A DNA stretch of 64,000 nucleotides from Burkholderiaceae bacterium (GTDB lineage Bacteria; Pseudomonadota; Gammaproteobacteria; Burkholderiales; Burkholderiaceae_C). Below the pieces are notes generated by a model. That model saw nothing but the letters and a program-made list of their open reading frames with translations. It searched no databases and was not told the origin of the DNA. A program made the translations under genes and the position numbers. The DNA lies in contig CAJYPV010000027.1 in NCBI GenBank assembly GCA_913776825.1, forward strand, positions 248,001 to 312,000, in the 5' to 3' direction. This document shows, in pieces, positions 1 through 64,000 of this stretch. Every line of letters begins with the position of its first letter. Positions within the stretch are counted from its first letter, which is position 1.

Positions 1-16
1 CGGTCATTCCGCACCG

Positions 17-931
17 ATGTTGTTGTTCCTGGGGAGGAGCCATGAAGCTGGGTCGCCGTTCGCCATCGGCATGCAGCCGCCGCACCATGCGGCGCGTCCG
101 CGAGGGCGGTCAGCGGTGAGGCGTCTGCTGCATCTGACCCATCGGCATCGTTCGCCGGCCACCAACCAGGCCTTGGGTCTGTTGCTGGCCTTCAATGCGG
201 GCGCGGTGAATGCGGGCGGCTTCCTGGTGCTGCAGCGCTACACCTCGCACATGACCGGCTTCGCGTCGCAATTGGCCGATGGCGCCGTGCTGGGCCAGAC
301 CACGCTGGTGCTGAATGCGCTGGGCGCGATCCTGGCGTTCATGGCGGGCGCGGCGGTGTGCGCGCTGCTGGTCCATTGGGCCCGTCAGCAGCAGTTGCGC
401 TGTGTGTATGCCCTGCCGCTGCTGCTGGAAGCGGCGCTGCTGTTTCCCTTCGGCCTGATGGGCGCGATCACCCTGAGCTGGCACACGCCGTTCGCCGTGC
501 CGCTCACCGTGCTGCTGCTGTCCTTCATCATGGGCTTGCAGAACGCGGTGGGCTCCAAGACCTCGGGTGGCCGCATCCGCACCACCCACATGACGGGCAA
601 CATCACCGATCTGGGCATGGAGCTGGGCAAGATGCTGTATTGGAATCGCCAGAGCCGGCGAGCGGCGCAGTCGGCGATGCCCGAGGGCTCGACCGCCAGC
701 CCGCTGCCGGAGGCCATCCGATCAGGCGTGCATCACAACCGCCAGCGCGCCGCGATGGCGGCCAGCCTGCTGGGCAGCTTTGTCCTTGGCGGTTTCGCGG
801 GCGCGCTGGGCTTCCAGCATGTCGGCTTCATCTGCGTGGTGCCGCTGGCGGCGCTGCTGTTCGCGCTGTCGGTGATGCCGATGCGGCGCGATGGTGCGCG
901 CTGGCGAGCGATCCTGCGCGGCGAGGGCTGA
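17..931 (+). CDS. DUF1275 (YoaK-type) inner-membrane protein
   Basis: A 304-residue protein that matches the YoaK/DUF1275 family of multi-pass membrane proteins. Typical features are the early NAGxVNAGGF segment, YTSHMTGF, and the later GRIRTTHMTGNITDLG motif around residues 190-205. Five or six hydrophobic helices are visible (about residues 50-70, 95-120, 130-150, 155-175, 245-265 and 270-290). The transport substrate of this family is unknown. The first 45 residues are poorly conserved and basic, so the true start could be the Met at residue 19 (position 71) or a downstream GTG; no strong ribosome site decides it. The gene stands alone. The hairpin just after its stop has its T-tract on the other strand and so does not terminate this gene. 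Confidence 0.85.
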   Translation: MLLFLGRSHEAGSPFAIGMQPPHHAARPRGRSAVRRLLHLTHRHRSPATNQALGLLLAFNAGAVNAGGFLVLQRYTSHMTGFASQLADGAVLGQTTLVLNALGAILAFMAGAAVCALLVHWARQQQLRCVYALPLLLEAALLFPFGLMGAITLSWHTPFAVPLTVLLLSFIMGLQNAVGSKTSGGRIRTTHMTGNITDLGMELGKMLYWNRQSRRAAQSAMPEGSTASPLPEAIRSGVHHNRQRAAMAASLLGSFVLGGFAGALGFQHVGFICVVPLAALLFALSVMPMRRDGARWRAILRGEG

Positions 932-990
932 AAAAAAAGTCCGCTCGACTGGCGCAAAGTCCCAACGGGACGCTGCGCCAGCGGAGCGGA
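931..990 (-). terminator. Strong intrinsic terminator for a minus-strand transcript
   Basis: A long stem is formed by TCCGCTC (940-946) with GAGCGGA (984-990) and TGGCGCA (950-956) with TGCGCCA (974-980), with an inner GTCCC-AAC-GGGAC. The plus strand carries eight A residues at 931-938, so a minus-strand transcript ends in eight U. The nearest upstream minus-strand promoter found is the LexA-boxed one near 1,540, which would give a transcript of about 590 nt. Confidence 0.8.
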
Positions 991-1302
991 TCAAGGGGGT
1001 TTGAAATGGTGAAACTGAACGAGACAAAAGAGCGATGAAGACGCGTGACGGCATCGTCACCGCAACCCTCCAACGATCGGTCACGGCAACGTCGCGGGAC
1101 GCATCAAAGAACTGGCAGCGAGACGCGGCGCCGGGCTGCCGTCGACACTCCCCGTCGGTGATCCTGCAGTGAACCTGCAGGGATCGTCGACATCCGCCCG
1201 GGGCCGGTATTCCCAGGCAGACGTCTCATCCACGGGTGAGCGACGGCGAACCGATCGCCGGGCCGGAGCGGTCGGGCGGACCGTCCTGCCCCGCTGCACG
1301 CA
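991..1302. other. Non-coding stretch, likely 3' part of the SOS transcript
   Basis: No convincing gene on either strand. On the minus strand it would be the 3' untranslated part of the LexA-controlled transcript. It holds two small hairpins: GTGACG-GCAT-CGTCAC near 1,045-1,060, and a stem of two CTGCAG blocks separated by about 6 nt near 1,162-1,185. A separate small RNA ending at the terminator is possible, but no second promoter was recognised. Confidence 0.4.
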
Positions 1303-1413
1303 TCAGCCCAGCACGCCGGTGGCCAGTCCGAGACAGGACAGCACACCGATGCACAGCACCCAGGCGTCGGCATTGTTCAGCGAGGACCAGACTCGTTGCT
1401 TCAGGACTTGCAT
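1303..1413 (-). CDS. 36-residue single-pass membrane peptide under a LexA-type promoter
   Basis: Unnamed small protein. It has a short basic N-terminus (MQVLKQR), a stretch SSLNNAD, then about 18 hydrophobic residues containing two Cys (AWVLCIGVLSCLGLATGVLG) running to the end, which suits one membrane helix. Codon third positions are mostly G or C, as in neighbouring genes. Two in-frame upstream ATGs exist (1419, 1425); the 1413 start is preferred because GGAG lies 6 nt before it. A TTGAAT-17-TACATT promoter overlapping a LexA box lies about 115 nt upstream, and a strong terminator lies downstream. In size, topology and SOS control it recalls TisB-type membrane peptides, but the sequence is not similar to TisB; a toxic or membrane role is inference. 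Confidence 0.6.
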   Translation of the reverse strand: MQVLKQRVWSSLNNADAWVLCIGVLSCLGLATGVLG

Positions 1414-1529
1414 GGCCATCTCCATGTCGGTGCCGGCTGAGCGCGTCAGCGGCGGGGTGACACCGCCCGGTGGGGCGGCGGCCGATGACGTGGATCCGGA
1501 GACCCGCGCCGTCGGCTGCGATGGAAAGG

Positions 1530-1558
1530 AATGTACTGTATGTGCATACAGTATTCAA
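1530..1558 (-). promoter_or_regulatory. SOS promoter with LexA box (1534-1553)
   Basis: TACTGTATGTGCATACAGTA matches the enterobacterial and betaproteobacterial LexA consensus CTGT-N8-ACAG and extends it on both sides; the half-sites mirror each other at 9 of 10 bases. On the minus strand it sits in the 17-nt spacer between TTGAAT (-35, plus coordinates 1553-1558) and TACATT (-10, 1530-1535). This is the layout of a LexA-repressed promoter firing towards the 36-residue membrane peptide. On the plus strand nothing plausible lies downstream before the convergent PepSY gene. Confidence 0.8.
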
Positions 1559-1690
1559 CAGGGGCGAACCGGATTGTGGTTCAAACGCCCCGTTGACCTC
1601 GCCTGGCCGTAGATGGACCAGGGATGACGGCAGCGACGCGACAAGCGTTCGCCGCCCCGCCTGCACCGCCGCCAGGCGCGGCGTCCGGCA

Positions 1691-2893
1691 TCAGGCCGCG
1701 GCCGTGCCGGGCCGCTGGCCGTCGTCCAGCGATTCTTCGAGCGCGGGCGTTGCTGCGCGGGCGGTGGTCGGGCGACGGGCGCCATGCGGCTTGCGCAGCC
1801 ACAGGTAGAGACCGCTGCCCAGCACGATGATGGAGGCGATGTCCAGCAGCGCCCAGAGGATCTTCATCGGCATGCCGCCGTAATCTCCGAAGTGCAGCGG
1901 CTGCGACACCAGCAGCGCGGTCAGGTACCAGGGCAGGTCCGGCGAGGCGGTGAGCGCGCCGGTGCGGGCATCCATCAGCATCGGCTTGAGCAGCTTGGAG
2001 GTCAGCGGCGTGTCGCCGCGCAGGAACACCGTGTTGTGGTGCGGGCTGGAGAAGGACGAGCCGGGGAAGGCGATGAAGGACATCTTCATCCCGGGCGCGG
2101 CCGCCTGGGCATTGTCCAGGGCCACCTGCAACGGACCACGCTCGGCCGCCGGCACCAGCGGCGCATCCTTGTAGGGCGCGATCAGGGTGCTGACTTCCGC
2201 ATGCTGCCAATATTTCACCAGCAGGTCGGCCCAGGTGTTGATCATGCCGGTGGCGCCCACCACGAACAGCCACACCAGGGTGACGATGCCCAGCAGGTTG
2301 TGCAGATCGAGCCACTTGATGCGGGTGGAGCGGCTGCGGCGCACGTCGCCGAAGTCCAGCTTGCGCATGAATGGCGCATACAGCACCACGCCGCTGACCA
2401 CCGCGACCAGCAGCAGCAGGCCCATGAAGCCCAGGAACAGCTTGCCCGGCAGACCGGCGAACAGGTCCACATGCAGGCGGAACATCAGATCCATGAAGCC
2501 TTCGCCGACCTTGTACTGGCCGACCACCTCACCGGTGCGCACATCCACGGCGACGGATTTGTAGTCGTCGGTCGGCGCCGGGGTGTGGGTCAGGGTGAAC
2601 CACCAGAGCCGCGCGTCATCATCCGACTGACCCGCGAATTGCACGATGCGATCCGGGTACTGCGCGATCGCGGCCTTGATCATGGTGTCCGCATCGACGC
2701 GATGCTGAGCCAGATGGGCCTTGTCCGCCGGCAGCTCGGGCGCCTCGATCTCGTCGCCCAGCAGATGGCCGATCTCATGATGAAAGATCAGCGGCAGCCC
2801 GGTCAGGCACAGCAGCAGCATGAACAGCGTGCACACCAGGCTGGTCCATTTGTGCAGCCAGGTCCAGGTTCGAATGGCGCGAGAGCTGAGCAT
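1691..2893 (-). CDS. PepSY-associated TM helix protein (iron-linked)
   Basis: A 400-residue inner-membrane protein of the PepSY_TM family. The opening, with TW.WLHKW then hydrophobic residues ending in GLPLIFHHEI, and later blocks such as LHVDLF.G..GKLFLGFMGLLLL and WLDLHNLLGI, are typical. Four membrane helices are visible. Members are often encoded with TonB-dependent siderophore receptors and are linked to reductive release of iron; the exact reaction is not shown. The start at 2893 is preferred over the in-frame ATG at 2923 because AAGGA lies 8-9 nt upstream of it. Downstream of a 60-residue membrane protein whose promoter has a Fur box, so probably co-transcribed and iron-repressed. The C-terminal tail is Ala/Arg-rich. 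Confidence 0.85.
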   Translation of the reverse strand: MLSSRAIRTWTWLHKWTSLVCTLFMLLLCLTGLPLIFHHEIGHLLGDEIEAPELPADKAHLAQHRVDADTMIKAAIAQYPDRIVQFAGQSDDDARLWWFTLTHTPAPTDDYKSVAVDVRTGEVVGQYKVGEGFMDLMFRLHVDLFAGLPGKLFLGFMGLLLLVAVVSGVVLYAPFMRKLDFGDVRRSRSTRIKWLDLHNLLGIVTLVWLFVVGATGMINTWADLLVKYWQHAEVSTLIAPYKDAPLVPAAERGPLQVALDNAQAAAPGMKMSFIAFPGSSFSSPHHNTVFLRGDTPLTSKLLKPMLMDARTGALTASPDLPWYLTALLVSQPLHFGDYGGMPMKILWALLDIASIIVLGSGLYLWLRKPHGARRPTTARAATPALEESLDDGQRPGTAAA

Positions 2894-3050
2894 GGGACGG
2901 ATCCTTGTGGGGAGATCGGACATCGGCGGCCGATGTCGTGGAAGCAGTCAGGACGGCTCGCCGAGCGGGCCGTGGCAACAGGCGATGAGCGCGGACCCGG
3001 TGCCGGCACGGCTGAGCGGGTCGCGTGTCATGTCGAGGTTCAGGCCGGGT

Positions 3051-3233
3051 TCACGCGGTGCGCTCGGGCCGCCAACTGAACCACGCCATCACCAGCACCG
3101 GCAGACCCAGGGCGACCCAGGACCACACGTCTCCCCAGTGATCGGACACCAGCGCGGACAGCAGGCCGCTGAGGCTCAGCACACCGATCGCCACGGGCCA
3201 CGCCCACAGGCGTCGAGATTCGGGAGACAGCAT
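3051..3233 (-). CDS. 60-residue two-helix membrane protein, first gene of the PepSY operon
   Basis: Short membrane protein with two hydrophobic helices (about residues 11-29 and 36-53) separated by SDHWGDVWS and ending in WRPERTA. No named family recognised. It is encoded just upstream of the PepSY_TM gene on the same strand, a partner position where small helical proteins often occur in iron-uptake loci. A Fur-like box lies 18-36 nt before its start, so it is most likely the first gene of an iron-regulated pair. Function unknown. Confidence 0.65.
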   Translation of the reverse strand: MLSPESRRLWAWPVAIGVLSLSGLLSALVSDHWGDVWSWVALGLPVLVMAWFSWRPERTA

Positions 3234-3250
3234 GGGCGGCGCTTCTTCTT

Positions 3251-3269
3251 AATGACAATTATTCGCATT
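3251..3269 (-). promoter_or_regulatory. Candidate Fur box
   Basis: AATGACAATTATTCGCATT contains a 7-1-7 inverted repeat (TGACAAT-T-ATTCGCA) matching 11 of 14 bases of the Fur consensus TGATAAT-N-ATTATCA. It lies directly upstream of the minus-strand small-membrane-protein/PepSY pair and fits iron repression of that pair. Confidence 0.65.
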
Positions 3270-3457
3270 CTAGCCAGGCGCGCGTCCGCCGTGCACGGCC
3301 GGACCGAAGTTCGGCGACGCTTGTGCGAGATTGACAGCAGGAAGATCGCCCGCGAGAGGGGCGCGCCAGACGCGGGCAACGATGCCGGCGCGGATCGGGT
3401 CAGATTGCCCGCGCGGGCCGCCCGACGACGACAAGTCGGGAGTCGGGCCCGGGACGC

Positions 3458-5161
3458 TCAGGCGTCAGCGCGCTGCAGGGCGGCTTCCTGGCGGGCGGTG
3501 TCCTGCCGCGCCAGGTATTGATGGATGCTCGCCACCACCTGCGCGCCTTCACCGATCGCACCGCCGACCCGCTTCACCGAGCCCGACCGCACATCGCCCA
3601 CCGCGAAGACGCCGGGGATGCTGGATTCCAGCAGCGCCGGTTCGTAGCGACCCATGTCGCATTCACAGGCGCGACCGGTGACGATGAAGCCGGCCTTGTC
3701 CAACTGCAGGTCGCAGTCGGACACCCAGGCGGTTTCCGGTTCCGCGCCGATGAACAGGAACAGATGCTGCAGCGCCAGCCGACGCTCCGTGCCGTTGCGC
3801 CGGTCGCGCCAGGTGACGGCTTCCAGCGCGCGGTCGCCTTCCAGCTTGCAGATCTCCTGATGCGGCAGCAGCTCGATGTTGGAGGTGCCCTGGATGCGGT
3901 CGATCAGGTAACGGGACATGGTCTCCGCCAGGCCGGGGCCGCGCACCAGCATGATGACCTTCGTCGCATGGTTGGCGAGATAGACGGCAGCCTGGCCGGC
4001 GGAATTGCCACCACCCACCAGCACCACCGTCTGGCGGCTGCAGACCCGCGCTTCCAGCGGCGACGCCCAGTACCAGACGCCCCGACCTTCGAAGCGCTGC
4101 AAGTCCTCGATGGCGGGTCGGCGGTAACGCGCGCCGGTGGCGATCACCGCGGTGCGGGTGCGGATGGTGCGGCCATCCTCCAGCGACAGGTGCAGTTCAT
4201 GGTCCTCGCCAGTCCGGCTGCAGGCCATGCGGGTGACCTTGGCCGGGATGAGCAGGTCCGCGCCGAACTTCTGGGCCTGGACGAAGGCCCGACCCGCGAG
4301 CGCCTGCCCGGAAATGCCGGTGGGAAAGCCGAGGTAGTTCTCGATGCGTGAGCTGGCGCCGGCCTGACCGCCGTAGGCGCGGCAATCGACCACCAGCACC
4401 GACAGGCCTTCGGACGCGGCATAGACCGCCGCCGACAGCCCGCCCGGACCCGCGCCGATGATGGCCACGTCGTACAGGGCGCGGCGCTCCCGCATGTCCA
4501 CCATGCCCAGGCAGCGGGCGACCTCGTCATCGCTGGGATTGATCAGCACCGCGCCATCCGGGCACAGCACGACCATCTCCACGCCGTCGGTCATGTATTG
4601 CTCGGCAATGGCGCGGGCGTCCTCGTTCTGATCCGGTTCCAGCATCTGATGCGGAAAACCGTTGCGGCCGAGGAAGCTGCGCAGCCGCATCACCGGCGCG
4701 GATTTGGCCCGCCCGATCAGCGTGGCGCCGCTGGCGCCGGCCTCGATCAGCCCCACCCGGCGCAGGATGAAGGCGCGGGTGAGACGCTCGCCCAGGTCCG
4801 CCTCACCGATCAGGAGCGCGCGCAGTTGGGGAGGCGAGACCTCGATGGCCTCGACTTCGCTCTCGGCCTGCGCATCCACCAGCGAAGGCCGGCCGCTGAG
4901 CTGGCCGACCTCGCCCATGAACTGGCCGGGCCCGTGGCGGGTGATCAACTGGCTGTGGCCCAGGCTGTCGCGCTGCGAGATCGACACCTCGCCGCTGAGG
5001 ATCAGCATCATGCCGACGCCGTCCTCGCCGGCGCGCACCACCCATTCGCCGGCGGCATAGCGCCGGAATTGTCCGAAACGGGCCACACGGGCGATGTCCG
5101 ACACCCCCAGGGTGGGGAACATCTGCTCGCTGCGGGTGTCCATGATGTTGGGCTGCGCCAT
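3458..5161 (-). CDS. Cyclic-nucleotide-binding / thioredoxin-reductase-like flavoprotein
   Basis: A 567-residue, three-part protein. Residues 15-130 form a CNMP-binding (Crp-type) domain, with GEWVVRAGEDG and GEVGQLSGRPS. Residues 150-225 resemble a degenerate thioredoxin-like linker. From about 229 follows a class II pyridine-nucleotide oxidoreductase fold with FAD motif GAGPGG (236-241), ATGA and NADPH motif GGGNSAG (383-389). The CxxC disulfide of true thioredoxin reductase is replaced by YWASPLEA (364-371), so it cannot be a classical thioredoxin reductase. The family occurs in many Proteobacteria and its electron acceptor is unknown. It stands alone, convergent with nothing close; 190 bp separate it from the divergent thioesterase gene. 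Confidence 0.85.
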   Translation of the reverse strand: MAQPNIMDTRSEQMFPTLGVSDIARVARFGQFRRYAAGEWVVRAGEDGVGMMLILSGEVSISQRDSLGHSQLITRHGPGQFMGEVGQLSGRPSLVDAQAESEVEAIEVSPPQLRALLIGEADLGERLTRAFILRRVGLIEAGASGATLIGRAKSAPVMRLRSFLGRNGFPHQMLEPDQNEDARAIAEQYMTDGVEMVVLCPDGAVLINPSDDEVARCLGMVDMRERRALYDVAIIGAGPGGLSAAVYAASEGLSVLVVDCRAYGGQAGASSRIENYLGFPTGISGQALAGRAFVQAQKFGADLLIPAKVTRMACSRTGEDHELHLSLEDGRTIRTRTAVIATGARYRRPAIEDLQRFEGRGVWYWASPLEARVCSRQTVVLVGGGNSAGQAAVYLANHATKVIMLVRGPGLAETMSRYLIDRIQGTSNIELLPHQEICKLEGDRALEAVTWRDRRNGTERRLALQHLFLFIGAEPETAWVSDCDLQLDKAGFIVTGRACECDMGRYEPALLESSIPGVFAVGDVRSGSVKRVGGAIGEGAQVVASIHQYLARQDTARQEAALQRADA

Positions 5162-5351
5162 CGAATCCTCCTGAACCCCACCCTAACCGGGCCCCTGCCG
5201 GGTCACAAGCGCCGAACGGGAGAGGCGCGGGTGGGTCAAGCGAGCAGCGTGGCACATCCGGGTCCCGGCCTCGCCCAGGGACAACCCGATCGCACGCGGC
5301 GACGAGGAGACGGCACTCTGGCACCATCACGCCCCTCACTCTGGAGTCCCC

Positions 5352-5852
5352 ATGGATTTGCCTTCCCACCAGCTCATGATGACCGTGCTGATGACGCCGG
5401 ACATGGCGAACTTCTCCGGCAATGTGCACGGCGGAACGATTCTGAAACTGCTGGACCAGGCCGCCTATGCCTGCGCGAGCCGCTATGCCGGCCGCTATGT
5501 GGTGACGCTGTCGGTGGATCAGGTCATGTTCCGCCAGCCCATCCATGTGGGCGAGCTGGTCAGCTTTCTGGCCTCGGTGAATTACACCGGCACGTCCTCG
5601 ATGGAGATCGGCATCAAGGTGGTCACCGAGAACATCCGCGAGCAGGTGGTGCGCCACGCCAACAGCTGCTTCTTCACCATGGTCGCGGTGGACGACGAGG
5701 GCCGACCCACGCCGGTGCCGCCGCGCACGCCTTCCACGGCGGATGAGCGACGCCGCTGGGACGCCGCGATCGAGCGCAAGAAGCTGCGGCAGGAACTGCA
5801 GACCCGCCATCAGGCGCTGCGCAGCTCGGTGCTGCCCGGCGAGGCGGGCTGA
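5352..5852 (+). CDS. Acyl-CoA thioesterase, YciA-like hotdog fold
   Basis: A 166-residue single hotdog-domain protein. The block NVHGGTILKLLDQAAY carries the helix and the Asp (LLD) used in YciA-type thioesterases, and LSVDQVMFRQPIHVGELV is the following conserved strand region. It should hydrolyse acyl-CoA esters in the cytosol; chain-length preference cannot be read from sequence. The C-terminal 35 residues are charged (ERRRWDAAIERKKLRQEL) and variable in the family. It is divergent from the CNMP/flavoprotein gene and convergent with gshA. Confidence 0.85.
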   Translation: MDLPSHQLMMTVLMTPDMANFSGNVHGGTILKLLDQAAYACASRYAGRYVVTLSVDQVMFRQPIHVGELVSFLASVNYTGTSSMEIGIKVVTENIREQVVRHANSCFFTMVAVDDEGRPTPVPPRTPSTADERRRWDAAIERKKLRQELQTRHQALRSSVLPGEAG

Positions 5853-5907
5853 GGCGGGCTGAGGCGGAGCGCCGGGAGGACGCCCGCGGCCCGAGGGGCC
5901 CGCGCGT

Positions 5908-7434
5908 TCAGCCGGCGAGTTGCGCCGGGTTCAGGTACTGCTGGCGGAAGGTCTCGAAGTCGACCGTGTCGGCCGCCTCGATCGCGGCCTGCGCGTCCAG
6001 CGAGGCGCGAGCGGAGGCTTCGAAGCGGGCCATCCGATCATCGGACAGCGGCTGGGTCAGCATCTGGTCGCGGGCCCAGGTGGACTGCGCTTCGATGAAT
6101 GCCAGATGCGACGACCCGTGACCCTGCTGCATCGCCTTCAGCACGCGGGCGGAGGGCAGGTCGTCCGGCGTGACCCAGCGCTGACGCGCGAGGTCGAGCG
6201 CTTCCCGATACAGCGAGCCGCCCAAGGTGGCATCGAGCTTCTGCGCGATCGGCCCGAAGTCGTCGAGCAAGGCCTGACCCCAATCCCGCAGCGCGACCTG
6301 CTGCGTGCCGCGCTCCAGCATCAGTCCCGGCTGACGGCCGGCCGACGCGGTCAGGTGCTGGTTGCGGGCCATGGCGGCCAGCTCGGCGGGCGTGTCCTGC
6401 GGGCTGTCGGTCAGCCAGCAGTGCAGCAGGAAGATGTCGATGAAGCGCATCGTGCTGGCCGCGATGCCGACCGGCTCGAACGGGTCCAGGTCCATGCAGC
6501 GGACTTCCACATATTCGACACCGCGCTCGCGCAGCGCATGCAGCGGGCGTTCGCCGGGGCGGATGGTGCGCTTCGGACGGATCGTGCCGTAGAACTCGTT
6601 CTCGATCTGCAGCAGCGTGGTCGAGAGCTGGTTGTATTCGCCGCCCGGATTGACGATGCCGAACTTCTCGTAGGCCGGGTACGGACGGGTCAGCGCTTCC
6701 TGCAGCGACGCCGCATAGCCACCCAGGCTGTTGTAGCTGACGGACAGCGACGACTGCGCATCGCTCTGATAACCCAGCCGGCCCATGCGCAGCGAGGTGG
6801 CGTAGGGCATGTGCAGCGTGCCCTCGTCATCGGCCATCGGCCGCAGGCCGTGCTCACGGCCGGCCACGAAGCTGCCGCACAGCGCGGGCGAGGCGCCGAA
6901 CAGCGTCAGCAGCAGGAAGGAATGGCGACGGAAATTGCGGATCAGCGCGAAGTGATCCTCGTTGTCCAGCCCGGGCAGCGACCAGTTGTAGTGGATGCCG
7001 GAGATCGTCTGCATGCGCCGGCCATACCGGTGGCCCAGGCCCATGCGGTAGACGCTCTTGGCGCGGCCGATGTTGGAGGAACCGTAGCGGCCCAGCGGAA
7101 TGGTTTCATCGGCCGGCAGCTTGCAGGGCATGCTGGACGACCACATCAGTTCATCGCCCAGACAACGGTAGACCGCCTGATGGATCTCGGTGAGCTGGGT
7201 GAGGCAATCGTCGGCGGTGAGGTGGGCGCCGGTGATCAGTTCCAGTTGCGACTCGCTGAAATCGGTCGTCACTGTTTCATGCGTCAGGGCCGAGCCCAGC
7301 GCGGTGGGATGAGGCGTCAGTGCCAGGGTGGCACCGCTGGGCAGGGCGCGCAGGCTTTCCTTCTCGACACCGCGGCGCATGCCCGCCAGACGTGCCGGAT
7401 CCAGTTCCGCCAGTCGCTGCAACCAATCGCTCAA
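5908..7434 (-). CDS. gshA: Glutamate-cysteine ligase (type 1)
   Basis: First enzyme of glutathione synthesis, joining glutamate and cysteine with ATP. The 508-residue length and the blocks GVEKESLR near the start, TDFSESQLELIT, GIHYNWSLP, YNSLGGYA and VEVRCMDLDPFEP are those of the gamma-proteobacterial GshA family. Translation starts at a TTG (7434-7432) with AAGGAG 6 nt upstream; no ATG is better placed. The gene is monocistronic or follows the GlxA-type gene by 69 nt on the same strand. The glutathione synthetase gene (gshB) is not in the window. Confidence 0.95.
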   Translation of the reverse strand: MSDWLQRLAELDPARLAGMRRGVEKESLRALPSGATLALTPHPTALGSALTHETVTTDFSESQLELITGAHLTADDCLTQLTEIHQAVYRCLGDELMWSSSMPCKLPADETIPLGRYGSSNIGRAKSVYRMGLGHRYGRRMQTISGIHYNWSLPGLDNEDHFALIRNFRRHSFLLLTLFGASPALCGSFVAGREHGLRPMADDEGTLHMPYATSLRMGRLGYQSDAQSSLSVSYNSLGGYAASLQEALTRPYPAYEKFGIVNPGGEYNQLSTTLLQIENEFYGTIRPKRTIRPGERPLHALRERGVEYVEVRCMDLDPFEPVGIAASTMRFIDIFLLHCWLTDSPQDTPAELAAMARNQHLTASAGRQPGLMLERGTQQVALRDWGQALLDDFGPIAQKLDATLGGSLYREALDLARQRWVTPDDLPSARVLKAMQQGHGSSHLAFIEAQSTWARDQMLTQPLSDDRMARFEASARASLDAQAAIEAADTVDFETFRQQYLNPAQLAG

Positions 7435-7503
7435 AACCCGCTCCTTCGTTCGTCGTGGGCGCGCAAGTTAACAGAAGTAGACAAATTCCGCTTGACTCGG
7501 TTT

Positions 7504-8553
7504 TTAGGCCGTTTGTGCTAATCGGCGTCGCGTTCGACGCAGTTGCTGGTCAGATGTGAACCCGGCGGCCAAAGCGGCCTGGGCGGGACGCACGCCGCGA
7601 TCCAGTTCCCGGCGCGCCAGTTCCAACCGGATGGCTCTTAAATAGTCGAGCGGTGTGGTGCCGCCGTGCTGGGTGAAGAGACGGGTGAGATGACGCGGGG
7701 TCACATGCGCCACCTCGGCCATGCGGGCCAGCGTCCAATCCTGTTGCGGCGCGGCGCAGATCGCATCCTGCACGCGGTGCAGCGCCGGATGCAGATGATG
7801 GCGATGGGCGAGCATCGGCGAGAGCTCCGGATCCTGCGGTCCGCGCCGCAGATAGACCACCATCACCTGCGCCACGCTGGCGGCGATCGCTTCGCCGCAA
7901 TGACTGGCGATCATCGCCAGCACCAGGTCGATGCCGGCGGTGATGCCGGCGCTGCTGGCCAGCGGACCGTCAAGCACGAACACGCGGTTGGCCTGCACCT
8001 CGGCCTCGGGCGCGAGCGCGCGCAGGGTGTCCAGGGATTCATGATGGGTGGTGCAGCGACGACCCTTGAGCAGACCGGCGCGCGCGGCCAGCAGCGCGCC
8101 GGCGCAGATGCTGAGCAATCGGCCTTCGCCGCCGTCCAGCAAGGCCTGACCCTCGCGATGCAGCCAGCGCTCGATCGCCAGCGCCTGGGCTTGATCGGCG
8201 CTGCTGGGCGGCGGATCGTCGGGATGGGCATGGCGGCGGCCGCTCAGGATCAGCCAGTCGCGCGGACCCAGCGCGGGCAGCGGCTCCAGACCGCCCAGCG
8301 ACAGGCCGACGGAGCACTCCGCCTGCGCATGCAGGCCGCAATAGCGCAGGTGGAAGGCTTCCGGCTCACCGCGGCGACGCAGCGCCTGATTGGCCAGCCG
8401 CAGCGCTTCCGCCGCGCCGGCCAGATCCAGCAGCAGCGTGTGCGGCTCCACCAGCATCCAGACGTCGATTCGAGACATCGCGGGAGTATGCCGCCGGCCG
8501 GTCGGCCTCGCTTCGCGGGCGGCGGCCGCCGCCGCGAGCCGCCAGGCGTTCAT
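7504..8553 (-). CDS. GlxA-family transcriptional regulator (DJ-1/PfpI + AraC)
   Basis: A 349-residue regulator. The DJ-1/PfpI-like domain (about residues 28-200) has the start VWMLVEPHTLLLDLAGAAEAL and the nucleophile-elbow region LLSICAGALLAARAG. The AraC helix-turn-helix domain (about 245-345) has DWTLARMAEVAHVTPRHLTRLF and TPLDYLRAIRLELARREL. The first ATG overlaps the stop of the upstream hydrolase (ATGA), suggesting translational coupling. The conserved part begins at Met26 (position 8478), so a shorter form is possible. Likely regulator of the cysteine hydrolase gene or of a related amine/amide catabolic pathway; the ligand is unknown. Confidence 0.85.
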   Translation of the reverse strand: MNAWRLAAAAAAREARPTGRRHTPAMSRIDVWMLVEPHTLLLDLAGAAEALRLANQALRRRGEPEAFHLRYCGLHAQAECSVGLSLGGLEPLPALGPRDWLILSGRRHAHPDDPPPSSADQAQALAIERWLHREGQALLDGGEGRLLSICAGALLAARAGLLKGRRCTTHHESLDTLRALAPEAEVQANRVFVLDGPLASSAGITAGIDLVLAMIASHCGEAIAASVAQVMVVYLRRGPQDPELSPMLAHRHHLHPALHRVQDAICAAPQQDWTLARMAEVAHVTPRHLTRLFTQHGGTTPLDYLRAIRLELARRELDRGVRPAQAALAAGFTSDQQLRRTRRRLAQTA

Positions 8554-9233
8554 GCGTCCGCCCAGGTCTTCGCTTGGGCGCGGGCCAAGGCCTGCGCCAC
8601 GCTGCAGATCTGCGCGAAGCGGTCCTGCAGGACCAGCTCGGTGCGCAGCTTCAGTTCCTGGATGCTCAAGGTCACGCCGCTGGCGTGGCGCATCGGGAAG
8701 GTGAGGGTCGCATCGGTGACGTAATCGACCTCCCAGCCCTCGTCGCTCGCATGGCGGGTGGTCGTCTCACAGCATTGCTCGGTGCGGATGCCCGCGACGA
8801 TCAGCGGGCGGATGCCGTGTTGCGTCAGCCAGATCGACAGGCCGGTGCCGACCAGCGCGCTGTGCCGATGCTTCAGGAACTCCGCCGCCACCGGCACCTG
8901 GGCGATCTCCTCCATCGGACGGACATGGCCGCTGACGCGCGCGAACGGGTTGTCTGCAGTCTCCGGGCCGTCGCTGTGGAGGATGCGGACGACCGGCAGG
9001 CCCTGCGCGGCCGCGCCGTCCAGCAGGGCGCGGGTGTGGGTCAGGAAGTCCGGCAGCGCCGACGCATCCCAATACGGCCGATGGCGGAAGGATTCCTGCA
9101 CATCGATCAGCAGGACCGCCGTGTCGGGCCCGTTGCGGCGACCGGCCTGGCGGGCCTCGGTCGACAGGGCAGCGTCATCGCGCACGGACGTGGCGGTGAC
9201 GGGGTGTGTGGTGTGGGAAGTGGCTGCGGTCAT
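8550..9233 (-). CDS. Isochorismatase-family cysteine hydrolase
   Basis: A 227-residue cytosolic hydrolase. The catalytic triad can be placed as Asp in AVLLIDVQESF, Lys in AAEFLKHRHSA, and Cys in the GIRTEQCCETT motif. The first 35 residues are a variable tail. The family includes isochorismatases, nicotinamidases and other amidases, and the substrate here cannot be told. It is the first gene of a two-gene unit with the GlxA-type regulator (4-nt overlap), a pairing common for this family. Confidence 0.85.
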   Translation of the reverse strand: MTAATSHTTHPVTATSVRDDAALSTEARQAGRRNGPDTAVLLIDVQESFRHRPYWDASALPDFLTHTRALLDGAAAQGLPVVRILHSDGPETADNPFARVSGHVRPMEEIAQVPVAAEFLKHRHSALVGTGLSIWLTQHGIRPLIVAGIRTEQCCETTTRHASDEGWEVDYVTDATLTFPMRHASGVTLSIQELKLRTELVLQDRFAQICSVAQALARAQAKTWADA

Positions 9234-9405
9234 GGTGGCGTTCCATCAGAGTTGATGGTGCTCATGATGCGCAGCGGGACGATGTCCGTCGCGCCGGCGC
9301 CGGACCAGTCGCGGTCAAATCAGGACATCCGGTCGGCGAGTCCGGGCGCCGGGTCGGACGTCGATGCGCCCACCTGCTTCAGGCGAGGCAGGTCGATCGC
9401 CGCGC

Positions 9406-9993
9406 TCAGTCGTCGCGGCCGACCCGCACCGACAGCGGCAGCTTGGGATCGAGATCCAGCGCTTGCCAGCCCTTCAGCCCGATGCGGCGCAGGGTCTCGA
9501 TGTTGGTTTCGTAGATGGCATCGGTGTCGGGCATGGACTCGACCGCGCGCTCGATGCTCTCTTCCCGCAGCAGATGCAGCGTCGGATAGGGCGATCGGTT
9601 GCTGAGGTTGTCCACATCGTCCGGCTCGGTGCCCTCGAACTGGTAATCCGGATGGAAGCTGGCGACCTGCAGCAGGCCGTCCAGCTCCAGGTCGTCCACC
9701 AGCGCATCGGCCGCGCCGAGGAAATCGTTGTAGTCCAGGAAGTCGTTCAGCACCCAGGGATGCACCAGCAGCGTGGTCTCGGTGACCTCCGGATCGGCGC
9801 GGCGCAACGCCAGCAGCTCATGTGCCAGGTCCTTGAGCAGATCCTCCGGCGTGCGCGCCGCGCTGACGGTGATGCGCAGCCGCTGATTGACCTCCACGCT
9901 CTTGGCGAAGGGGCAGAGGTTCAAGCCGATCACGGCGCGCTGCACCCAGCGGTGGGTGTCCTGGCGGACGGTGTTTTCCTGGTCGTCGGTCAT
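9406..9993 (-). CDS. DUF1415 family protein
   Basis: A 195-residue protein of a family common in Beta- and Gammaproteobacteria. Typical blocks are W.QRAVIGLNLCPFAKSV near the N-terminus, TTLLVHPWVLNDFLDYNDFL, LLQVASFHPDYQFEGTEPDDVDNLSNRSPYP, and LLREESIERAV. The conserved Cys and His suggest a metal or redox role, but function is unknown. In-frame ATGs at 10029 and 10098 would add 12 or 35 Pro-rich residues; 9993 is chosen because conservation starts there, without a strong ribosome site at any of them. Confidence 0.8.
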   Translation of the reverse strand: MTDDQENTVRQDTHRWVQRAVIGLNLCPFAKSVEVNQRLRITVSAARTPEDLLKDLAHELLALRRADPEVTETTLLVHPWVLNDFLDYNDFLGAADALVDDLELDGLLQVASFHPDYQFEGTEPDDVDNLSNRSPYPTLHLLREESIERAVESMPDTDAIYETNIETLRRIGLKGWQALDLDPKLPLSVRVGRDD

Positions 9994-10170
9994 GGCGTGA
10001 GTCGGTGGGGCGGGGGGCGGGGTGGTCATTGATCGGAAGGGGCGCAGGTCGGGGCGGGGACAGGACGCCAACATGGGATGGGACGAAGCGGGCGTCAAGA
10101 AACGGGTCGGCGGAAAGAGGCCGCCGATCCAGGATGCAAGCCTGACGGCGCCGCTCGTGAAAGCTCAGAC

Positions 10171-10218
10171 GGGAATGAGAACGGCAATGGGAATGCGAGC
10201 GGGAACGGGAACGGAAAC
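10171..10218. repeat. Imperfect hexanucleotide tandem repeat (GGGAAY-like)
   Basis: Eight consecutive hexamers: GGGAAT, GAGAAC, GGCAAT, GGGAAT, GCGAGC, GGGAAC, GGGAAC, GGAAAC. They lie in the non-coding gap between the DUF1415 gene and the end of the M20 hydrolase gene, both on the minus strand. No hairpin or protein is evident. Confidence 0.6.
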
Positions 10219-10290
10219 GCAGGCCACGCGGTCGCCCCAGGTCCGATGGCTGGTCAAGCCAAGCGGTGCGGGGCGCCGCATCGGTCCGGA

Positions 10291-11484
10291 TCAGCGCGGC
10301 TGCTTGAACCAGGCGTCGACCAGGCGGACCCACATCGAGCCGCCCAGCGGAATCAGATCGTCGTTGAAGTCATAGCTGGGGTTGTGCAGCATGCACGGGC
10401 CCAGGCCGTGGCCGCCCTGGCGGTGGCTGCCGTCGCCGTTGCCGATCAGGAAGTAGCAGCCCGGCACTTCCTGCAGGTAATAGCTGAAGTCCTCGGCGCC
10501 CATGGTGGGCTCGAATTCCTGCACATTGGCCGCGCCCACCATGTCGGTGACCACGCGGCGCGCGAAGTCGGTCTCGGCGGCGTGGTTGATGGTCGGCGGA
10601 TAGTTGCGGTGGAAGCTGAATTCGCATTCCACCTCGAAAGCCTGCCCCGTGGCCTCGGTGATGGCCTGCATGCGGCGCTCGATCAGGTCCAGCGTCTCCA
10701 GTGTGAAGGTGCGCACCGTGCCCTGCATCTCGCAGCGCTCGGGGATCACATTGGTGGCCTCGCCGGCATGGATCATGGTCACCGAGATCACGCCCGCATC
10801 GATCGGCCGCTTGTTGCGGGTGATGATGGTCTGGAAGGACTGCACCAGCTGCGCGGCCACGATCACCGGGTCGCTGCCCAGATGCGGCATCGCGCCGTGC
10901 GCGCCCTTGCCCTTGATGACGATCTTGAATTCATTGCTGGAGGCGAAGACCGGTCCGGTCTTGAGCGCGAACTGGCCGGCTGCCATGCCGGGCCAGTTGT
11001 GCACGCCGAACATCGCCTCCATCGGGAATTGCTTGAACAGGCCGTCCTTGATCATTTCCCGGGCGCCGCCGCCGCCTTCTTCCGCGGGCTGGAACACCAG
11101 GTAGACCGTGCCCTCGAAATCACGGTGCTGCGACAGGTGCTTGGCCGCCGACAGCAGCATGGCGGTGTGGCCGTCATGGCCGCACGCATGCATCTTTCCC
11201 GGATGCTTGCTGGCATGCGGGAAGGTGTTGTGCTCGGTGATCGGCAGCGCATCGATGTCGGCCCGCAGGCCCAGCGTGCGCGGGCCGTCGCGGCCCTTGA
11301 GGATGCCCACCACCCCGGTCTTGCCCAGGCCGCGATGGACGGGAATGCCCCAGTCGGTCAGCGTCTTGGCGATCAGGTCGGAGGTGCGGTCTTCGTGGAA
11401 GCACAGCTCGGGATGGGCGTGCAGGTCACGGCGCAGGGCGGCAATGGCGGGCGCATCGGCCAGGATGGGTTCGATCAGCTTCAT
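10291..11484 (-). CDS. M20 family metallo-amidohydrolase (hippurate hydrolase-like)
   Basis: A 397-residue enzyme of the M20D amidohydrolase family. Metal-site motifs are HACGHDGHTA (near residue 100), the EE of PAEEGGGGA, HGAMPH in the lid/dimer region and MGAEDFSYY near the C-terminus. Relatives remove acyl groups from N-acyl amino acids such as hippurate or N-acetyl derivatives; substrate is not determinable. No signal peptide, so cytosolic. It is followed on the minus strand by a gap of about 300 nt with hexamer repeats, and preceded by a 360-bp gap, so it is probably monocistronic. Confidence 0.9.
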   Translation of the reverse strand: MKLIEPILADAPAIAALRRDLHAHPELCFHEDRTSDLIAKTLTDWGIPVHRGLGKTGVVGILKGRDGPRTLGLRADIDALPITEHNTFPHASKHPGKMHACGHDGHTAMLLSAAKHLSQHRDFEGTVYLVFQPAEEGGGGAREMIKDGLFKQFPMEAMFGVHNWPGMAAGQFALKTGPVFASSNEFKIVIKGKGAHGAMPHLGSDPVIVAAQLVQSFQTIITRNKRPIDAGVISVTMIHAGEATNVIPERCEMQGTVRTFTLETLDLIERRMQAITEATGQAFEVECEFSFHRNYPPTINHAAETDFARRVVTDMVGAANVQEFEPTMGAEDFSYYLQEVPGCYFLIGNGDGSHRQGGHGLGPCMLHNPSYDFNDDLIPLGGSMWVRLVDAWFKQPR

Positions 11485-11757
11485 GGGCGGGCACTCCGAA
11501 GGTCATCGGCGCTCGTCGCGCCAATGCGGACGGGGCGCGGGCGACGCGCCGCATCCTAAAAAACCACGGCACCGATCCGGTCATCGCCGTCGGCGCCACT
11601 GATGCGGTCGAGTGTACCCGCCGGGATTTGGCCCTGACGCCCGGTGGGGCGGCAGGCAGGCCGGTCCGATCCGCCGATCGGCCTCGTCTTCGGTGGCGAG
11701 TGAGCATGGCCGAGCCAGGACGTGCTCGACGCATTTCGGCTTTCCGCTTCCGGCTTC
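11485..11757. other. Intergenic gap, upstream of the M20 gene
   Basis: No gene seen on either strand. The part nearest 11,484 is the leader of the M20 hydrolase gene. The other end borders the terminator of the binding-protein gene, which reads towards it. No operator or riboswitch was recognised. Confidence 0.5.
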
Positions 11758-11790
11758 CCAAAGCAAACGTCCCGCACAGGGCGGGACGTT
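11758..11790 (-). terminator. Intrinsic terminator of the binding-protein gene
   Basis: AACGTCCCGC (11766-11775) pairs with GCGGGACGTT (11781-11790) around a 5-nt loop. On the minus strand the stem is followed by TTTGCTTT. It lies 55 nt after the stop of the minus-strand periplasmic binding protein. Confidence 0.8.
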
Positions 11791-11844
11791 CATCAGCGGG
11801 CCGGGACGCCGGCACCTGTCAGCGCCGGGCGGACGCCTGCGGGC

Positions 11845-12981
11845 TCAGCGCTTCACGCGGCCATCGTTGGTCAGCATCGACAGCTCGACGAAATTCGAGC
11901 CGACATGCTTGCCGGGCTTGAAGCTCACATTGAAGCCGCCGACGTTGTAGTTGCTCATCGATTCCAGCGCGGTCACCAGACCTTCGCGGGTCGGGCGGGC
12001 CATGCGGCGCACGCCTTCGCTGAACACCTTGGCGGCGATGTAGCCTTCCATCGCGGTGTAGTTGAACTTCTGGCCGGCCTTGGTGGCCGCAGCCTGGTAC
12101 TCGGCCACCACGCCGATGCCGCCGCCGAACGGATAAGGCATGACCTGGCTCACCACCACGCCCATGGCTTCCGGGCCCAGTTCATCCAGCAGCGCCTGGG
12201 TGCCGACGAAGGACACGTTGTAGAACACGCCGCCGTAACCCGCCTTGCGGGCGGCACGGATGAAGGCGGCGCAGCTCTTGTAGGCACTCACCATGATGAT
12301 CGCTTCCGGCGGCGCGCCGCTGCTGACCAGGTCCTTGATGGCCTTGGCCACGTCCACCGTGTTGCGTTCCACGGTCGAGATCGCCTGCGGCTGGATGGCC
12401 AGCGGCTTCATCGCGCGCAGCACGCCGTCCAGGCCGGCCTTGCCGTAGGCATCGTTCTGGTGGAAGACCGAGATGCGCATCAGGCCGAGCTGGGTCAGCT
12501 GCTTCACGATCAGCGCGGTCTCGTCGTAATACGAGGCGCGGATGTGGAAGACCCACGGGCTGGCCGGCTCGCGCAGCGATTCGGCGCCGGTCAGCGGCGC
12601 GAAGAACGGGATCTTGTTCTGATTGACCAGCGGCAGCGAGGCCACCGAGGTCGGGGTGCCGACATAGCCGAACAGGGCGAAGACGTCGTCGTTGATGAGC
12701 TTTTCGGTGTTGGCCTTGGCGCGGTCGGGCTCATAGCCGTCGTCCAGCGTGCGCAGCTCGATGGTGGTGCCATTGACGCCGCCGGCGGCGTTCTGCGCGT
12801 CGAAGAACAGCTTGGCGCCGGCCTGCATCTGGATGCCCAGCTGCGCGGCGGGGCCGGTCAGCGGCACCGATTGTCCGATCACCAGACGGCGACGTTCCTG
12901 GGCCTGCACCCCCGTGCTGAAGGGCAGGGCGGCAAGCGCGCCCAGGGCGCTGACGGAGGCAAGAACATGACGGCGATGCAA
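11845..12981 (-). CDS. Branched-chain amino acid-type ABC transporter substrate-binding protein
   Basis: A 378-residue periplasmic binding protein (Peripla_BP_6/LivJ type). The signal peptide has an RR pair (MHRRHVLA) and a probable cleavage after VQA near residue 26. It continues with LVIGQSVPLTGPAAQLG and later DDVFALFGYVGTPTS, typical of the family. Ligands in the family range from branched-chain amino acids to aromatic acids and amides; the ligand here is unknown. The permease and ATPase genes are not nearby, so it is an orphan binding protein. Followed by a good terminator. Confidence 0.9.
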   Translation of the reverse strand: MHRRHVLASVSALGALAALPFSTGVQAQERRRLVIGQSVPLTGPAAQLGIQMQAGAKLFFDAQNAAGGVNGTTIELRTLDDGYEPDRAKANTEKLINDDVFALFGYVGTPTSVASLPLVNQNKIPFFAPLTGAESLREPASPWVFHIRASYYDETALIVKQLTQLGLMRISVFHQNDAYGKAGLDGVLRAMKPLAIQPQAISTVERNTVDVAKAIKDLVSSGAPPEAIIMVSAYKSCAAFIRAARKAGYGGVFYNVSFVGTQALLDELGPEAMGVVVSQVMPYPFGGGIGVVAEYQAAATKAGQKFNYTAMEGYIAAKVFSEGVRRMARPTREGLVTALESMSNYNVGGFNVSFKPGKHVGSNFVELSMLTNDGRVKR

Positions 12982-13189
12982 GAGAAGCTCCCCTGGGATG
13001 GTTGGATGGGCCGGTCAAGCGGCTGCAGCCGGGGATGACAACCCGGCGGGACGATCGAGGGATCGTCCGGCAGACCGCCCGGAAACGAATGCGACAACAC
13101 AGGCCCTCTGGCGCGCGAGCTTATCTGCTTGCAGCACCGTGTTTCGGTAAGTAAACGAAAGCCTGTGGCGGCTGTGCAATAGTTCGCGC

Positions 13190-15283
13190 ATGTCCGCCGT
13201 CGTCACATCGTCCGCCGTGAGCCACACGCAACCAACCGATTCGCCTGTCGCCATCGCGTCCTCCTCCGAAATCCGAGTCGTCAAGGGCGCCTGTCCGCAC
13301 GATTGTCCGGACACGTGCGCATTGCGCATCAGTGTGCAGGATGGTCGCGTCATCAAGGTGCAGGGTCAAGCGGAACATCCCAGCACCCACGGCGCGCTGT
13401 GCACCAAGGTCTCCCGCTATCCCGAGCGCACCTACCACGCCGAACGGCTGCTGCACCCGCTCAAGCGCGTCAGCGGCAAGCACGAAGCGCCGCGCTTCGA
13501 GCGGATTTCCTGGATCCAGGCCCTGACCGAGATCGCCGGCCGCCTCCGCGCCATCCAGGCGCGTGACCCGCAAGCGATCCTGCCCTACAGCTATGCCGGC
13601 ACCATGGGCATGCTGCAGGGCGAGGCCATGGCCGGACGCTTCTTCAACCGGCTCGGCGCATCCTGCCTGGACCGCACCATCTGCGCCTCGGCCGGCGGCG
13701 CGGCGCTCACCGCCACCTATGGCGGCAAGGTCGGCATGCACCTGCCGCACTATGCGCAGGCCCGGCTGATCCTGATCTGGGGCAGCAATTCCATCGCCTC
13801 CAACCTGCATTTCTGGACCTTCGCCAACCAGGCCAAGCGCAACGGCGCCAAGCTGATCTGCATCGACCCGCGCAAGACCGAAACCGCCGACAAATGCCAT
13901 CAGCACCTGGCGCTGTTGCCGGGCACCGACGGCGCGCTGGCGCTGGGCCTGATCCACGAGCTGATCGCCCACGGCTGGCTGGACCAGGACTACATCGATC
14001 GCCATGTCGAGGGCTGGCCCGAGCTGCGCGAACGCGCGCTGCAGTGGACGCCCGAGCGCACCGCCGAGGAATGCGGCCTGACCGCCGACGAAGTGCGGGG
14101 CCTGGCGCGCGATTACGCCACCACCGCGCCGGCCGCCATCCGGCTGAACTACGGCATGCAGCGGGTGCGCGGCGGCGGCAATGCGGTGCGGCTGATCGCG
14201 CTGCTGCCGTGTCTGACGGGAGCCTGGCGGCATCCGGCCGGCGGCATGCTGCTGTCGAGCTCCGGCTGGTTCGTGCCATTCAAGAACGGGTCGCTGGAAC
14301 GACCGGAGCTGCGCGGCGGACGTCCCAGCCGCACCATCAACATGAGCACCATCGGCGACGACCTGCTGCGCGAGTCGTCGCCCGAATTCGGGCCGCGCAT
14401 CGAGGCGCTGATCGTCTACAACAGCAACCCGGTGGCGGTGGCGCCGGAGTCGGCCAAGGTGGTGGCCGGCTTCCAGCGCGAGGACCTGCTGACCGTGGTC
14501 CTCGAGCACTTCATGACCGACACCGCCGACCTGGCGGACTATGTCCTGCCCGCCACCACGCAGCTGGAGCATCTGGACATCCACACCAGCTACGGCCATA
14601 CCGATGTGCTGCTCAACCAGCCGGCGATCGCGCCGCTGGGAGAGTCCAAGCCCAACACCCAGATCTTCCGCGAGCTGGCCGCCGCCATGGGCTTCGACGA
14701 GCCCGCCTTCCATGAGGACGATGCGGCGCTGATGCGCCAGGCCTTCAAGTCGGAAGTCGATGTCGAGCAGCTCATCGAGCAAGGCTGGTTCAGCCTGCCG
14801 CTGCCGGCCGCGCCCTTTGCCGAGGGCGGCTTCCCGATGCCAGGCGGCAAGGCCGATGCGCGCGGCGCGGACTACCTCCCCAACTACGAGAGCCGCCGCA
14901 GCGATCCGGCGCTGGCGGCGCGTTATCCGCTGGCGATGATCTCGCCACCGGCGCGCAACTTCCTCAACAGCAGCTTCGTGAACGTCAAAAGCCTGCGCGA
15001 CATCGAAGGCGAGCAGTTGCTGGAGATGAACGCCGCCGATGCCGCCGCCCGGGCGCTGACCGATGGTCAGACGGTGCGGGTGTTCAATGACCGCGGGAGC
15101 TACCAATGCCGATTGATGGTGAGCGAGCGGGCCCGGGCCGGTGTGGTGCACGGGTTGGGCATCTGGTGGCGCAAGCTGGGCCTGGATGGCCGCAACGTCA
15201 ACGAAGTGACCCACCAGCGGCTGACCGACCTGGGACGGGCGCCTTGTTTCTACGATTGCCTGGTGGAGGTGGCAGCGGCCTGA
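13190..15283 (+). CDS. Molybdopterin oxidoreductase with N-terminal [4Fe-4S] site
   Basis: A 697-residue single-subunit member of the DMSO reductase/formate dehydrogenase superfamily. C35-x3-C39-x3-C43 and C71 (in GALCTKV) form the iron-sulfur site. Blocks such as DRTICASAGGAAL, LIWGSNSIASN, CIDPRKTETA and NYGMQRVRGGGN suit molybdopterin cofactor binding, and the C-terminal domain (NRGSYQCRLMVSERARAGVVH region) is the MopB-binding fold. The substrate and partner are unknown. No Tat signal, so cytosolic. The ATG at 13190 has no ribosome site; CAATAG lies about 8 nt upstream, so a leaderless message is possible. The N-terminal 27 residues are Ser/Thr-rich and variable. Confidence 0.85.
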   Translation: MSAVVTSSAVSHTQPTDSPVAIASSSEIRVVKGACPHDCPDTCALRISVQDGRVIKVQGQAEHPSTHGALCTKVSRYPERTYHAERLLHPLKRVSGKHEAPRFERISWIQALTEIAGRLRAIQARDPQAILPYSYAGTMGMLQGEAMAGRFFNRLGASCLDRTICASAGGAALTATYGGKVGMHLPHYAQARLILIWGSNSIASNLHFWTFANQAKRNGAKLICIDPRKTETADKCHQHLALLPGTDGALALGLIHELIAHGWLDQDYIDRHVEGWPELRERALQWTPERTAEECGLTADEVRGLARDYATTAPAAIRLNYGMQRVRGGGNAVRLIALLPCLTGAWRHPAGGMLLSSSGWFVPFKNGSLERPELRGGRPSRTINMSTIGDDLLRESSPEFGPRIEALIVYNSNPVAVAPESAKVVAGFQREDLLTVVLEHFMTDTADLADYVLPATTQLEHLDIHTSYGHTDVLLNQPAIAPLGESKPNTQIFRELAAAMGFDEPAFHEDDAALMRQAFKSEVDVEQLIEQGWFSLPLPAAPFAEGGFPMPGGKADARGADYLPNYESRRSDPALAARYPLAMISPPARNFLNSSFVNVKSLRDIEGEQLLEMNAADAAARALTDGQTVRVFNDRGSYQCRLMVSERARAGVVHGLGIWWRKLGLDGRNVNEVTHQRLTDLGRAPCFYDCLVEVAAA

Positions 15284-15300
15284 GGGCGGCTGCCCGTCGG

Positions 15301-16488
15301 ATGACAGGACGCTCAGGCGCAGACGCCGGCTTCACCGGCCGCAGCGGGAGATTCAGCGCCGCGTTCGCCCAAGGTTGGCCGTGGCGTCTGTGGCTTCTGT
15401 TGCGTGTGGCGCTGCTGGGAACGGCGATGTCGATGCTCGGCGCCTGCGCGCAGCTGGGTTATTACGGTCAGTCGATCTCGGGCCACCTCGCGCTGGTGCG
15501 GGCGGCCAAACCGGTCGACGACTGGCTGGCGCAGCCCGACCTGGATCCCGCGTTACGGCGGCAGCTCGAACTCACGGTGGCGCTGCGGCAGTTCGCCTCC
15601 CAACAACTGGCGCTGCCGGACAACGACAGCTACCGCCGCTATGCCGACCTGCATCGCGGCGCGGCGGTCTGGAATGTGGTCGCCACACCGGAATTGAGCC
15701 TGCAACTGCGCACCTGGTGCTATCCGATCATGGGATGCGCCGGTTACCGCGGCTACTTCAAGCCCGAAGCCGCGCAGGCGATGGCGGCCGAATTGCGCAG
15801 CGAGGGCATGGAGCCGTACGTCTACGGCGTGCCGGCCTATTCGTCGCTGGGATGGAGCAACTGGCTGGGCGGCGATCCGCTGCTCAACACCTTCATCCAC
15901 TATCCGGAAGGGCAACTGGCCCGGATGCTGTTCCATGAGCTGGCGCATCAGGTCGCCTATGCCTCGGACGACACCACCTTCAACGAAAGCTTCGCCACCG
16001 CCGTCGAGCAACTGGGGGTCGCGCGCTGGCTGGCCACCCGTCCGGAGGCCTTGCAGGACGATGAGCGCGCACGGGTGCGGCAGGACCAGGTCCAGGCCTT
16101 GTTGAGGTCCGGACGGGAGCAATTGCAGCAGGTGTTCCAGAGCAATGCCAGCGACGACGAAAAGCGCGCCGCGAAGGCGGAGGTCTTCGCCCGTCTGCGC
16201 CGCGACTATGACGCGCTGAAGCGCGATCAATGGGGCGGCGACACCCGCTATGACCGTTGGATCGGCGGGCTGAACACCGCGGCGCTGGCCATCCAGGGCA
16301 GCTACACCGATCTGGTGCCGGACTTCATCCGCCTGTTCGACCGTCAGGGTCAGGACTGGCCCCGCTTTTATGCGGAGGTGAAACGCCTGGCGGCGCTGCC
16401 CCGCGAGGATCGGCGTGCGCAACTGGCCGCCGGCGCGACGACGTCGTCGTCGTCATCGGCGGGTGAGGACGTGCGCGCCGAACGTTGA
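15301..16488 (+). CDS. Putative lipoprotein aminopeptidase (Aminopep family)
   Basis: A 395-residue protein. A long N-terminal lead ends in a hydrophobic segment with lipobox LGAC, after which AQLGYYGQSISGHL is the family signature. The zinc motif HELAHQ lies at residues 212-217 with a second acid in NESFATAVEQLG. This is the Aminopep (DUF2265) family of predicted aminopeptidases, probably anchored to a membrane on the periplasmic side; activity is by family only. The start at 15301 is 15 nt after the oxidoreductase stop; an in-frame ATG nearer the lipobox would give a shorter signal peptide. Ser/Asp-rich tail. Confidence 0.8.
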   Translation: MTGRSGADAGFTGRSGRFSAAFAQGWPWRLWLLLRVALLGTAMSMLGACAQLGYYGQSISGHLALVRAAKPVDDWLAQPDLDPALRRQLELTVALRQFASQQLALPDNDSYRRYADLHRGAAVWNVVATPELSLQLRTWCYPIMGCAGYRGYFKPEAAQAMAAELRSEGMEPYVYGVPAYSSLGWSNWLGGDPLLNTFIHYPEGQLARMLFHELAHQVAYASDDTTFNESFATAVEQLGVARWLATRPEALQDDERARVRQDQVQALLRSGREQLQQVFQSNASDDEKRAAKAEVFARLRRDYDALKRDQWGGDTRYDRWIGGLNTAALAIQGSYTDLVPDFIRLFDRQGQDWPRFYAEVKRLAALPREDRRAQLAAGATTSSSSSAGEDVRAER

Positions 16489-16635
16489 AGCCGGCGGCAT
16501 CAGCCGGCGGCAGGGGTCGGACGGGCTCGGATCTTCGATTGATTGGCTGCCGTGCGCGGGTGACTTGACTGGAGCGGCGTCCAGAGCACGCACAATCCGC
16601 GGCAGATTCATGACCACATCAAAGGAGCGGCAACG

Positions 16636-16995
16636 ATGGCCGACATCCATGTTTTGCGCGCGCACAGCCTCGGACTGACGCGGGCACGCGAGATCGCCAT
16701 GTCCTGGGCCGAGGAGGTCGAGCAGCGCTACGGCATGGCCTGCACCATCCATGAGGGCGAGGACAGCGATACCGTGGAATTCGTGCGCAGCGGCGTCAAG
16801 GGACGGCTGGAAGTGACCGGCGACAGCTTCGAGATGACGGCGACGCTCGGCATGCTGCTCGGCGCCTTCAAGGCCAACATCGAGAGCGAGATCGAGCGCG
16901 GCCTGGATGAGCTGCTGGCCAAGGAGGCCGCCACCGCCGCACCGGCCACGGCCACCGCCGCGGCCGGCAAGCCCGCTAAGCGCCGGCGCACCTGA
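16636..16995 (+). CDS. Polyhydroxyalkanoic acid system family protein
   Basis: A 119-residue protein that fits the PHA_gran_rgn family. It opens with IHVLRAHSLGLTRAREIA and contains W.EEVEQRYGM, then a GRLEVTGDSFEMTATLGMLLGAFK block. The C-terminus is an Ala-rich and basic tail (AATAAPATATAAAGKPAKRRRT) that could touch granules or DNA. Members are encoded near PHA storage genes and are thought to act on granules; the biochemical role is unknown. Here its neighbours are an acyl-CoA-binding protein and a wax-ester/TAG acyltransferase, so a role in storage lipids is plausible. Confidence 0.75.
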   Translation: MADIHVLRAHSLGLTRAREIAMSWAEEVEQRYGMACTIHEGEDSDTVEFVRSGVKGRLEVTGDSFEMTATLGMLLGAFKANIESEIERGLDELLAKEAATAAPATATAAAGKPAKRRRT

Positions 16996-17030
16996 ACGGC
17001 GGCACCGGCGCGGGCGGACGGTGAGACGGC

Positions 17031-17282
17031 TTACTTCAGCGATTCCACCAGATCGATGTACTGCTGCATGGCTTCCTCGCTGCTCAGGCCCTTGAAGCCG
17101 TTCCAGGCGTCCCACTTGGCACGGCCCACCATGTCGGTGAAGCCGGGCCGCTCGCCGTCCACATCGCCGCTGCTGCCCTGCTTGTACAGCGCGTACAGCT
17201 TCAGCAGCGTCATGTTGTCCGGACGCTCCGGCAATTGCTTGGAATCTGCGACGGCGGCGTCGAATTGGTCCTTCAGGCTCAT
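17031..17282 (-). CDS. Acyl-CoA-binding protein (ACBP)
   Basis: An 83-residue four-helix ACBP, close to the usual 85-90 residues. Family features are FDAAVADSKQLP, MTLLKLYALYKQ, GDVDGERPGF, and AKWDAWNGFKGLSSEEAM, with the Tyr/Lys residues of the acyl-CoA site. It binds long-chain acyl-CoA in the cytosol. Start 17282 has GGGAG 5 nt upstream. It is divergent from the WS/DGAT gene 117 nt away and convergent with the PHA-system gene, which hints at a shared role in acyl-CoA storage. ACBPs are uncommon in bacteria but recur in Burkholderiales. Confidence 0.9.
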   Translation of the reverse strand: MSLKDQFDAAVADSKQLPERPDNMTLLKLYALYKQGSSGDVDGERPGFTDMVGRAKWDAWNGFKGLSSEEAMQQYIDLVESLK

Positions 17283-17398
17283 GATGTCTCCCAGGGTGTT
17301 GAGCAAGGGTTCCGCAGGCAGGCTGCCCGCGAAACGAGTGGCAGCGATATTACCCAGCCGCGTGGGGGCCTCTCTCTGGGGCAGACTCTCTAGAGCGC

Positions 17399-19051
17399 AT
17401 GAAAAAGATTCGTGAGTCCCAGGCGTCGTCCGATCGGGCCGATCGGGCCGAGCGTTCCGATGCGCCGCCGCCCACGCGCGCGGCGGCCTCTTCCCGCGTG
17501 GCGATCGTGACGTCGCCTGAGAAGATCCAGTCGAAGCGCCCCTCAGCACGCCCGTCGAAGCGCCCCGCCACGGCAACCCGCGCCGCCCATCGCGCCAACG
17601 GATCGGCGCCGGGCGACCAACCCGGTCGGCCGGTGGCACTCCCTCCCGGGACCGAGCGCATGGCCACCGTCGACACCGCCTGGCTGCGCCTGGAGGGGCC
17701 GACCAGCCGCATGACCATCGTCGGCGTCTGGATGCTGCGCCCGGGCATTTCGCTGCAGGCGCTGCGGGCGCGCGTGGCGGAGCGGCTGCTGCGCTACCGG
17801 CGATTCCGGCAGCGCGTCGATGAGGACGAGCAAGGTGCGCTTTGGGTGGACGACACCGCGTTCGATCTCGATCACCACGTCGTCCCGGAAAACCTTCCAC
17901 GGCGTCGCGGACAGACCGCCGATGCGGCGCTGCAGGCGCGGGTGGCGGCGCTCGCCGCCGAGCCGCTTGAGCCGGGACGGCCGTTGTGGCGATTCCATCT
18001 GGTCGAGCGGCACGACGGTGGCAGCGCCCTGATCGCACGCTTGCATCACTGCATCGCGGACGGGATCGCGCTCATCGCGGTCATGCTGTCCATCACCGAC
18101 GAGGGCCCCTTGCCGCCATCAGCGGACGACATCACGCCCGACGCCGGCGCGAATCAGGAATCCGACGCGTGGACCGACGCGCTGCTCAAGCCCATCAGCG
18201 ACTGGACGGTGAAGGCGATCCGCGATGCGGGCGCATCGCCGGCCGGGGCCGACACAGGCGGTGGGGTGGAGGCGGGGGAACTGCTGGGCACGCAGATGGC
18301 CAACGACCTGGCCGCGCTGGCGTTCGTGGAAGACGATTCGCCCACGCGGCTCAAGGGTCGACCGGGCACCGAGAAGCGGGTCGCCTGGGGTCAGGGCTTG
18401 CCACTGGATGCGGTGCGGGCGGTCGGCAAATCATTGGGCGTCTCGATCAACGATGTGCTGCTGAGTTGTGTCGCCGGGGCCATCGGCGCCTATCTGCGGG
18501 CCAAGGGCGACGACACCCACGGTCAGGAGATCCGCGCGATGGTGCCGGTGAACCTGCGACCTTTGTCGCAGGCCTCGCAGCTCGGCAACCGCTTTGGCGT
18601 GGTCCCGGTGGTGCTGCCCATCGGCATCGCGAATCCGGTGCGGCGCTTGTACGCCGTGCATGCGCGCATGCGGGAGGTGAAGGGCAGCCTGAAGCCGGTG
18701 CTGGCCTTCGGTTTGATGGCGGCCGCAGGGCTGCTGCGACCCGAGCATCAGTCGATGCTCAACGATTACAGCCGCAAGGCCACGGCGGTGATGACCAACG
18801 TGCCAGGGCCGGACAGCCCGCTGCGTTTCTGCGGCGCTTCGGTGGAGCGGGTGATGTTCTGGGTGCCGCAATCCGGCGATATCGGCATGGGCGTGAGCCT
18901 GCTCACCTATGCGGGGCAGGTTCAGTTCGGGCTGATGACCGATGCGGGGCTGTGTCCGGATCCGCAACACATCGTCGATGAGTTCGAGCCGGAGTTTCAG
19001 AAGCTGCTGACGCTGGCGTTGATGCTGCCCTGGGAGATGGGCGGCGGATGA
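17399..19051 (+). CDS. Wax ester synthase / diacylglycerol acyltransferase (WS/DGAT)
   Basis: A 550-residue WES_acyltransf-like protein. The condensation-type active site HHxxxDG is present as HHCIADG at residues 216-222. The N-terminal domain starts at about residue 88 (MATVDTAWLRLEGPTSRMTIVG), and the C-terminal domain has the NDVLLSCVAGAIGAYL, ATAVMTNVPGPDSPLRFCG and GVSLLTYAGQVQFG blocks. It transfers acyl groups from acyl-CoA to fatty alcohols or diacylglycerol, usually at the membrane. The first 85 residues are a basic Ser/Arg/Pro-rich extension that usual members lack; the real start may be the ATG at 17660, with GGGA 8 nt upstream. Next to ACBP and PHA-system genes. Confidence 0.85.
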   Translation: MKKIRESQASSDRADRAERSDAPPPTRAAASSRVAIVTSPEKIQSKRPSARPSKRPATATRAAHRANGSAPGDQPGRPVALPPGTERMATVDTAWLRLEGPTSRMTIVGVWMLRPGISLQALRARVAERLLRYRRFRQRVDEDEQGALWVDDTAFDLDHHVVPENLPRRRGQTADAALQARVAALAAEPLEPGRPLWRFHLVERHDGGSALIARLHHCIADGIALIAVMLSITDEGPLPPSADDITPDAGANQESDAWTDALLKPISDWTVKAIRDAGASPAGADTGGGVEAGELLGTQMANDLAALAFVEDDSPTRLKGRPGTEKRVAWGQGLPLDAVRAVGKSLGVSINDVLLSCVAGAIGAYLRAKGDDTHGQEIRAMVPVNLRPLSQASQLGNRFGVVPVVLPIGIANPVRRLYAVHARMREVKGSLKPVLAFGLMAAAGLLRPEHQSMLNDYSRKATAVMTNVPGPDSPLRFCGASVERVMFWVPQSGDIGMGVSLLTYAGQVQFGLMTDAGLCPDPQHIVDEFEPEFQKLLTLALMLPWEMGGG

Positions 19052-19080
19052 GGGCGGGGCGGCGGTGGCGGTGGCGGCGT

Positions 19081-19193
19081 GATGCCCTGCGATCGACCGA
19101 GCAGCATGCCCGAATCGGCCAGGGCCCCTCATCGTCAGACGCGTTCGCATTCCTCTTCGGGGCCCTGGCCGATTCGGGCACGCGAGAGACCGA
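19081..19193. repeat. Palindromic repeat family A, copy 1
   Basis: A 113-bp unit whose core is a perfect 22-bp inverted repeat (19107-19128 with 19159-19180) around a 30-nt loop. A second copy follows at 19292-19404, offset 211 bp, with about five mismatches. Read on the minus strand, the loop contains GAATGCGAACGCGTCTGA. It lies between the convergent WS/DGAT and ABC-permease genes. The repeat occurs nowhere else in the window. Confidence 0.85.
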
Positions 19194-19291
19194 AACTGAG
19201 ACCGAGATCGGGTCCGAGATTCGGCTCTGGACGTGGGCCGGCGGGACTGGGGACGAGGACTCGTTCAGGACGGATTTGGCTGAGACTGGGC

Positions 19292-19404
19292 GATGTCCTG
19301 CGATCAACCGAGCAGCATGCCCGAATCGACCAGGGTCCCTCATCGTCAGACGCGTTCGCATTCCTCTTCGGAGCCCTGGCCGATTCGGGCACGCGAGAGA
19401 CCGA
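19292..19404. repeat. Palindromic repeat family A, copy 2
   Basis: Second copy of the 113-bp unit in the same orientation. Its arms (19318-19339 and 19370-19391) match at 19 of 22 positions; the loop is unchanged from copy 1. Between the copies lies GA-rich hexamer-like DNA (GAGACC, GAGATC, GGGTCC and variants near 19,187-19,220) with no gene. Confidence 0.85.
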
Positions 19405-19428
19405 GACCTACAACGGGGCCGACGCGGC

Positions 19429-20211
19429 TTATCCGCGAATCTTGTAGCCGCGGCGCAGCAGCTCGAGGGCCAATCCGGCGATCAGGACGAAGGCGGTTCC
19501 CACCACGGCCAGGCTGATCCAGGGCGAAACATCGCTGACGCCGAAGAAGCCATGGCGGAAGCCGTCGATCATGTAGAAGAACGGATTCAGGTGGCTGACG
19601 CCTTGCCAGAACGGCGGCAGCGAATGCACCGAATAGAAGACGCCCGACAGGAAGGTCATCGGCATGATGATGAAGTTCTGGAAGGCGGCCATCTGATCGA
19701 ACTTCTCCGCCCACAGGCCCGCGATCAGGCCCAGCGATCCCAGCATGCCGGCGCCCAGCACGGCAAACACCAGCACCCAGCCCGGTTGGGCCAGGCCCGG
19801 CGGCGCGAACCAGCAGGTGACCAGGAAGACGCCCAGCCCCACCATCAATCCGCGCACCACCGACGCGCCCGCATACGCCAGGAACCAGGCCCAGTGCGAG
19901 AGCGGCGACAACAGCAGGAACACGAGATTGCCGGTGATCTTGCTTTGAATCAGCGAGGAAGAACTGTTGGCGAAGGCGTTCTGCAGCACGCTCATCATCA
20001 CCAGGCCCGGGATCAGGAAGCTGGTGTAGCCCACGGTGCCGTAGACCTTCACATGGTCCTCCAGCACATGGCCGAAGATGAGCAGATAGAGCACCGCCGT
20101 CAGCACGGGCGCGCCCACGGTCTGGAAAGCGACCTTCCAGAAGCGCAGCACTTCCTTGTAGAACAGGGTGCGGGCGCCAGCCAGGCGAATCGGGAAATGG
20201 GCTGCGCTCAT
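19429..20211 (-). CDS. ABC-2 type exporter permease (YadH/NodJ type)
   Basis: A 260-residue integral membrane protein with six hydrophobic helices and the ABC-2 motif MPMTFLSGVFYSVHSLPPFWQGVSHLNPFFYMIDGFRHGFFG typical of YadH/NodJ permeases, given here as family description. It forms an exporter with the ATPase encoded immediately upstream; their genes overlap by 4 nt (ATGA). The substrate is unknown. In many Burkholderiales an ABC pair of this type sits just upstream of bolA on the same strand; here it points away from bolA. Confidence 0.9.
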   Translation of the reverse strand: MSAAHFPIRLAGARTLFYKEVLRFWKVAFQTVGAPVLTAVLYLLIFGHVLEDHVKVYGTVGYTSFLIPGLVMMSVLQNAFANSSSSLIQSKITGNLVFLLLSPLSHWAWFLAYAGASVVRGLMVGLGVFLVTCWFAPPGLAQPGWVLVFAVLGAGMLGSLGLIAGLWAEKFDQMAAFQNFIIMPMTFLSGVFYSVHSLPPFWQGVSHLNPFFYMIDGFRHGFFGVSDVSPWISLAVVGTAFVLIAGLALELLRRGYKIRG

Positions 20212-21164
20212 GCGTGAGCTCCTTGCATGATTTCGAGGAACACGTCCTCCAGGTCGGCACGGCCGATCTCCAGGTCCTCCACCGGACAGGCCGCTTCGCG
20301 CAGCGTGGCGAGAATCCGCTCCACCTCGGCCGCGTCATGCGCCTTGATCTGCACGATGCGACCGGTCACCCGCGATTGCGGCAGCAGCGACAAGGGCAGC
20401 GCCGCATCGGTCTTGAACTGCAGCATCGTGGACGCGCGTCCGGCGAGCAGCTCGGAGGTGCGATCCAGCGCCACGATGCGCCCTTGCTTCATCATCGCGA
20501 TGCGGTGGCACAGGGCCTCCGCCTCTTCCAGATAGTGGGTGGTCAGCAGCACGGTGTGGCCTTCGCGATTCAGCCGAGCGATGAACTGCCACAGCGTCTG
20601 GCGCAGCTCGACGTCCACGCCCGCCGTCGGCTCATCCAGCACGATCACCGGCGGGCGATGCACCAGCGCCTGCGCCACCAGCACCCGGCGCTTCATGCCG
20701 CCCGACAGCTGGCGCATGTTGAAGTGCGCCTTGTCCGCGAGGCCCAGGTTGAGCAGCAGCTCATCGATCCAGTCGTCGTTCTGGCGCACGCCGAAATAGC
20801 CGCTCTGGATGCGCAAGGTTTCGCGCACGCTGAAGAACGGGTCGAACACCAGCTCCTGCGGCACGATGCCCAGCTTTTTCCGGGCTTCGGCATAGTCGTC
20901 CACCACATCGTGACCGAGCACCGACACCGAGCCAGCGCTCGCGCGAGACAGCCCGCCCAGGATGCTGATCAGGCTGGTCTTGCCCGCGCCGTTGGGGCCG
21001 AGCAATCCAAAGAACTCACCGGGCTGGATGTCGAAGCTGACCTGATCCAGCGCCTTCACCTGGCCGGAGCGATAGGTCTTGCTGACTTGGTGGAAGCGAA
21101 GGGCGGGCGGACCGCCGGCCGACGCGCCCGAAGCGGTCGGCGAGAGAGGGGGGCTTGCAAGCAT
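20208..21164 (-). CDS. ABC transporter ATP-binding protein (YadG type)
   Basis: A 318-residue ATPase. Walker A GPNGAGKT, the Q-loop in VPQELVFDP, signature LSGGMKRR and Walker B VIVLDEPT are all present, followed by the H-loop TTHYLEEAE. It powers the adjacent ABC-2 permease (4-nt overlap). The start at 21164 is chosen because residues before it (in-frame ATG at 21224) are not conserved; even so the first 25 residues are a Ser/Pro/Gly-rich lead. Divergent from a TetR-family gene 193 nt away, a likely regulator. Confidence 0.9.
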   Translation of the reverse strand: MLASPPLSPTASGASAGGPPALRFHQVSKTYRSGQVKALDQVSFDIQPGEFFGLLGPNGAGKTSLISILGGLSRASAGSVSVLGHDVVDDYAEARKKLGIVPQELVFDPFFSVRETLRIQSGYFGVRQNDDWIDELLLNLGLADKAHFNMRQLSGGMKRRVLVAQALVHRPPVIVLDEPTAGVDVELRQTLWQFIARLNREGHTVLLTTHYLEEAEALCHRIAMMKQGRIVALDRTSELLAGRASTMLQFKTDAALPLSLLPQSRVTGRIVQIKAHDAAEVERILATLREAACPVEDLEIGRADLEDVFLEIMQGAHA

Positions 21165-21357
21165 GGGCGGCGATTGTAGGCAGCCACCCCCAACCGTGCC
21201 GCGCCAAGGTCTTGCGAACATCACGCGCTGCGCGATGGGCTGATGGCGTCAGGCCGATCGGCGCGACAGCGGCGACGCTTGTCACGGAACTTCCACCGAT
21301 CCCACTGGAAATGGCGGCTCTTGATGACAGAATCACCGCATATCCGAACACAAGCCC

Positions 21358-22125
21358 ATGGCCACCAAGAAGCCGCGACGCACCGCCGAACGAATCCTCG
21401 AAGTCACTCTGGATCTGTTCAACCGCTTTGGCGAACCGAACGTTTCCACCACGCTGATTTCGGCCGAACTCGGCATCTCGCCCGGCAACCTCTACTACCA
21501 CTACCCGGCCAAGGACGAGCTGATCAACGCGCTGTTCGGCCGCTATGAGCGCGCGCTCTCCGAGCTGCTGGGCGCCTCGGACAACGTGCGCAATGTGGAG
21601 GACGCCTGGCTGTTCTTCCACATGCTGTTCGAGCTCATCTGGCAGCATCGGTTTCTCTACCGCGACCTCAACGACCTGCTGTCCAAGAACCGCAAGCTCG
21701 AGACCCATTTCCAGAACGTGCTGGCGCAGAAGAACCAGGCGATGGCGTCCATCCTCGGCGGCCTGCAACTGGGCGGCGCGCTGAGCATGCAGGTGCGCGA
21801 GGCCGTGCCCACGGCCAACGCCATGGTGGTGCTGCTCAGCTACTGGCTGAGCTACGAATACGTCCGCGATCCGCGCAACGCGCTGGAGCCGGACCGCGCC
21901 GGCGAAGCGCTGATGCGCGGCGCCTTCCATGTGCTCGGCTTGCTGCTGCCCTATCTGGAACCCGCCTCGCGCGAGCATCTGTTCAAGCTCGTCGAGCAAT
22001 ACCAGGCCCCGCAGTCCCAGGCCCCGCAGTCGTCGGGAGCCGCGCCGGCCCCGCTCGCCGGCGGCTCGGGCGGCGCGCCTCGGCAGACCGCGGCAGGTCA
22101 GCACCCTGATGCTTCGGCCGATTGA
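21358..22125 (+). CDS. TetR family transcriptional regulator
   Basis: A 255-residue repressor-type protein. The N-terminal helix-turn-helix is clear (AERILEVTLDLFNRFGEPNVSTTLIS followed by ELGISPGNLYYHYPAKDELINALF, a TetR signature). The ligand-binding domain continues to about residue 215, and the last 40 residues are Pro/Gln/Ala-rich and low-complexity. Its divergent position beside the ABC exporter suggests control of that exporter or of itself; the effector is unknown. No clear palindromic operator was picked out in the 193-nt divergent gap. Confidence 0.85.
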   Translation: MATKKPRRTAERILEVTLDLFNRFGEPNVSTTLISAELGISPGNLYYHYPAKDELINALFGRYERALSELLGASDNVRNVEDAWLFFHMLFELIWQHRFLYRDLNDLLSKNRKLETHFQNVLAQKNQAMASILGGLQLGGALSMQVREAVPTANAMVVLLSYWLSYEYVRDPRNALEPDRAGEALMRGAFHVLGLLLPYLEPASREHLFKLVEQYQAPQSQAPQSSGAAPAPLAGGSGGAPRQTAAGQHPDASAD

Positions 22126-22396
22126 CCCCGCAGCGCTCGATCGGTCCTCGGGAAGGGTGCCCCACGCCGATTCGCCGCCCACGTCATCGGGCGCGAGCCA
22201 TCGGACAGGTCGCTGCGACCGGGCCGATGCGCGACGGCGATCGGTGCGCGGTGCTATCAGCAAGCGCTCTCCGGCTGATTGGAAGAAACCCTCAACCGGC
22301 CGCCTGACGGCCCCCGCAAACGCGGATGGTCGCGGAAAAAGCAAGCCTATAAGCTAGGGACATTCCGTCACCTGTTTCTCCTAGGGAGCTGTCCGA

Positions 22397-22747
22397 ATGA
22401 AGCACGTCCTGAACACCGCCGCCGCTGCCGCCGTCCTGGCCCTGATCGCTCCCCTGGCGCATGCCGCTGCCGAGAACGGTGAGGCGCAAGCGCTGCGCGC
22501 CGAATGCGCCGCCCAGCATGCGGTCAGCTTCGACGCGCCGGCCGAGTCCAACGAATACCGCTTTGTCTACAGCAAGGGCCAGTACCGCGGCGAAGCGCGC
22601 GACGGCCAGCCCGTGGCGTGCGCGCAAGCCCAGTACGGCCAGTTCCTGGCGAGCGCCGACCCGGTGCGCGTCATGACGGCCTATCCGACCGCCGCCGGCC
22701 GCGCGAAGGTCACCGGCAAGGCTGCCGAGAAGTCGTCCAGCAAGTAA
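22397..22747 (+). CDS. Small exported protein of unknown function
   Basis: A 116-residue protein with a clear Sec signal peptide (basic MKHVLN, hydrophobic core, cleavage after AHA near residue 24). The mature part has two Cys (ECAAQH and PVACAQ), which could form a disulfide, and a run YRFVYSKGQYRGEARDGQ. No family recognised. AGGGAGCTG lies 7-8 nt before the start, and a strong terminator follows at 22811, so it is monocistronic and probably periplasmic. Confidence 0.7.
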   Translation: MKHVLNTAAAAAVLALIAPLAHAAAENGEAQALRAECAAQHAVSFDAPAESNEYRFVYSKGQYRGEARDGQPVACAQAQYGQFLASADPVRVMTAYPTAAGRAKVTGKAAEKSSSK

Positions 22748-22810
22748 GACGAGGGCCTGGCGATGGCGTCGCGATGGCGCCATCGAGCGCGCCATCCGCA
22801 AGCGCCCCTG

Positions 22811-22838
22811 AACGCCGCCTTCGGGCGGCGTTTCGCAT
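22811..22838 (+). terminator. Intrinsic terminator after the small exported protein
   Basis: AACGCCGCC (22811-22819), tetraloop TTCG, GGCGGCGTT (22824-22832), then TTTCGC on the plus strand. It separates this gene from the bolA-his block. Confidence 0.85.
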
Positions 22839-22964
22839 GGGGCGCGCTGCAGAACGTGGTCACTCGGCCTGACGTGGAGGGCTGCTGATCGGACGAAGAT
22901 CCCGGCCAGGGGCAATGCCCCCACGCACCGGGCGCCTGGCCCTGACGATAGAATCGCCGCCATC

Positions 22965-23231
22965 ATGGCCGACCCGACCCCCACCGAAGTCCAAACCTAC
23001 ATCGCCCAGGGCCTGACCTGCACCGAGCTGCAAGTCGAGGGCGATGGACGTCATTTCTTCGCCACCATCGTGTCGGCTGAATTCGACGGCCTGAGCCGGG
23101 TCAAGCGCCATCAGCGCGTCTACCAGGCCTTGGGCGACCGGATGCGCGAGCAGATCCACGCGCTGTCCATGAAGACCCTCACGCCCGCCGAATGGGCGCA
23201 GCAGGGCACCGACCTGCATCACCATTCCTGA
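22965..23231 (+). CDS. BolA family protein (IbaG-like)
   Basis: An 88-residue BolA-fold protein with the family segments VEGDGRHFFATIVS and GLSRVKRHQRVYQALGDRM and a His in the RH region, plus a C-terminal HHH. BolA proteins pair with monothiol glutaredoxins in iron-sulfur transfer. It is the first gene of the his block. In related genera murA usually lies between bolA and hisG; here the 92-nt gap leads straight to hisG. Confidence 0.85.
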   Translation: MADPTPTEVQTYIAQGLTCTELQVEGDGRHFFATIVSAEFDGLSRVKRHQRVYQALGDRMREQIHALSMKTLTPAEWAQQGTDLHHHS

Positions 23232-23323
23232 CAGCCACCCAGCTTTGCAGCGGGTGGCGGTGTGGCGCCGTCCGGTGATCCCGCTGCCGTCCCGCTGAGC
23301 CGACACGTTCACGAGGACATCGC

Positions 23324-23977
23324 ATGATCACCCTGGCACTTTCCAAGGGCCGCATCTTCGAAGAAACCCTGCCGCTGCTGGCCGCCGCCGGCATTCGCGT
23401 GCTGGAAGATCCGGACAGCTCCCGCAAGCTCATCCTGCCCACCAACCAGGAGGCCGTGCGCGTGGTGCTGGTGCGCGCGACCGATGTGCCGACCTATGTG
23501 GAATACGGCGGCGCGGACATCGGCGTCGCCGGCCGCGATGTGCTGATCGAGCACGGCGGCACCGGCCTGTACCAGCCGCTGGACCTGCGCATCGCCGCCT
23601 GCCGGATGAGCGTGGCGGTCCGCCACGACTTCGACTACGAGACCGCCGTGCGCCAGGGCTCCCGCATCCGCGTCGCGACGAAATACACCGGCATCGCCCG
23701 CCAGCATTTCGCGGACAAGGGCGTGCACGTCGACCTGATCAAGCTCTATGGATCGATGGAGCTCGCGCCGCTGACCGGCCTGGCCGATGCGATCGTCGAC
23801 CTGGTCTCCACCGGCAGCACGCTCAAGGCCAACCGGCTGGTGGAGGTGGAGCGGATCATGGACATCTCGTCGCGGCTGGTCGTGAACCAGGCCGCGCTCA
23901 AGCTCAAGCGCGAGACCCTCAAGCCGCTGATCGATGCGATTGCCTCGGCCATTCCGTCCGCCCCTGTGGCCGCCTGA
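23324..23977 (+). CDS. hisG: ATP phosphoribosyltransferase, short form
   Basis: First enzyme of histidine synthesis, joining ATP and PRPP. At 217 residues it is the short form, which lacks the C-terminal regulatory domain and in other bacteria needs HisZ as partner; hisZ is not in the window. Typical blocks are [29 protein letters not shown] and [14 protein letters not shown], the PRPP-binding region. Start ATG has ACGAGGACATCGC upstream. Followed by hisD 13 nt on. Confidence 0.95.
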
Positions 23978-23990
23978 CCAGGAGCTTCCG

Positions 23991-25301
23991 ATGCTCAACC
24001 TCCGTACCCTGCGCACCGCCGACGCGGCCTTCGAGTCCGACTTCCAGCGCGTGCTGCACTGGTCCGCCGAAACCGATGCGGCGATCGAATCGCGCGTGGC
24101 GGAAATCATCGCCGACGTGCGCCAGCGTGGCGATGCCGCCGTGCTGGCCTTCACGGCCCGCTTCGATGGACTGCAGACGGCGTCGATGGCGGAGCTCGAG
24201 CTCACCCGCGATGAACTCCGGGCCGCCTTTGAAGGTCTGCCGGAAGCGCAGTCCCGCGCCTTGACCCAAGCCGCCGAGCGCGTGCGCCGCTATCACGAGC
24301 GCCAGAAGCAGGCCTGTGGCGAAAGCTGGAGCTATCGCGACGAGGACGGCACGCTGCTGGGTCAGAAAGTCACGCCGCTGGATCGGGTCGGCATCTATGT
24401 GCCGGGCGGCAAGGCCGCTTACCCCTCCAGCGTGCTGATGAATGCGATTCCGGCGCAGGTGGCGGGTGTGCCGGAAATCATCATGGTCGTGCCGACGCCG
24501 CGCGGCGAGAAGAATCCGCTGGTGCTCGCCGCCGCCTATGTGGCTGGCGTGCACCGCGCCTTCACCGTGGGCGGCGCGCAGGCGGTGGCCGCGCTCGCCT
24601 ACGGCACCGACACAGTGCCGCGCGTCGACAAGATCACCGGCCCGGGCAACGCCTACGTGGCCAGCGCGAAGAAGCATGTGTTCGGCCAGGTCGGCATCGA
24701 CATGATCGCCGGCCCCAGCGAAATCCTGGTGCTGGCCGATGGCAGCACGCCGCCCGACTGGGTGGCGATGGACTTGTTCAGCCAGGCGGAACATGACGAG
24801 ATGGCGCAGAGCATCCTGCTCTGCCCGGATGCCGATTACATCGCGCAGGTGCGGGCCTCGATCGAGCGCCTGTTACCAGGCATGCCGCGCCGCGACGTGA
24901 TCCGCGCCTCGCTGGAAGGCCGCGGCGCGCTGATCCACACGCGCTCGATGGAAGAAGCCTGCGAGATCAGCAACCGCATCGCGCCGGAGCATCTGGAGGT
25001 GTCCAGCCAGGAGCCGCATCGCTGGGAACCGCTGCTGCGGCATGCGGGCGCGATCTTCCTGGGTGCGTTCACCAGCGAATCGCTGGGCGACTACTGCGCG
25101 GGCCCCAACCATGTGCTGCCGACCTCCGGCACCGCGCGGTTCTCCTCGCCGCTGGGCGTCTACGACTTCCAGAAGCGCTCCAGCCTGATCGAGGTCAGCG
25201 AAGCCGGTGCCCAGGTGCTCGGTCCGATCGCCGCCACGCTGGCGTACGGGGAAGGCCTGCAGGCCCATGCACAGGCGGCGGAGTTCCGGCTCAAGCGCTG
25301 A
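23991..25301 (+). CDS. hisD: Histidinol dehydrogenase
   Basis: A 436-residue NAD- and zinc-dependent enzyme that oxidises histidinol to histidine, the last step of the pathway. Conserved blocks: [51 protein letters not shown] and the zinc/catalytic region [27 protein letters not shown]. The start at 23991 has AGGAG 6 nt upstream; the longer in-frame start at 23934 lies inside hisG and is rejected. A MCP gene follows after 146 nt, breaking the usual hisD-hisC order. Confidence 0.95.
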
Positions 25302-25447
25302 CCGTCGCGAGTGGGTCGCCCCCGTCCGCTGGCGTACGGGGCACCGACCTGCCAAACCACGGAAAGCACGACTTTTGTCTCGCTTGGGCGACGTTCGCCC
25401 CTGATTGAACTGCACTAGCATCGTCCCGTTGGTCAACAACGAGGGCG

Positions 25448-27004
25448 ATGAGCATGAAGTTCTCCGATCTGCGTGTGGGCGTTCGAATTTCGCTGGGATT
25501 CGCCGCCGTGCTGCTGGCGACGGTGATCGTCGGCATGGTGGCGATCAGTCGGCTCAATGTGATCCAGGGCAATGTGGTGGAGATGGCCACCAACTGGGTG
25601 CCGTCGATCAACTCGATCAATGTGCTGCGCGGTCAGCTCAACGACTTGCGGCGGGCGGAGATGTCCATGTGCCTGCAGGAGGTCATCCTGGAGGTCGAAA
25701 AAGAGCAGGACCGCATCAAGCAGATCCGCGAGAAGCAGCTGCCGAACGCGGTCAAGCACTATGAATCGATGGTGTCGCTGCCGGAAGAGCGCACCGCCTG
25801 GACCGATGCCCAGGCGCAACTGACCGCCTTCCTCGCCATTCAGGATCGCTTGATCGCGGCGCGCAAGGCCGGCGAGCGCGGCACCTACATGACGATGGTG
25901 ACCAGCGAATCGCGGGCGCAGTTTCTCAAGCTGATGTCGTCGATCGACACGCTGGTCAAGATCAACACCGACGGCGCGCAGGACAGTTACGACGAATCGG
26001 TGAAGACCTATCAGACCGTGCTGGTCACGATGGGCGCGCTGATCGCCATCGCCCTGACGGCGGGCGGCTTGCTCGCCTGGTTCCTGACGACCAGCACGGT
26101 GCGTCCGCTCACCCAGATGGTGTCGGTGGCGCGGCGCGTGGCGGAGGGCAATCTGACGGTCGAGGTCGATACCTCGCGGCGCGATGAACTCGGCCAGTTG
26201 GCGCAAGCGCTGGCGGAAATGAAGGATGCGCTCAATCGGTCGCTGAGTTCCGTGCGGACCAGCGCGGAAAGCATCGCGATGTCCAGCAGCGAAGTGGCCG
26301 CCGGCAGCAGCGACCTGTCCGCCCGCACCGAACAGATGGCCGCCAATCTGGAAGAGACCTCGGCCACGATGCAGGCGCTCACCGAGACGGTCCGCCAGAA
26401 CGCCGATGCCACCCAGCAAGCCAGCCAGTTGGCGCTGAATGCGAGCGAAGTCGCCGACCGCGGTGGGGTCGTCGTCTCGAATGTGGTCGACACGATGGGT
26501 GAGATCAATGCGGCCTCCCGCAAGATCGCCGACATCATCGGCACCATCGATGGCATCGCCTTCCAGACCAACATCCTGGCGCTGAATGCGGCGGTGGAAG
26601 CCGCCCGGGCCGGCGAACAGGGCCGCGGCTTCGCGGTGGTCGCGGCGGAGGTCCGCTCGCTGGCGCAACGCAGTGCCGAAGCTGCACGCGAGATCAAGAC
26701 GTTGATTGGCTCGTCGGTCGATCGCGTGGAAGCCGGCGCCCGGCTGGTGAGCGATGCGGGCGAGACGATGCGCGAGATCGTCAGCGCCGTGCAGCGTGTG
26801 ACCGACATCATTCAAGAGATCTCTGGCGCGACCCAGGCGCAGAGCACCAGCCTGACCGAGGTCGGGCAGGCGGTGCAGCGTCTGGATGAGGTGACGCAGC
26901 AGAACGCGGCGCTGGTGGAGCAGTCCAGCGCCGCCTCGGAATCGCTCCGGGAGCAGGCCGGCACGCTTCAGCAGGTGGTGGCGCAATTCCGACTGCAGTC
27001 CTGA
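25448..27004 (+). CDS. Methyl-accepting chemotaxis protein
   Basis: A 518-residue receptor. Membrane helix 1 at residues 12-34, a periplasmic four-helix-bundle type domain to about 190 (rich in charged helices), membrane helix 2 at about 195-215, HAMP domain to about 270, then the cytoplasmic signalling domain with the hairpin tip [33 protein letters not shown]. The C-terminus lacks the CheR-binding pentapeptide. Its ligand is unknown. It lies inside the his cluster, between hisD and the toxin-antitoxin pair; no other chemotaxis gene is near. Confidence 0.9.
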
Positions 27005-27104
27005 TTTTGGCGATGGCCGTAGAAGCGCCGGGAACGGAGCGGTTCCGCGCCGTTCCTGGCTAAAAGATGACCTAAATCGCCTGTCGAGTGCGAGGTTGAG
27101 ACCC

Positions 27105-27133
27105 CACGAAGTTAGTGTTCCACGAACTTCGTG
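27105..27133 (+). promoter_or_regulatory. Operator-like inverted repeat before the toxin-antitoxin pair
   Basis: CACGAAGTT (27105-27113) and AACTTCGTG (27125-27133) are inverted, and CACGAA-C-TTCGTG (27121-27133) is itself a perfect palindrome, so three half-sites are present. It is 16 nt before the antitoxin start, with TTAATC following and TTAGTG 16 nt upstream of that as a possible -10/-35. This fits autoregulation by a ribbon-helix-helix protein. Confidence 0.65.
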
Positions 27134-27149
27134 TTAATCTCGCGCCGTC

Positions 27150-27368
27150 ATGAAGAACGTCACCGTCACCATGGAAGACAGCGTCGCCGAGTGGGCGAGG
27201 CTCGAAGCCGCGCGGCGCAACACCAGCGTTTCGCGGCTGGTCGGCGAGTTGCTGGCCGAGAAGATGCGCCATGACGATGCCTACCAGCGCGCCCTGCAGG
27301 ATTGGCTGCATCGCGAGCGCGCCTGGGCGTCGGACGGGCGTCCGTATCCGCGTCGGGAGTCGCTGTGA
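27150..27368 (+). CDS. Ribbon-helix-helix antitoxin (VapB-like)
   Basis: A 72-residue protein. Residues 1-40 (MKNVTVTMEDSVAEWAR then LEAARRNTSVSRLVGELLAEKM) are a ribbon-helix-helix DNA-binding domain: a beta strand of alternating residues followed by two helices. The C-terminal part is Arg/Trp-rich and would clasp the toxin. It overlaps the PIN toxin gene by 4 nt (GTGA). It should neutralise the toxin and repress its own promoter via the palindrome just upstream. Confidence 0.8.
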   Translation: MKNVTVTMEDSVAEWARLEAARRNTSVSRLVGELLAEKMRHDDAYQRALQDWLHRERAWASDGRPYPRRESL

Positions 27369-27838
27369 GCGCGCCGGCCCTGATCGACGTCGCGCTCGAC
27401 GCGCCGGTCTTCGTCGACACCTCGGTGCTGATCCTCAGCGAGGACGGCGCCGACGCTGCCCAGCGTGAGCAGGTCATGCACTGGCTGACGGTGTTGTGGC
27501 AGCAGCGGCTGGGTCGGGTCTCGACCCAGGTGCTCAATGATTTCTACCGCACCATCACCACGCGCGTCTCGCCGCCGATGCCCAATGGCGATGCGCGGGC
27601 CGAGGTGCGCCGCTACCAGCGCTGGAACCCGTGGGCGATCGACCATGCCACGGTCGAATCCGCCTGGTCGCTGGAGAGCCGCTTCAATCTGCCGTATGCC
27701 GATGCGCTGATCGTCGCCGCGGCCAAGGCGCAGGGCTGCGAGATCCTGCTGAGCCTGGACCTGCCGCATCAGCAGCTTTTCGACAGCGTCACCATCCTTC
27801 ATCCGCTGCGCGCGCTGCCGGCGCTGCCCTCGACATGA
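27365..27838 (+). CDS. PIN-domain toxin (VapC-like ribonuclease)
   Basis: A 157-residue PIN-domain nuclease. The acidic residues of the active site can be placed: D18 in VFVDTSVL, Asp in STQVLNDFY (most relatives have Glu here), Asp in YADALIVAAA, and Asp in LLSLDLPH. It starts with GTG inside the antitoxin stop (GTGA), and its TGA overlaps the hisC ATG (ATGA), so antitoxin, toxin and hisC are translationally coupled. Family members cleave RNA; the target here is unknown. Its place between hisD and hisC is unusual. Confidence 0.8.
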   Translation: MSAPALIDVALDAPVFVDTSVLILSEDGADAAQREQVMHWLTVLWQQRLGRVSTQVLNDFYRTITTRVSPPMPNGDARAEVRRYQRWNPWAIDHATVESAWSLESRFNLPYADALIVAAAKAQGCEILLSLDLPHQQLFDSVTILHPLRALPALPST

Positions 27839-28926
27839 GCACTTCTCTCAGCAACGCCCTGAACTGCCTGCGTGACGATGTCCGCGCGATGCATGCCTAT
27901 CAAGTGCACAGCGCGGCCGGCATGCTCAAGCTGGACGCGATGGAGAACCCGTATCGGCTGTCCCCCGCGCTGCAGCAGGCGCTGGGTGAGCGGCTCGGCC
28001 AGGTCGCCATCAACCGTTATCCCGGCGAGCGGGTGCAGGTGCTGGCGCAGGCGCTGGCGACCCATGCGGGACTGCCGGCCGGCAAAGGCCTGATGCTGGG
28101 CAATGGCTCGGACGAATTGATCTCGCTGCTGGCCATGGCCATCTGCAAGCCGGGCGCGACCGTGCTCGCGCCGGTGCCCGGTTTCGTGATGTACGAGCTC
28201 TCGTCCCGCTATCAGGGCTTGCGCTTCGTCGGCGTGGACCTGACCGCTGATTTCGAGCTGGACGAAGCCGCGATGCTCGCCGCCATCGAGCGCGAGCAGC
28301 CTGCGTTGATCTATCTGGCCTATCCCAACAACCCGACGGCCAATCTCTGGGACCCGCTCGTCATCGAGCGCATCGTGCAGGCCGCGCCCGGCCTGGTGGT
28401 GATGGACGAGGCCTATCAGCCCTTCGCCTCGCGGGATGCGATGGCGCTGATGGCGCGTTATCCGCAGGTGCTGGTGATGCGCACCATGAGCAAATTCGGT
28501 CTCGCCGGCGTGCGCATCGGCTATCTGATGGGAGAGGCCGAGCTGGTCCATCACTTCGACAAGCTGCGTCCGCCCTACAACATCAGCGTGCTGAATGCCG
28601 AAGCCGGGCTCTTCGCGCTGGAGCATGCGGAGGTCTATGCCGCCCAGGCCGCCGAGCTGCGCCAGGAGCGCAGCCGCCTGCAATCGGCGCTGGCCGGTCT
28701 CAGTGGCGTGCAGGTGTTCCCCAGCGAAGGCAACATGATCTTGATCCGCGTGCCGGATGCGAATGCGCTGCATGCGGACCTGAAGTCCCGCGGGGTCTTG
28801 GTCAAGAATGTCTCCGCCATGCATCGGTTGCTGGCAGGATGCCTGCGATTGACCGTCGGCACGCCGGCAGAGAACGACGGGATGCTGGCCGCGCTGCAAG
28901 GCGCGCTGGGGTCCGTCCCAGGTTGA
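27835..28926 (+). CDS. hisC: Histidinol-phosphate aminotransferase
   Basis: A 363-residue class I/II PLP aminotransferase that makes histidinol phosphate from imidazole acetol phosphate. HisC features: LDAMENPY at the start, NGSDELI, YPNNPTANLW, DEAYQPF and the PLP lysine in RTMSKFGLAGVRIGY. The start at 27835 overlaps the toxin stop; it lies at the right place for the family (MSTSLSNALNCLRDDV). hisB follows after 99 nt. Confidence 0.95.
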   Translation: MSTSLSNALNCLRDDVRAMHAYQVHSAAGMLKLDAMENPYRLSPALQQALGERLGQVAINRYPGERVQVLAQALATHAGLPAGKGLMLGNGSDELISLLAMAICKPGATVLAPVPGFVMYELSSRYQGLRFVGVDLTADFELDEAAMLAAIEREQPALIYLAYPNNPTANLWDPLVIERIVQAAPGLVVMDEAYQPFASRDAMALMARYPQVLVMRTMSKFGLAGVRIGYLMGEAELVHHFDKLRPPYNISVLNAEAGLFALEHAEVYAAQAAELRQERSRLQSALAGLSGVQVFPSEGNMILIRVPDANALHADLKSRGVLVKNVSAMHRLLAGCLRLTVGTPAENDGMLAALQGALGSVPG

Positions 28927-29025
28927 ACACCGCGCGGTCGATCGCCGGGCCGAAGGATGGCGCACGATGACCGACCCCGCTGGCTGAATCCGAACCGCTC
29001 GCCCCTTTCGATTCCAGGAATTCCC

Positions 29026-29622
29026 ATGAGCTCCGAACGCATTGCCGAGATCCGCCGCGACACCAAGGAAACCCAGATCCGGGTGCGGGTCAATCTGGAC
29101 GGCACCGGACAGGCCACGCTGAACACCGGCATCGGCTTCTTCGATCACATGCTGGATCAGATCGCCCGTCATGGCCTGATCGATCTGGACATCGAGGCCA
29201 AGGGCGACCTGCACATCGATGGCCATCACACGGTGGAGGATGTCGGCATCACCCTGGGCATGGCGGTGGCGCAGGCCATCGGTGACAAGAAGGGCCTCAC
29301 CCGTTACGGCCACAGCTATGTGCCGCTGGATGAAGCGCTCTCCCGCGTGGTGGTGGACTTCTCCGGCCGTCCGGGGCTGGCGATGGACGTGCGCTTCACC
29401 GCCGGCTCGATCGGTGCCTTCGACACCCAACTGGCGTTCGAGTTCTTCCAGGGCTTCGTCAACCATGCGCTGGTGTCCCTGCATGTGGACAACCTGAAGG
29501 GGCACAACGCGCATCACCAATGCGAGACCATCTTCAAGGCGTTCGGCCGCGCGCTGCGCATGGCGATGACGCTGGACCCGCGCTCGGCGGGCGTCATTCC
29601 GTCGACCAAGGGCACGCTGTGA
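29026..29622 (+). CDS. hisB: Imidazoleglycerol-phosphate dehydratase
   Basis: A 198-residue monofunctional dehydratase; the phosphatase domain found in enterobacterial HisB is absent, as is usual outside that group. Metal-binding His-rich motifs are present: [35 protein letters not shown]. Start 29026 with AGGAA 7 nt before. It overlaps hisH by one base (TGATG). Histidinol phosphatase must be encoded elsewhere. Confidence 0.95.
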
Positions 29623-30305
29623 TGCGCACCGACCACGCCGCTGCGTCGATCAAGCCCGGCGACCGCACGGTCGCGGTGGTGGATTACGGCATGGGCAATC
29701 TGCGCTCGGTGTCGCAGGCGGTGATGCATGCGGCGCAGGATCAGGGCGTCCGCGTGGTGATCACCTCGCGACCCGACGAGGTCTTCGCCGCGGAGCGCAT
29801 CGTGCTGCCCGGCCAGGGCGCGATGCGGGACTGCATGCGCGAGCTGGCCGAATCCGGCTTGAAGGAAGCAGTGCTGGATGCAGCGGCCCGCAAGCCGCTG
29901 ATGGGCGTGTGCGTCGGCATGCAGATGCTGCTGGACCACAGCGAGGAACAGGACACGCCGGGCCTGGGGCTGATCCCCGGTCAGGTCAAGCGCTTCCAGC
30001 TTGAAGGCCAGCTGCAGCCGGATGGCAGCCGCTACAAGGTGCCGCAGATGGGCTGGAACCGGGTGCACCAGCGTCGGGCACATCCGGTCTGGGGCGAGGT
30101 GCCGGACGAGAGCTGGTTCTATTTCGTGCACAGCTTTTATGCCCAGCCGTCGGACCCGCGCGACAGCGTCGGCGAGAGCGAGTACGGCGCGCGCTTTACC
30201 TGCGCCGTGGCGCGGGATAACATTTTTGCGACCCAGTTCCATCCCGAGAAAAGCGCGGCATTCGGTCTCGCGCTCTATCGCAACTTCCTGCACTGGAAGC
30301 CTTGA
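29622..30305 (+). CDS. hisH: Imidazole glycerol phosphate synthase, glutaminase subunit
   Basis: A 227-residue class I glutamine amidotransferase. The catalytic Cys lies in GVCVGMQML and the His/Glu pair in [12 protein letters not shown]. It supplies ammonia to HisF. The N-terminal 14 residues precede the usual [15 protein letters not shown] start. It overlaps hisB by one base; hisA follows after a 182-nt gap in which no gene or clear promoter was seen. Confidence 0.95.
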
Positions 30306-30487
30306 TCCCAGGCCCATGGTTTCCACGCCAGTCCTGACCCCTGGACCGACCGCTGCGGTGACATCTTCCTGCCACGCCCGTGCCAGGCGAGTGAAACGCC
30401 ACGGCGCCAACCAGGCTGGCGTTCTTCGGCGGTGCGCTTCCTCCCGCGCGCCCCATTCACTCACCTCACTACTCTGCTTCTTCGGCC

Positions 30488-31231
30488 ATGCTGCTGATTC
30501 CCGCGATTGACCTGAAAGACGGCAAATGCGTCCGCCTCAAGCAAGGCGACATGAATGACTCCACCACCTTCGGCGAAGACCCCGCCGAGATGGCCCGCCG
30601 GTGGGTCGATGCGGGCGCCAGACGGCTGCATCTGGTGGATCTGAACGGCGCCTTCGCCGGCAAGCCGGTCAACGAGGCCGCCATCAAGGCGATCCTGCGC
30701 GAGGTCGGCGACGACATCCCGGTGCAGCTGGGCGGCGGCATCCGTGATCTCGACACCATCGAGCGCTATCTGGATGACGGCCTGTCCTACGTGATCATCG
30801 GCACCGCCGCCGTGAAGAATCCCGGCTTCCTGAAGGACGCCGCGTCGGCCTTCGGCGGCCACATCATCGTGGGCCTGGATGCGAAGGACGGCAAGGTCGC
30901 CACCGACGGCTGGAGCAAGCTGACCGGCCATGAAGTCGTGGACCTGGCGCGCAAGTTCGAGGATTACGGCATCGAAGGCGTCATCTACACCGACATCGGC
31001 CGCGACGGCATGCTCACCGGCATCAACATCGACGCCACGGTCAAGCTGGCGCAAGCGCTGAGCATTCCGGTGATCGCATCCGGCGGTCTGTCCAACATGG
31101 CCGACATCGACGCCCTGTGCGCGGTGGAAGGCGAGGGCGTGGAAGGCGTGATTTGCGGACGCGCCATCTACACCGGCGACCTGGATTTCGCCCTGGCGCA
31201 ACAACGCGCCGATGACCTGAACGGAAGCTGA
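30488..31231 (+). CDS. hisA: ProFAR isomerase
   Basis: A 247-residue TIM barrel that isomerises ProFAR to PRFAR in histidine synthesis. Typical blocks are [17 protein letters not shown] with the first catalytic Asp, [17 protein letters not shown], the second Asp in [10 protein letters not shown] and ASGGLSN. Start 30488 directly follows a TCTTCGGCC leader without a strong ribosome site. It is followed by hisF after 4 nt. Confidence 0.95.
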
Positions 31232-31235
31232 CCCC

Positions 31236-31997
31236 TTGCTCGCCAAACGCATCATTCCCTGCCTGGACGTCACCGGCGGACGCGTCGTCAAAGGCGTGAA
31301 CTTCGTCGAGCTGCGAGATGCCGGCGATCCGGTCGAGATCGCGGCGCGCTACAACGAGCAGGGCGCGGACGAGCTCACCTTCCTCGACATCACCGCCACC
31401 AGCGATGGCCGCGATCTGATCCTGCCGATCATCGAGCAGGTGGCCTCGCAGGTCTTCATTCCATTGACGGTGGGCGGCGGCGTGCGCTCGGTGGCCGATG
31501 TGCGCCGGCTGCTCAATGCGGGCGCCGACAAGGTCAGCTTCAACTCGGCCGCGGTGGCCGATCCGGCCCTGATCCGCGCGGCCTCCGACAAATACGGTGC
31601 GCAGTGCATCGTCGTGGCCATCGATGCGAAGCGCCGGGCCGATGGGACGGGCTGGGATGTCTACACCCATGGCGGTCGCAAGAGCACCGGCCTGGACGTG
31701 GTGGCCTGGGCCACGCACATGGCCGAGATGGGCGCGGGCGAAATCCTGCTGACCAGCATGGACCGCGACGGCACCCGCAGCGGATTCGATCTGGCGCTGA
31801 CCCGTGCGGTGTCGGACGCGGTCGGCGTGCCGGTGATCGCCTCGGGCGGCGTCGGGTCGTTGCAGGATCTGGCGAACGGCATCACCCAAGGCGGCGCGGA
31901 TGCGGTCCTGGCGGCCAGCATCTTCCATTACGGCGAGCACACCGTGGGTGAGGCCAAGGCCTTGATGGCCAGCCAAGGCATCCCGGTGCGCCAATGA
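31236..31997 (+). CDS. hisF: Imidazole glycerol phosphate synthase, cyclase subunit
   Basis: A 253-residue TIM-barrel cyclase working with HisH. Conserved: [14 protein letters not shown] with catalytic Asp, [24 protein letters not shown], and [10 protein letters not shown] with the second Asp. It starts with TTG (31236); GGAAG lies 9 nt upstream. Its stop overlaps the rsmD start (ATGA). hisI and hisE, which follow hisF in many relatives, are not here. Confidence 0.95.
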
Positions 31998-32698
31998 GCA
32001 GCCCCACCCCCCGTCGCCCGCGCGCGGACGAGCGCGACCTCAGCAGCGAACGCGGCACCCGCCGAAGCGGTCGTCCAGGACCGCGCGTCACGGTCGGGGA
32101 GGGCGCCGTCAAGCCGCGCCCTCGCGAAGCCGGGCCGGGCGAGGTCCGCATCGTCGGCGGCCAATGGAAGCGTTCCAAGCTGCCGGTGCCGTACAGCCCG
32201 GGTCTGCGTCCGACGCCGGACCGTGTGCGCGAAACCCTGTTCAACTGGCTGGGCCAGGACCTCAGCGGCTGGCGGGTGCTGGATGCGTTCGCCGGCAGCG
32301 GCGCGCTCGGCTTCGAGGCGGCGTCTCGCGGCGCCGCGCAGACCACGTTGCTGGAGCGCGACGGCACGCTCGCTGCGGCGCTGCGCGGGCATCACAAGCG
32401 GCTGGACAAGGCGGGCACGGTGTCGATGACGGTCGAGAACGCCGACGCGCTGAGCTGGATGAAGCGCGCTGCGCCGGGCTCGTTCGACTTGATCTTCCTG
32501 GATCCGCCGTTCGCCGACGATCTGTTCGCCGCCGCGCTGCGTGCGGCCGCGCCCTTGCTCGCCGAGCAGGGCGTGATCTATCTGGAGTCTCCGGCGTCGC
32601 CGGCGGCGGTCGAGCTGCCGCCGGATCTGGGACTGTCCCTCTGGCGCGAAGGGCGGGCAGGCGCGGTCCATTACCGCTTGCTGCGCCGCGGCGGATAA
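31994..32698 (+). CDS. rsmD: 16S rRNA (guanine966-N2)-methyltransferase
   Basis: A 234-residue SAM-dependent methyltransferase. Motif I appears as [19 protein letters not shown] and the catalytic NPPY-like motif as [11 protein letters not shown]. The [15 protein letters not shown] and [15 protein letters not shown] blocks are family signatures. It modifies G966 of 16S rRNA during 30S assembly. The first 48 residues form a basic, disordered-looking tail not usual in the family. Translationally coupled to hisF by a 4-nt overlap. Confidence 0.9.
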
Positions 32699-32755
32699 TC
32701 GCGGGCTGATTGATCCCACCCCAGCGGCGGTCGCGCAGCTCCTGAGCAGCGCTGA

Positions 32756-33590
<835 letters not shown>

Positions 33591-34008
33591 TGGCCTCTCG
33601 GACCTCCGCCCCTCGCTGATGCTCCGCGCGTCCGCATCGTGACGCGCCTTTAGCCTGCCTGCCGGCGATCGCCCCGGACCGTTTCGCTGGCCGCCGTTCG
33701 CGTCATATGCGCGTCTCTCGCGGCCACGATCCTGGGGCCGCTACGTCCTGTCCGCCAATCCCACCCGTCGATGGCCATCGCGGCGCTGGCGTACGCCGCC
33801 GTCAGTCGCGCTGTGCGTTTGGCCGCTCTTTATGGCGAATTATTCCTGGCGACTAATTATTGCTGGCCAATAAACGGGCCTGAAGACGACCTTCTCGTCC
33901 ACCGAGCCGGCACCACCGGACGGCGCGCCGCCTATGGCGCCCTCTCGCGCGCATCGTCAGGCCAGGTCGAACCGGGATGGGCCCATCCCACCCCCGCCAG
34001 TCAAGACG
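33591..34008. other. Intergenic gap between convergent ferredoxin and cobC genes
   Basis: No gene is supported. An AT-rich patch at about 33,825-33,882 stands out from the GC-rich surroundings. It holds a 13-bp direct repeat, AATTATTCCTGGC (33838-33850) and AATTATTGCTGGC (33855-33867), 17 bp apart and differing at one base. No intrinsic terminator with a T-tract was found for either flanking gene. Confidence 0.5.
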
Positions 34009-34668
34009 CTACAGCGTCCACCGCTCCCCATAACGCGGTGGCTGCGGCCATTCATGGGCGTGGGGTGTGGCTTGCGGATGCTCATTCATCCAGCGACGAG
34101 CCAGCATCCAGCCGCCATGGCTGACGACCAGCGTGCCGCCGGACCACGCGGACGCTCGCTCAAGCAGCGTCACCAGCGACTCCCCGCCCGGCGGCGCGAA
34201 GGTGGCGAAGCGGGCCACCCAGGCATCGATCTCCTCTTTGGGAATATCGGCCCAACGGCGTCCGTCCCACGCGCCGAAATCGAGCTCCGCCAGCGCGGCA
34301 TCGATCTGATGACGCCAGCCCCAGCGCCGCAGCCAGCGACCGACCGCCCGGCAGCGGGACAACGGCGACGTCCAGATCTCATGGGCCAGGCGATGCCGAC
34401 GCGCATGCGCCTGAATGCGGCGGGCCAGTCGCTTGGCGCGACGAGCCGGCACCGCCAGGTCGCAACCGGCGCCGACACAGCGTCCCGCTGCGCCGATCGG
34501 GCGTGGGTGACGCCAGACGCAGATCGGCGATGGCGCAGCGTGTGCCGTGTGAGCAACGTGCGCAGCGGCGACGGCAGGGCTCGACGGTGAGAGCGTGGCG
34601 GGCTCGGTCAGCGCTGCGGTGCCGAGTCGATCGCGGCGTTGCGTCTCGTTGTGGGGCATGGCGGTCAT
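34009..34668 (-). CDS. cobC: Histidine phosphatase, alpha-ribazole phosphatase-like
   Basis: A 219-residue protein of the histidine phosphatase family. The motif is WRHPRPIGAAGRCVGAGCDLAV, the CobC version of the RHG motif, with SPLSRCRAVGRWL and the second His in VVSHGGWMLARRW. It would remove phosphate from alpha-ribazole phosphate in the lower-ligand branch of cobalamin assembly. The N-terminal 45 residues are a low-complexity lead, so the true start may be internal. It follows cobS by 9 nt. The rest of the pathway genes, cobT and cobQ, lie 26 kb away. Confidence 0.7.
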   Translation of the reverse strand: MTAMPHNETQRRDRLGTAALTEPATLSPSSPAVAAAHVAHTAHAAPSPICVWRHPRPIGAAGRCVGAGCDLAVPARRAKRLARRIQAHARRHRLAHEIWTSPLSRCRAVGRWLRRWGWRHQIDAALAELDFGAWDGRRWADIPKEEIDAWVARFATFAPPGGESLVTLLERASAWSGGTLVVSHGGWMLARRWMNEHPQATPHAHEWPQPPRYGERWTL

Positions 34669-34677
34669 GTCCAGGAC

Positions 34678-35466
34678 TCAGAAGAAGGTGGACAGCCCCA
34701 GCAGCGCGAGCAGCGTGCCGAGTTCCACCACCTGCTGCGTCGCGCCCAGCGTGTCGCCGGTATAGCCGCCGAGGCGGCGTTCCAGCATCGATTGCAGATA
34801 GAAGGTCAGCCCGACCGCGGTGAGTGCGCCGCCGATGAGCAGTGGCACCTCGTCCGGCATCAGCCAGGCAGCGGCGGCGCTCGCCACCACGGCCAGGCCG
34901 AGCGCCACGGCCACGCCTGCAGCGCCGACCTGGGTGGCCAAGGGTTTGGCCTTGGCATGGTCGGCATCGCCGGCGTAGCGCATCGCATGCATCAGCCAGA
35001 CCGGTGCCGCGCGTGACACCACATGCGACCAGATGACCGCCATCCATGCGAGCGCGGGATCGGTGTCCCACAGGCCGAGCAGCGTGGCGGCCTTCAAGCC
35101 CAGCATCAGGATCAGGCCCAGTGCGCCGTAGCTGCCGATGCGCGAGTCCTTCATGATCGCCAGCGACTTCTCGCGGCTCACCGCGCCGCCGAGACCATCG
35201 CAGCTGTCGGCCAGGCCGTCCTCATGGAAGCCGCCGGTCAGCCACACGCTGGCGACCATCGCCAGGCCGATCGCCACGGTCGGCGGAAAGGCGAAGGAAG
35301 CCACCCACCACACCAGCGCCGAGAAGCCGCCCACTACCGCGCCCACCAGCGGGAAATAACGAGCGCTCTGGTTGAGCCAGTCCGGTTGGAAGCCCACCCA
35401 ACGCGGCACGGGCACGCGAGTGAAGAACTGCAAGGCGATGAAGAACAGGCGGAGGTGATGCAACAT
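34678..35466 (-). CDS. cobS: Adenosylcobinamide-GDP ribazoletransferase (cobalamin synthase)
   Basis: A 262-residue inner-membrane enzyme that joins GDP-cobinamide to alpha-ribazole. It starts with LFFIALQFFTRVPVP, followed by the metal-binding acidic motif GGFHEDGLADSCDGLGG and several membrane helices, then LGGYTGDTLGATQQ near the end. The start at 35466 is chosen over the in-frame ATG at 35535 since conservation begins here. It is first gene of a cobS-cobC pair separated from cobT/cobQ by inserted DNA. Confidence 0.9.
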   Translation of the reverse strand: MLHHLRLFFIALQFFTRVPVPRWVGFQPDWLNQSARYFPLVGAVVGGFSALVWWVASFAFPPTVAIGLAMVASVWLTGGFHEDGLADSCDGLGGAVSREKSLAIMKDSRIGSYGALGLILMLGLKAATLLGLWDTDPALAWMAVIWSHVVSRAAPVWLMHAMRYAGDADHAKAKPLATQVGAAGVAVALGLAVVASAAAAWLMPDEVPLLIGGALTAVGLTFYLQSMLERRLGGYTGDTLGATQQVVELGTLLALLGLSTFF

Positions 35467-35650
35467 GGCGTGGACCGGCGGATCGATCCCAAAGAAACAG
35501 AAGAAACGTCGGCGGGCTGACCGTGCCAGGGCCACGGCGGTGGCGATCAGCGCAACCCGCTCGATGCCTTGGCCAGCGCTCCAGCCTCAGGCACGGCGGC
35601 CGATACCGGCCATCCGCGCGAACGACGGGCGCGATGATACGGGCGCCGTC

Positions 35651-36661
35651 TCATGCGTCTGACGATCGCGGCGAGCCTGGTGGGTGCGCTCGGCCATCGG
35701 CCTGTGTCTGCTCACGGGCCAGCAGGCTTTCATAGGCGATCGCCAGATTCGCGCAGAAGATCTCCAGCAGCTCTTGTCCTTGCGGATCGATGGTGTCGGC
35801 GAAGGCCATGTAGAGCAGGCTCTCGTTGCCGGAGTGGGTGCGGTAGTAGCCGATGAATCGGTCGCCGTCGAATCGGCTTTCACGCGAGAGCAGCGCTTGA
35901 TCGAGCGCATCGCGCACCTCGTCGGGCAGCTGGCGGACTTCGTCGGCCTGCAGCAGCCGCTGGTATTGCGACGTCGCGGCCAGCACGCGCAACTGGCCTT
36001 GCGCATGGGAGGCGGCGTAGGCGCTCATGCGGCCGGCGCAAAGGCCTTGCGCGTCGGTGCCCAGCAGATGCGCCACCTGTTCCAGCAGCGCGGAGGCGAA
36101 GTGGTGCAGGTTGCGGGAGTCGTGGATCATCGTGATCGCATCGATCGATCGACGCAGCGCCAGACGGGACTGCTCGATGATGATGATGTCGCGATACGAG
36201 CGCAGTGCGGCATAGAAGACCGTGATGAGCTTGCGCTTGGTGAGCTCGGTCTTCTCCTTGTAATCGTTGATGTCGTAGGTCTTGATCACATGCTCTTCGG
36301 GCGCCTGACCGGGCTGCCCGGTCCGCAGCACGATGCGGACATGGGTGTTGCGCAATTCCTCGCGAATGAATCGGGCGAGGTCGAGACCCGCATGGTCGGA
36401 CTCCATCACCACATCCAGAAGGATCAGCGCCACATCGCTGCGGCTGCGCAGCAGATCGCGGGCTTCGCTGGCGCTGTAGGCATTGAGGAATTGCAGACGC
36501 CGACCGGCGAATTCGAAGTCCGCCATCACCAACTGCGTCACCTGATGCACGGCGGGATCGTCGTCCACGATCATCACCACCCAGGGTTCCGACGGCCGGC
36601 TGCGATGGGTGGCGCCCAGGCCGGGCTCGGGCAACTCGTCGGCGAACACCATCTCGGTCAT
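35651..36661 (-). CDS. Response regulator with DUF3369 domain
   Basis: A 336-residue protein. A receiver domain (about residues 27-155) has the acidic DDD pocket (residues 33-35), phosphoacceptor D83 in ILLDVVMES, a Thr in LRTGQP, and Lys in INDYKEKTEL. After it comes a DUF3369 domain (about 170-320), a GAF-like sensory output in known members. No DNA-binding or GGDEF domain, so it may act through protein contacts or need a partner kinase not in the window. It lies at the left edge of the DNA between cobS and cobT. Confidence 0.85.
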   Translation of the reverse strand: MTEMVFADELPEPGLGATHRSRPSEPWVVMIVDDDPAVHQVTQLVMADFEFAGRRLQFLNAYSASEARDLLRSRSDVALILLDVVMESDHAGLDLARFIREELRNTHVRIVLRTGQPGQAPEEHVIKTYDINDYKEKTELTKRKLITVFYAALRSYRDIIIIEQSRLALRRSIDAITMIHDSRNLHHFASALLEQVAHLLGTDAQGLCAGRMSAYAASHAQGQLRVLAATSQYQRLLQADEVRQLPDEVRDALDQALLSRESRFDGDRFIGYYRTHSGNESLLYMAFADTIDPQGQELLEIFCANLAIAYESLLAREQTQADGRAHPPGSPRSSDA

Positions 36662-36755
36662 GCGGTCCTCCCTCAGAAACTTGTCCGGTGATTATGCGGA
36701 CCGTGTGCCCACGAGCAGGAACCCCGCACGCCAAACGTCAAACCTCAAACACCAG

Positions 36756-36797
36756 ACGCCACACGCCACACGCCACACGCCACACGCCACACGCCGC
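36756..36797. repeat. 7-bp tandem repeat ACGCCAC x5 plus ACGCCGC
   Basis: Five exact ACGCCAC units and one variant at 36756-36797, preceded by degenerate units from 36,725. It lies upstream of the DUF3369 regulator's start and next to repeat family B. Slippage of such a tract can vary between strains. No coding role. Confidence 0.85.
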
Positions 36798-36814
36798 AGT
36801 GCCCCTCGATGTCT

Positions 36815-36896
36815 CGAAGTCCACGAGTACCGGCGCCCACTGGCAGCGAATGTGGAACACGCCTGAGCGGACAGTGGGCGCCGGTGCTCGTGGACG
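36815..36896. repeat. Palindromic repeat family B, copy 1
   Basis: An 82-bp unit: arms GTCCACGAGTACCGGCGCC... (36819-36842) and its complement (36872-36895) match at 23 of 24 positions around a 29-nt loop containing GAATGTGGAACACGCCTGA. A second copy at 36992-37073 differs at one base. The stem sequence is unlike family A, but the loop is related to it. Confidence 0.85.
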
Positions 36897-36991
36897 TTTG
36901 CTCCGCCGATCGCAGTTGGAAAGCAGCGAGGCCAGCCACACAGTCGTCATGAGCCCGCCAGAAAGAGGGGACGCAGACCCACTCGGTATAC

Positions 36992-37073
36992 CGAAGTCCA
37001 CGAGTACCGGTGCCCACTGGCAGCGAATGTGGAACACGCCTGAGCGGACAGTGGGCGCCGGTGCTCGTGGACG
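36992..37073. repeat. Palindromic repeat family B, copy 2
   Basis: Second copy of the 82-bp unit in direct orientation, 177 bp from the first and with a single C-to-T change in the left arm. The 95 bp between the copies is unrelated and contains no gene. Confidence 0.85.
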
Positions 37074-37249
37074 CTTGCCAAGGCGAGCGCAGTCCATCCG
37101 CCGCCCCACCCCACCACCCCGCACACCGTACGAAAAATCAACCCGATCCCCGACGCCCAGCCCCACTGCGCTCCCCCACACACCGCTTCGCGAGCCAGAC
37201 ACGCCAACAGGGCTATCAAACTGGGGATTTACTAGCGCCTGCGCAGCCA

Positions 37250-37265
37250 GGACAGTCAACTGTCC
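37250..37265 (+). promoter_or_regulatory. Palindrome upstream of a small exported protein
   Basis: GGACAGT-CA-ACTGTCC is a 16-bp palindrome with 2-nt centre, 70-86 nt upstream of the 37336 start and near TTTACTAG. It looks like a repressor or activator site, but the regulator is unknown. The rest of 37074-37335 has no gene or other motif recognised. Confidence 0.4.
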
Positions 37266-37335
37266 ACGTGGCGATTCACTGCGGCATTGACCGCCGACGC
37301 CACCTGCACGACTCGGGGCCACTGGGAGTTCGGCC

Positions 37336-37584
37336 ATGAAGACTTTGATTACTGTGTTGCTGGCGTTGTCGGCCTTTGCCTTGCAGGCGTTTGCGCGCAC
37401 GCAGACGGCCACGTCGATGCCGTCGCTCTCCGGGCCGGCGGCCTGCGTGGTGCATGGCGATGGAACACACGAGGCGATGGACGTTCACGCCTGGCGCATC
37501 GAGACCCTCGCCGCCAGTGAGGAGGCGAAAGAGCCTAGCTGCTCTGCCGCCGCACATCCGCGTCGCTGCACGCAACGCACCTGA
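37336..37584 (+). CDS. Small exported protein, unknown function
   Basis: An 82-residue protein with a signal peptide (MKTLITVLLALSAFALQAFA, cleavage near residue 20). The mature part is short with four Cys (AACVV, SCSAA, RRCTQ region shows three) and many His, without a known family. GGGAG lies 7 nt before the start, a strong ribosome site. No linked gene; the next gene (MFS) starts 295 nt downstream, a stretch with a loose TGTCAGAG/CTCTGACA inverted repeat near 37,591-37,637 and nothing else recognised. Confidence 0.6.
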   Translation: MKTLITVLLALSAFALQAFARTQTATSMPSLSGPAACVVHGDGTHEAMDVHAWRIETLAASEEAKEPSCSAAAHPRRCTQRT

Positions 37585-37879
37585 GCACTTGTCAGAGGCC
37601 TGCAGCGGCTCGGTCCGATGGCCCGCGCGCTGCTCTGACATGACCCGCCGCGTCGGCAACGCCCGCCTCATCACCCCTCATCCGCGCACGGTACCGCTGT
37701 CATCGCTGCCGATGACGATCGCTGCCCCGCTTGCACCGAACCAGTGCGCCAACGCGTCGTGAGACGCCGCTCCTACCGCCGCGTCGCAAACGCCGACGTC
37801 CCCGATGCCATCGGGCCCAACCGCGAGCTAACAGTTCTGCTAGGCGCACTTTTTCAGGGCCTGCGGAAGAATTCGCCGC

Positions 37880-39100
37880 ATGCTCGCCACCGTCCTGACC
37901 CAGCGCTTCTTCATCCTCAAGGACACGCAGTTCCGTGCGCTGTTCCTGCGCATGCTGTGCAACCGTTTGGTCGACGGCATGGTGTATGTCGTCACCGCCT
38001 GGATGCTGCTCCGCATGACCGGTCATGCCGGCTCGGTGGCCCTGCAGTTGACCCTCACTTTGCTGCCCAGCGCCTTGCTGTCGCCGGTCATCGGCACCGT
38101 CACCGACCGCTTCAGCCGCAGGAATCTGGTGGTTCTCGCCGATGTGTTCCAGGGGACGCTGATTGCCTTCACCGCGCTGATGCTGGCGCTGTCCGTGCAG
38201 GCGCCGATCTATCTGTACGCGATGACGCTGGCGGTGGGCTTGTCGAGCCTGCTGCATTCGGTCGCGGCGCGGGCGCTGCTGCGGGAGCTGGTCAGCAAGG
38301 AGGGTTTGCTCTCCGCCAGCTCCACCATCTCGATCGCCAATCAGACCGGCGGCTTGTTCGGTCCCATCCTCGGCGGCCTGCTGGCCTATCAGCTGGGCGA
38401 GGTGTCGGTGCTGGCCATCGCGGCTGGATTGGCGGTGGTGGGCGGTCTGAATCTGCTGCAGGTGCAGTCGCGTGCACCGCATGGCGGCGCGGGGCCTTCC
38501 GGTTTGTCGATGACGGCGGAGTACCTCGCCGCCTGCCGTTTGCTGCGCGATGACGAGCGGGTGCGTCGGCTGTTCGTCGGCTGCTCGCTGTTCTACATCT
38601 CGCTGCCGCTGCTGAATTTTCTGCTGCCCTTGCTGACGATGAAGACCTTCGGCCTGTCGGTGCAGAGCTTCGGCGTGATCGATGCGATGTTCGGCATCGG
38701 CGGCATCGCGGCCGGCGTCTTCCTGCATGCGCTGGAGGAACGCTTCGGTCATCAGCCGATGATCGTCGGGGGCGTGGTGCTGTATGGCCTGGCGATTGCG
38801 TTGTTGCCTGCCAGCGCCTTCCAGCCGTGGCTGGTCGCCATCTACCTGTTGATCGGTTTCGCCTGCCACAGCGGTGTGGGCCTGATGAGCGAGTTGCAGC
38901 GAGAGATTCCGTCCGCCATGCAGGGCCGCGTGTTGTCGATGTTCAGCACCTGCACCGCGTTGATGGCGACGGTCACGGTCCAGGTGCTGGGCGCGGTCGG
39001 CGGCCCGACCACCGTGATCACCGCCTATGTCGTGTATGGGCTGATGCTGGTCGGATTCGGTCTGATCTTCCTCAGACGCTGGATGCGAGCGCCTGCCTGA
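37880..39100 (+). CDS. Major facilitator superfamily transporter (EntS-like)
   Basis: A 406-residue, 11-12 helix MFS protein. The cytoplasmic loop after helix 2 carries GTVTDRFSRRNLV, a form of the MFS DRxxRR signature. The general pattern is that of the DHA3/EntS exporters that export siderophores or macrolides. It lies 334 nt upstream of, and on the same strand as, the seven-gene biosynthetic operon, so export of that product is a reasonable guess. Substrate unproven. Confidence 0.8.
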   Translation: MLATVLTQRFFILKDTQFRALFLRMLCNRLVDGMVYVVTAWMLLRMTGHAGSVALQLTLTLLPSALLSPVIGTVTDRFSRRNLVVLADVFQGTLIAFTALMLALSVQAPIYLYAMTLAVGLSSLLHSVAARALLRELVSKEGLLSASSTISIANQTGGLFGPILGGLLAYQLGEVSVLAIAAGLAVVGGLNLLQVQSRAPHGGAGPSGLSMTAEYLAACRLLRDDERVRRLFVGCSLFYISLPLLNFLLPLLTMKTFGLSVQSFGVIDAMFGIGGIAAGVFLHALEERFGHQPMIVGGVVLYGLAIALLPASAFQPWLVAIYLLIGFACHSGVGLMSELQREIPSAMQGRVLSMFSTCTALMATVTVQVLGAVGGPTTVITAYVVYGLMLVGFGLIFLRRWMRAPA

Positions 39101-39434
39101 CCCGTCAGCGCTTCAGGGGCGATCGCGTCCAGTCGCCCGGCGCCGCGCTCGTCGCGACCGGCCTGATGCCGACATGCGCTGACGGCGGACGTCACCGGCT
39201 TGCCGGCCTGTCGTCCACCCTGGCCACCCACCGAAACAAAACCGGGCCGATCGGCCCACAGGTCCCGTCGCCGTTGGCGCCCGCCTGGCACCGGATCGCG
39301 GATGCCCGTGATCGGCGCGGCGAATGCTTGAACCCGTGCGGCCTTGCCGCGTGCGCCGGCAGGCCGATGGGCTTCGCCGCGCCGCGAGGTCCGATGCGGA
39401 TTGTTGTTGTCAGAACCCTTTTGGGGAGACCCTC
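39101..39434. other. Leader region before the biosynthetic operon
   Basis: No gene is supported. A GGGCC-GATC-GGCCC palindrome at 39243-39256 is followed on the minus strand by GGTTTTGTTT, a weak terminator-like structure for that strand. No lux box, LexA box or Fur box was seen. GGGGAG at 39423-39428 is the ribosome site of the aldolase gene. Confidence 0.45.
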
Positions 39435-40442
39435 TTGTCGATTCACATCTATGACCCGACGCTGCGCGACGGGAACCATGCGATCGGGCACCAGCTGTCC
39501 ACCCGCGACATCGAGTCCTATTGCCGCGCCGTCGACGGCAGCGGTCTGTGGTGCATCGAGGTCGGTCACGGCAACGGCCTGGGCGCATCCTCGCTGCAGC
39601 TGGGACTGGCACGTCACAGCGACCGGGAGTTGCTGGAATGCGCCCGCCAGCATGTCAGCCAATCGCTGCTGGGCGTCCATCTGATTCCCGGCTTCGCCAA
39701 GATCTCGGACATCCGGACGGCGGTGGAGATCGGCGTCGACGTCATTCGTCTGGCCTCGCATTGCACCGAGGCGGACCTGACCGAAAGCTATTTCGACTAT
39801 GCCCGAGGCCTCGGCAAGCAGGTCCATGGCGTCTTGATGATGACCCACATGGCCAGCGCCGAGCAGTTGCTGGAGCAGGCCGCCAAGCAGGTGAGCTACG
39901 GCGCCAGTGCCATCACGCTGATGGATTCCGCCGGTCACTACGACCCGCGCAGCGCGACCGAGAAGATCGGTCTGCTGGTGCGTCATCTGGGCGTGCCGGT
40001 CGGCTTCCACGCCCACAACAACCTCGGCCTGGCGGTGGCCAACTCGCTGGCCGCGGCGCAGGCCGGCGCCACCATCCTCGATGGCACCTTGCGTGGCTTC
40101 GGTGCTGGCGCCGGCAACACCCAGCTCGAGGTGATGTGCGCGGTGCTGGAGCGCTATGACTTCGAGACCGGCGTCGACCTGTTCCAGCTCTGCGCTGCCA
40201 TCGACAGCCTCAGCGACATCCCACCGGTGTCCAAGCCGACCTTGATCGGCACCTCCAACCTGATCAGCGGCGTGTACGGCGTGTGCGCCGGATTCGAGAA
40301 GCATGTGGCCCGCGCGGCCCAGACCTTCGGCGTGGCGCCCCGGCTGATCTGGAAGGAACTGGCGCGGGTGAATGCCGTCGCCGGCCAGGAAGACTTGATC
40401 ATCGAAGTGGCCAACCGGCTGCGGAAAGAGGCGGTGGCCTGA
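39435..40442 (+). CDS. 4-hydroxy-2-oxovalerate aldolase-like enzyme (DmpG/MhpE type)
   Basis: A 335-residue HMGL-like TIM barrel. DPTLRDGNHA (metal Asp and Arg), EVGHGNGLGASS, and GFHAHNNLGLAVAN (metal His) match DmpG/MhpE, as does the C-terminal communication domain. In catabolism it splits 4-hydroxy-2-oxovalerate to pyruvate and acetaldehyde; it is reversible. It starts with TTG at 39435 with GGGGAG 6 nt upstream. It is followed 1 nt later by the dehydrogenase. The usual meta-cleavage genes are missing and amide-forming enzymes follow instead, so a biosynthetic direction is likely. Confidence 0.9.
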   Translation: MSIHIYDPTLRDGNHAIGHQLSTRDIESYCRAVDGSGLWCIEVGHGNGLGASSLQLGLARHSDRELLECARQHVSQSLLGVHLIPGFAKISDIRTAVEIGVDVIRLASHCTEADLTESYFDYARGLGKQVHGVLMMTHMASAEQLLEQAAKQVSYGASAITLMDSAGHYDPRSATEKIGLLVRHLGVPVGFHAHNNLGLAVANSLAAAQAGATILDGTLRGFGAGAGNTQLEVMCAVLERYDFETGVDLFQLCAAIDSLSDIPPVSKPTLIGTSNLISGVYGVCAGFEKHVARAAQTFGVAPRLIWKELARVNAVAGQEDLIIEVANRLRKEAVA

Positions 40443-40443
40443 C

Positions 40444-41355
40444 ATGCTGAACGTCGCGATTCTCGGCAGCGGCAACATCGGCTGCGACATCCTGTGCAAG
40501 GTGCAGCGGTCGCCCCAGCTGGACTGCGTGCTCTTCGCCGGCCGCAATGGCCACTCGTCCGGCCTCGCCTTCGCGGCGGAGCGGCAGGTGCCGGTCAGCG
40601 CGGGCGGACTGGAGGCGCTCATGCAGCGCGTCGATGACTTCGACCTGGTCTTCGATGCCACCTCGGCCGATGCCCACCTGCAGCTCGCCGAGGCGCTGGC
40701 CCCGCACCGCAAGCCGATCATCAACCTCACGCCCGCGCATCTGGGCGAGTTGTGCGTGCCCCTGCTCAACGGCGACCGCATGCACCGCGAGACCAACATC
40801 AACATGATCACCTGCGGCGGTCAGGCCTCGCTGCCGATCGTGATGGCGGTGTGCGCGGTCGTGCCCAGCGTGCGCTACATCGAGGTGGTGAGCGCCATCT
40901 CGGCCCGCAGCGCCGGCCCGGCGACGCGGCGCAATCTGGATCACTACATCACCACCACCGAGGCGGCGATCCGTCGCTTCTCCGGTTGCGAGCAGGTCAA
41001 GACCATCCTCAACATCAATCCGGCCAAGCCGGAGGTGTCGATGCAGACCGCGGTCTCGGTGCTGTTCGATTCGCTGGGCAGCCGCACCATGGGCGACCTG
41101 ATGGACCGGGTGCATCAGACGGTGCAGGAGGTGCGCGAGTACGTGCCCGGTTATGAGTTGATCGTCGAGCCTCGCCTGGACGCGGACCGCCTGTTCGTGA
41201 TGGTGCGCGTGGTCGGCCGCGGCGACTATCTGCCGCCGTATGCCGGCAACCTGGACATCATCACCTCGGCCGCCGTGAACATCGCCGAGCGTCTGGCGTC
41301 CCGAGGCGTGGGCCGGCGCGAAACGAATGCGGCCCGCGAGCTGGCGTGGCGGTGA
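40444..41355 (+). CDS. Acetaldehyde dehydrogenase, acylating (DmpF/MhpF type)
   Basis: A 303-residue NAD-dependent enzyme converting acetaldehyde and CoA to acetyl-CoA and back. N-terminal GSGNIG nucleotide site, PIINLTPA, and the catalytic Cys124 in MITCGGQAS are those of DmpF. It normally forms a complex with the aldolase and channels acetaldehyde. Here run in reverse it could feed acetyl-CoA-derived acetaldehyde to the aldolase. Its stop overlaps the next gene. Confidence 0.9.
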   Translation: MLNVAILGSGNIGCDILCKVQRSPQLDCVLFAGRNGHSSGLAFAAERQVPVSAGGLEALMQRVDDFDLVFDATSADAHLQLAEALAPHRKPIINLTPAHLGELCVPLLNGDRMHRETNINMITCGGQASLPIVMAVCAVVPSVRYIEVVSAISARSAGPATRRNLDHYITTTEAAIRRFSGCEQVKTILNINPAKPEVSMQTAVSVLFDSLGSRTMGDLMDRVHQTVQEVREYVPGYELIVEPRLDADRLFVMVRVVGRGDYLPPYAGNLDIITSAAVNIAERLASRGVGRRETNAARELAWR

Positions 41356-42650
41356 ACACGATGCCTCGGCTGGCCCCGCTCCATCGCGATGCGCGCTTCT
41401 GTCCCATCCTCGATGTGGTGGCCCAGGTGCGCCAGTTGCAGGCGCGGGGCGTCGAGCTGATCGATCTCTCGGTCGGCACGCCCAACTTCCTGCCGGCCGC
41501 GCATGTCTATGCGCAGGCGCAGGCGGCGCTGGCGGACGATCGGGGCGTGTACGGCAGCAGCCGGGGGCATGCGGGGCTGGTCGAGGCCTATCTGCATTAC
41601 CTGTCCGGTCAGGGCCTGCATCTGCATGAAGAGCGCCACGTCGTCACCGGTCTCGGCGCCAAGCATCTGCTGCATTCGGTCTTCGGCGTCATCCTGGAGC
41701 CGGGCGACGAAGTGGTGATTCCCACGCCGTGCTGGCCGACCTACTTCGACATCGTCCAGCAGGCCGGCGGCGTCGTCGTGATGGTGCCGGGCACGGTCGA
41801 GACCGACTACAAGATCAGCCCCGACGCCCTGGCCGCCGCGCTGACGCCACGCACCAAAGCGGTGTTGCTGAACAACCCGTCCAATCCGACGGGCGCGGCC
41901 TATGACCGGGACGCACTGCATGAGCTCGCGGCGGTGCTGCGCGGCAGTGATGCCTGGATCATCAGTGACGACGTCTACAGCCGTTTCGTCTCGCCCTCGA
42001 TGGACTTCTGCCACCTGCTGCAGGTGGCGCCGGACCTGGTTGATCGGGTGGTCAAGATCGATTCGGTCTCCAAGCTCTACGGCATGCCGGGCTGGCGCGT
42101 CGGCATGATGGCGGCGCCGGTGTCGCTGGCCGAGGCGGTCGTGCGGCTCAACAGCAACTCGATCTCCAGCGTGCCGGAAGTGGCCGCCGCGGCCGCCGCG
42201 GCGGCGCTGCGGGGCGATCAGTCGTTCTCGCTCGCGATGGTCGAGCAGTACCGCGCGCGGCGCGCCCTGGCGCACGGGCTGCTGGCCTCCAGTCCTCGGC
42301 TGCGCTGTCCGCTGCCGGATGGCGCGTTCTATCTGTTCCCCGATGTCTCGGCCTGTTTCGGACTGCACGTGCCGGCCCATCGCGCGACGACGGCTGCGCC
42401 CGTGCACGCTGCCAATGACAGTCCGGCATCGGTCGATATCCCGCACCCACCGCGCGCGCAGAGCGAGCCGATCCAGGTCCGCGATGACCTGCATCTCACC
42501 CAACTGCTGCTGAATCAGGCGCATGTGGCGGTGGTGCCGGGCCGCTATTTCGGCGAGCCGCGCAGCCTGCGCATCACCTGTTCCGCCGATGCCGACACCT
42601 TGGCGGAAGGCGTCGCGCGCATCCGGTCCTTCATCGATTCGCTGATCTGA
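41352..42650 (+). CDS. PLP-dependent class I/II aminotransferase
   Basis: A 432-residue fold type I aminotransferase. Features: LSVGTPNFLPAAHVY, YGSSRGHAGLVEAY, NNPSNPTGAAY, SDDVYSRF, and the PLP Lys in DSVSKLYGMPGWRVG (about residue 241). About 35 residues of Ala/Pro/His-rich insertion occur before the small-domain strand QLLLNQAHVAVVPG. The GTG at 41352 gives the common GTGA overlap with the dehydrogenase; ATG 41361 is an alternative. In context it could aminate 4-hydroxy-2-oxopentanoate. The amino donor is unknown. Confidence 0.85.
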   Translation: MNTMPRLAPLHRDARFCPILDVVAQVRQLQARGVELIDLSVGTPNFLPAAHVYAQAQAALADDRGVYGSSRGHAGLVEAYLHYLSGQGLHLHEERHVVTGLGAKHLLHSVFGVILEPGDEVVIPTPCWPTYFDIVQQAGGVVVMVPGTVETDYKISPDALAAALTPRTKAVLLNNPSNPTGAAYDRDALHELAAVLRGSDAWIISDDVYSRFVSPSMDFCHLLQVAPDLVDRVVKIDSVSKLYGMPGWRVGMMAAPVSLAEAVVRLNSNSISSVPEVAAAAAAAALRGDQSFSLAMVEQYRARRALAHGLLASSPRLRCPLPDGAFYLFPDVSACFGLHVPAHRATTAAPVHAANDSPASVDIPHPPRAQSEPIQVRDDLHLTQLLLNQAHVAVVPGRYFGEPRSLRITCSADADTLAEGVARIRSFIDSLI

Positions 42651-42727
42651 ATGCGCGACGTCGACCTGCCCCTTCCCGCCGCTCTTCGTTCGACGAGGTC
42701 GATCACGACCCGCCAGCGGCCTCAACC

Positions 42728-45334
42728 ATGACGGCTGCGTCGCGACGCGATGCGGTCTGCCCAGCTTCCTCTCAACCCGCCACCACCATGACTGCCACCT
42801 CAACCGCCCCGAAACCTCTCCATGTCCTGATCGTCGGTGGCCGCGACCACACGGTGAAGAAGGTGCAGGCCCTGGGCCTGCGCTTCGCGATGATGCAATC
42901 GTCGGACCTGGTCAGCGAGCTGCAGTTCAAGCACGCCAGTCGCTATCTGGTCACCGACTACAAAGACCTGGAAGAGGTGGTCGAGACCGCCAAGCTCTGG
43001 CATGCATTGGACCCGTTCGATGCGGTGGTGTCCTTCGCCGAATACGGCCTGCATGCGGCGTCGGTGTGCGCCAATGTCCTGGGCCTGCCGGGCGGCAATG
43101 AGCAGGCGGTGCTGATGACGCGCGACAAGTTCCGCATGCGTCAGCTGTTGCGTGAGCATCAGCTCAGCGCGGTCGAGTACGCCCTGTGCGAGAGCGAGGC
43201 CGATGTGGCCGCCTTCTTCGATCGACTGGGCGGCCGGCCGCTGGTGCTCAAGCCGTTCGATGGCGGCGGCAGCATCGGCATCTCGTATGTGGATGCGGCG
43301 GACCGCATCGCCGACGCCTGGGCCTGGACCCGCAATGCCTGCAAGGGCCGCATCCTGGCCGAGGAGTTTCTCGAGGGCCAGGAATACAGCGTCGAGTCCA
43401 TCTCCCGCAATGGCCGGCATGAGGTGGTGATGATCACCGAGAAGCTCACCACGCAGGCGCCGCACTTCATCGAGCTGGGCCACCAGATGCCCGCGCGTCT
43501 CACGCCGGAGGTGCATCAGGCGGTGGTGGACACCGTCACCCGGCTGCTGGATGTGGTGGAGCAACAGACCGCGCCGGCCCACACCGAGATCCGGGTCGGT
43601 CCGCAGGGGGTGAAGATCATCGAGTCGCAGACCCGCATCGGCGGCGACCAGATCTGGGAGATGACCGAGCTGGTCAGCGGGGTGGATCTGATGTCCGAGA
43701 CCCTGTGCGAGCTGTTGAGCCTGCCCATGCCGGCGCGCCGTCCGGTGGCGGCGGCGGCCGCGATTCGATTCTTCGCTCGGGAGAACGAGCAGGTCGAGGC
43801 GGTCGATGGCATCGCGCAGGCGGCTGCCGGCGAAGGTGTCTTCCGCCTGAGCTGCAGCCTGAAGGCCGGCCAGCGCCTGGGCAAGCTCACCTGGTCTGAA
43901 TCTCGCCAGGGTTATGCCTTGTGCCTGGGCGACACGGTGGATCAGGCGGTCGCCCGCGCCGAGTCGGCGGTGGCGGCGGTGCGCGTCACCGGCACGCCGT
44001 TCGAGCCGCTCAAACTGGCGCTGGCCTTCCCGATCGGCCCCTTGAGCCTGGGCCGCTATCTGGCCATCTGCCAGCGGCAGGGCTGGGAGGCGGTCGTCGT
44101 CGGCGCGGAGAGCTTCCGTGAGCAGGCCCGCGCCGCCGGCGCCGACCTGATCGTGGCCGACATCGCCGACTTCACCACCGCCGATGCCGAGGCCACCACC
44201 GCGCACATCGCCTCGCTGGTGGGCCGCCTGCGCGGCGAGCGCGTGCAGGGCGTGGTGCCGGGGGGCGAGTATTCGGTGGCGGTGTCCGACCGCATCGCGG
44301 CGGGCCTGGGGCTGCCGCACAACCCGCTCGAGCAGGGTCTGGCGTTCCGCAACAAGGCCAGCATGCGCGCGCGTTTCGCCGCCTTCGATGTGCCTCAGCC
44401 GCAAGTGCTGGCGCGCTTCAACACGCTGGAGGAGGCGCAGGCCTTCGACTGGCGCAGCGTGCGCTTCCCGGTGATCGTCAAGCCGATCGACATGGCCTCC
44501 AGCATGTTCGTGCGGGCCTGCCACACCGAGGCGGAGGCCCGGGAGCTGCTGGTCGCGATGTTCGGCTTTGTCGACAGCGGCGCGGAAGGCCTGCCGTTCT
44601 CGCGTGGTGCCTTGGTCGAGGAGCTGGCGGTCGGTCCCGAGTACAGCGCCGAATGCCTGGTGGAGAACGGCCAGCTGAAGGACTTCTTCCTCACCACCAA
44701 GTTCGTCTCGCCATGGCCCTATTGCAATGAGGTCGGCCATGTGAGCGGCGATCAGCTGGAGCCAGACCTGGACGCGGCCTTGCGGCAAGCCATCGCCGGC
44801 ATCATCGCGGCCTGGGGCGTGACGCATACCGTCATGCATGTCGAGTTCAAGGTCACGCCGCATGGTCTGCGGGTGATCGAAGCCGGCAACCGCGTCGCCG
44901 GCGACCGCATCTCCGAGCTGGTCGAGCTGCGCTACGGCGTCTCGCTGGAAGAGTGCTTCTGCCGTCTGCGCGCCCAGGTGCCGCTGCGACTGGCACCGAC
45001 CCGCGACAACCCGTCGGCGCCGTTTGTGGGCGTGAAGTTCTATTTCGACGCGGAGCGCGCGCCGACGCCGTCGCTGACGATCGTGCGTGAAGAGGTCTGG
45101 GCGCCGCGCGTCGCGATGACGCCGATGGTGCACGACATCAAACAGCGCCTCGGCTTCCGCATCGTGACCTCGGCGGACCGGGCGGCGCTGGAGTCGCTGA
45201 TTGCGATCGATGGCATCGGCAGCGCGGGCGGTGGCGCCTCGTCCTCGGCGCCGTCGCCGAACGCGGCCCACCTGACGCCCACCGTCAACACGCCGAGCGC
45301 GGTCGCGCCGGCCCGCGCGCTGAGCGCCTCCTGA
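42728..45334 (+). CDS. Tandem ATP-grasp ligase (two ATP-grasp modules)
   Basis: An 868-residue protein with two ATP-grasp units in a row. Module 1 spans about residues 30-350: LHVLIVGGRD start, RPLVLKPFDGGGSIGIS loop, and metal residues in TEIRVGPQGVKIIESQTRIGGDQI. Module 2 spans about 430-790: FPVIVKPIDMASSMFV loop, HVEFKVTPHGLRVIEAGNRVAGDRI metal residues. Such ligases activate a carboxylate as acyl phosphate and join an amine, as in dipeptide or carnosine synthases. Two modules in one chain could make two amide bonds. An ATG at 42788 could be the true start. Ala/Pro/Thr-rich tail. Confidence 0.85.
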   Translation: MTAASRRDAVCPASSQPATTMTATSTAPKPLHVLIVGGRDHTVKKVQALGLRFAMMQSSDLVSELQFKHASRYLVTDYKDLEEVVETAKLWHALDPFDAVVSFAEYGLHAASVCANVLGLPGGNEQAVLMTRDKFRMRQLLREHQLSAVEYALCESEADVAAFFDRLGGRPLVLKPFDGGGSIGISYVDAADRIADAWAWTRNACKGRILAEEFLEGQEYSVESISRNGRHEVVMITEKLTTQAPHFIELGHQMPARLTPEVHQAVVDTVTRLLDVVEQQTAPAHTEIRVGPQGVKIIESQTRIGGDQIWEMTELVSGVDLMSETLCELLSLPMPARRPVAAAAAIRFFARENEQVEAVDGIAQAAAGEGVFRLSCSLKAGQRLGKLTWSESRQGYALCLGDTVDQAVARAESAVAAVRVTGTPFEPLKLALAFPIGPLSLGRYLAICQRQGWEAVVVGAESFREQARAAGADLIVADIADFTTADAEATTAHIASLVGRLRGERVQGVVPGGEYSVAVSDRIAAGLGLPHNPLEQGLAFRNKASMRARFAAFDVPQPQVLARFNTLEEAQAFDWRSVRFPVIVKPIDMASSMFVRACHTEAEARELLVAMFGFVDSGAEGLPFSRGALVEELAVGPEYSAECLVENGQLKDFFLTTKFVSPWPYCNEVGHVSGDQLEPDLDAALRQAIAGIIAAWGVTHTVMHVEFKVTPHGLRVIEAGNRVAGDRISELVELRYGVSLEECFCRLRAQVPLRLAPTRDNPSAPFVGVKFYFDAERAPTPSLTIVREEVWAPRVAMTPMVHDIKQRLGFRIVTSADRAALESLIAIDGIGSAGGGASSSAPSPNAAHLTPTVNTPSAVAPARALSAS

Positions 45335-45351
45335 GCACCGAGGACCGAGTC

Positions 45352-46677
45352 ATGAGCCTGCTTCTGTTTTGCCCGCCGAAGATCCTGCTGCAGCACAGCG
45401 CGATGCAGTGGGCCGATGCCCTGGGCCCCGATGCGCGGGTGTTGACCTGCGCCAGCCAGCGCGAGTCGATCGAGCGTCATCTGGCCGGCCGCGTGCCTTG
45501 CCATTTCTTCGAGCGCTTCAATGACAACGCCGCGGTGGAGCTGCGCGCGCTGGAGATCGCCCGCACCATGCCCGGCCCGCGTGCCGTGGGCCTCGCGGAA
45601 ATCGACATGCTGCGTGCAGCGCGCGTCAACGACCGGCTGGGACTGACCAGCGGCGCCGAAGACGCGATGCTCTATTACCGCGACAAATACCTGATGAAGT
45701 GCCGCGCGCGTGACGCCGGCCTGCCGGTCGCGGCGATGGCGGTGGTGCACAGCGCGATGGATGTGCGCCGCTTCATCGATCGGCACGGCTGGCCGGTGGT
45801 GGTGAAGCCGCGCGATGGTCGAGGCTCCAACAACGTCGTCGTGCTGCGTGATGAGTCCGCGCTCGATGCCTGGCTGGATCGGCAGCCGGCGTCGACGCTC
45901 TACAACACGATGATCGAGGCCTTTGTCGCGGGCGACCACTACATCGTCAACGGCCTGTATGTCCGCGGTCAGCCGATCGTGATCTCGCCGGTGCGGGTGA
46001 TGACCTCGGCGCTCGACTTCCTGGGCGGCGCCTGCCATGACCTGCACATGATGGATGAGTCCAATCCGGTGCGTCAGTCGCTGATCGATTACTCGCGGCG
46101 GCTGGTCGAGCAGGTGCTGCCCTCCGAGCCCACCATGCTGTTCCATCTGGAGGCCTTCGTCGACCGCAGCGGCCGCATCGTCCTGTGCGAGATCGCCTCG
46201 CGCCTGGGCGGCGTCTTCTTCAACCAGGAGCTGGAAGAAGCCTGGGGCATCGATGTGCGCATGAGCTACCTGCGCGCCCTGCGCGACCCGTCCTTCAGCC
46301 CGCCGGTGCGCACGCAGCCGGAGCGGCGCGTCGGCCACATCAGCATCCCGCCGGTGCCCGGCCTGCTGCGGGAGGCGCCCGTCGGCTGCCCGCTGCCGTT
46401 CGTGCGGCGCTACAAGCTCTACGGCCAGCCAGGCCGGGCCTACAGCGGCATGGCCTTCACCAATTCGGAGGTGGTGAGCGCGATCGTCGAGGGCGAGGAC
46501 GAAGCCCAGATCCGCGAGCGGCTGCACGACTTCCAGCAGTGGTTCGTCGCGCACACCCAGTGGGACACCGGCAGCACGTCGGCGTCGGCTGTCCACGGTG
46601 ACGCTCGGTCCGACGGTGCCGGCGACCTGTCGTCTCGGGGCCGGCATCCCGGGGCCGAGTCCATCGCGGCGCAGTGA
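45352..46677 (+). CDS. ATP-grasp carboxylate-amine ligase
   Basis: A 441-residue single ATP-grasp enzyme. The lid and nucleotide loop is GWPVVVKPRDGRGSNNVVV, and metal ligands lie in LFHLEAFVDRSGRIVLCEIASRLGG. It differs from the two modules next door, so it probably joins another substrate. The last 45 residues are Ser/Gly/Asp-rich. It is 17 nt after the tandem ligase, and its stop overlaps the GTG of the porin gene. Confidence 0.85.
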   Translation: MSLLLFCPPKILLQHSAMQWADALGPDARVLTCASQRESIERHLAGRVPCHFFERFNDNAAVELRALEIARTMPGPRAVGLAEIDMLRAARVNDRLGLTSGAEDAMLYYRDKYLMKCRARDAGLPVAAMAVVHSAMDVRRFIDRHGWPVVVKPRDGRGSNNVVVLRDESALDAWLDRQPASTLYNTMIEAFVAGDHYIVNGLYVRGQPIVISPVRVMTSALDFLGGACHDLHMMDESNPVRQSLIDYSRRLVEQVLPSEPTMLFHLEAFVDRSGRIVLCEIASRLGGVFFNQELEEAWGIDVRMSYLRALRDPSFSPPVRTQPERRVGHISIPPVPGLLREAPVGCPLPFVRRYKLYGQPGRAYSGMAFTNSEVVSAIVEGEDEAQIRERLHDFQQWFVAHTQWDTGSTSASAVHGDARSDGAGDLSSRGRHPGAESIAAQ

Positions 46678-47834
46678 AGCGCGTGTCGATTCGCACGGGG
46701 CGCTGGCGTCGGTCAACCGTCGGTCGCTGGCCGCTCGCCGCGCCCGTCGTCCTCGCGCTGGCGACGGGCGGCGTGGCCGGCGGCGGATCGATGCCGGCGA
46801 TGGCGGCCACCGATTCGCTGGTGCTGTCGGGCGAGCTCAATGTGCAGATGAACCGGCTGTCGTACGGCGATGCGGCCGGGCGCACGCGGGTGCTGCATCG
46901 GTTGGACAGCTCCGCCTCCAACATGCGGTTCAAGGGCACGGAGTCGCTGGGCGGTGACCTGAGCGCCTCGTTCTACATCTCGGCGGGTCTGCGCACCGAC
47001 ACCGGCACGGGCAGCGTCTGCAACCGGGAATGTTTCGTGCAACTGGCCGGCGGTGCGGGATCGATCAAGCTCGGGCGGGTGCTGCCGATTTACGACGATG
47101 TCTCGTTGCCCTGGTACTTCATCGAGATCCAGGGCAATCACAACCCGATTGCCTTGTGGGCCAACTGCGGCAACGGCGCCGGCATGGATCGAGGCTGCAT
47201 GGATTCATTCATCACTGCCGTGCGCTACGACACGCCGAATTGGAATGGCGTGTCCGGCAGCGTGTCGGTGGCGGATCTGTCGACCGATCTGCAGCGGGAG
47301 AAGGGCAGCTCGCACGCCTATTCGGGCGGCATGCAGTATCGCCAGGGGGAGTGGTATCTCGGCATCGCCGCTCAGAAGCAGGTGGACACCCGCTATGCCG
47401 GCGCGCGAGACAACGGGCTGACGCTGTCGATGGAATGGAAGGGGCCGGTGAGCATCGGGCTGGGCCTGGAGCGGCTGTCCTACAGCGTGGCCAACGGCGG
47501 CACGCTGCGTCGGGACTATGTCGGTCTGCTGCTCAGCCACACCTGGAGCACCCAGACGGTGTGGGCCAACGCCGGCCGCGCTTTCAGCGGGCGCGGGTCT
47601 GCGGGACCGGACGCGGTGGTGAACAACGTGCGGCGCCAGCCGGAATCGGGCGCGAGCATGTTCTCGCTCGGCTACACGCTGCGGCTGTCCAAGCTGACCA
47701 AGCTGTACGGCTTCCACAACACCATCGTCAACGACGCCCGCTCACGCTATTCCTTCGATACCTCGACATCGTCTTCCCTCGGCACCGGTCGACGCGTCTC
47801 GTCCACCGTGGTCGGGGTGTCCAAGAAATTCTGA
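46674..47834 (+). CDS. Gram-negative porin (Neisseria/Burkholderiales type)
   Basis: A 386-residue outer-membrane beta-barrel. The signal peptide is long and basic at its start, cleaved near AMA (about residue 45). The mature part begins TDSLVLSGELNVQMNRL, contains MRFKGTESLGGDLSA and GSIKLGRVL, and ends with VGVSKKF with terminal Phe, as in outer-membrane porins. It starts with GTG overlapping the ligase stop (GTGA). A porin embedded within a biosynthetic operon suggests product release or uptake; not demonstrated. Confidence 0.85.
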   Translation: MKRVSIRTGRWRRSTVGRWPLAAPVVLALATGGVAGGGSMPAMAATDSLVLSGELNVQMNRLSYGDAAGRTRVLHRLDSSASNMRFKGTESLGGDLSASFYISAGLRTDTGTGSVCNRECFVQLAGGAGSIKLGRVLPIYDDVSLPWYFIEIQGNHNPIALWANCGNGAGMDRGCMDSFITAVRYDTPNWNGVSGSVSVADLSTDLQREKGSSHAYSGGMQYRQGEWYLGIAAQKQVDTRYAGARDNGLTLSMEWKGPVSIGLGLERLSYSVANGGTLRRDYVGLLLSHTWSTQTVWANAGRAFSGRGSAGPDAVVNNVRRQPESGASMFSLGYTLRLSKLTKLYGFHNTIVNDARSRYSFDTSTSSSLGTGRRVSSTVVGVSKKF

Positions 47835-47923
47835 TGACCGCGCGATTCGATTCGGGGATGGCCCCTGGGACCGCGCCTCACCGCACGCCTTGCATGTCTG
47901 CAACACCTCACAGGGGAGCGACC

Positions 47924-49660
47924 TTGTCCAGAGCCTATACGGTGGCCCTCGTTGGCGGGGGCTCCATTGCCACCAGTGTGCTGGCCCAACTGGCCCGGCG
48001 TATCGACACCTTGCCGGCGCTGCATCTGCTGCAGTTCGAGCCGGCCGGCCGACTTGGCGTCGGTCAGCCGTATGGCGCGGACCTGGAGGCGGTGTTGCTC
48101 AACACGCCGGCAGTCGCGCTGTCCGTGCTGCCGCAGGAACCCACGCATTTCACCGATTGGCTGCAGGCCCGCGCCGAGCGCGATCCCGCGCAGGCGCGCT
48201 GGCTCAGCGGGCCGGTGCCGCGCGCGGTGTACGGCGATTACCTGGCGGACACCTATCGCCAGGCGGTCGCGACGTTGGCCGCGCGGCAGATTCCGCTCTC
48301 GCTGATCGGTGAGGCGGTGGTGGACCTGGTCCCCACCGATTTCGGCGCCACCGTCCTGCACACCGAACGCGGGCTTCGGTTCACTGCCGATGAGGTGCTG
48401 CTCTGCACCGGCAATCTGCCGTCGTCCCAATACCGCGAGCTGGAGTCGCATCCGGGCTATCTGTCCTCGCCGTATCCATGCCGGGAGCTGGTGTCGGCGC
48501 TGTCCGGCGCTGATCATGTCGGCATCGCCGGCACCAGCCTCAGCGCGCTGGATGCGCTGGTGTCGCTGCATGACAGCGGCTTCCGAGGCCAGATCACCGC
48601 CTTCTCGCGGCGCGGCCATCTGCCCTCCGTGCGCAGCGCCGAAGGCTCGCCGGTGACGCTGCGGTGGTTCACCCGTGAAGGCATCGAGGCACTGCCGCGG
48701 GACGCGCAGGGCAGCGTCGCGCTGGACGACCTGGTCCGGCTGCTTCGGCAGGACATCGAGGACCGCACCGGCGAGCCCTTCGATCTGCAGGAAGCGATGG
48801 CGCTGGGCAGCACCCCGGTGGCGCATCTGGAACACGAGATCGAGATCGCGCGACGCGGCGAGCGGCATTGGCAATCGGTGCTCTATCAAACCAATGAGGT
48901 GATCGATCACGCCTGGCACCGGCTCGCGCTGGCGGACCGTCGGCGATTCGTCACCCAATACCGGCATCTCTTCCTGGTGCGGCGCATTGCCGTGCCGCTG
49001 GTGAATGCGGAGAAGGTGCTCGCGCTGCTGCGGCGTGGGCAGCTGGAAGTGCGCGCGGAGGTGAGCGCGGTCACCGCGACCCGGGACGGCTTCGACATCG
49101 CCTTCGCCGCGCGGGAGGGGCAGGGCCGGTCCGCCGTCGTGCATGTGGATCGACTGGTCAATGCCACCGGCATGTGCGTGGACGTCACCCGCTCGGCGGA
49201 TCCGCTGATGCGTCAGATGCTGGCGCGCGGGGTGGCGACGCCCAGCGAGTTCGGCGGCGTCGATCAGCGCTTCGAGGACCTGCGCTTGATCGGCCGCCCG
49301 CAGACGTCTCAGGGCGACGCCAACGTCTCGGCCTCGGGTGGTCTGCCGAGTCGATTCGCGCCGGTGGTGTCGTTGCTGGGTTCACTCAGCATGGGCACCT
49401 GTTTCTGGACCAATGCGATGAGCGTGAATGCCCGTCTCGCCGATCGCGTGGTGGACGCGATGCTGCAGCGCGCCAGCTCCGCATTGAAAAGCCACATCGT
49501 CGCGTCGCCCGTCGGGACACGTCCACCCATTTCGACGAACGCGTTCGTCGCGGCTGCGGGTTGGCCGGCCCCCGTCGTCTCGCCAGGCTTTGCCGCCTTC
49601 GCGGGGGCTCGGGAAGCGGCGGCGCTGGCATCCGTGAACAAAGGCCAGCTTTCGGGTTGA
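47924..49660 (+). CDS. FAD/NAD(P)-binding oxidoreductase (HpyO-like)
   Basis: A 578-residue flavoprotein. The N-terminus YTVALVGGGSIATSVLAQL is a dinucleotide fold, with YDYL-like region GDYLADTYRQAV, LLCTGNLPSS and the second site HVGIAGTSLSALDAL, as in NAD_binding_9 (HpyO-like) proteins. Relatives appear in biosynthetic clusters, yet the reaction is rarely known. TTG at 47924 with GGGGAG 5 nt upstream is preferred; an ATG at 47834 overlaps the porin stop (TGATG) and would add 30 low-complexity residues. The last 80 residues are Ala/Val-rich. Confidence 0.75.
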   Translation: MSRAYTVALVGGGSIATSVLAQLARRIDTLPALHLLQFEPAGRLGVGQPYGADLEAVLLNTPAVALSVLPQEPTHFTDWLQARAERDPAQARWLSGPVPRAVYGDYLADTYRQAVATLAARQIPLSLIGEAVVDLVPTDFGATVLHTERGLRFTADEVLLCTGNLPSSQYRELESHPGYLSSPYPCRELVSALSGADHVGIAGTSLSALDALVSLHDSGFRGQITAFSRRGHLPSVRSAEGSPVTLRWFTREGIEALPRDAQGSVALDDLVRLLRQDIEDRTGEPFDLQEAMALGSTPVAHLEHEIEIARRGERHWQSVLYQTNEVIDHAWHRLALADRRRFVTQYRHLFLVRRIAVPLVNAEKVLALLRRGQLEVRAEVSAVTATRDGFDIAFAAREGQGRSAVVHVDRLVNATGMCVDVTRSADPLMRQMLARGVATPSEFGGVDQRFEDLRLIGRPQTSQGDANVSASGGLPSRFAPVVSLLGSLSMGTCFWTNAMSVNARLADRVVDAMLQRASSALKSHIVASPVGTRPPISTNAFVAAAGWPAPVVSPGFAAFAGAREAAALASVNKGQLSG

Positions 49661-49777
49661 TCCGATCGCGTCGGCGTGTCGGTCTGGCGATGATCCTGCC
49701 CTGAAGCCGGGTGGCGCTGCGGGACTGAGGTACAAGCCTTCCCCAGCATGCGCAGCGGCGCATCGGGGAGAGGGTGA

Positions 49778-50641
49778 ATGAGACAGATCGGATTCCATGC
49801 CTGGGCCATCGCCCTGGTGTGCCTGGCATGCGGCGCTGCTGGCGTGGCGCCGCTGCAGGCGCAGCCCGCGAGCAATCCCAACGAGAACAAGTCCACTGGC
49901 GCGGTCGTGATGCTGCCGCCCCCGGTCGATCGAGGCGATGGACAAGAGCCGGGCACGCTCCACCTGCCAGGGCGGGAGTACCGCGCCGGGACGGGATGGT
50001 GGGCGTTGGCCTGTGCCGTGCGCTGCGAGCTGCATCCGCTGAAGATGGACATGAAGCCGCATCCCCATCCGCAATACGACGGCGATCCGGTGCCCGGTCA
50101 GGTGCTGCGCTTCACGCCCGCGCCGCCGCCGGGCACGCTCGCCATCTTCAAACCCTTCCGCGCGCCGGCCACGGGGCTGGCATTGGCTGCAGGGCCCGTG
50201 GTGAGCTGGCATCCATCGCCATTGGGTTTGAAACGCAGCAGCCGCACGCCCGGCACGATGGAGGGCGAGCTCCAACTGCCTTCGGGCGACCTGCTGCGTG
50301 TGGCGCCGGTGCTGCTGACCGGTGGGAAGAATCAGCCTGATCCCAGCAACAGCAATGAGGCCCGTGGGCAGTTGGTCCTGGAATTGCAGGTGGGCACCCG
50401 GCGGCAGGTTCTGGACAGCCTCACCTACGGCGGCATCGAGGGTCTGCCCAGCTTCAAGCCCGGCGAACTGGTGCGCTGGGTGGGCGATCTGGATGGCGAT
50501 GGCAAGCCCGACCTGATCGTGGACACCGGCGGCGGAGGCTGGCATCTGGTGCTGTATCTCTCTTCGTTCGCCGCGCCGGGGCAGCTCGTCGGTGAAGCGG
50601 GTCGATTCGATTACTTTCCCATCGACGCAGCGGGGTGCTGA
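49778..50641 (+). CDS. Exported protein with calcium-loop motif, unknown function
   Basis: A 287-residue protein with a signal peptide (cleavage near LQAQ, residue 28). DLDGDGKPDLIVD at residues 237-249 is a calcium-loop/FG-GAP-like motif, with the FG-GAP order of Asp residues. The middle is Pro-rich and holds two Cys (LACAVRCEL). No family named. A beta-propeller gene follows 2 nt after, so the two proteins probably act together outside the inner membrane. Confidence 0.65.
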   Translation: MRQIGFHAWAIALVCLACGAAGVAPLQAQPASNPNENKSTGAVVMLPPPVDRGDGQEPGTLHLPGREYRAGTGWWALACAVRCELHPLKMDMKPHPHPQYDGDPVPGQVLRFTPAPPPGTLAIFKPFRAPATGLALAAGPVVSWHPSPLGLKRSSRTPGTMEGELQLPSGDLLRVAPVLLTGGKNQPDPSNSNEARGQLVLELQVGTRRQVLDSLTYGGIEGLPSFKPGELVRWVGDLDGDGKPDLIVDTGGGGWHLVLYLSSFAAPGQLVGEAGRFDYFPIDAAGC

Positions 50642-50643
50642 GC

Positions 50644-52923
50644 ATGGTCGGACGACTGATTCTGCTGGCGGCGATGCTGTGCGGCTCCGCTCAGGCGCAA
50701 CGAGCGGACGCGCCGCAGCCGCCACCGCTGCGCGGCGAAATCCGGACCCACGGCGACACGCGTCTGATGGGTCAACTGGCGCCGCCGCTCGCGTTGCCGG
50801 ATGGCCGCGCCTTGCTGTTCCAGCATCAGGACGACAGCCTGGTGCTGGTGTGGACCGACCCATTGAAGCCTGATCGCGATGCGCGTCAGGTGCTGGGGCG
50901 TGGGACCGTGTCGGTGGGCAAACGGCTGGGTTATTCCAATCTCTATCCGGCGGCTTATGCGAGCGCGCTGACGCCTGCCGGCGCGTGGCTCGTCGGACCC
51001 CAGCTGCACTTCATTCCGAAGTCCGGGGCGCCGCTGACCTTGCCACTGCCCGTGCCGCGCAGCGGTGCGACGGTGGTCGGCCTGCCGGACGACAGCCTGA
51101 TCGTGATGGGTGGTTCGGGTTGGCCTGAGCGGCAGGATGCGCCCTTCATCGTCGAGCGGCTGTCGTTGACGGCGAGCGGTGTCCTGCAACGGCAGGAACT
51201 GCCCAAGCCGACCGTCACCGGCACACCCGGCACGGTCTGGCCGTTCCATCGCGGGGTGGTGGCGCAGGTCGGCGGAGGTCGCGTCCTGATCGCGATGCCC
51301 GGCAACAGTCTGTTGTATGAGCCGGGCGCCACGTCGTGGAAGACGGTGCCGGGTCTTGCCTCCGAGCGTCAGAACGCTGCGGCGATCCTGCTGCCGGACG
51401 GACGGCTTTGGGTGAGCGGTGGCGGTTGGGCGGCCGATCGCACCACCAGCGAGCTGTGGGACCCGGCCACACGCCGCTGGCAGCGTGGTCCGGACCTGCC
51501 GGTGCCGATGTCCCATCACCGGGCCGCCTGGGTGCCCGAGTCGGGCGTGGTGTTGCTGGGCGCGGGCACGTATCCGGTGATCCTCGGCTGGAAGCCGGGC
51601 GACCCAGCACCGGTCTCCGTGGCGGCGCCGATGAGCATCGAACGCCGGCTTGGCGCGATGTTGCCGTTGCCGCGTCAGCAAGTGGCCGTGGTGTCGGGGC
51701 TCTCGGCCCGAGGCTGCTGTGAGGAGCACTACGGCGCGCGCAGTCCCGGCGCGAGCGTCATGACGTGGACCCTGCAGGACGGCCAGGCGCGTGAGCCTGT
51801 GTTCCCGATCGTGCGGGATGGCGGTCTGGCGCTGCGCGGTTCGCGACTGCTGGCCGTGGGCGGACGGCTGCAGCACACGCACGAAGGCAGCTTCGCCGAG
51901 GAGGACACCCGCCTTGCCGAACTGATGGACCTGCGCACCGGAGCGCTCACCACGCTTCCGCCGCTGCCCTTCCCGAGCCAGCGCGCCGGCGTGGTCTGGC
52001 TGGACGACCAACGGGCGCTGGTCCATGCCGAGCGATCGGGAGACGGCACGCCCGGCGGGTTGGCGGTGCTGGACACGACCCAGCGGCGCTGGCAGCTGCT
52101 GGAGGCCCAAGCGCTGGGCACGTACGTGATGTCCGATGGCGTGCATGGACGTCTCAGCTTGTTGGGCTTCGACGGCCAGCGGGCTTGGCTGGTTGGAGAC
52201 GAAGCCAATGTGCAGTGGGTGGATGGCAAGACGCTGAAGCTGTCGACCGGCCCGAGATTGCAGCGTCAGCGCAAGGGGCTCGTCGGCCGCGTGCTGAGTC
52301 AGGGTCGCGTGGTGGTGGCGGGTGGCGAGGTGGAGGGCGACCTGATCGCGACGCGGCCGGCCGACTGCGCCGACTGTGCGCCGAGTTATGTCGGTTGGGG
52401 GCCGATGCTGCCGTCGCGTCGGCATGAATGGTTCGATGCCACGGCTCAGGTCTGGCGCAGCTCGGCACCGTCGCGCTCCGCGGGCGGCCCGACGGTGATC
52501 CTTGCGGATGGTCGGGTGGCGAAGGCGGGCTTGCTGACGTCTCCGCAGCCGGCCGCCGGTCAGGCCAAAGCGCCGGATCGCGTGCTGCTCGAGGTCAGCA
52601 GCGTCGACGGCCAATCCTGGCGCAGCTTGCCGTTTCCCCCGGGCGTGCCCGACCTGCAGGACACCAGCCAGATCCGGTTGCTGGCCACGGTGGGGGAGGG
52701 CGGCCGCTATGCCAAGGCCTTGTTCCTGGGTTGGGTGAGCGGACCGGCGGTCACGCGCTGGTGGTGGCTGCCTTCGGTGGAAGCCACGCAGCCCGCCTGG
52801 CGTGCGCTGCCGGAGGCGATCGACCGATGGGTGTTTCCTCCCGGGGCGGTGGCGCTGGATGGTGATGAAGGCCCGGCACAGGCACGCGGGAGTGCGGCGG
52901 GGGTGGTGGTGACGGGGCGTTGA
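50644..52923 (+). CDS. Exported Kelch / galactose-oxidase-like beta-propeller protein
   Basis: A 759-residue protein with a signal peptide (cleavage near AQA, about residue 19). Repeated blades show Kelch-like pattern: LPDGRLWVSGGGWA followed by LWDPATRRWQRGPDLP, LRGSRLLAVGGRLQ, VLSQGRVVVAGGEVEG and ILADGRVAKAG. Galactose-oxidase-type folds bind or oxidise sugars, but the copper ligands were not identified here. CCEEHYG is an odd double Cys. The start at 50644 avoids overlap with the previous gene; a GTG at 50635 is possible. Confidence 0.7.
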   Translation: MVGRLILLAAMLCGSAQAQRADAPQPPPLRGEIRTHGDTRLMGQLAPPLALPDGRALLFQHQDDSLVLVWTDPLKPDRDARQVLGRGTVSVGKRLGYSNLYPAAYASALTPAGAWLVGPQLHFIPKSGAPLTLPLPVPRSGATVVGLPDDSLIVMGGSGWPERQDAPFIVERLSLTASGVLQRQELPKPTVTGTPGTVWPFHRGVVAQVGGGRVLIAMPGNSLLYEPGATSWKTVPGLASERQNAAAILLPDGRLWVSGGGWAADRTTSELWDPATRRWQRGPDLPVPMSHHRAAWVPESGVVLLGAGTYPVILGWKPGDPAPVSVAAPMSIERRLGAMLPLPRQQVAVVSGLSARGCCEEHYGARSPGASVMTWTLQDGQAREPVFPIVRDGGLALRGSRLLAVGGRLQHTHEGSFAEEDTRLAELMDLRTGALTTLPPLPFPSQRAGVVWLDDQRALVHAERSGDGTPGGLAVLDTTQRRWQLLEAQALGTYVMSDGVHGRLSLLGFDGQRAWLVGDEANVQWVDGKTLKLSTGPRLQRQRKGLVGRVLSQGRVVVAGGEVEGDLIATRPADCADCAPSYVGWGPMLPSRRHEWFDATAQVWRSSAPSRSAGGPTVILADGRVAKAGLLTSPQPAAGQAKAPDRVLLEVSSVDGQSWRSLPFPPGVPDLQDTSQIRLLATVGEGGRYAKALFLGWVSGPAVTRWWWLPSVEATQPAWRALPEAIDRWVFPPGAVALDGDEGPAQARGSAAGVVVTGR

Positions 52924-53044
52924 GAACGCTGCCTGCAGCGCGCGTGCCGATCCAATTCGCGAAGTTGGTGTCTGGCGACAGTCGCACACGGCCTCGATAC
53001 AACAGCAGGTTGGACCGGCGCGATCGGCGATCCGTCTGCCCTAA

Positions 53045-54046
<1,002 letters not shown>

Positions 54047-54301
54047 GCGGCCTGCGGGCCGGAATCGCCCGTATCACCCGCATCACCCGCCCTAGAGTCA
54101 TTCCTCCAAGATGCGCATTCCTTTGCCTTGGGGGTAACGGGTCTTTCCCGCTGGCCCTATGCTTGCAGCCTATCCGGGATCCCCGGCCGAAGCAGCGTAC
54201 TTCGTCCGGTGCGGTACGCCCGACATCTGCAGAACTGACAGCGCTCGGCGCGCGCTGACGGAGGACCGGTCCGTCCACGACGGACTCAGAGAGGGATGGA
54301 G

Positions 54302-55015
54302 ATGAATTGCTGGCAGGTGCAACAGTTGCGGCTGGTGAGTTCCGCCGCAGACACCGACGAGACGTTCCAGACGATTCTTGCGGAAGTGAACCGACTCGGC
54401 TTCCAGTACTGCTCATTCGGAATGAAGGCACCGGTACCATTGATTGCGCCCCGGGTGCTTTGGTGCAGCAACTATCCGGAAGCGTGGAAAGCCCGCTATG
54501 AACAAGGGGACTTCCTGCGCCGCGATCCCACCGTGGCGCATGCGATCGTCAGCGATGAGCCCATCCTCTGGAGCGATGCGCTGTTCGCCACCTGCCCCGA
54601 ATTGCGATTGGAAGCGCGCGCACATGGGCTGGCGCATGGGTTGGCGCAACCGCGGCGCGATTCGCGCGGCATGGTGAGCTTGCTGACCTGCGCGCGCACC
54701 GATCCGCCGATCTGCGACGAAGAACTGCAGGCCAAGGCCGAGCGTCTGCAATGGCTGTCTTATCTCTGCCATGAAGCGATGCTCAAGCACTGGGATTCAT
54801 CGCTGCGGGACAAAGGTGATCTGGACCTCTCCGCGCGCGAGCGCGAAGTGCTGCGCTGGTCCTGCGACGGCAAGACATCCGCCGACATGGCCCAGATCAT
54901 CGGCGTGTCCGAAGCGACGGTGAACTTCCACATGCGCAATGCCTGCCAGAAGCTGGGCACCGGCAACAAGACCGCGGCGGCTGTGATGGCCGCCTTGATG
55001 GGCCTGTTGAGCTGA
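54302..55015 (+). CDS. LuxR-type acyl-homoserine-lactone receptor/regulator
   Basis: A 237-residue regulator. Autoinducer-site residues can be placed: W62, Y66, D75, P76 and W90 in the segment from YPEAWKARYEQGDF to ILWSD. The C-terminal helix-turn-helix has LSAREREVLRWSCDGKTSADMAQIIGVSEATVNFHMRNA. The start at 54302 has GAGAGGG 6 nt upstream and is preferred over ATG 54296. It is convergent with the luxI-type gene. A partial lux-like half-site AACTGACAG lies at 54233-54241. Confidence 0.9.
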   Translation: MNCWQVQQLRLVSSAADTDETFQTILAEVNRLGFQYCSFGMKAPVPLIAPRVLWCSNYPEAWKARYEQGDFLRRDPTVAHAIVSDEPILWSDALFATCPELRLEARAHGLAHGLAQPRRDSRGMVSLLTCARTDPPICDEELQAKAERLQWLSYLCHEAMLKHWDSSLRDKGDLDLSAREREVLRWSCDGKTSADMAQIIGVSEATVNFHMRNACQKLGTGNKTAAAVMAALMGLLS

Positions 55016-55137
55016 TTCGTCACGGCGACTGGCGAGGCTGGCGCAGGCAGCGCGCGGCTGATCTCATCGACCTGCGTTGACGCTCGCCGGCCTTGCATGA
55101 GCACGTTGCGATTGCGTCGTGCCCTGTCGGAGTTCAC

Positions 55138-55953
55138 TCAGACGGCCACCGCGCGCGCATTGGCGCCGTGGGGCGAGACCGCGCAGGCGCCGCGCGAATC
55201 GACGACGCGCCATCCAGGCAGGCTCATCGAATGGGCGCCGTTGGCGTTGCCTGCCGGCATCGCGGTGCCTGGGCGGAGCAGCCCCGCCATCGCGGCAATC
55301 GGATCGGTCGTCGACGCGCCCGAACTCGTTGCGATGGCCGGGCAGGCGGTCGAGTCGCGATCGGCCATGGCCAGAGCAGGATCGAGCGCCTCCAGCGTCT
55401 GACGCGAGCAATGAATCCGCGCGGCCACGAGCAGACCGGCGCTGCTGCGCACGGGCGGCCCGAGGCGTTCGATGTCCACGCCCCAACGCTGCGCCAGACG
55501 TTCGACCGCCACGGTGGTGCAACACACCAGTTGCTCCCCAGCCTGGGCCATCACGAAGCGCACCGCCTCCAGCAGCACCCGCTTGCCGATGCGGGTCTGC
55601 GCCTTCGCATCCGAGGCGCTGCCGGGCTGCGCCGATTGGCCGGCGGCAAACCGCGACAGCTCCCAGACCTGCGGCGACTGCGGTGCCACGCCATTGCCGA
55701 TCAGGTGCGAGAAGTGCTTCTGCAACAGGTAAGGCCGCAGCGTCGGCAGCAAGCGCGCATAACCGACCACTGCGTCGCCATCGAATGCGGCCAGATGGGT
55801 GGCGCCGTCGGCATCGAACTCATCCTGTTCATGCCCGGGCTCGCAGGGCAGGTCCCATTGCAACGACTCAATGAAAACACGGTGACGATACCGGGCAATG
55901 GCGCCACGGGTGGCGGTGGAAACAGCATGGTCGTCGATCAATTCAATGCGCAT
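55138..55953 (-). CDS. Acyl-homoserine-lactone synthase (LuxI type)
   Basis: A 271-residue synthase. The invariant residues are R25, F27, W33, D44, D47, R67, F81, E98 and R101, within YRHRVFIESLQWDLP, EQDEFD, GYARLLPT and VWELSRFA. It makes an acyl-homoserine lactone from SAM and an acyl carrier; acyl chain unknown. It has about 65 extra Ala/Ser/Gly-rich residues at the C-terminus over the usual 200-215. GGAG lies 6 nt before the start, and a lux box is centred about 76 nt upstream. Confidence 0.9.
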   Translation of the reverse strand: MRIELIDDHAVSTATRGAIARYRHRVFIESLQWDLPCEPGHEQDEFDADGATHLAAFDGDAVVGYARLLPTLRPYLLQKHFSHLIGNGVAPQSPQVWELSRFAAGQSAQPGSASDAKAQTRIGKRVLLEAVRFVMAQAGEQLVCCTTVAVERLAQRWGVDIERLGPPVRSSAGLLVAARIHCSRQTLEALDPALAMADRDSTACPAIATSSGASTTDPIAAMAGLLRPGTAMPAGNANGAHSMSLPGWRVVDSRGACAVSPHGANARAVAV

Positions 55954-56019
55954 TCGATTCTCCGTGGGGCTCTGTGTTCTGGGCAGCGCGCCATTACATG
56001 AGCGGCTCGGAGGGCGATC

Positions 56020-56039
56020 AACTGACAGATCTGTTAAGC
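56020..56039 (-). promoter_or_regulatory. lux box for the luxI-type gene
   Basis: AACTGACAGATCTGTTAAGC has a perfect ACAGATCTGT core. On the minus strand TGTAAT starts 32 nt past the centre, the spacing of a lux box at about -42 overlapping the -35 site of the luxI-type promoter. It also precedes the divergent RsaM-like gene by about 35-54 nt and could act there too. Confidence 0.7.
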
Positions 56040-56073
56040 GATGGGATGTCGGGAATCGATAAACTCTTTCGCA

Positions 56074-56514
56074 ATGAAAGAGACTGACCGATCAGCCCCT
56101 TTTGACTTCTATGTGCGGCTGCACGAAGCCGCGCTGTCGCGCATGGCCTGGATCCATCTGGAGTCCGGCGTGGACCTGCTGGACGAACGCGATGACAGCC
56201 CTTGCGATCGATTGCTGGAAGGGGCTCGGCTCAGTGGCGCCATTCGCGGCTACACCGAATGGGTGAGCGAGTCACTCCCGCTGATCTCGTTCGGATGGGA
56301 TTGGTCGATGACGCTGAGCGGAACGCTGCAATTGAATCGGCATTCGATTCGAACCAACGTGATGCTGCTCGATGAATGCGGGCGCGATCTGGGGCGCTCC
56401 GCTTCCGTGGCGGGTGTGGTGCGGCTGATCGATCAGCGGCAGTGGCAGGAGGCGGTGCTCTCGGCCATGCACCACCACTCGGCGCCGCGGGGCGTGCCGA
56501 TGTGGCCGATGTGA
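56074..56514 (+). CDS. RsaM/TofM-like quorum-sensing modulator (DUF4902)
   Basis: A 146-residue protein thought to belong to the RsaM/TofM (DUF4902) family: WIHLESGVDLLDERD, GYTEWVS, SFGWDWSM, IRTNVMLLDECGRDLG and a Trp/Gln-rich end. RsaM proteins tune AHL production in Burkholderia and related species and lie beside luxI genes; they have no known DNA-binding domain. It is divergent from the luxI-type gene with the lux box between. The start at 56074 is chosen since the lux box adjoins the alternative ATG at 56041. The family call is from memory of the pattern. Confidence 0.65.
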   Translation: MKETDRSAPFDFYVRLHEAALSRMAWIHLESGVDLLDERDDSPCDRLLEGARLSGAIRGYTEWVSESLPLISFGWDWSMTLSGTLQLNRHSIRTNVMLLDECGRDLGRSASVAGVVRLIDQRQWQEAVLSAMHHHSAPRGVPMWPM

Positions 56515-56581
56515 CGGGCGGGTGGGCGCCTGTTTGGGATGGTGGGGCGGCGTTCGGGTTGGCCTGCGGGGTGTTGGCGCA

Positions 56582-56690
56582 GGATCAGGCCGACCGGGGA
56601 GGCCTTTTCTCCATGTCCCCCTTCAACTGCCTACCGGCAGTTGAATTCCGCCTGATACTTCCGAGAAGGCCTCCCCGGTCAGCCTGATCC
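56582..56690. repeat. Nested palindrome, 25-bp arms with inner 10-bp hairpin
   Basis: Arms 56582-56606 and 56666-56690 pair at 24 of 25 positions. Inside, TTCAACTGCC (56622-56631) pairs with GGCAGTTGAA (56636-56645). Downstream of the inner hairpin, loop sequence GAATTCCGCCTGA resembles the CGCCTGA part of repeat family B. Single copy, in the gap after the RsaM-like gene. Confidence 0.8.
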
Positions 56691-56803
56691 GAATCACCGA
56701 GCCCATCGACGATTCCACTGCAGACGGTGAGCGCTTCTGCTGGGAGGTCAGCGTTGAGGGCAGCGCCCGCACATGGTGCGGGAATCGATTTTCGACGCTG
56801 TGT

Positions 56804-57016
56804 TCAGGGACGAGCGCGATCGGCGCCAGACGGCGTCGGAGAGACGGATGGCTTGTCTTTCAGGGGCGCATCAGCGCTTGAATGACCGCGGTCGATGTCC
56901 CCGGGCGCCTCGGGACCGGTCTGGCCGGTCTCGCCGACTCGATGCGCGCTCTCATCGTTTTCCATGCCGCCCTGCAGGCCGGGCGGGAAGTCTTTGGAGG
57001 ATGGCGTGGCCGTCAT
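56804..57016 (-). CDS. 70-residue hydrophilic protein, unknown function
   Basis: A short, probably disordered protein rich in Pro, Gly, Asp and Ser (MTATPSSKDFPPGLQGG then GETGQTGPEAPGD). AGGAG lies 7 nt before the ATG at 57016, the strongest sign that it is real, and codon third positions are G/C-rich as in neighbouring genes. No family known. It lies just downstream of the minus-strand PEP-CTERM gene and may share its transcript. Confidence 0.6.
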   Translation of the reverse strand: MTATPSSKDFPPGLQGGMENDESAHRVGETGQTGPEAPGDIDRGHSSADAPLKDKPSVSPTPSGADRARP

Positions 57017-57143
57017 GCTGAAACTCCTGGTTGAGAGTGCCTGCAACGGCAATCCACACGCCCGTCATCGCAGCAGACCTCGATCGACTTCGCTGGCTCT
57101 GACGACGCTGGCACCCTTCGTCGGCGTTGGCCTTCTGCCGGGC

Positions 57144-58037
57144 TCAGGCGCGGCGGCGGGCGTACCCGCCGAGCACGAGGGCGCCGATCAGCATCAACAC
57201 GATGCTGGCGGGCTCCGGCGCGGTCAGTGCGGGTCCGAACGAGCGCGCATAGTTCGCGCCGGACAGGGAAGCGACGCTGTACGACACGGCCTGGCCATCC
57301 CAGGTGGTGACTTCGGAGATGCCGCCCCAATAGACCGATTGGCTGAGGTCGACGCCGCCGCTGCCCTTCGTCTGGACGCCATAGAGGTTGAGCGAGGTCT
57401 CGGCCATGAGGTACATGTAGAACGAGGTCGGGTCGCCCGAGGTGACGGTGCCCACGAAGTCCATGCGGCCGTAGACCTGTTCCTGCGTGCCGCTCAGGTT
57501 GCGCGAGTTGGTGACGGTCTTCGTGCCGTCATAGCCCATCACCGTGGTGCTCTCCGCGCTCGCCCAGCCCTGGCCGAAGTTGTGAGCGATCTGCCAGCGG
57601 GAAAAGCCCGCATCGTTGGGCACGCCCGGCATGGTGAGGGAGGGCTGCACATCGAGCGAGCTCGAGCCCACCACGACGATGCTGTAGTGCACCAGCAAGG
57701 TGTCGCCCAGGCTGCCGGCGGTGAAGGTCAGCGTGTCCGATTGCTGCGCGGTGACGGTGGCCCGCGCCGCGGCGGTGCCGTCGAAGCTGGCCTTGACCGA
57801 GCCGCGCAAGCTGCCGGCCGTGATCGACGATTCAGCCTGCGCGCTGGCGGAGTAGGCACCGCCGGTTGGATCCACGCCGGACTGACTCAGCTGCGACGAC
57901 AGCACCGCACCGTCGCTGGATTGGCGGCTGTCCGCCAGGCTGCCCGCCCACACCTGTTGGGATTGCGACGGCTGCGGCAGGGCATGGGCCAGGGTGGCAC
58001 ATAGCCCCCACAGGCCAGCGATGAGGACACGTTTCAT
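57144..58037 (-). CDS. PEP-CTERM sorting domain protein
   Basis: A 297-residue exported protein. The signal peptide ends near AHA (about residue 19), and the C-terminus PEPASIVLMLIGALVLGGYARRRA is a PEP-CTERM signal: Pro-Glu-Pro, a hydrophobic helix, then basic residues. Such proteins are handled by exosortase and sent to the cell surface or matrix; no exosortase gene is in the window. The start 58037 has GGGAG 6 nt upstream. The body is Ser/Thr/Gly-rich with beta-type composition and no known domain. Confidence 0.85.
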   Translation of the reverse strand: MKRVLIAGLWGLCATLAHALPQPSQSQQVWAGSLADSRQSSDGAVLSSQLSQSGVDPTGGAYSASAQAESSITAGSLRGSVKASFDGTAAARATVTAQQSDTLTFTAGSLGDTLLVHYSIVVVGSSSLDVQPSLTMPGVPNDAGFSRWQIAHNFGQGWASAESTTVMGYDGTKTVTNSRNLSGTQEQVYGRMDFVGTVTSGDPTSFYMYLMAETSLNLYGVQTKGSGGVDLSQSVYWGGISEVTTWDGQAVSYSVASLSGANYARSFGPALTAPEPASIVLMLIGALVLGGYARRRA

Positions 58038-58194
58038 TGGAGACTCCCGAAGTTTGAGACCGGTACAGTAAGAGAGCACGGTGCGCCGACTTGTCGCTGA
58101 TTTCGGGTGACATGCACGCTAAGCGACAGCGCTCCCCCCGAGCCTGGGGGGCGACCAGGCGGGGCAGGACGCAGGCCCGGAAAAACGTGCCTTC

Positions 58195-60318
58195 ATGACC
58201 CATCACGATCACCACCTCATGTCCTCCGATCCCTCCACCGAGCGCAGGTCTGACAGCGCGTCCGACCGCACCCCTGAAAGCACGTCCGCAAGCGCCTCCG
58301 CGCGGACCGCCGCCGACATGACCGAGGGCTTGTCGGGCGTCGACCCAACGGCTGCCATGCCGCGGCGACTCGATCCGCCCACCGCGTTCGCGCGGGACTG
58401 CGACCTCGTGATGAAGGGCGGCATCACCAGCGGTGTGGTCTATCCGCTGGCGATCGTGGAGATCGCCAAGGCCTTTCGGTTGCGGTCGATCGGCGGCACC
58501 AGCGCCGGCGCGATGGCGGCCGCCGTGGCCGCTGCGGCGGAGTGCGGCCGCCAGCGCCAATCGCAGCTGCCGCCGGACATCGACCCCTTCGCGGAACTGG
58601 CGCAATTGCCGAGCTTCCTCGGCGCGCAGGCGACCAGCGGCGGGACGCGCCTGCTGGCCTTCTTCCGACCGCTGCCCGCCTTGCGGCCCTTGTTCCAGGC
58701 GTTCACCGCGAGCCTTGGGCAAGCCGGGATGATCCGCCGCGTGGTCACGGCGCTGGCGGTCTTGCTGCGTCATCACTGGTGGATCACGCTGCTGGCGGCG
58801 ATCTGGGCGGTGTGTGCGGTGCGAGCATTGCCGATGCAGGTCTGGTCGATCGCCTGGGCCGTGCTGATCGTGGCGGGTGTGGCGGGGCTGGCCGCCAGCC
58901 TCTCGGTCTTTCTCACGGTGCGCACCGTCTTGCGCACATTGCCCGGCAATTTCTTCGGTGTCTGCACCGGCATGGCGGAGCCGGGCCAGGCGCATGCCGA
59001 TGAGCCCCTCACGCCGTGGCTCAGCGACTATCTCGATCGCCTGAGCGGTCAGTCGCATCTCACGCCAGGCCGCCCGCTGACCTTCCGCGACCTCAAGGCG
59101 CAGGGCATCCAGCTGGAAGTGATGACCACGTGTCTGACGCTGGGCCGGCCCTTCCGGCTGCCGTTTCGCAACGACACGCTGGTCAAGGAGAACAACCAGT
59201 TCGCGTTCGATGAGCAGGAATTCCGACGACTGTTTCCCGCGTCGGTGGTGGATTGGATGGTCGCCAAAACCCAGCCATTCAATGACGACGGCGAGCGCCG
59301 CCTGCTGGGTGACATCGACTTCGGCCGACTGCGGCGATTGCCCGATCCCGATGACCTGCCGGTGATCGTGGCCGTGCGCATGAGCCTGAGCTTTCCGGTG
59401 TTGCTGAGCGCGATCCCGCTGCATGCGGTGGATTTCCGCGAGGTCGCCGCGTGGCGCCGCGATCCCGACGCCCGCCCGCGTCCGACGCCGCGGCCATGCT
59501 GGTTCACCGACGGCGGTGTGGGCTCCAATTTCCCGATCCACTTTTTCGACACGCCACTGCCGACGCGTCCCACCTTCGGTCTCGACCTGGGCAGCCTGAA
59601 TGCCGACGCGCCGGCGGACGCGCCACGCGTGGTCTTCCCGCGCAACAACGGCGACGCGATGATGCCGTACTGGCGGCATCTGGGCGGCGGGTCGGGACTG
59701 TCGCAACTGGTTAATTTCCTGGGCACCGTCTTCACCGTGGCCAAGGATTGGAGCCATGAGTCGCTGACCCACATGCCGGGCTTTCGCGACCGGATCGGAC
59801 TGATCCGGCTGAATGCGAAGGAAGGCGGCCTGAACCTCACGATGCCGCCGGCGCTGATCCAGACGCTCACCGATTACGGCCGGGAAGCCGGCCGCGAATT
59901 CGTCATCCGTTTCGGCGATCCCGCGAAGTGGCCGGCCGGCGCCACGCCATCGCCGATGGATTGGGAGAACCATCAGGCCATCCGCTTGCGGTTGACCCTG
60001 GCGGCTTATTCGGAGGCCGCCGCGGAGATGTCGCGCTCCCTGGGCCAACTCGCCGAAACGCCCAGCGACTACGACCGTTTCTTCACCGGCCCCTACGGCC
60101 CGCCGACCTACCGTTTCCACGGACTGGGCAAGCTGGACATCGCGCCGGACGACGGCCTGCATGTGTCGCAGGCCGGGCTGGCCCATTGGTCGCTCGATGC
60201 GCTGCTGGGCATCGCGAAGCGCGTGGCATTGACCACCTCGGTGAGAGGCGCCGGCGTCGATCCCGGCACGCGCGCGCCGAAGCCACTACCGGAATTGCGG
60301 TTGCGGCCACGGATTTGA
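58195..60318 (+). CDS. Patatin-like phospholipase with internal membrane helices
   Basis: A 707-residue patatin-domain protein. Nucleophile Ser103 lies in GGTSAGAMAAA and the dyad Asp439 in TDGGVGSNFPI; MKGGITSGVVYPLAI is the oxyanion start. Two membrane helices (about 195-212 and 217-240) are inserted between nucleophile and Asp, so the catalytic parts would face the same side of the membrane. The family hydrolyses phospholipids; substrate unknown. The first 55 residues are Ser/Thr-rich. Large members like this occur both as housekeeping lipid enzymes and as phage-defence effectors; no defence partner is visible. Confidence 0.8.
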   Translation: MTHHDHHLMSSDPSTERRSDSASDRTPESTSASASARTAADMTEGLSGVDPTAAMPRRLDPPTAFARDCDLVMKGGITSGVVYPLAIVEIAKAFRLRSIGGTSAGAMAAAVAAAAECGRQRQSQLPPDIDPFAELAQLPSFLGAQATSGGTRLLAFFRPLPALRPLFQAFTASLGQAGMIRRVVTALAVLLRHHWWITLLAAIWAVCAVRALPMQVWSIAWAVLIVAGVAGLAASLSVFLTVRTVLRTLPGNFFGVCTGMAEPGQAHADEPLTPWLSDYLDRLSGQSHLTPGRPLTFRDLKAQGIQLEVMTTCLTLGRPFRLPFRNDTLVKENNQFAFDEQEFRRLFPASVVDWMVAKTQPFNDDGERRLLGDIDFGRLRRLPDPDDLPVIVAVRMSLSFPVLLSAIPLHAVDFREVAAWRRDPDARPRPTPRPCWFTDGGVGSNFPIHFFDTPLPTRPTFGLDLGSLNADAPADAPRVVFPRNNGDAMMPYWRHLGGGSGLSQLVNFLGTVFTVAKDWSHESLTHMPGFRDRIGLIRLNAKEGGLNLTMPPALIQTLTDYGREAGREFVIRFGDPAKWPAGATPSPMDWENHQAIRLRLTLAAYSEAAAEMSRSLGQLAETPSDYDRFFTGPYGPPTYRFHGLGKLDIAPDDGLHVSQAGLAHWSLDALLGIAKRVALTTSVRGAGVDPGTRAPKPLPELRLRPRI

Positions 60319-60436
60319 GGTGCGAGTGGGACAAAGTCGCCGCATGAGTGCCATGCAGATTGCGTCGTCGCTGGATGGCTTCACGCTAAGCTGAGGATCC
60401 CGTTTCCGGTGGTCGGTCACCGACACCAACATCCCG

Positions 60437-60550
60437 ATGGAAGCTCAACTCGAAAACCCCGCACTGGGCACCCACCACGGCTATCCGGTGCCCGAGACCG
60501 ATCCGCTCTCCGAGGAAGTCGTTCGTCGATGGGTGCATCGCCGTGGCTGA
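60437..60550 (+). CDS. Possible 37-residue peptide upstream of the ImmA-like gene
   Basis: A short open frame starting MEAQLENPALGTHHGYP and ending in WVHRRG. Its stop overlaps the GTG start of the next gene by 8 nt, so translational coupling is possible. It is acidic in the middle (ETDPLSEE) and basic at the end. No ribosome site is visible and no family is known, so it could be non-coding leader. Confidence 0.35.
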   Translation: MEAQLENPALGTHHGYPVPETDPLSEEVVRRWVHRRG

Positions 60551-61862
60551 ATTCGACATCACTGCCGAGTGGATGGCCGCGCAGTCCGGCGATCCTGAAA
60601 TCGCGGCGACGGCGGGGTTGCTGCACATCTCCGTTGACCAGATCAGTTTGACCCAAAGCCAGGACGCGTGGTCCAGGACAGTGCGAGACAGCGTGTTCGT
60701 GTCCGCCTATCCCTTGGCCAGCTGGCTGGCAAGTTCATGGTGGCGATTGGGTCATGAGCCGCTGCCGCATCAACAGCCGGGTCACGACTGGCGCATGGCC
60801 CACGAACTGGGGGCGGCCAACCACGGTTATGTGTGGCCACGCGTGGTGTTCATTCCTGATGGCGAGGCCGTGCAGGTCTGGGCAGCACCTGCGGCCAGTC
60901 CTGAACAGTCCGTGCAGTACGTGCAAGGATTGGATGCGCCGCGCGCCATTCCCTTGAAGGCGTTCCAGCAGAGCGTGCATCGATTCATCGACAGCGTGTT
61001 GTCTCGCCTCAGCGCTCGCGAGGTCGCGGACTCCGGCCTCTCGCAGCTGTGGCGGTTCGTGCAGGACGATCTCGCGGATCCCGGCGCCTGCTCCCGAAGA
61101 AAGCTGGAGGCGGAACTCGGCTTTGACCCCGAGGAGTGTCCTCCCGATGTGCTGACTGCCGCGCTCCGCTGGAAGTCCGAGGTCGGCGACGTCGCACTGT
61201 CGGAACTGGCCCCCGCGATGTCTTCGTCGGGGCACAGCCCGGACCTGACCACGCTGTCGCAGCTGGCGCAGGCGGACGGGATCTTTGGCACGCCGTCGGT
61301 CACCTCGAACGATGTCGATCACCTGACACAGGGGGCGCCCTGGGAACGCGCCGTTCATGATGCCCGAGCACTTCGTCGAGCCATTGGCCAGGTCACCGGC
61401 CCGATGCCGAGTCATGTGCTGCATGACCTGCTTGGGCTGAGCACGGTGAGCCTGCTCGATCGACCGTTCGCGGCCGGCCGGTCGCCGGTCGCCGTCGCCA
61501 TGCCGGTCGGTCCTTCGGGGCTGAAGTTTGTCGCCCGCCGACGAAATGCCGTGGGACAACGCTTCGAGCTGGCCCGATTCCTGGGTGAACACTTGCGTCC
61601 CTCCGATGGCGGCCCGCGATGGCTCGCGTCGACGGACCTGAGCACGTCCCGTCAGAAATACCAGCGCGCATTTGCCGCCGAATTGCTATGCCCGTTGGAC
61701 TCGCTCCTGTCCTTCCTGGATGGCGACGTGTCCACCTATGCCATCGAGGAAGCGTCGGCGCAGTTCGAAGTGAGCGAGCAGGTCGTGACCAACCTGCTGC
61801 TCAATCACGGCGTGATCCAACCCCATTGGACGCAGCACTTGCCCTACCGGATGGCGTCCTGA
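60543..61862 (+). CDS. ImmA/IrrE-like protein with degenerate zinc motif
   Basis: A 439-residue protein. The C-terminal third resembles ImmA/IrrE: a strand, then RFELARFLGEHL (residues 340-351), where active members have FxLAHELGH, then YQRAFAAELLCP and a winged-helix-like VSEQVVTNLLLNHGVI end. The HExxH His and Glu are Arg and Phe here, so it is probably not a peptidase. The N-terminal part (SAYPLASWLASSWWRLGHEP, DWRMAHELGAANHGYVWP) recurs in a group of uncharacterised ImmA/IrrE relatives. It starts with GTG. Sensor or antitoxin-like role is a guess. Confidence 0.6.
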   Translation: MAEFDITAEWMAAQSGDPEIAATAGLLHISVDQISLTQSQDAWSRTVRDSVFVSAYPLASWLASSWWRLGHEPLPHQQPGHDWRMAHELGAANHGYVWPRVVFIPDGEAVQVWAAPAASPEQSVQYVQGLDAPRAIPLKAFQQSVHRFIDSVLSRLSAREVADSGLSQLWRFVQDDLADPGACSRRKLEAELGFDPEECPPDVLTAALRWKSEVGDVALSELAPAMSSSGHSPDLTTLSQLAQADGIFGTPSVTSNDVDHLTQGAPWERAVHDARALRRAIGQVTGPMPSHVLHDLLGLSTVSLLDRPFAAGRSPVAVAMPVGPSGLKFVARRRNAVGQRFELARFLGEHLRPSDGGPRWLASTDLSTSRQKYQRAFAAELLCPLDSLLSFLDGDVSTYAIEEASAQFEVSEQVVTNLLLNHGVIQPHWTQHLPYRMAS

Positions 61863-61915
61863 GACGTCGGGTTCCGCGCGGGCAGACCCCGATGCGGGAT
61901 GGCTGGCGCGGCGCT

Positions 61916-61954
61916 TCACTCACCCCTTCTCACTCACCCCTTCTCACTCACCCC
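61916..61954. repeat. 14-bp tandem repeat across the cobT stop
   Basis: TCACTCACCCCTTC occurs at 61916-61929 and 61930-61943, with a third partial unit to 61954. The cobT stop codon (61934-61936 complement) falls in the second unit, so the repeat sets the last residues (VSEKG) of CobT. It marks the right edge of the DNA between the two cob groups. Confidence 0.8.
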
Positions 61955-62977
61955 CGCCGCATCAAAGCTCGCCATCTCCGCCAGCACCTTGCACGCGGAC
62001 TGCAACAGCGGCCAGGCGAGCGCCGCGCCGGAGCCCTCGCCGAGTCGCAGCCCCAGGTCCAGCAACGGATCGGCGCGCAGGGTTTCCAGCATCAGGCGAT
62101 GGCCGGACTCCTGCGAGCGGTGCGCAAACACGCAGCGCTCCAGCACCGCAGGCTGCAGCTTGGCGGCGACCAGCACGGCCGCGCCGGTGATGAAGCCGTC
62201 CACGACGATCACTCGGCGTTCCAGCGCGGCCTGGAGCACCGCGCCGACCATCATGGCGATCTCCAGCCCGCCGAGTGCCGCCAGCGCGGCCAGCGGCTCG
62301 TTGGCGCGTGGGTGACGCTGCAGGGCACGGGTCAGCACCTCCAGCTTGTGCTGCAGTTGCTGGTCGTCCAGACCGGTGCCACGCCCCACGCAATCGGCCA
62401 GCGGATAACCGCCGAGTCGTGCCAGCAGCAGCGAGGCCGCGGAGGTGTTGCCAATGCCCATCTCCCCCAGCAGCAGCACATTGCCGGGACGCTTCTGCAG
62501 CAGCGTCTTGCCCGCCGCGACGGCCGTGGCGCATTCATCGGCGCTCATCGCGGGACCGGCCAGCATGTCCGCGCTGCCCATCGCGATCTTGGCGATCAGC
62601 AGGCCCGGCCGAGGCTGGAAGGTGTGGCGCACGCCCGCATCCACCACGCTCAAGGTCAGACCGTGCTGACGCGCCAGCACCGAAACCGCCGCGCCGCCGG
62701 CCAGGAAGTTCTCGACCATCTGCCAGGTGACGTCGGACGGATAGGCCGACACGCCGTGCGCCGCCAGGCCATGGTCCGCCGCGAAGACCATCAGCTGCGG
62801 GTCGACCAGCGTCGGCGATTCGGTGCCCAGGATCAGCCCCAGACGCAGCATCAACGTTTCCAGCCGGCCCAAGGCGCCCAGCGGCTTGGTCTTGCGATCG
62901 ATCCGATGGCGCAGGGCCGCTTCCAGACGGGTGTCGAGCAGGGACGGAATCTCGGGGATCAGGTCTTGGATGGTCAT
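61934..62977 (-). CDS. cobT: Nicotinate-nucleotide-dimethylbenzimidazole phosphoribosyltransferase
   Basis: A 347-residue enzyme forming alpha-ribazole phosphate for the lower ligand of cobalamin. Typical blocks: KPLGALGRLE near the start, VFAADHGLAAHGVSAYPSDVT, MGIGNTSAAS, and the C-terminal LGEGSGAALA containing the catalytic Glu. Its product goes to CobC/CobS, encoded 26 kb away at 34.0-35.5 kb on the same strand. It follows cobQ by 43 nt. Confidence 0.95.
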   Translation of the reverse strand: MTIQDLIPEIPSLLDTRLEAALRHRIDRKTKPLGALGRLETLMLRLGLILGTESPTLVDPQLMVFAADHGLAAHGVSAYPSDVTWQMVENFLAGGAAVSVLARQHGLTLSVVDAGVRHTFQPRPGLLIAKIAMGSADMLAGPAMSADECATAVAAGKTLLQKRPGNVLLLGEMGIGNTSAASLLLARLGGYPLADCVGRGTGLDDQQLQHKLEVLTRALQRHPRANEPLAALAALGGLEIAMMVGAVLQAALERRVIVVDGFITGAAVLVAAKLQPAVLERCVFAHRSQESGHRLMLETLRADPLLDLGLRLGEGSGAALAWPLLQSACKVLAEMASFDAAGVSEKG

Positions 62978-63020
62978 GACAGAGAGACAGGGGAGAGAAA
63001 GAAAACCGAGGTCGGGGACC

Positions 63021-64000
63021 TCACTCGTGGGCGCCCGGCTTCAGCAGATCCATGAGCACACCGGGCGGCACGTGCTGATCGAGGTAGTCGGCCAGGTCAT
63101 CGAAGACACGCTCCAACGGACGCACGGGCCGACCGAACAGGGCCGACAGCGCGCACTCGTCCTCGAACAGGCCGTGCAGGTAATGGCCCAGGACCGCGCC
63201 GTGCTGCCAGCCCAACGGCTGGCCTTGCGCATCAAACAGGACGGGCGTGACCGCAGGCAGCGCGGGATGCTGCGCGGTGCGACCATGGTGAATTTCGTAG
63301 CCGCGCGCCGTCAGCCCCGACAGGCCGGACCAGGGCGCCGCCAGCGAGGGGGCGAAGCGGACCTGCGCCTCGCGCAGCAGCTTGTCGCGCTCGAATTGCG
63401 TGACCAGCGGCAGCAGGCCGAGTCCGGGCGCATTGCCATCCATGCCGTGCGGGTCAATCAAGGCCTCGCCCAGCATCTGCAGCCCGCCGCAGATGCCCAG
63501 CACCGGCCGACCGGCTGCGGCATGGGCGGTGATGACCGCGTCCAGCTTCTGCGCGCGCAGCCAGGCCAGATCCGATGCGACGGCCTTGGAGCCGGGCAGG
63601 ATGATCCAGTCAACGCCGTCCAGCTCGGCCGGCGTGCGGGCCCAACTGAGCCGAACGCCGTCCAGGCTGCGCAGCGGCTGGAATTCATCGAGATTGGACA
63701 GCCGCGGATAGGCCACGACGGCGACGCGAAGCGTGGTCATGCCGCTGCCGGTTGGACGGTCGTCGAAGACGCCGTCTTCTTCCGGCAGCCCATGGCCGCG
63801 CCACATCGGCAAGGTGGCGAGCGTGGGCACGCCGGTGAGCGATTGCAGCATCTCCGGGCCGGGCGACAGCAGCGAGGCATCACCGCGGAAGCGATTCAGC
63901 ACGAAGCCGCGGATCAGCGCGCGCTCGTCGGGCGGCAGCAGTTGATGGGTGCCGAACAGATGCGCGAAGGCGCCGCCGCGATCGATGTCGGTGACCAGCA
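63021..64000 (-). CDS. cobQ: Cobyric acid synthase, C-terminal part (cut by the window end)
   Basis: The frame is open to the window edge, so the gene continues beyond 64000 and only about 326 residues are seen. VTDIDRGGAFAHLFGT at the edge and GFVLNRFRGD belong to the CobQ N-terminal half. The glutamine amidotransferase domain has catalytic Cys in GICGGLQMLGE and His in GHYLHGLFED. It amidates adenosylcobyrinic acid a,c-diamide to cobyric acid. First known gene of the cobQ-cobT pair. Confidence 0.9.
   Translation of the reverse strand, partial: LVTDIDRGGAFAHLFGTHQLLPPDERALIRGFVLNRFRGDASLLSPGPEMLQSLTGVPTLATLPMWRGHGLPEEDGVFDDRPTGSGMTTLRVAVVAYPRLSNLDEFQPLRSLDGVRLSWARTPAELDGVDWIILPGSKAVASDLAWLRAQKLDAVITAHAAAGRPVLGICGGLQMLGEALIDPHGMDGNAPGLGLLPLVTQFERDKLLREAQVRFAPSLAAPWSGLSGLTARGYEIHHGRTAQHPALPAVTPVLFDAQGQPLGWQHGAVLGHYLHGLFEDECALSALFGRPVRPLERVFDDLADYLDQHVPPGVLMDLLKPGAHE

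Follow-up and report, generated by a model that had tools for sequence, protein, structure and literature searches.

The window, i.e., the whole stretch of DNA analyzed, comprised 64,000 nt from a Burkholderiaceae bacterium (GCA_913776825.1, contig CAJYPV010000027.1, forward strand, positions 248,001–312,000). Seven plus-strand genes occupied positions 39435–49660 of the window in the order ALD, ADH, AT, DGR, SGR, POR, and FAD, with intergenic gaps of 1, −10, 77, 17, −4, and 89 bases. An MFS transporter gene on the same strand (37880–39100; Pfam MFS_1, E 6e-30) ended 334 bases upstream of ALD. The gene calls and Pfam families agreed with the initial annotation, which had placed this seven-gene set here with three ATP-grasp modules, and no NRPS or PKS was present among the genes of the block, as had also been claimed. 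All eight block genes were syntenic in a sister species of the same genus (G1200), with protein identities of 79–97% (94% for the MFS transporter and 86% for POR), and the dN/dS values between the two blocks (0.04–0.23) indicated purifying selection. Therefore, the block is not a chance assembly. Farther downstream, the window encoded a LuxR-type autoinducer-binding regulator (54296–55015, plus strand; Autoind_bind and GerE) and a LuxI-type autoinducer synthase (55138–55953, minus strand; Autoind_synth, E 8e-22), which were 99% and 63% identical, respectively, to their G1200 counterparts.

ALD (39435–40442, TTG start; Pfam HMGL-like and DmpG_comm) encodes a DmpG/BphI-type class II aldolase with a communication domain, and ADH (40444–41355; Pfam AcetDehyd-dimer) encodes an acylating aldehyde dehydrogenase with Cys124 within a CGG motif and the nucleotide loop GSGNIG. 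Both proteins scored above their equivalog cut-offs (TIGR03217 and TIGR03215, respectively). AT (41346–42650; Pfam Aminotran_1_2) was an aspartate-aminotransferase-like PLP enzyme with its Lys in SVSKLYG; the NCBIfam matches listed for it were all below the model cut-offs. ALD and ADH thus belong to the same enzyme families as DmpG/DmpF and BphI/BphJ (PMC3962088), and alignment with DmpG/BphI showed that the metal and catalytic residues of ALD were kept. However, the two residues described for BphI as stereocontrol residues in PMC3962088, Leu-87 and Tyr-290, were His82 and Cys284 in ALD. Cys occupied the position of the active-site Tyr-290 in all eight operon aldolases examined, compared with Tyr in 19/19 DmpG-like rows, and the operon aldolases formed one clade (SH-aLRT 100) apart from those 19 rows in a tree that did not include DmpG itself, the residues of which were taken from a separate alignment. 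Two further matches to ALD in the window genome were both partial and weak.

DGR (42728–45334; two ATP-grasp_4 stretches and LAL_C2) was a double ATP-grasp ligase. Its N-terminal half resembled L-amino acid ligases and carried LAL_C2, and its C-terminal half was a second ATP-grasp module. An alternative start for DGR may lie at 42788. SGR (45352–46677) was a single ATP-grasp ligase with an ATP-grasp_4 score of 23.6, below the Pfam cut-off of 27, and its NCBIfam matches were likewise all below cut-offs. The SGR family profile nevertheless matched solved ATP-grasp enzymes; the best PDB matches of the ligase modules were L-amino acid ligases, that of SGR being 4wd3 (E 5e-20), which we take to be RizA of a rhizocticin producer. 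The H-x-E...E...R pattern, presumably the metal site of such modules, was found in both modules of DGR and in SGR, in line with the three modules first proposed. In the tree, SGR grouped with 10 other sequences (support 100/99), in an analysis that warned of long branches meeting and left the placement of sequence L121 unsure. SGR was 59% identical to its Phaeobacter orthologue, and the N-terminal half of DGR was 40% identical to a stand-alone Phaeobacter ligase. A ligase on an S. hirsutus plasmid, 55% identical to the same half, belonged to a different cluster; the SGR query hit only that ligase there, and weakly.

FAD (47924–49660; Pfam NAD_binding_9) encodes a PF13454 flavoprotein. A five-row family profile matched the L-aspartate N-hydroxylase 8cp2 (E 1e-6) over two collinear stretches, each weak alone, and this match was not found by phmmer with the window protein alone. 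The AlphaFold model from a three-row alignment was poor (mean pLDDT 51.7), and identity to the proteins of other carriers was 29–32%. We infer that FAD is N-hydroxylase-like, and N-oxygenation is offered as a lead. POR (46674–47834; Pfam Porin_4, E 4e-24) encodes a Gram-negative porin with no match in the stretches compared from other carriers. The MFS transporter is probably the product exporter; a search next to the corresponding flank in the 10 other genomes of the genus that were fetched did not find its gene in any of them. The block lies at a variable site in this genus, near the LuxR/LuxI pair.

Because a DGR query gave mostly generic, partial-length ATP-grasp matches (in 168 of 399 family genomes), SGR was used as the marker for related loci. 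In a first scan of genome contigs the DGR query found no relative, and in a second scan a two-row SGR alignment found three loci. Besides the window's genus, Pseudomonas sp. AL03 and alphaproteobacterial plasmids of Phaeobacter and Leisingera carried the core genes as clusters; most carriers were found via SGR, a route biased toward loci in which the genes stand together. The G800 and P. porticola records, which have identical coordinates, were counted as one carrier, as were G1532 and the Yokenella contig, which are equal in length. An aldolase match was present in 292 plasmid records, of which 10 reached 60% identity or more; exactly these 10 also carried SGR at 58% or more. The initial annotation had held that scattered genes in relatives, or a known catabolic operon with the same set, would speak against its proposal; the genes were clustered in the carriers found, and no such operon was met. 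The synteny under purifying selection and the recurrence of the core in other bacteria give the block a biosynthetic rather than a catabolic look, and it is apparently mobile. Among the carriers read, the C-terminal half of DGR and the porin occurred only in the window's genus, and the stretch fetched from AL03 contained no match to a DGR-type ligase, indicating that the product varies or that some genes are dispensable. No anti-phage defence match was obtained with PADLOC for the four of eight block proteins scanned.

In four further bacteria (Yokenella, Citrobacter werkmanii, G1538, and G1225), SGR stood in a row with a PF10014 dioxygenase of the amino-acid hydroxylase type (HilB/IDO family), and the aldol trio was absent from the stretches fetched. 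G1225 additionally carried a WelO5/HilA-like dioxygenase, a ligase 57% identical to the N-terminal half of DGR, and FAD; no FAD match lay beside SGR in G1538 and Citrobacter. According to PMC3684760, free Leu, Ile, or Thr is hydroxylated at C4 by PF10014 enzymes, and the Hil operon of Pantoea and Pseudomonas is a proposed maker of a dipeptide antibiotic. That operon combines a gamma-hydroxylated aliphatic amino acid, which is predicted for our loci as well, with a PF13535 ATP-grasp ligase and an MFS exporter, as here, and the hydroxylase-type SGR relatives carry PF10014 dioxygenases, G1225 also the HilA-like one. The window block differs from the Hil operon in that it contains no dioxygenase, the carbon skeleton being proposed to arise by aldol addition, in that HilC reductase, HilR, and HilP are absent among its genes, and in its additional N-hydroxylase-like flavoprotein. 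The tandem HilA and HilB dioxygenases were absent from the window block, and a distant version occurred only in G1225. The Yokenella PF10014 protein against the HilB model and the G1225 HilA-like protein against the HilA model scored far below cut-off, and the G1225 PF10014 protein matched none of the Hil models compared. The exchange beside the same single-ligase family argues that the aldol trio and PF10014 both supply a gamma-hydroxy-alpha-amino acid. The exchange could instead reflect different amino acids, the substrates of the PF10014 and HilA-like enzymes being predictions. The proposed supply of SGR-family ligases by either PF10014 hydroxylation or aldol assembly seems to be new.

Taken together, we read the block, with a probability of about 0.6, as a mobile, NRPS-free peptide pathway in which an aldol-made gamma-hydroxy amino acid is joined by ATP-grasp ligases, oxidised, and exported. 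The family-level gene functions are demonstrated by sequence, and the Pfam families place putative enzymes for a non-proteinogenic amino acid within the block itself. ADH would reduce a common acyl-CoA, most likely acetyl-CoA, and pass the resulting aldehyde to ALD by channelling. There, addition to a 2-oxo acid, either pyruvate or 2-oxobutyrate, would produce a 4-hydroxy-2-oxo acid; the choice of both the acyl-CoA and the 2-oxo acid is a prediction. Transamination by AT would then yield a gamma-hydroxy-alpha-amino acid, namely 4-hydroxynorvaline, or 4-hydroxyisoleucine with 2-oxobutyrate, a product to which both the chemistry and the hydroxylase swap point. Up to three amide bonds linking it to ordinary amino acids would be formed by SGR and both DGR modules, FAD may oxidise an amine or hydroxyl group, and the peptide would leave via the MFS transporter and porin. 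Peptide length, the FAD reaction, export, and quorum control are predictions of this scheme, with LuxR as the candidate regulator of the operon. The short modified peptide of the initial annotation appears plausible.

In nikkomycin biosynthesis, an acylating dehydrogenase (NikA), a DmpG-like aldolase (NikB), an aminotransferase, and the ATP-grasp ligase NikS act in similar roles, giving a gamma-hydroxy amino acid that is then ligated. This enzyme set was all present in the block, which differs in its two more ATP-grasp modules and the flavoprotein. A nikkomycin-like pathway proper would call for an aromatic acyl-CoA, or another special one, as the ADH substrate, 2-oxobutyrate for ALD, and a nucleoside or other non-amino-acid partner to which SGR joins the product. 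More distant SGR relatives indeed carry the annotation NikS; however, two NikS-annotated rows lay outside the SGR clade, both halves of DGR are similar to L-amino acid ligases, and the acyl-CoA ligase and nucleoside gene families were absent from the block and the flanking genes scanned, as were picolinate genes. We therefore regard it as unlikely. The HPHT structure and picolinate steps of nikkomycin are described in PMC4021061.

A little less likely still is that the gamma-hydroxy amino acid lactonises and, N-acylated or N-oxidised, serves as an acyl-homoserine-lactone-like signal sensed by the nearby LuxR. The LuxR/LuxI pair near the block and the strong conservation of LuxR fit this idea, and Smirnov and colleagues suggested this fate for hydroxyisoleucines (PMC3684760). 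However, a peptide better suits three ligase modules, LuxI is present as an ordinary signal source, and no annotated autoinducer synthase appeared around four Phaeobacter/Leisingera blocks in a gene table that is incomplete. Least probable is a catabolic operon in which ALD and ADH cleave, as in aromatic meta-cleavage, with the ligases as passengers: both enzymes pass their equivalog cut-offs and a porin is present, but neighbourhood, tree, and residues speak against it. None of the eight genes belongs to a ring-cleavage, hydratase, or hydrolase family, and no match to the catechol 2,3-dioxygenase model TIGR03211 passed its cut-off in the window genome, the one match obtained covering 43 model positions. 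The aldolases form a clade of their own and their active site is altered, and SGR was present in 10/10 plasmid records with this aldolase type.

Rhizocticin biosynthesis combines an aldol step, transamination, and ATP-grasp ligation. The likeness to this logic first suggested for the block held for these three steps and for the best structural match of SGR, and nikkomycin is closer in logic. It did not extend to the phosphonate: no match to the PEP mutase model TIGR02320 was found at E 0.001 in the window genome (assembly 94.4% complete), in agreement with the earlier observation that a phosphonate gene is lacking, so that a phosphonate is not expected and a phosphonate pathway was rejected. 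In 14 control genomes, the same model gave matches in six, none above cut-off. Phosphonoalamide biosynthesis, as presented in PMC11867202, offers a related precedent for NRPS-free peptide assembly, in which a specialised aminotransferase (called aspartate aminotransferase-like by the authors) is followed by two ATP-grasp ligases that form di- and tripeptides (PnaA/PnaB/PnaC). It differs in its phosphonate headgroup, and the word aldolase is absent from the main text of that paper.

A broader version of the peptide pathway is tentative, and we consider it possible rather than probable. The loci would represent a head-end swap in one pathway, in which SGR-type ligases and N-oxygenating flavoproteins receive an identical or closely related gamma-hydroxy amino acid. 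It would come either from oxygenation of an existing amino acid by PF10014 or from acetyl-CoA and a keto acid through an aldolase whose C4 stereochemistry is altered and possibly inverted. The products would be N-oxygenated gamma-hydroxy amino acid peptides of a new class, under quorum control in the window's genus. Among the open-licence PMC papers listed for the gene set or its parts, none described it, judging by titles and abstract openings. If the peptide-pathway reading is right, small peptides acting as antimetabolites or signals would form a family scattered across Pseudomonadota, plasmid-borne in the Phaeobacter group, and for one building block C–H hydroxylation would have been naturally replaced by an aldol route. 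Such blocks may also offer biocatalysts for stereodefined 4-hydroxy amino acids, and SGR together with an ALD that has Cys at the BphI Tyr-290 position would provide a marker for finding them.

The initial annotation had placed seven plus-strand genes at 39435-49660, and the gene calls bore this position out. The intergenic gaps were 1, -10, 77, 17, -4 and 89 bases. The first gene was preceded by an MFS gene (37880-39100), which ended 334 bases ahead of it. Comparison with Pfam and NCBIfam identified, in order, a 4-hydroxy-2-oxovalerate aldolase carrying the communication domain of DmpG (ALD), an acylating acetaldehyde dehydrogenase (ADH), a class I/II aminotransferase (AT), a double ATP-grasp protein containing the C-terminal domain of L-amino acid ligases (DGR), a single ATP-grasp protein (SGR), a porin (POR) and a PF13454 flavoprotein (FAD). 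ALD and ADH exceeded the NCBIfam equivalog cut-offs, and the closest solved structures to AT were mostly aspartate aminotransferases. All three ATP-grasp modules contained the H-x-E...E...R pattern, the cysteine and Rossmann loop were kept in ADH, and the lysine was kept in AT; we take these motifs to have their usual functional roles. The block is a real, conserved, biosynthetic one and belongs to a known kind, the ATP-grasp peptide pathway; what is new is its head module and an informative swap of the supply genes within such pathways. No description of the block was found in the open-licence PMC papers searched.

G1200, another species of the genus, carried all eight block genes together with LuxR, LuxI, an alpha/beta hydrolase and a DUF4902 gene in identical order; the window genes at 49778 and 50635 had no match in the corresponding G1200 stretch. 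Between the two, dN/dS was 0.08 for MFS, 0.04 for ALD, 0.12 for ADH, 0.17 for AT, 0.12 for DGR, 0.18 for SGR, 0.14 for POR and 0.23 for FAD. LuxR, the convergent LuxI and the DUF4902 gene (54296-56514) accompanied the operon in both genus carriers, with the LuxR/LuxI pair 4.6 kb downstream of the block; quorum control of the block is plausible. LuxR was 99% identical between these carriers, the eight block proteins 79-97%, and LuxI only 63%.

Within the genus, ADH at 91-100% identity was present in 2 of 16 genomes, the window's own included. Two further genomes had an ADH copy of 49-52% identity adjoining an aldolase of 51-52%, with no ligase match within 20 kb. The DUF3369 regulator was matched in 15 of the 16 genomes. 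Strong matches came from 13 other genomes, and we fetched the site from 10 of these. All ten had both CobS and the regulator at the site, and none of the genes from MFS to DUF4902 was matched there (13-20 kb each, two of the stretches stopping at a contig end). In G127, of the same genus, about 140 bases separated the DUF3369 match from that to window 61.97 kb onward, indicating that the block occupies a variable insertion site, which spans about 25 kb of the window (36670-61960). This site lies beside cobalamin genes, flanked by CobS (34678-35535) and a CobB/CobQ-like gene (63021-63902). G127 also had, at L037 11700-16640, three ATP-grasp ligase matches in succession and then one to MFS, a set that differs from the window operon.

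A profile of SGR, used as the marker gene, was searched at E 1e-30 in the order, the phylum and the Phaeobacter family, and at E 1e-60 in the families of G750 and G966. It matched 1 of 300 order genomes (the window's own), 3 of 398 phylum genomes (the window's own, the P. porticola record G800 and one distant), 2 of 149 genomes of the Phaeobacter family, 1 of 198 in G750's family and, in G966's, 3 of 198, one of which was distant. Plasmid carriers were Phaeobacter piscinae (5 records), P. porticola (1) and Leisingera (4); contig carriers were Pseudomonas sp. AL03, Yokenella regensburgei and Citrobacter werkmanii. From the aldolase side, 292 plasmid records were matched altogether, and the 10 with at least 60% identity to ALD were identical to the 10 with SGR. 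Carriers are sparse and patchily distributed, a pattern like that of horizontally moving clusters.

P. piscinae pP36_c carried SGR (59% identical to the window), FAD (29%), an AbrB-type membrane protein with no counterpart matched in the window, a DGR_N-type ligase (resembling the N-terminal half of DGR, 40%), ALD (72%), ADH (57%), AT (48%) and a divergent MFS (26%), in that order. The seven genes from SGR to AT were also found in Leisingera M658, P. porticola and G1128, of which only G1128 showed the MFS, and in Leisingera NJS201, where FAD and AbrB were each annotated as two pieces. Pseudomonas sp. AL03 had SGR, AbrB, ALD, ADH, AT and FAD, and no second, DGR-type ligase was matched in its stretch.

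In four other carriers SGR stood in one row with a PF10014 dioxygenase. Yokenella had PF10014, SGR (45%), FAD and AbrB; Citrobacter werkmanii had PF10014, SGR with an in-frame stop, and AbrB; G1538 had PF10014, SGR and AbrB; and G1225 had a WelO5/HilA-like dioxygenase (HxD motif HVD, read by eye), PF10014, a DGR_N-type ligase (57%), SGR (39%) and FAD (32%). ALD, ADH and AT had no match in any of these four stretches. In an unrooted SGR tree, with a long-branch warning for G1225, 11 proteins of both types formed one clade (100/99); the aldol-type proteins formed one inner clade (96/96), with the hydroxylase-type proteins outside it. The Citrobacter orthologue (L052 9995-11227) had no FAD match alongside; this locus may be a hydroxylase-type block in decay.

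When the product of a DmpG-type aldol addition is transaminated, a C4-hydroxy amino acid results. With 2-oxobutyrate this route would yield 4-hydroxyisoleucine and with pyruvate 4-hydroxynorvaline, the sequence being compatible with either 2-oxo acid. According to PMC3684760, PF10014 enzymes act as C4 hydroxylases on free Leu, Ile and Thr; the paper also describes a Hil operon with the PF13535 ligase HilD, for which a dipeptide antibiotic is proposed as the product. The simplest reading is that one ligase family receives the same class of building block from either supply module.

In a tree of 39 aldolases (quick method, no bootstrap), the eight operon proteins formed one clade (SH-aLRT 100); another 12 rows, whose context was different or unknown, lay nearer to it, and 19 DmpG-like rows lay far away. 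The positions of DmpG Arg17, Asp18, His21, His200 and His202 were conserved in all 39 rows; we infer that BphI and DmpG residue numbers differ by one. At the BphI Leu-87 position the DmpG-like rows had Leu (18/19) or Ile (1/19), and His occupied it in all eight operon rows; His is not operon-specific, because 8 of the 12 middle rows also had it. The Tyr-290 position was Cys in 8/8 operon rows, Tyr in 19/19 DmpG-like rows, and Phe (11) or Val (1) in the middle rows. In PMC3962088, BphI Y290F and Y290S lost C4 stereocontrol, and L87N/Y290F or L87W/Y290F accepted the 4R enantiomer but not the 4S one. Given the changes at both positions, a different C4 outcome is a fair prediction for the operon aldolases, not a result. 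In rows from Streptomyces and Kitasatospora (L109 9453-15565, L110 9506-15839, L111 8173-15674), an aldolase paired with an acylating dehydrogenase was accompanied by FAH hydrolase, citrate-lyase-like aldolase, MaoC and GNAT genes, apparently a separate use of DmpFG enzymes.

The best solved relative of the SGR family was the L-amino acid ligase 4wd3; those of the two DGR halves were BL00235 (3vot) for DGR_N and 30vh for DGR_C, the latter half being restricted to the window's genus among the carriers read. The FAD family profile matched 8cp2, which an excerpt of PMC10404684 gives as an L-aspartate N-hydroxylase of nitrosuccinate pathways, in two collinear stretches (overall E 1e-6; each singly weak, i-E 0.055 and 0.35). 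The window protein as a lone query gave no 8cp2-type match. N-oxygenation by FAD is thus a lead. A Streptomyces hirsutus plasmid (L034 6573-17510) carried a SidA-type monooxygenase, a tRNA-ligase-like protein, a cupin, an AMP-binding protein and an ATP-grasp protein 55% identical to DGR_N, a cluster reminiscent of hydrazine-type N-N bond pathways. Two other Streptomyces plasmids (L125 7303-14244, L049 7593-13062) held another three-ligase cluster, with two tandem ATP-grasp genes and a NikS-annotated ligase, together with serine acetyltransferase and cysteine synthase.
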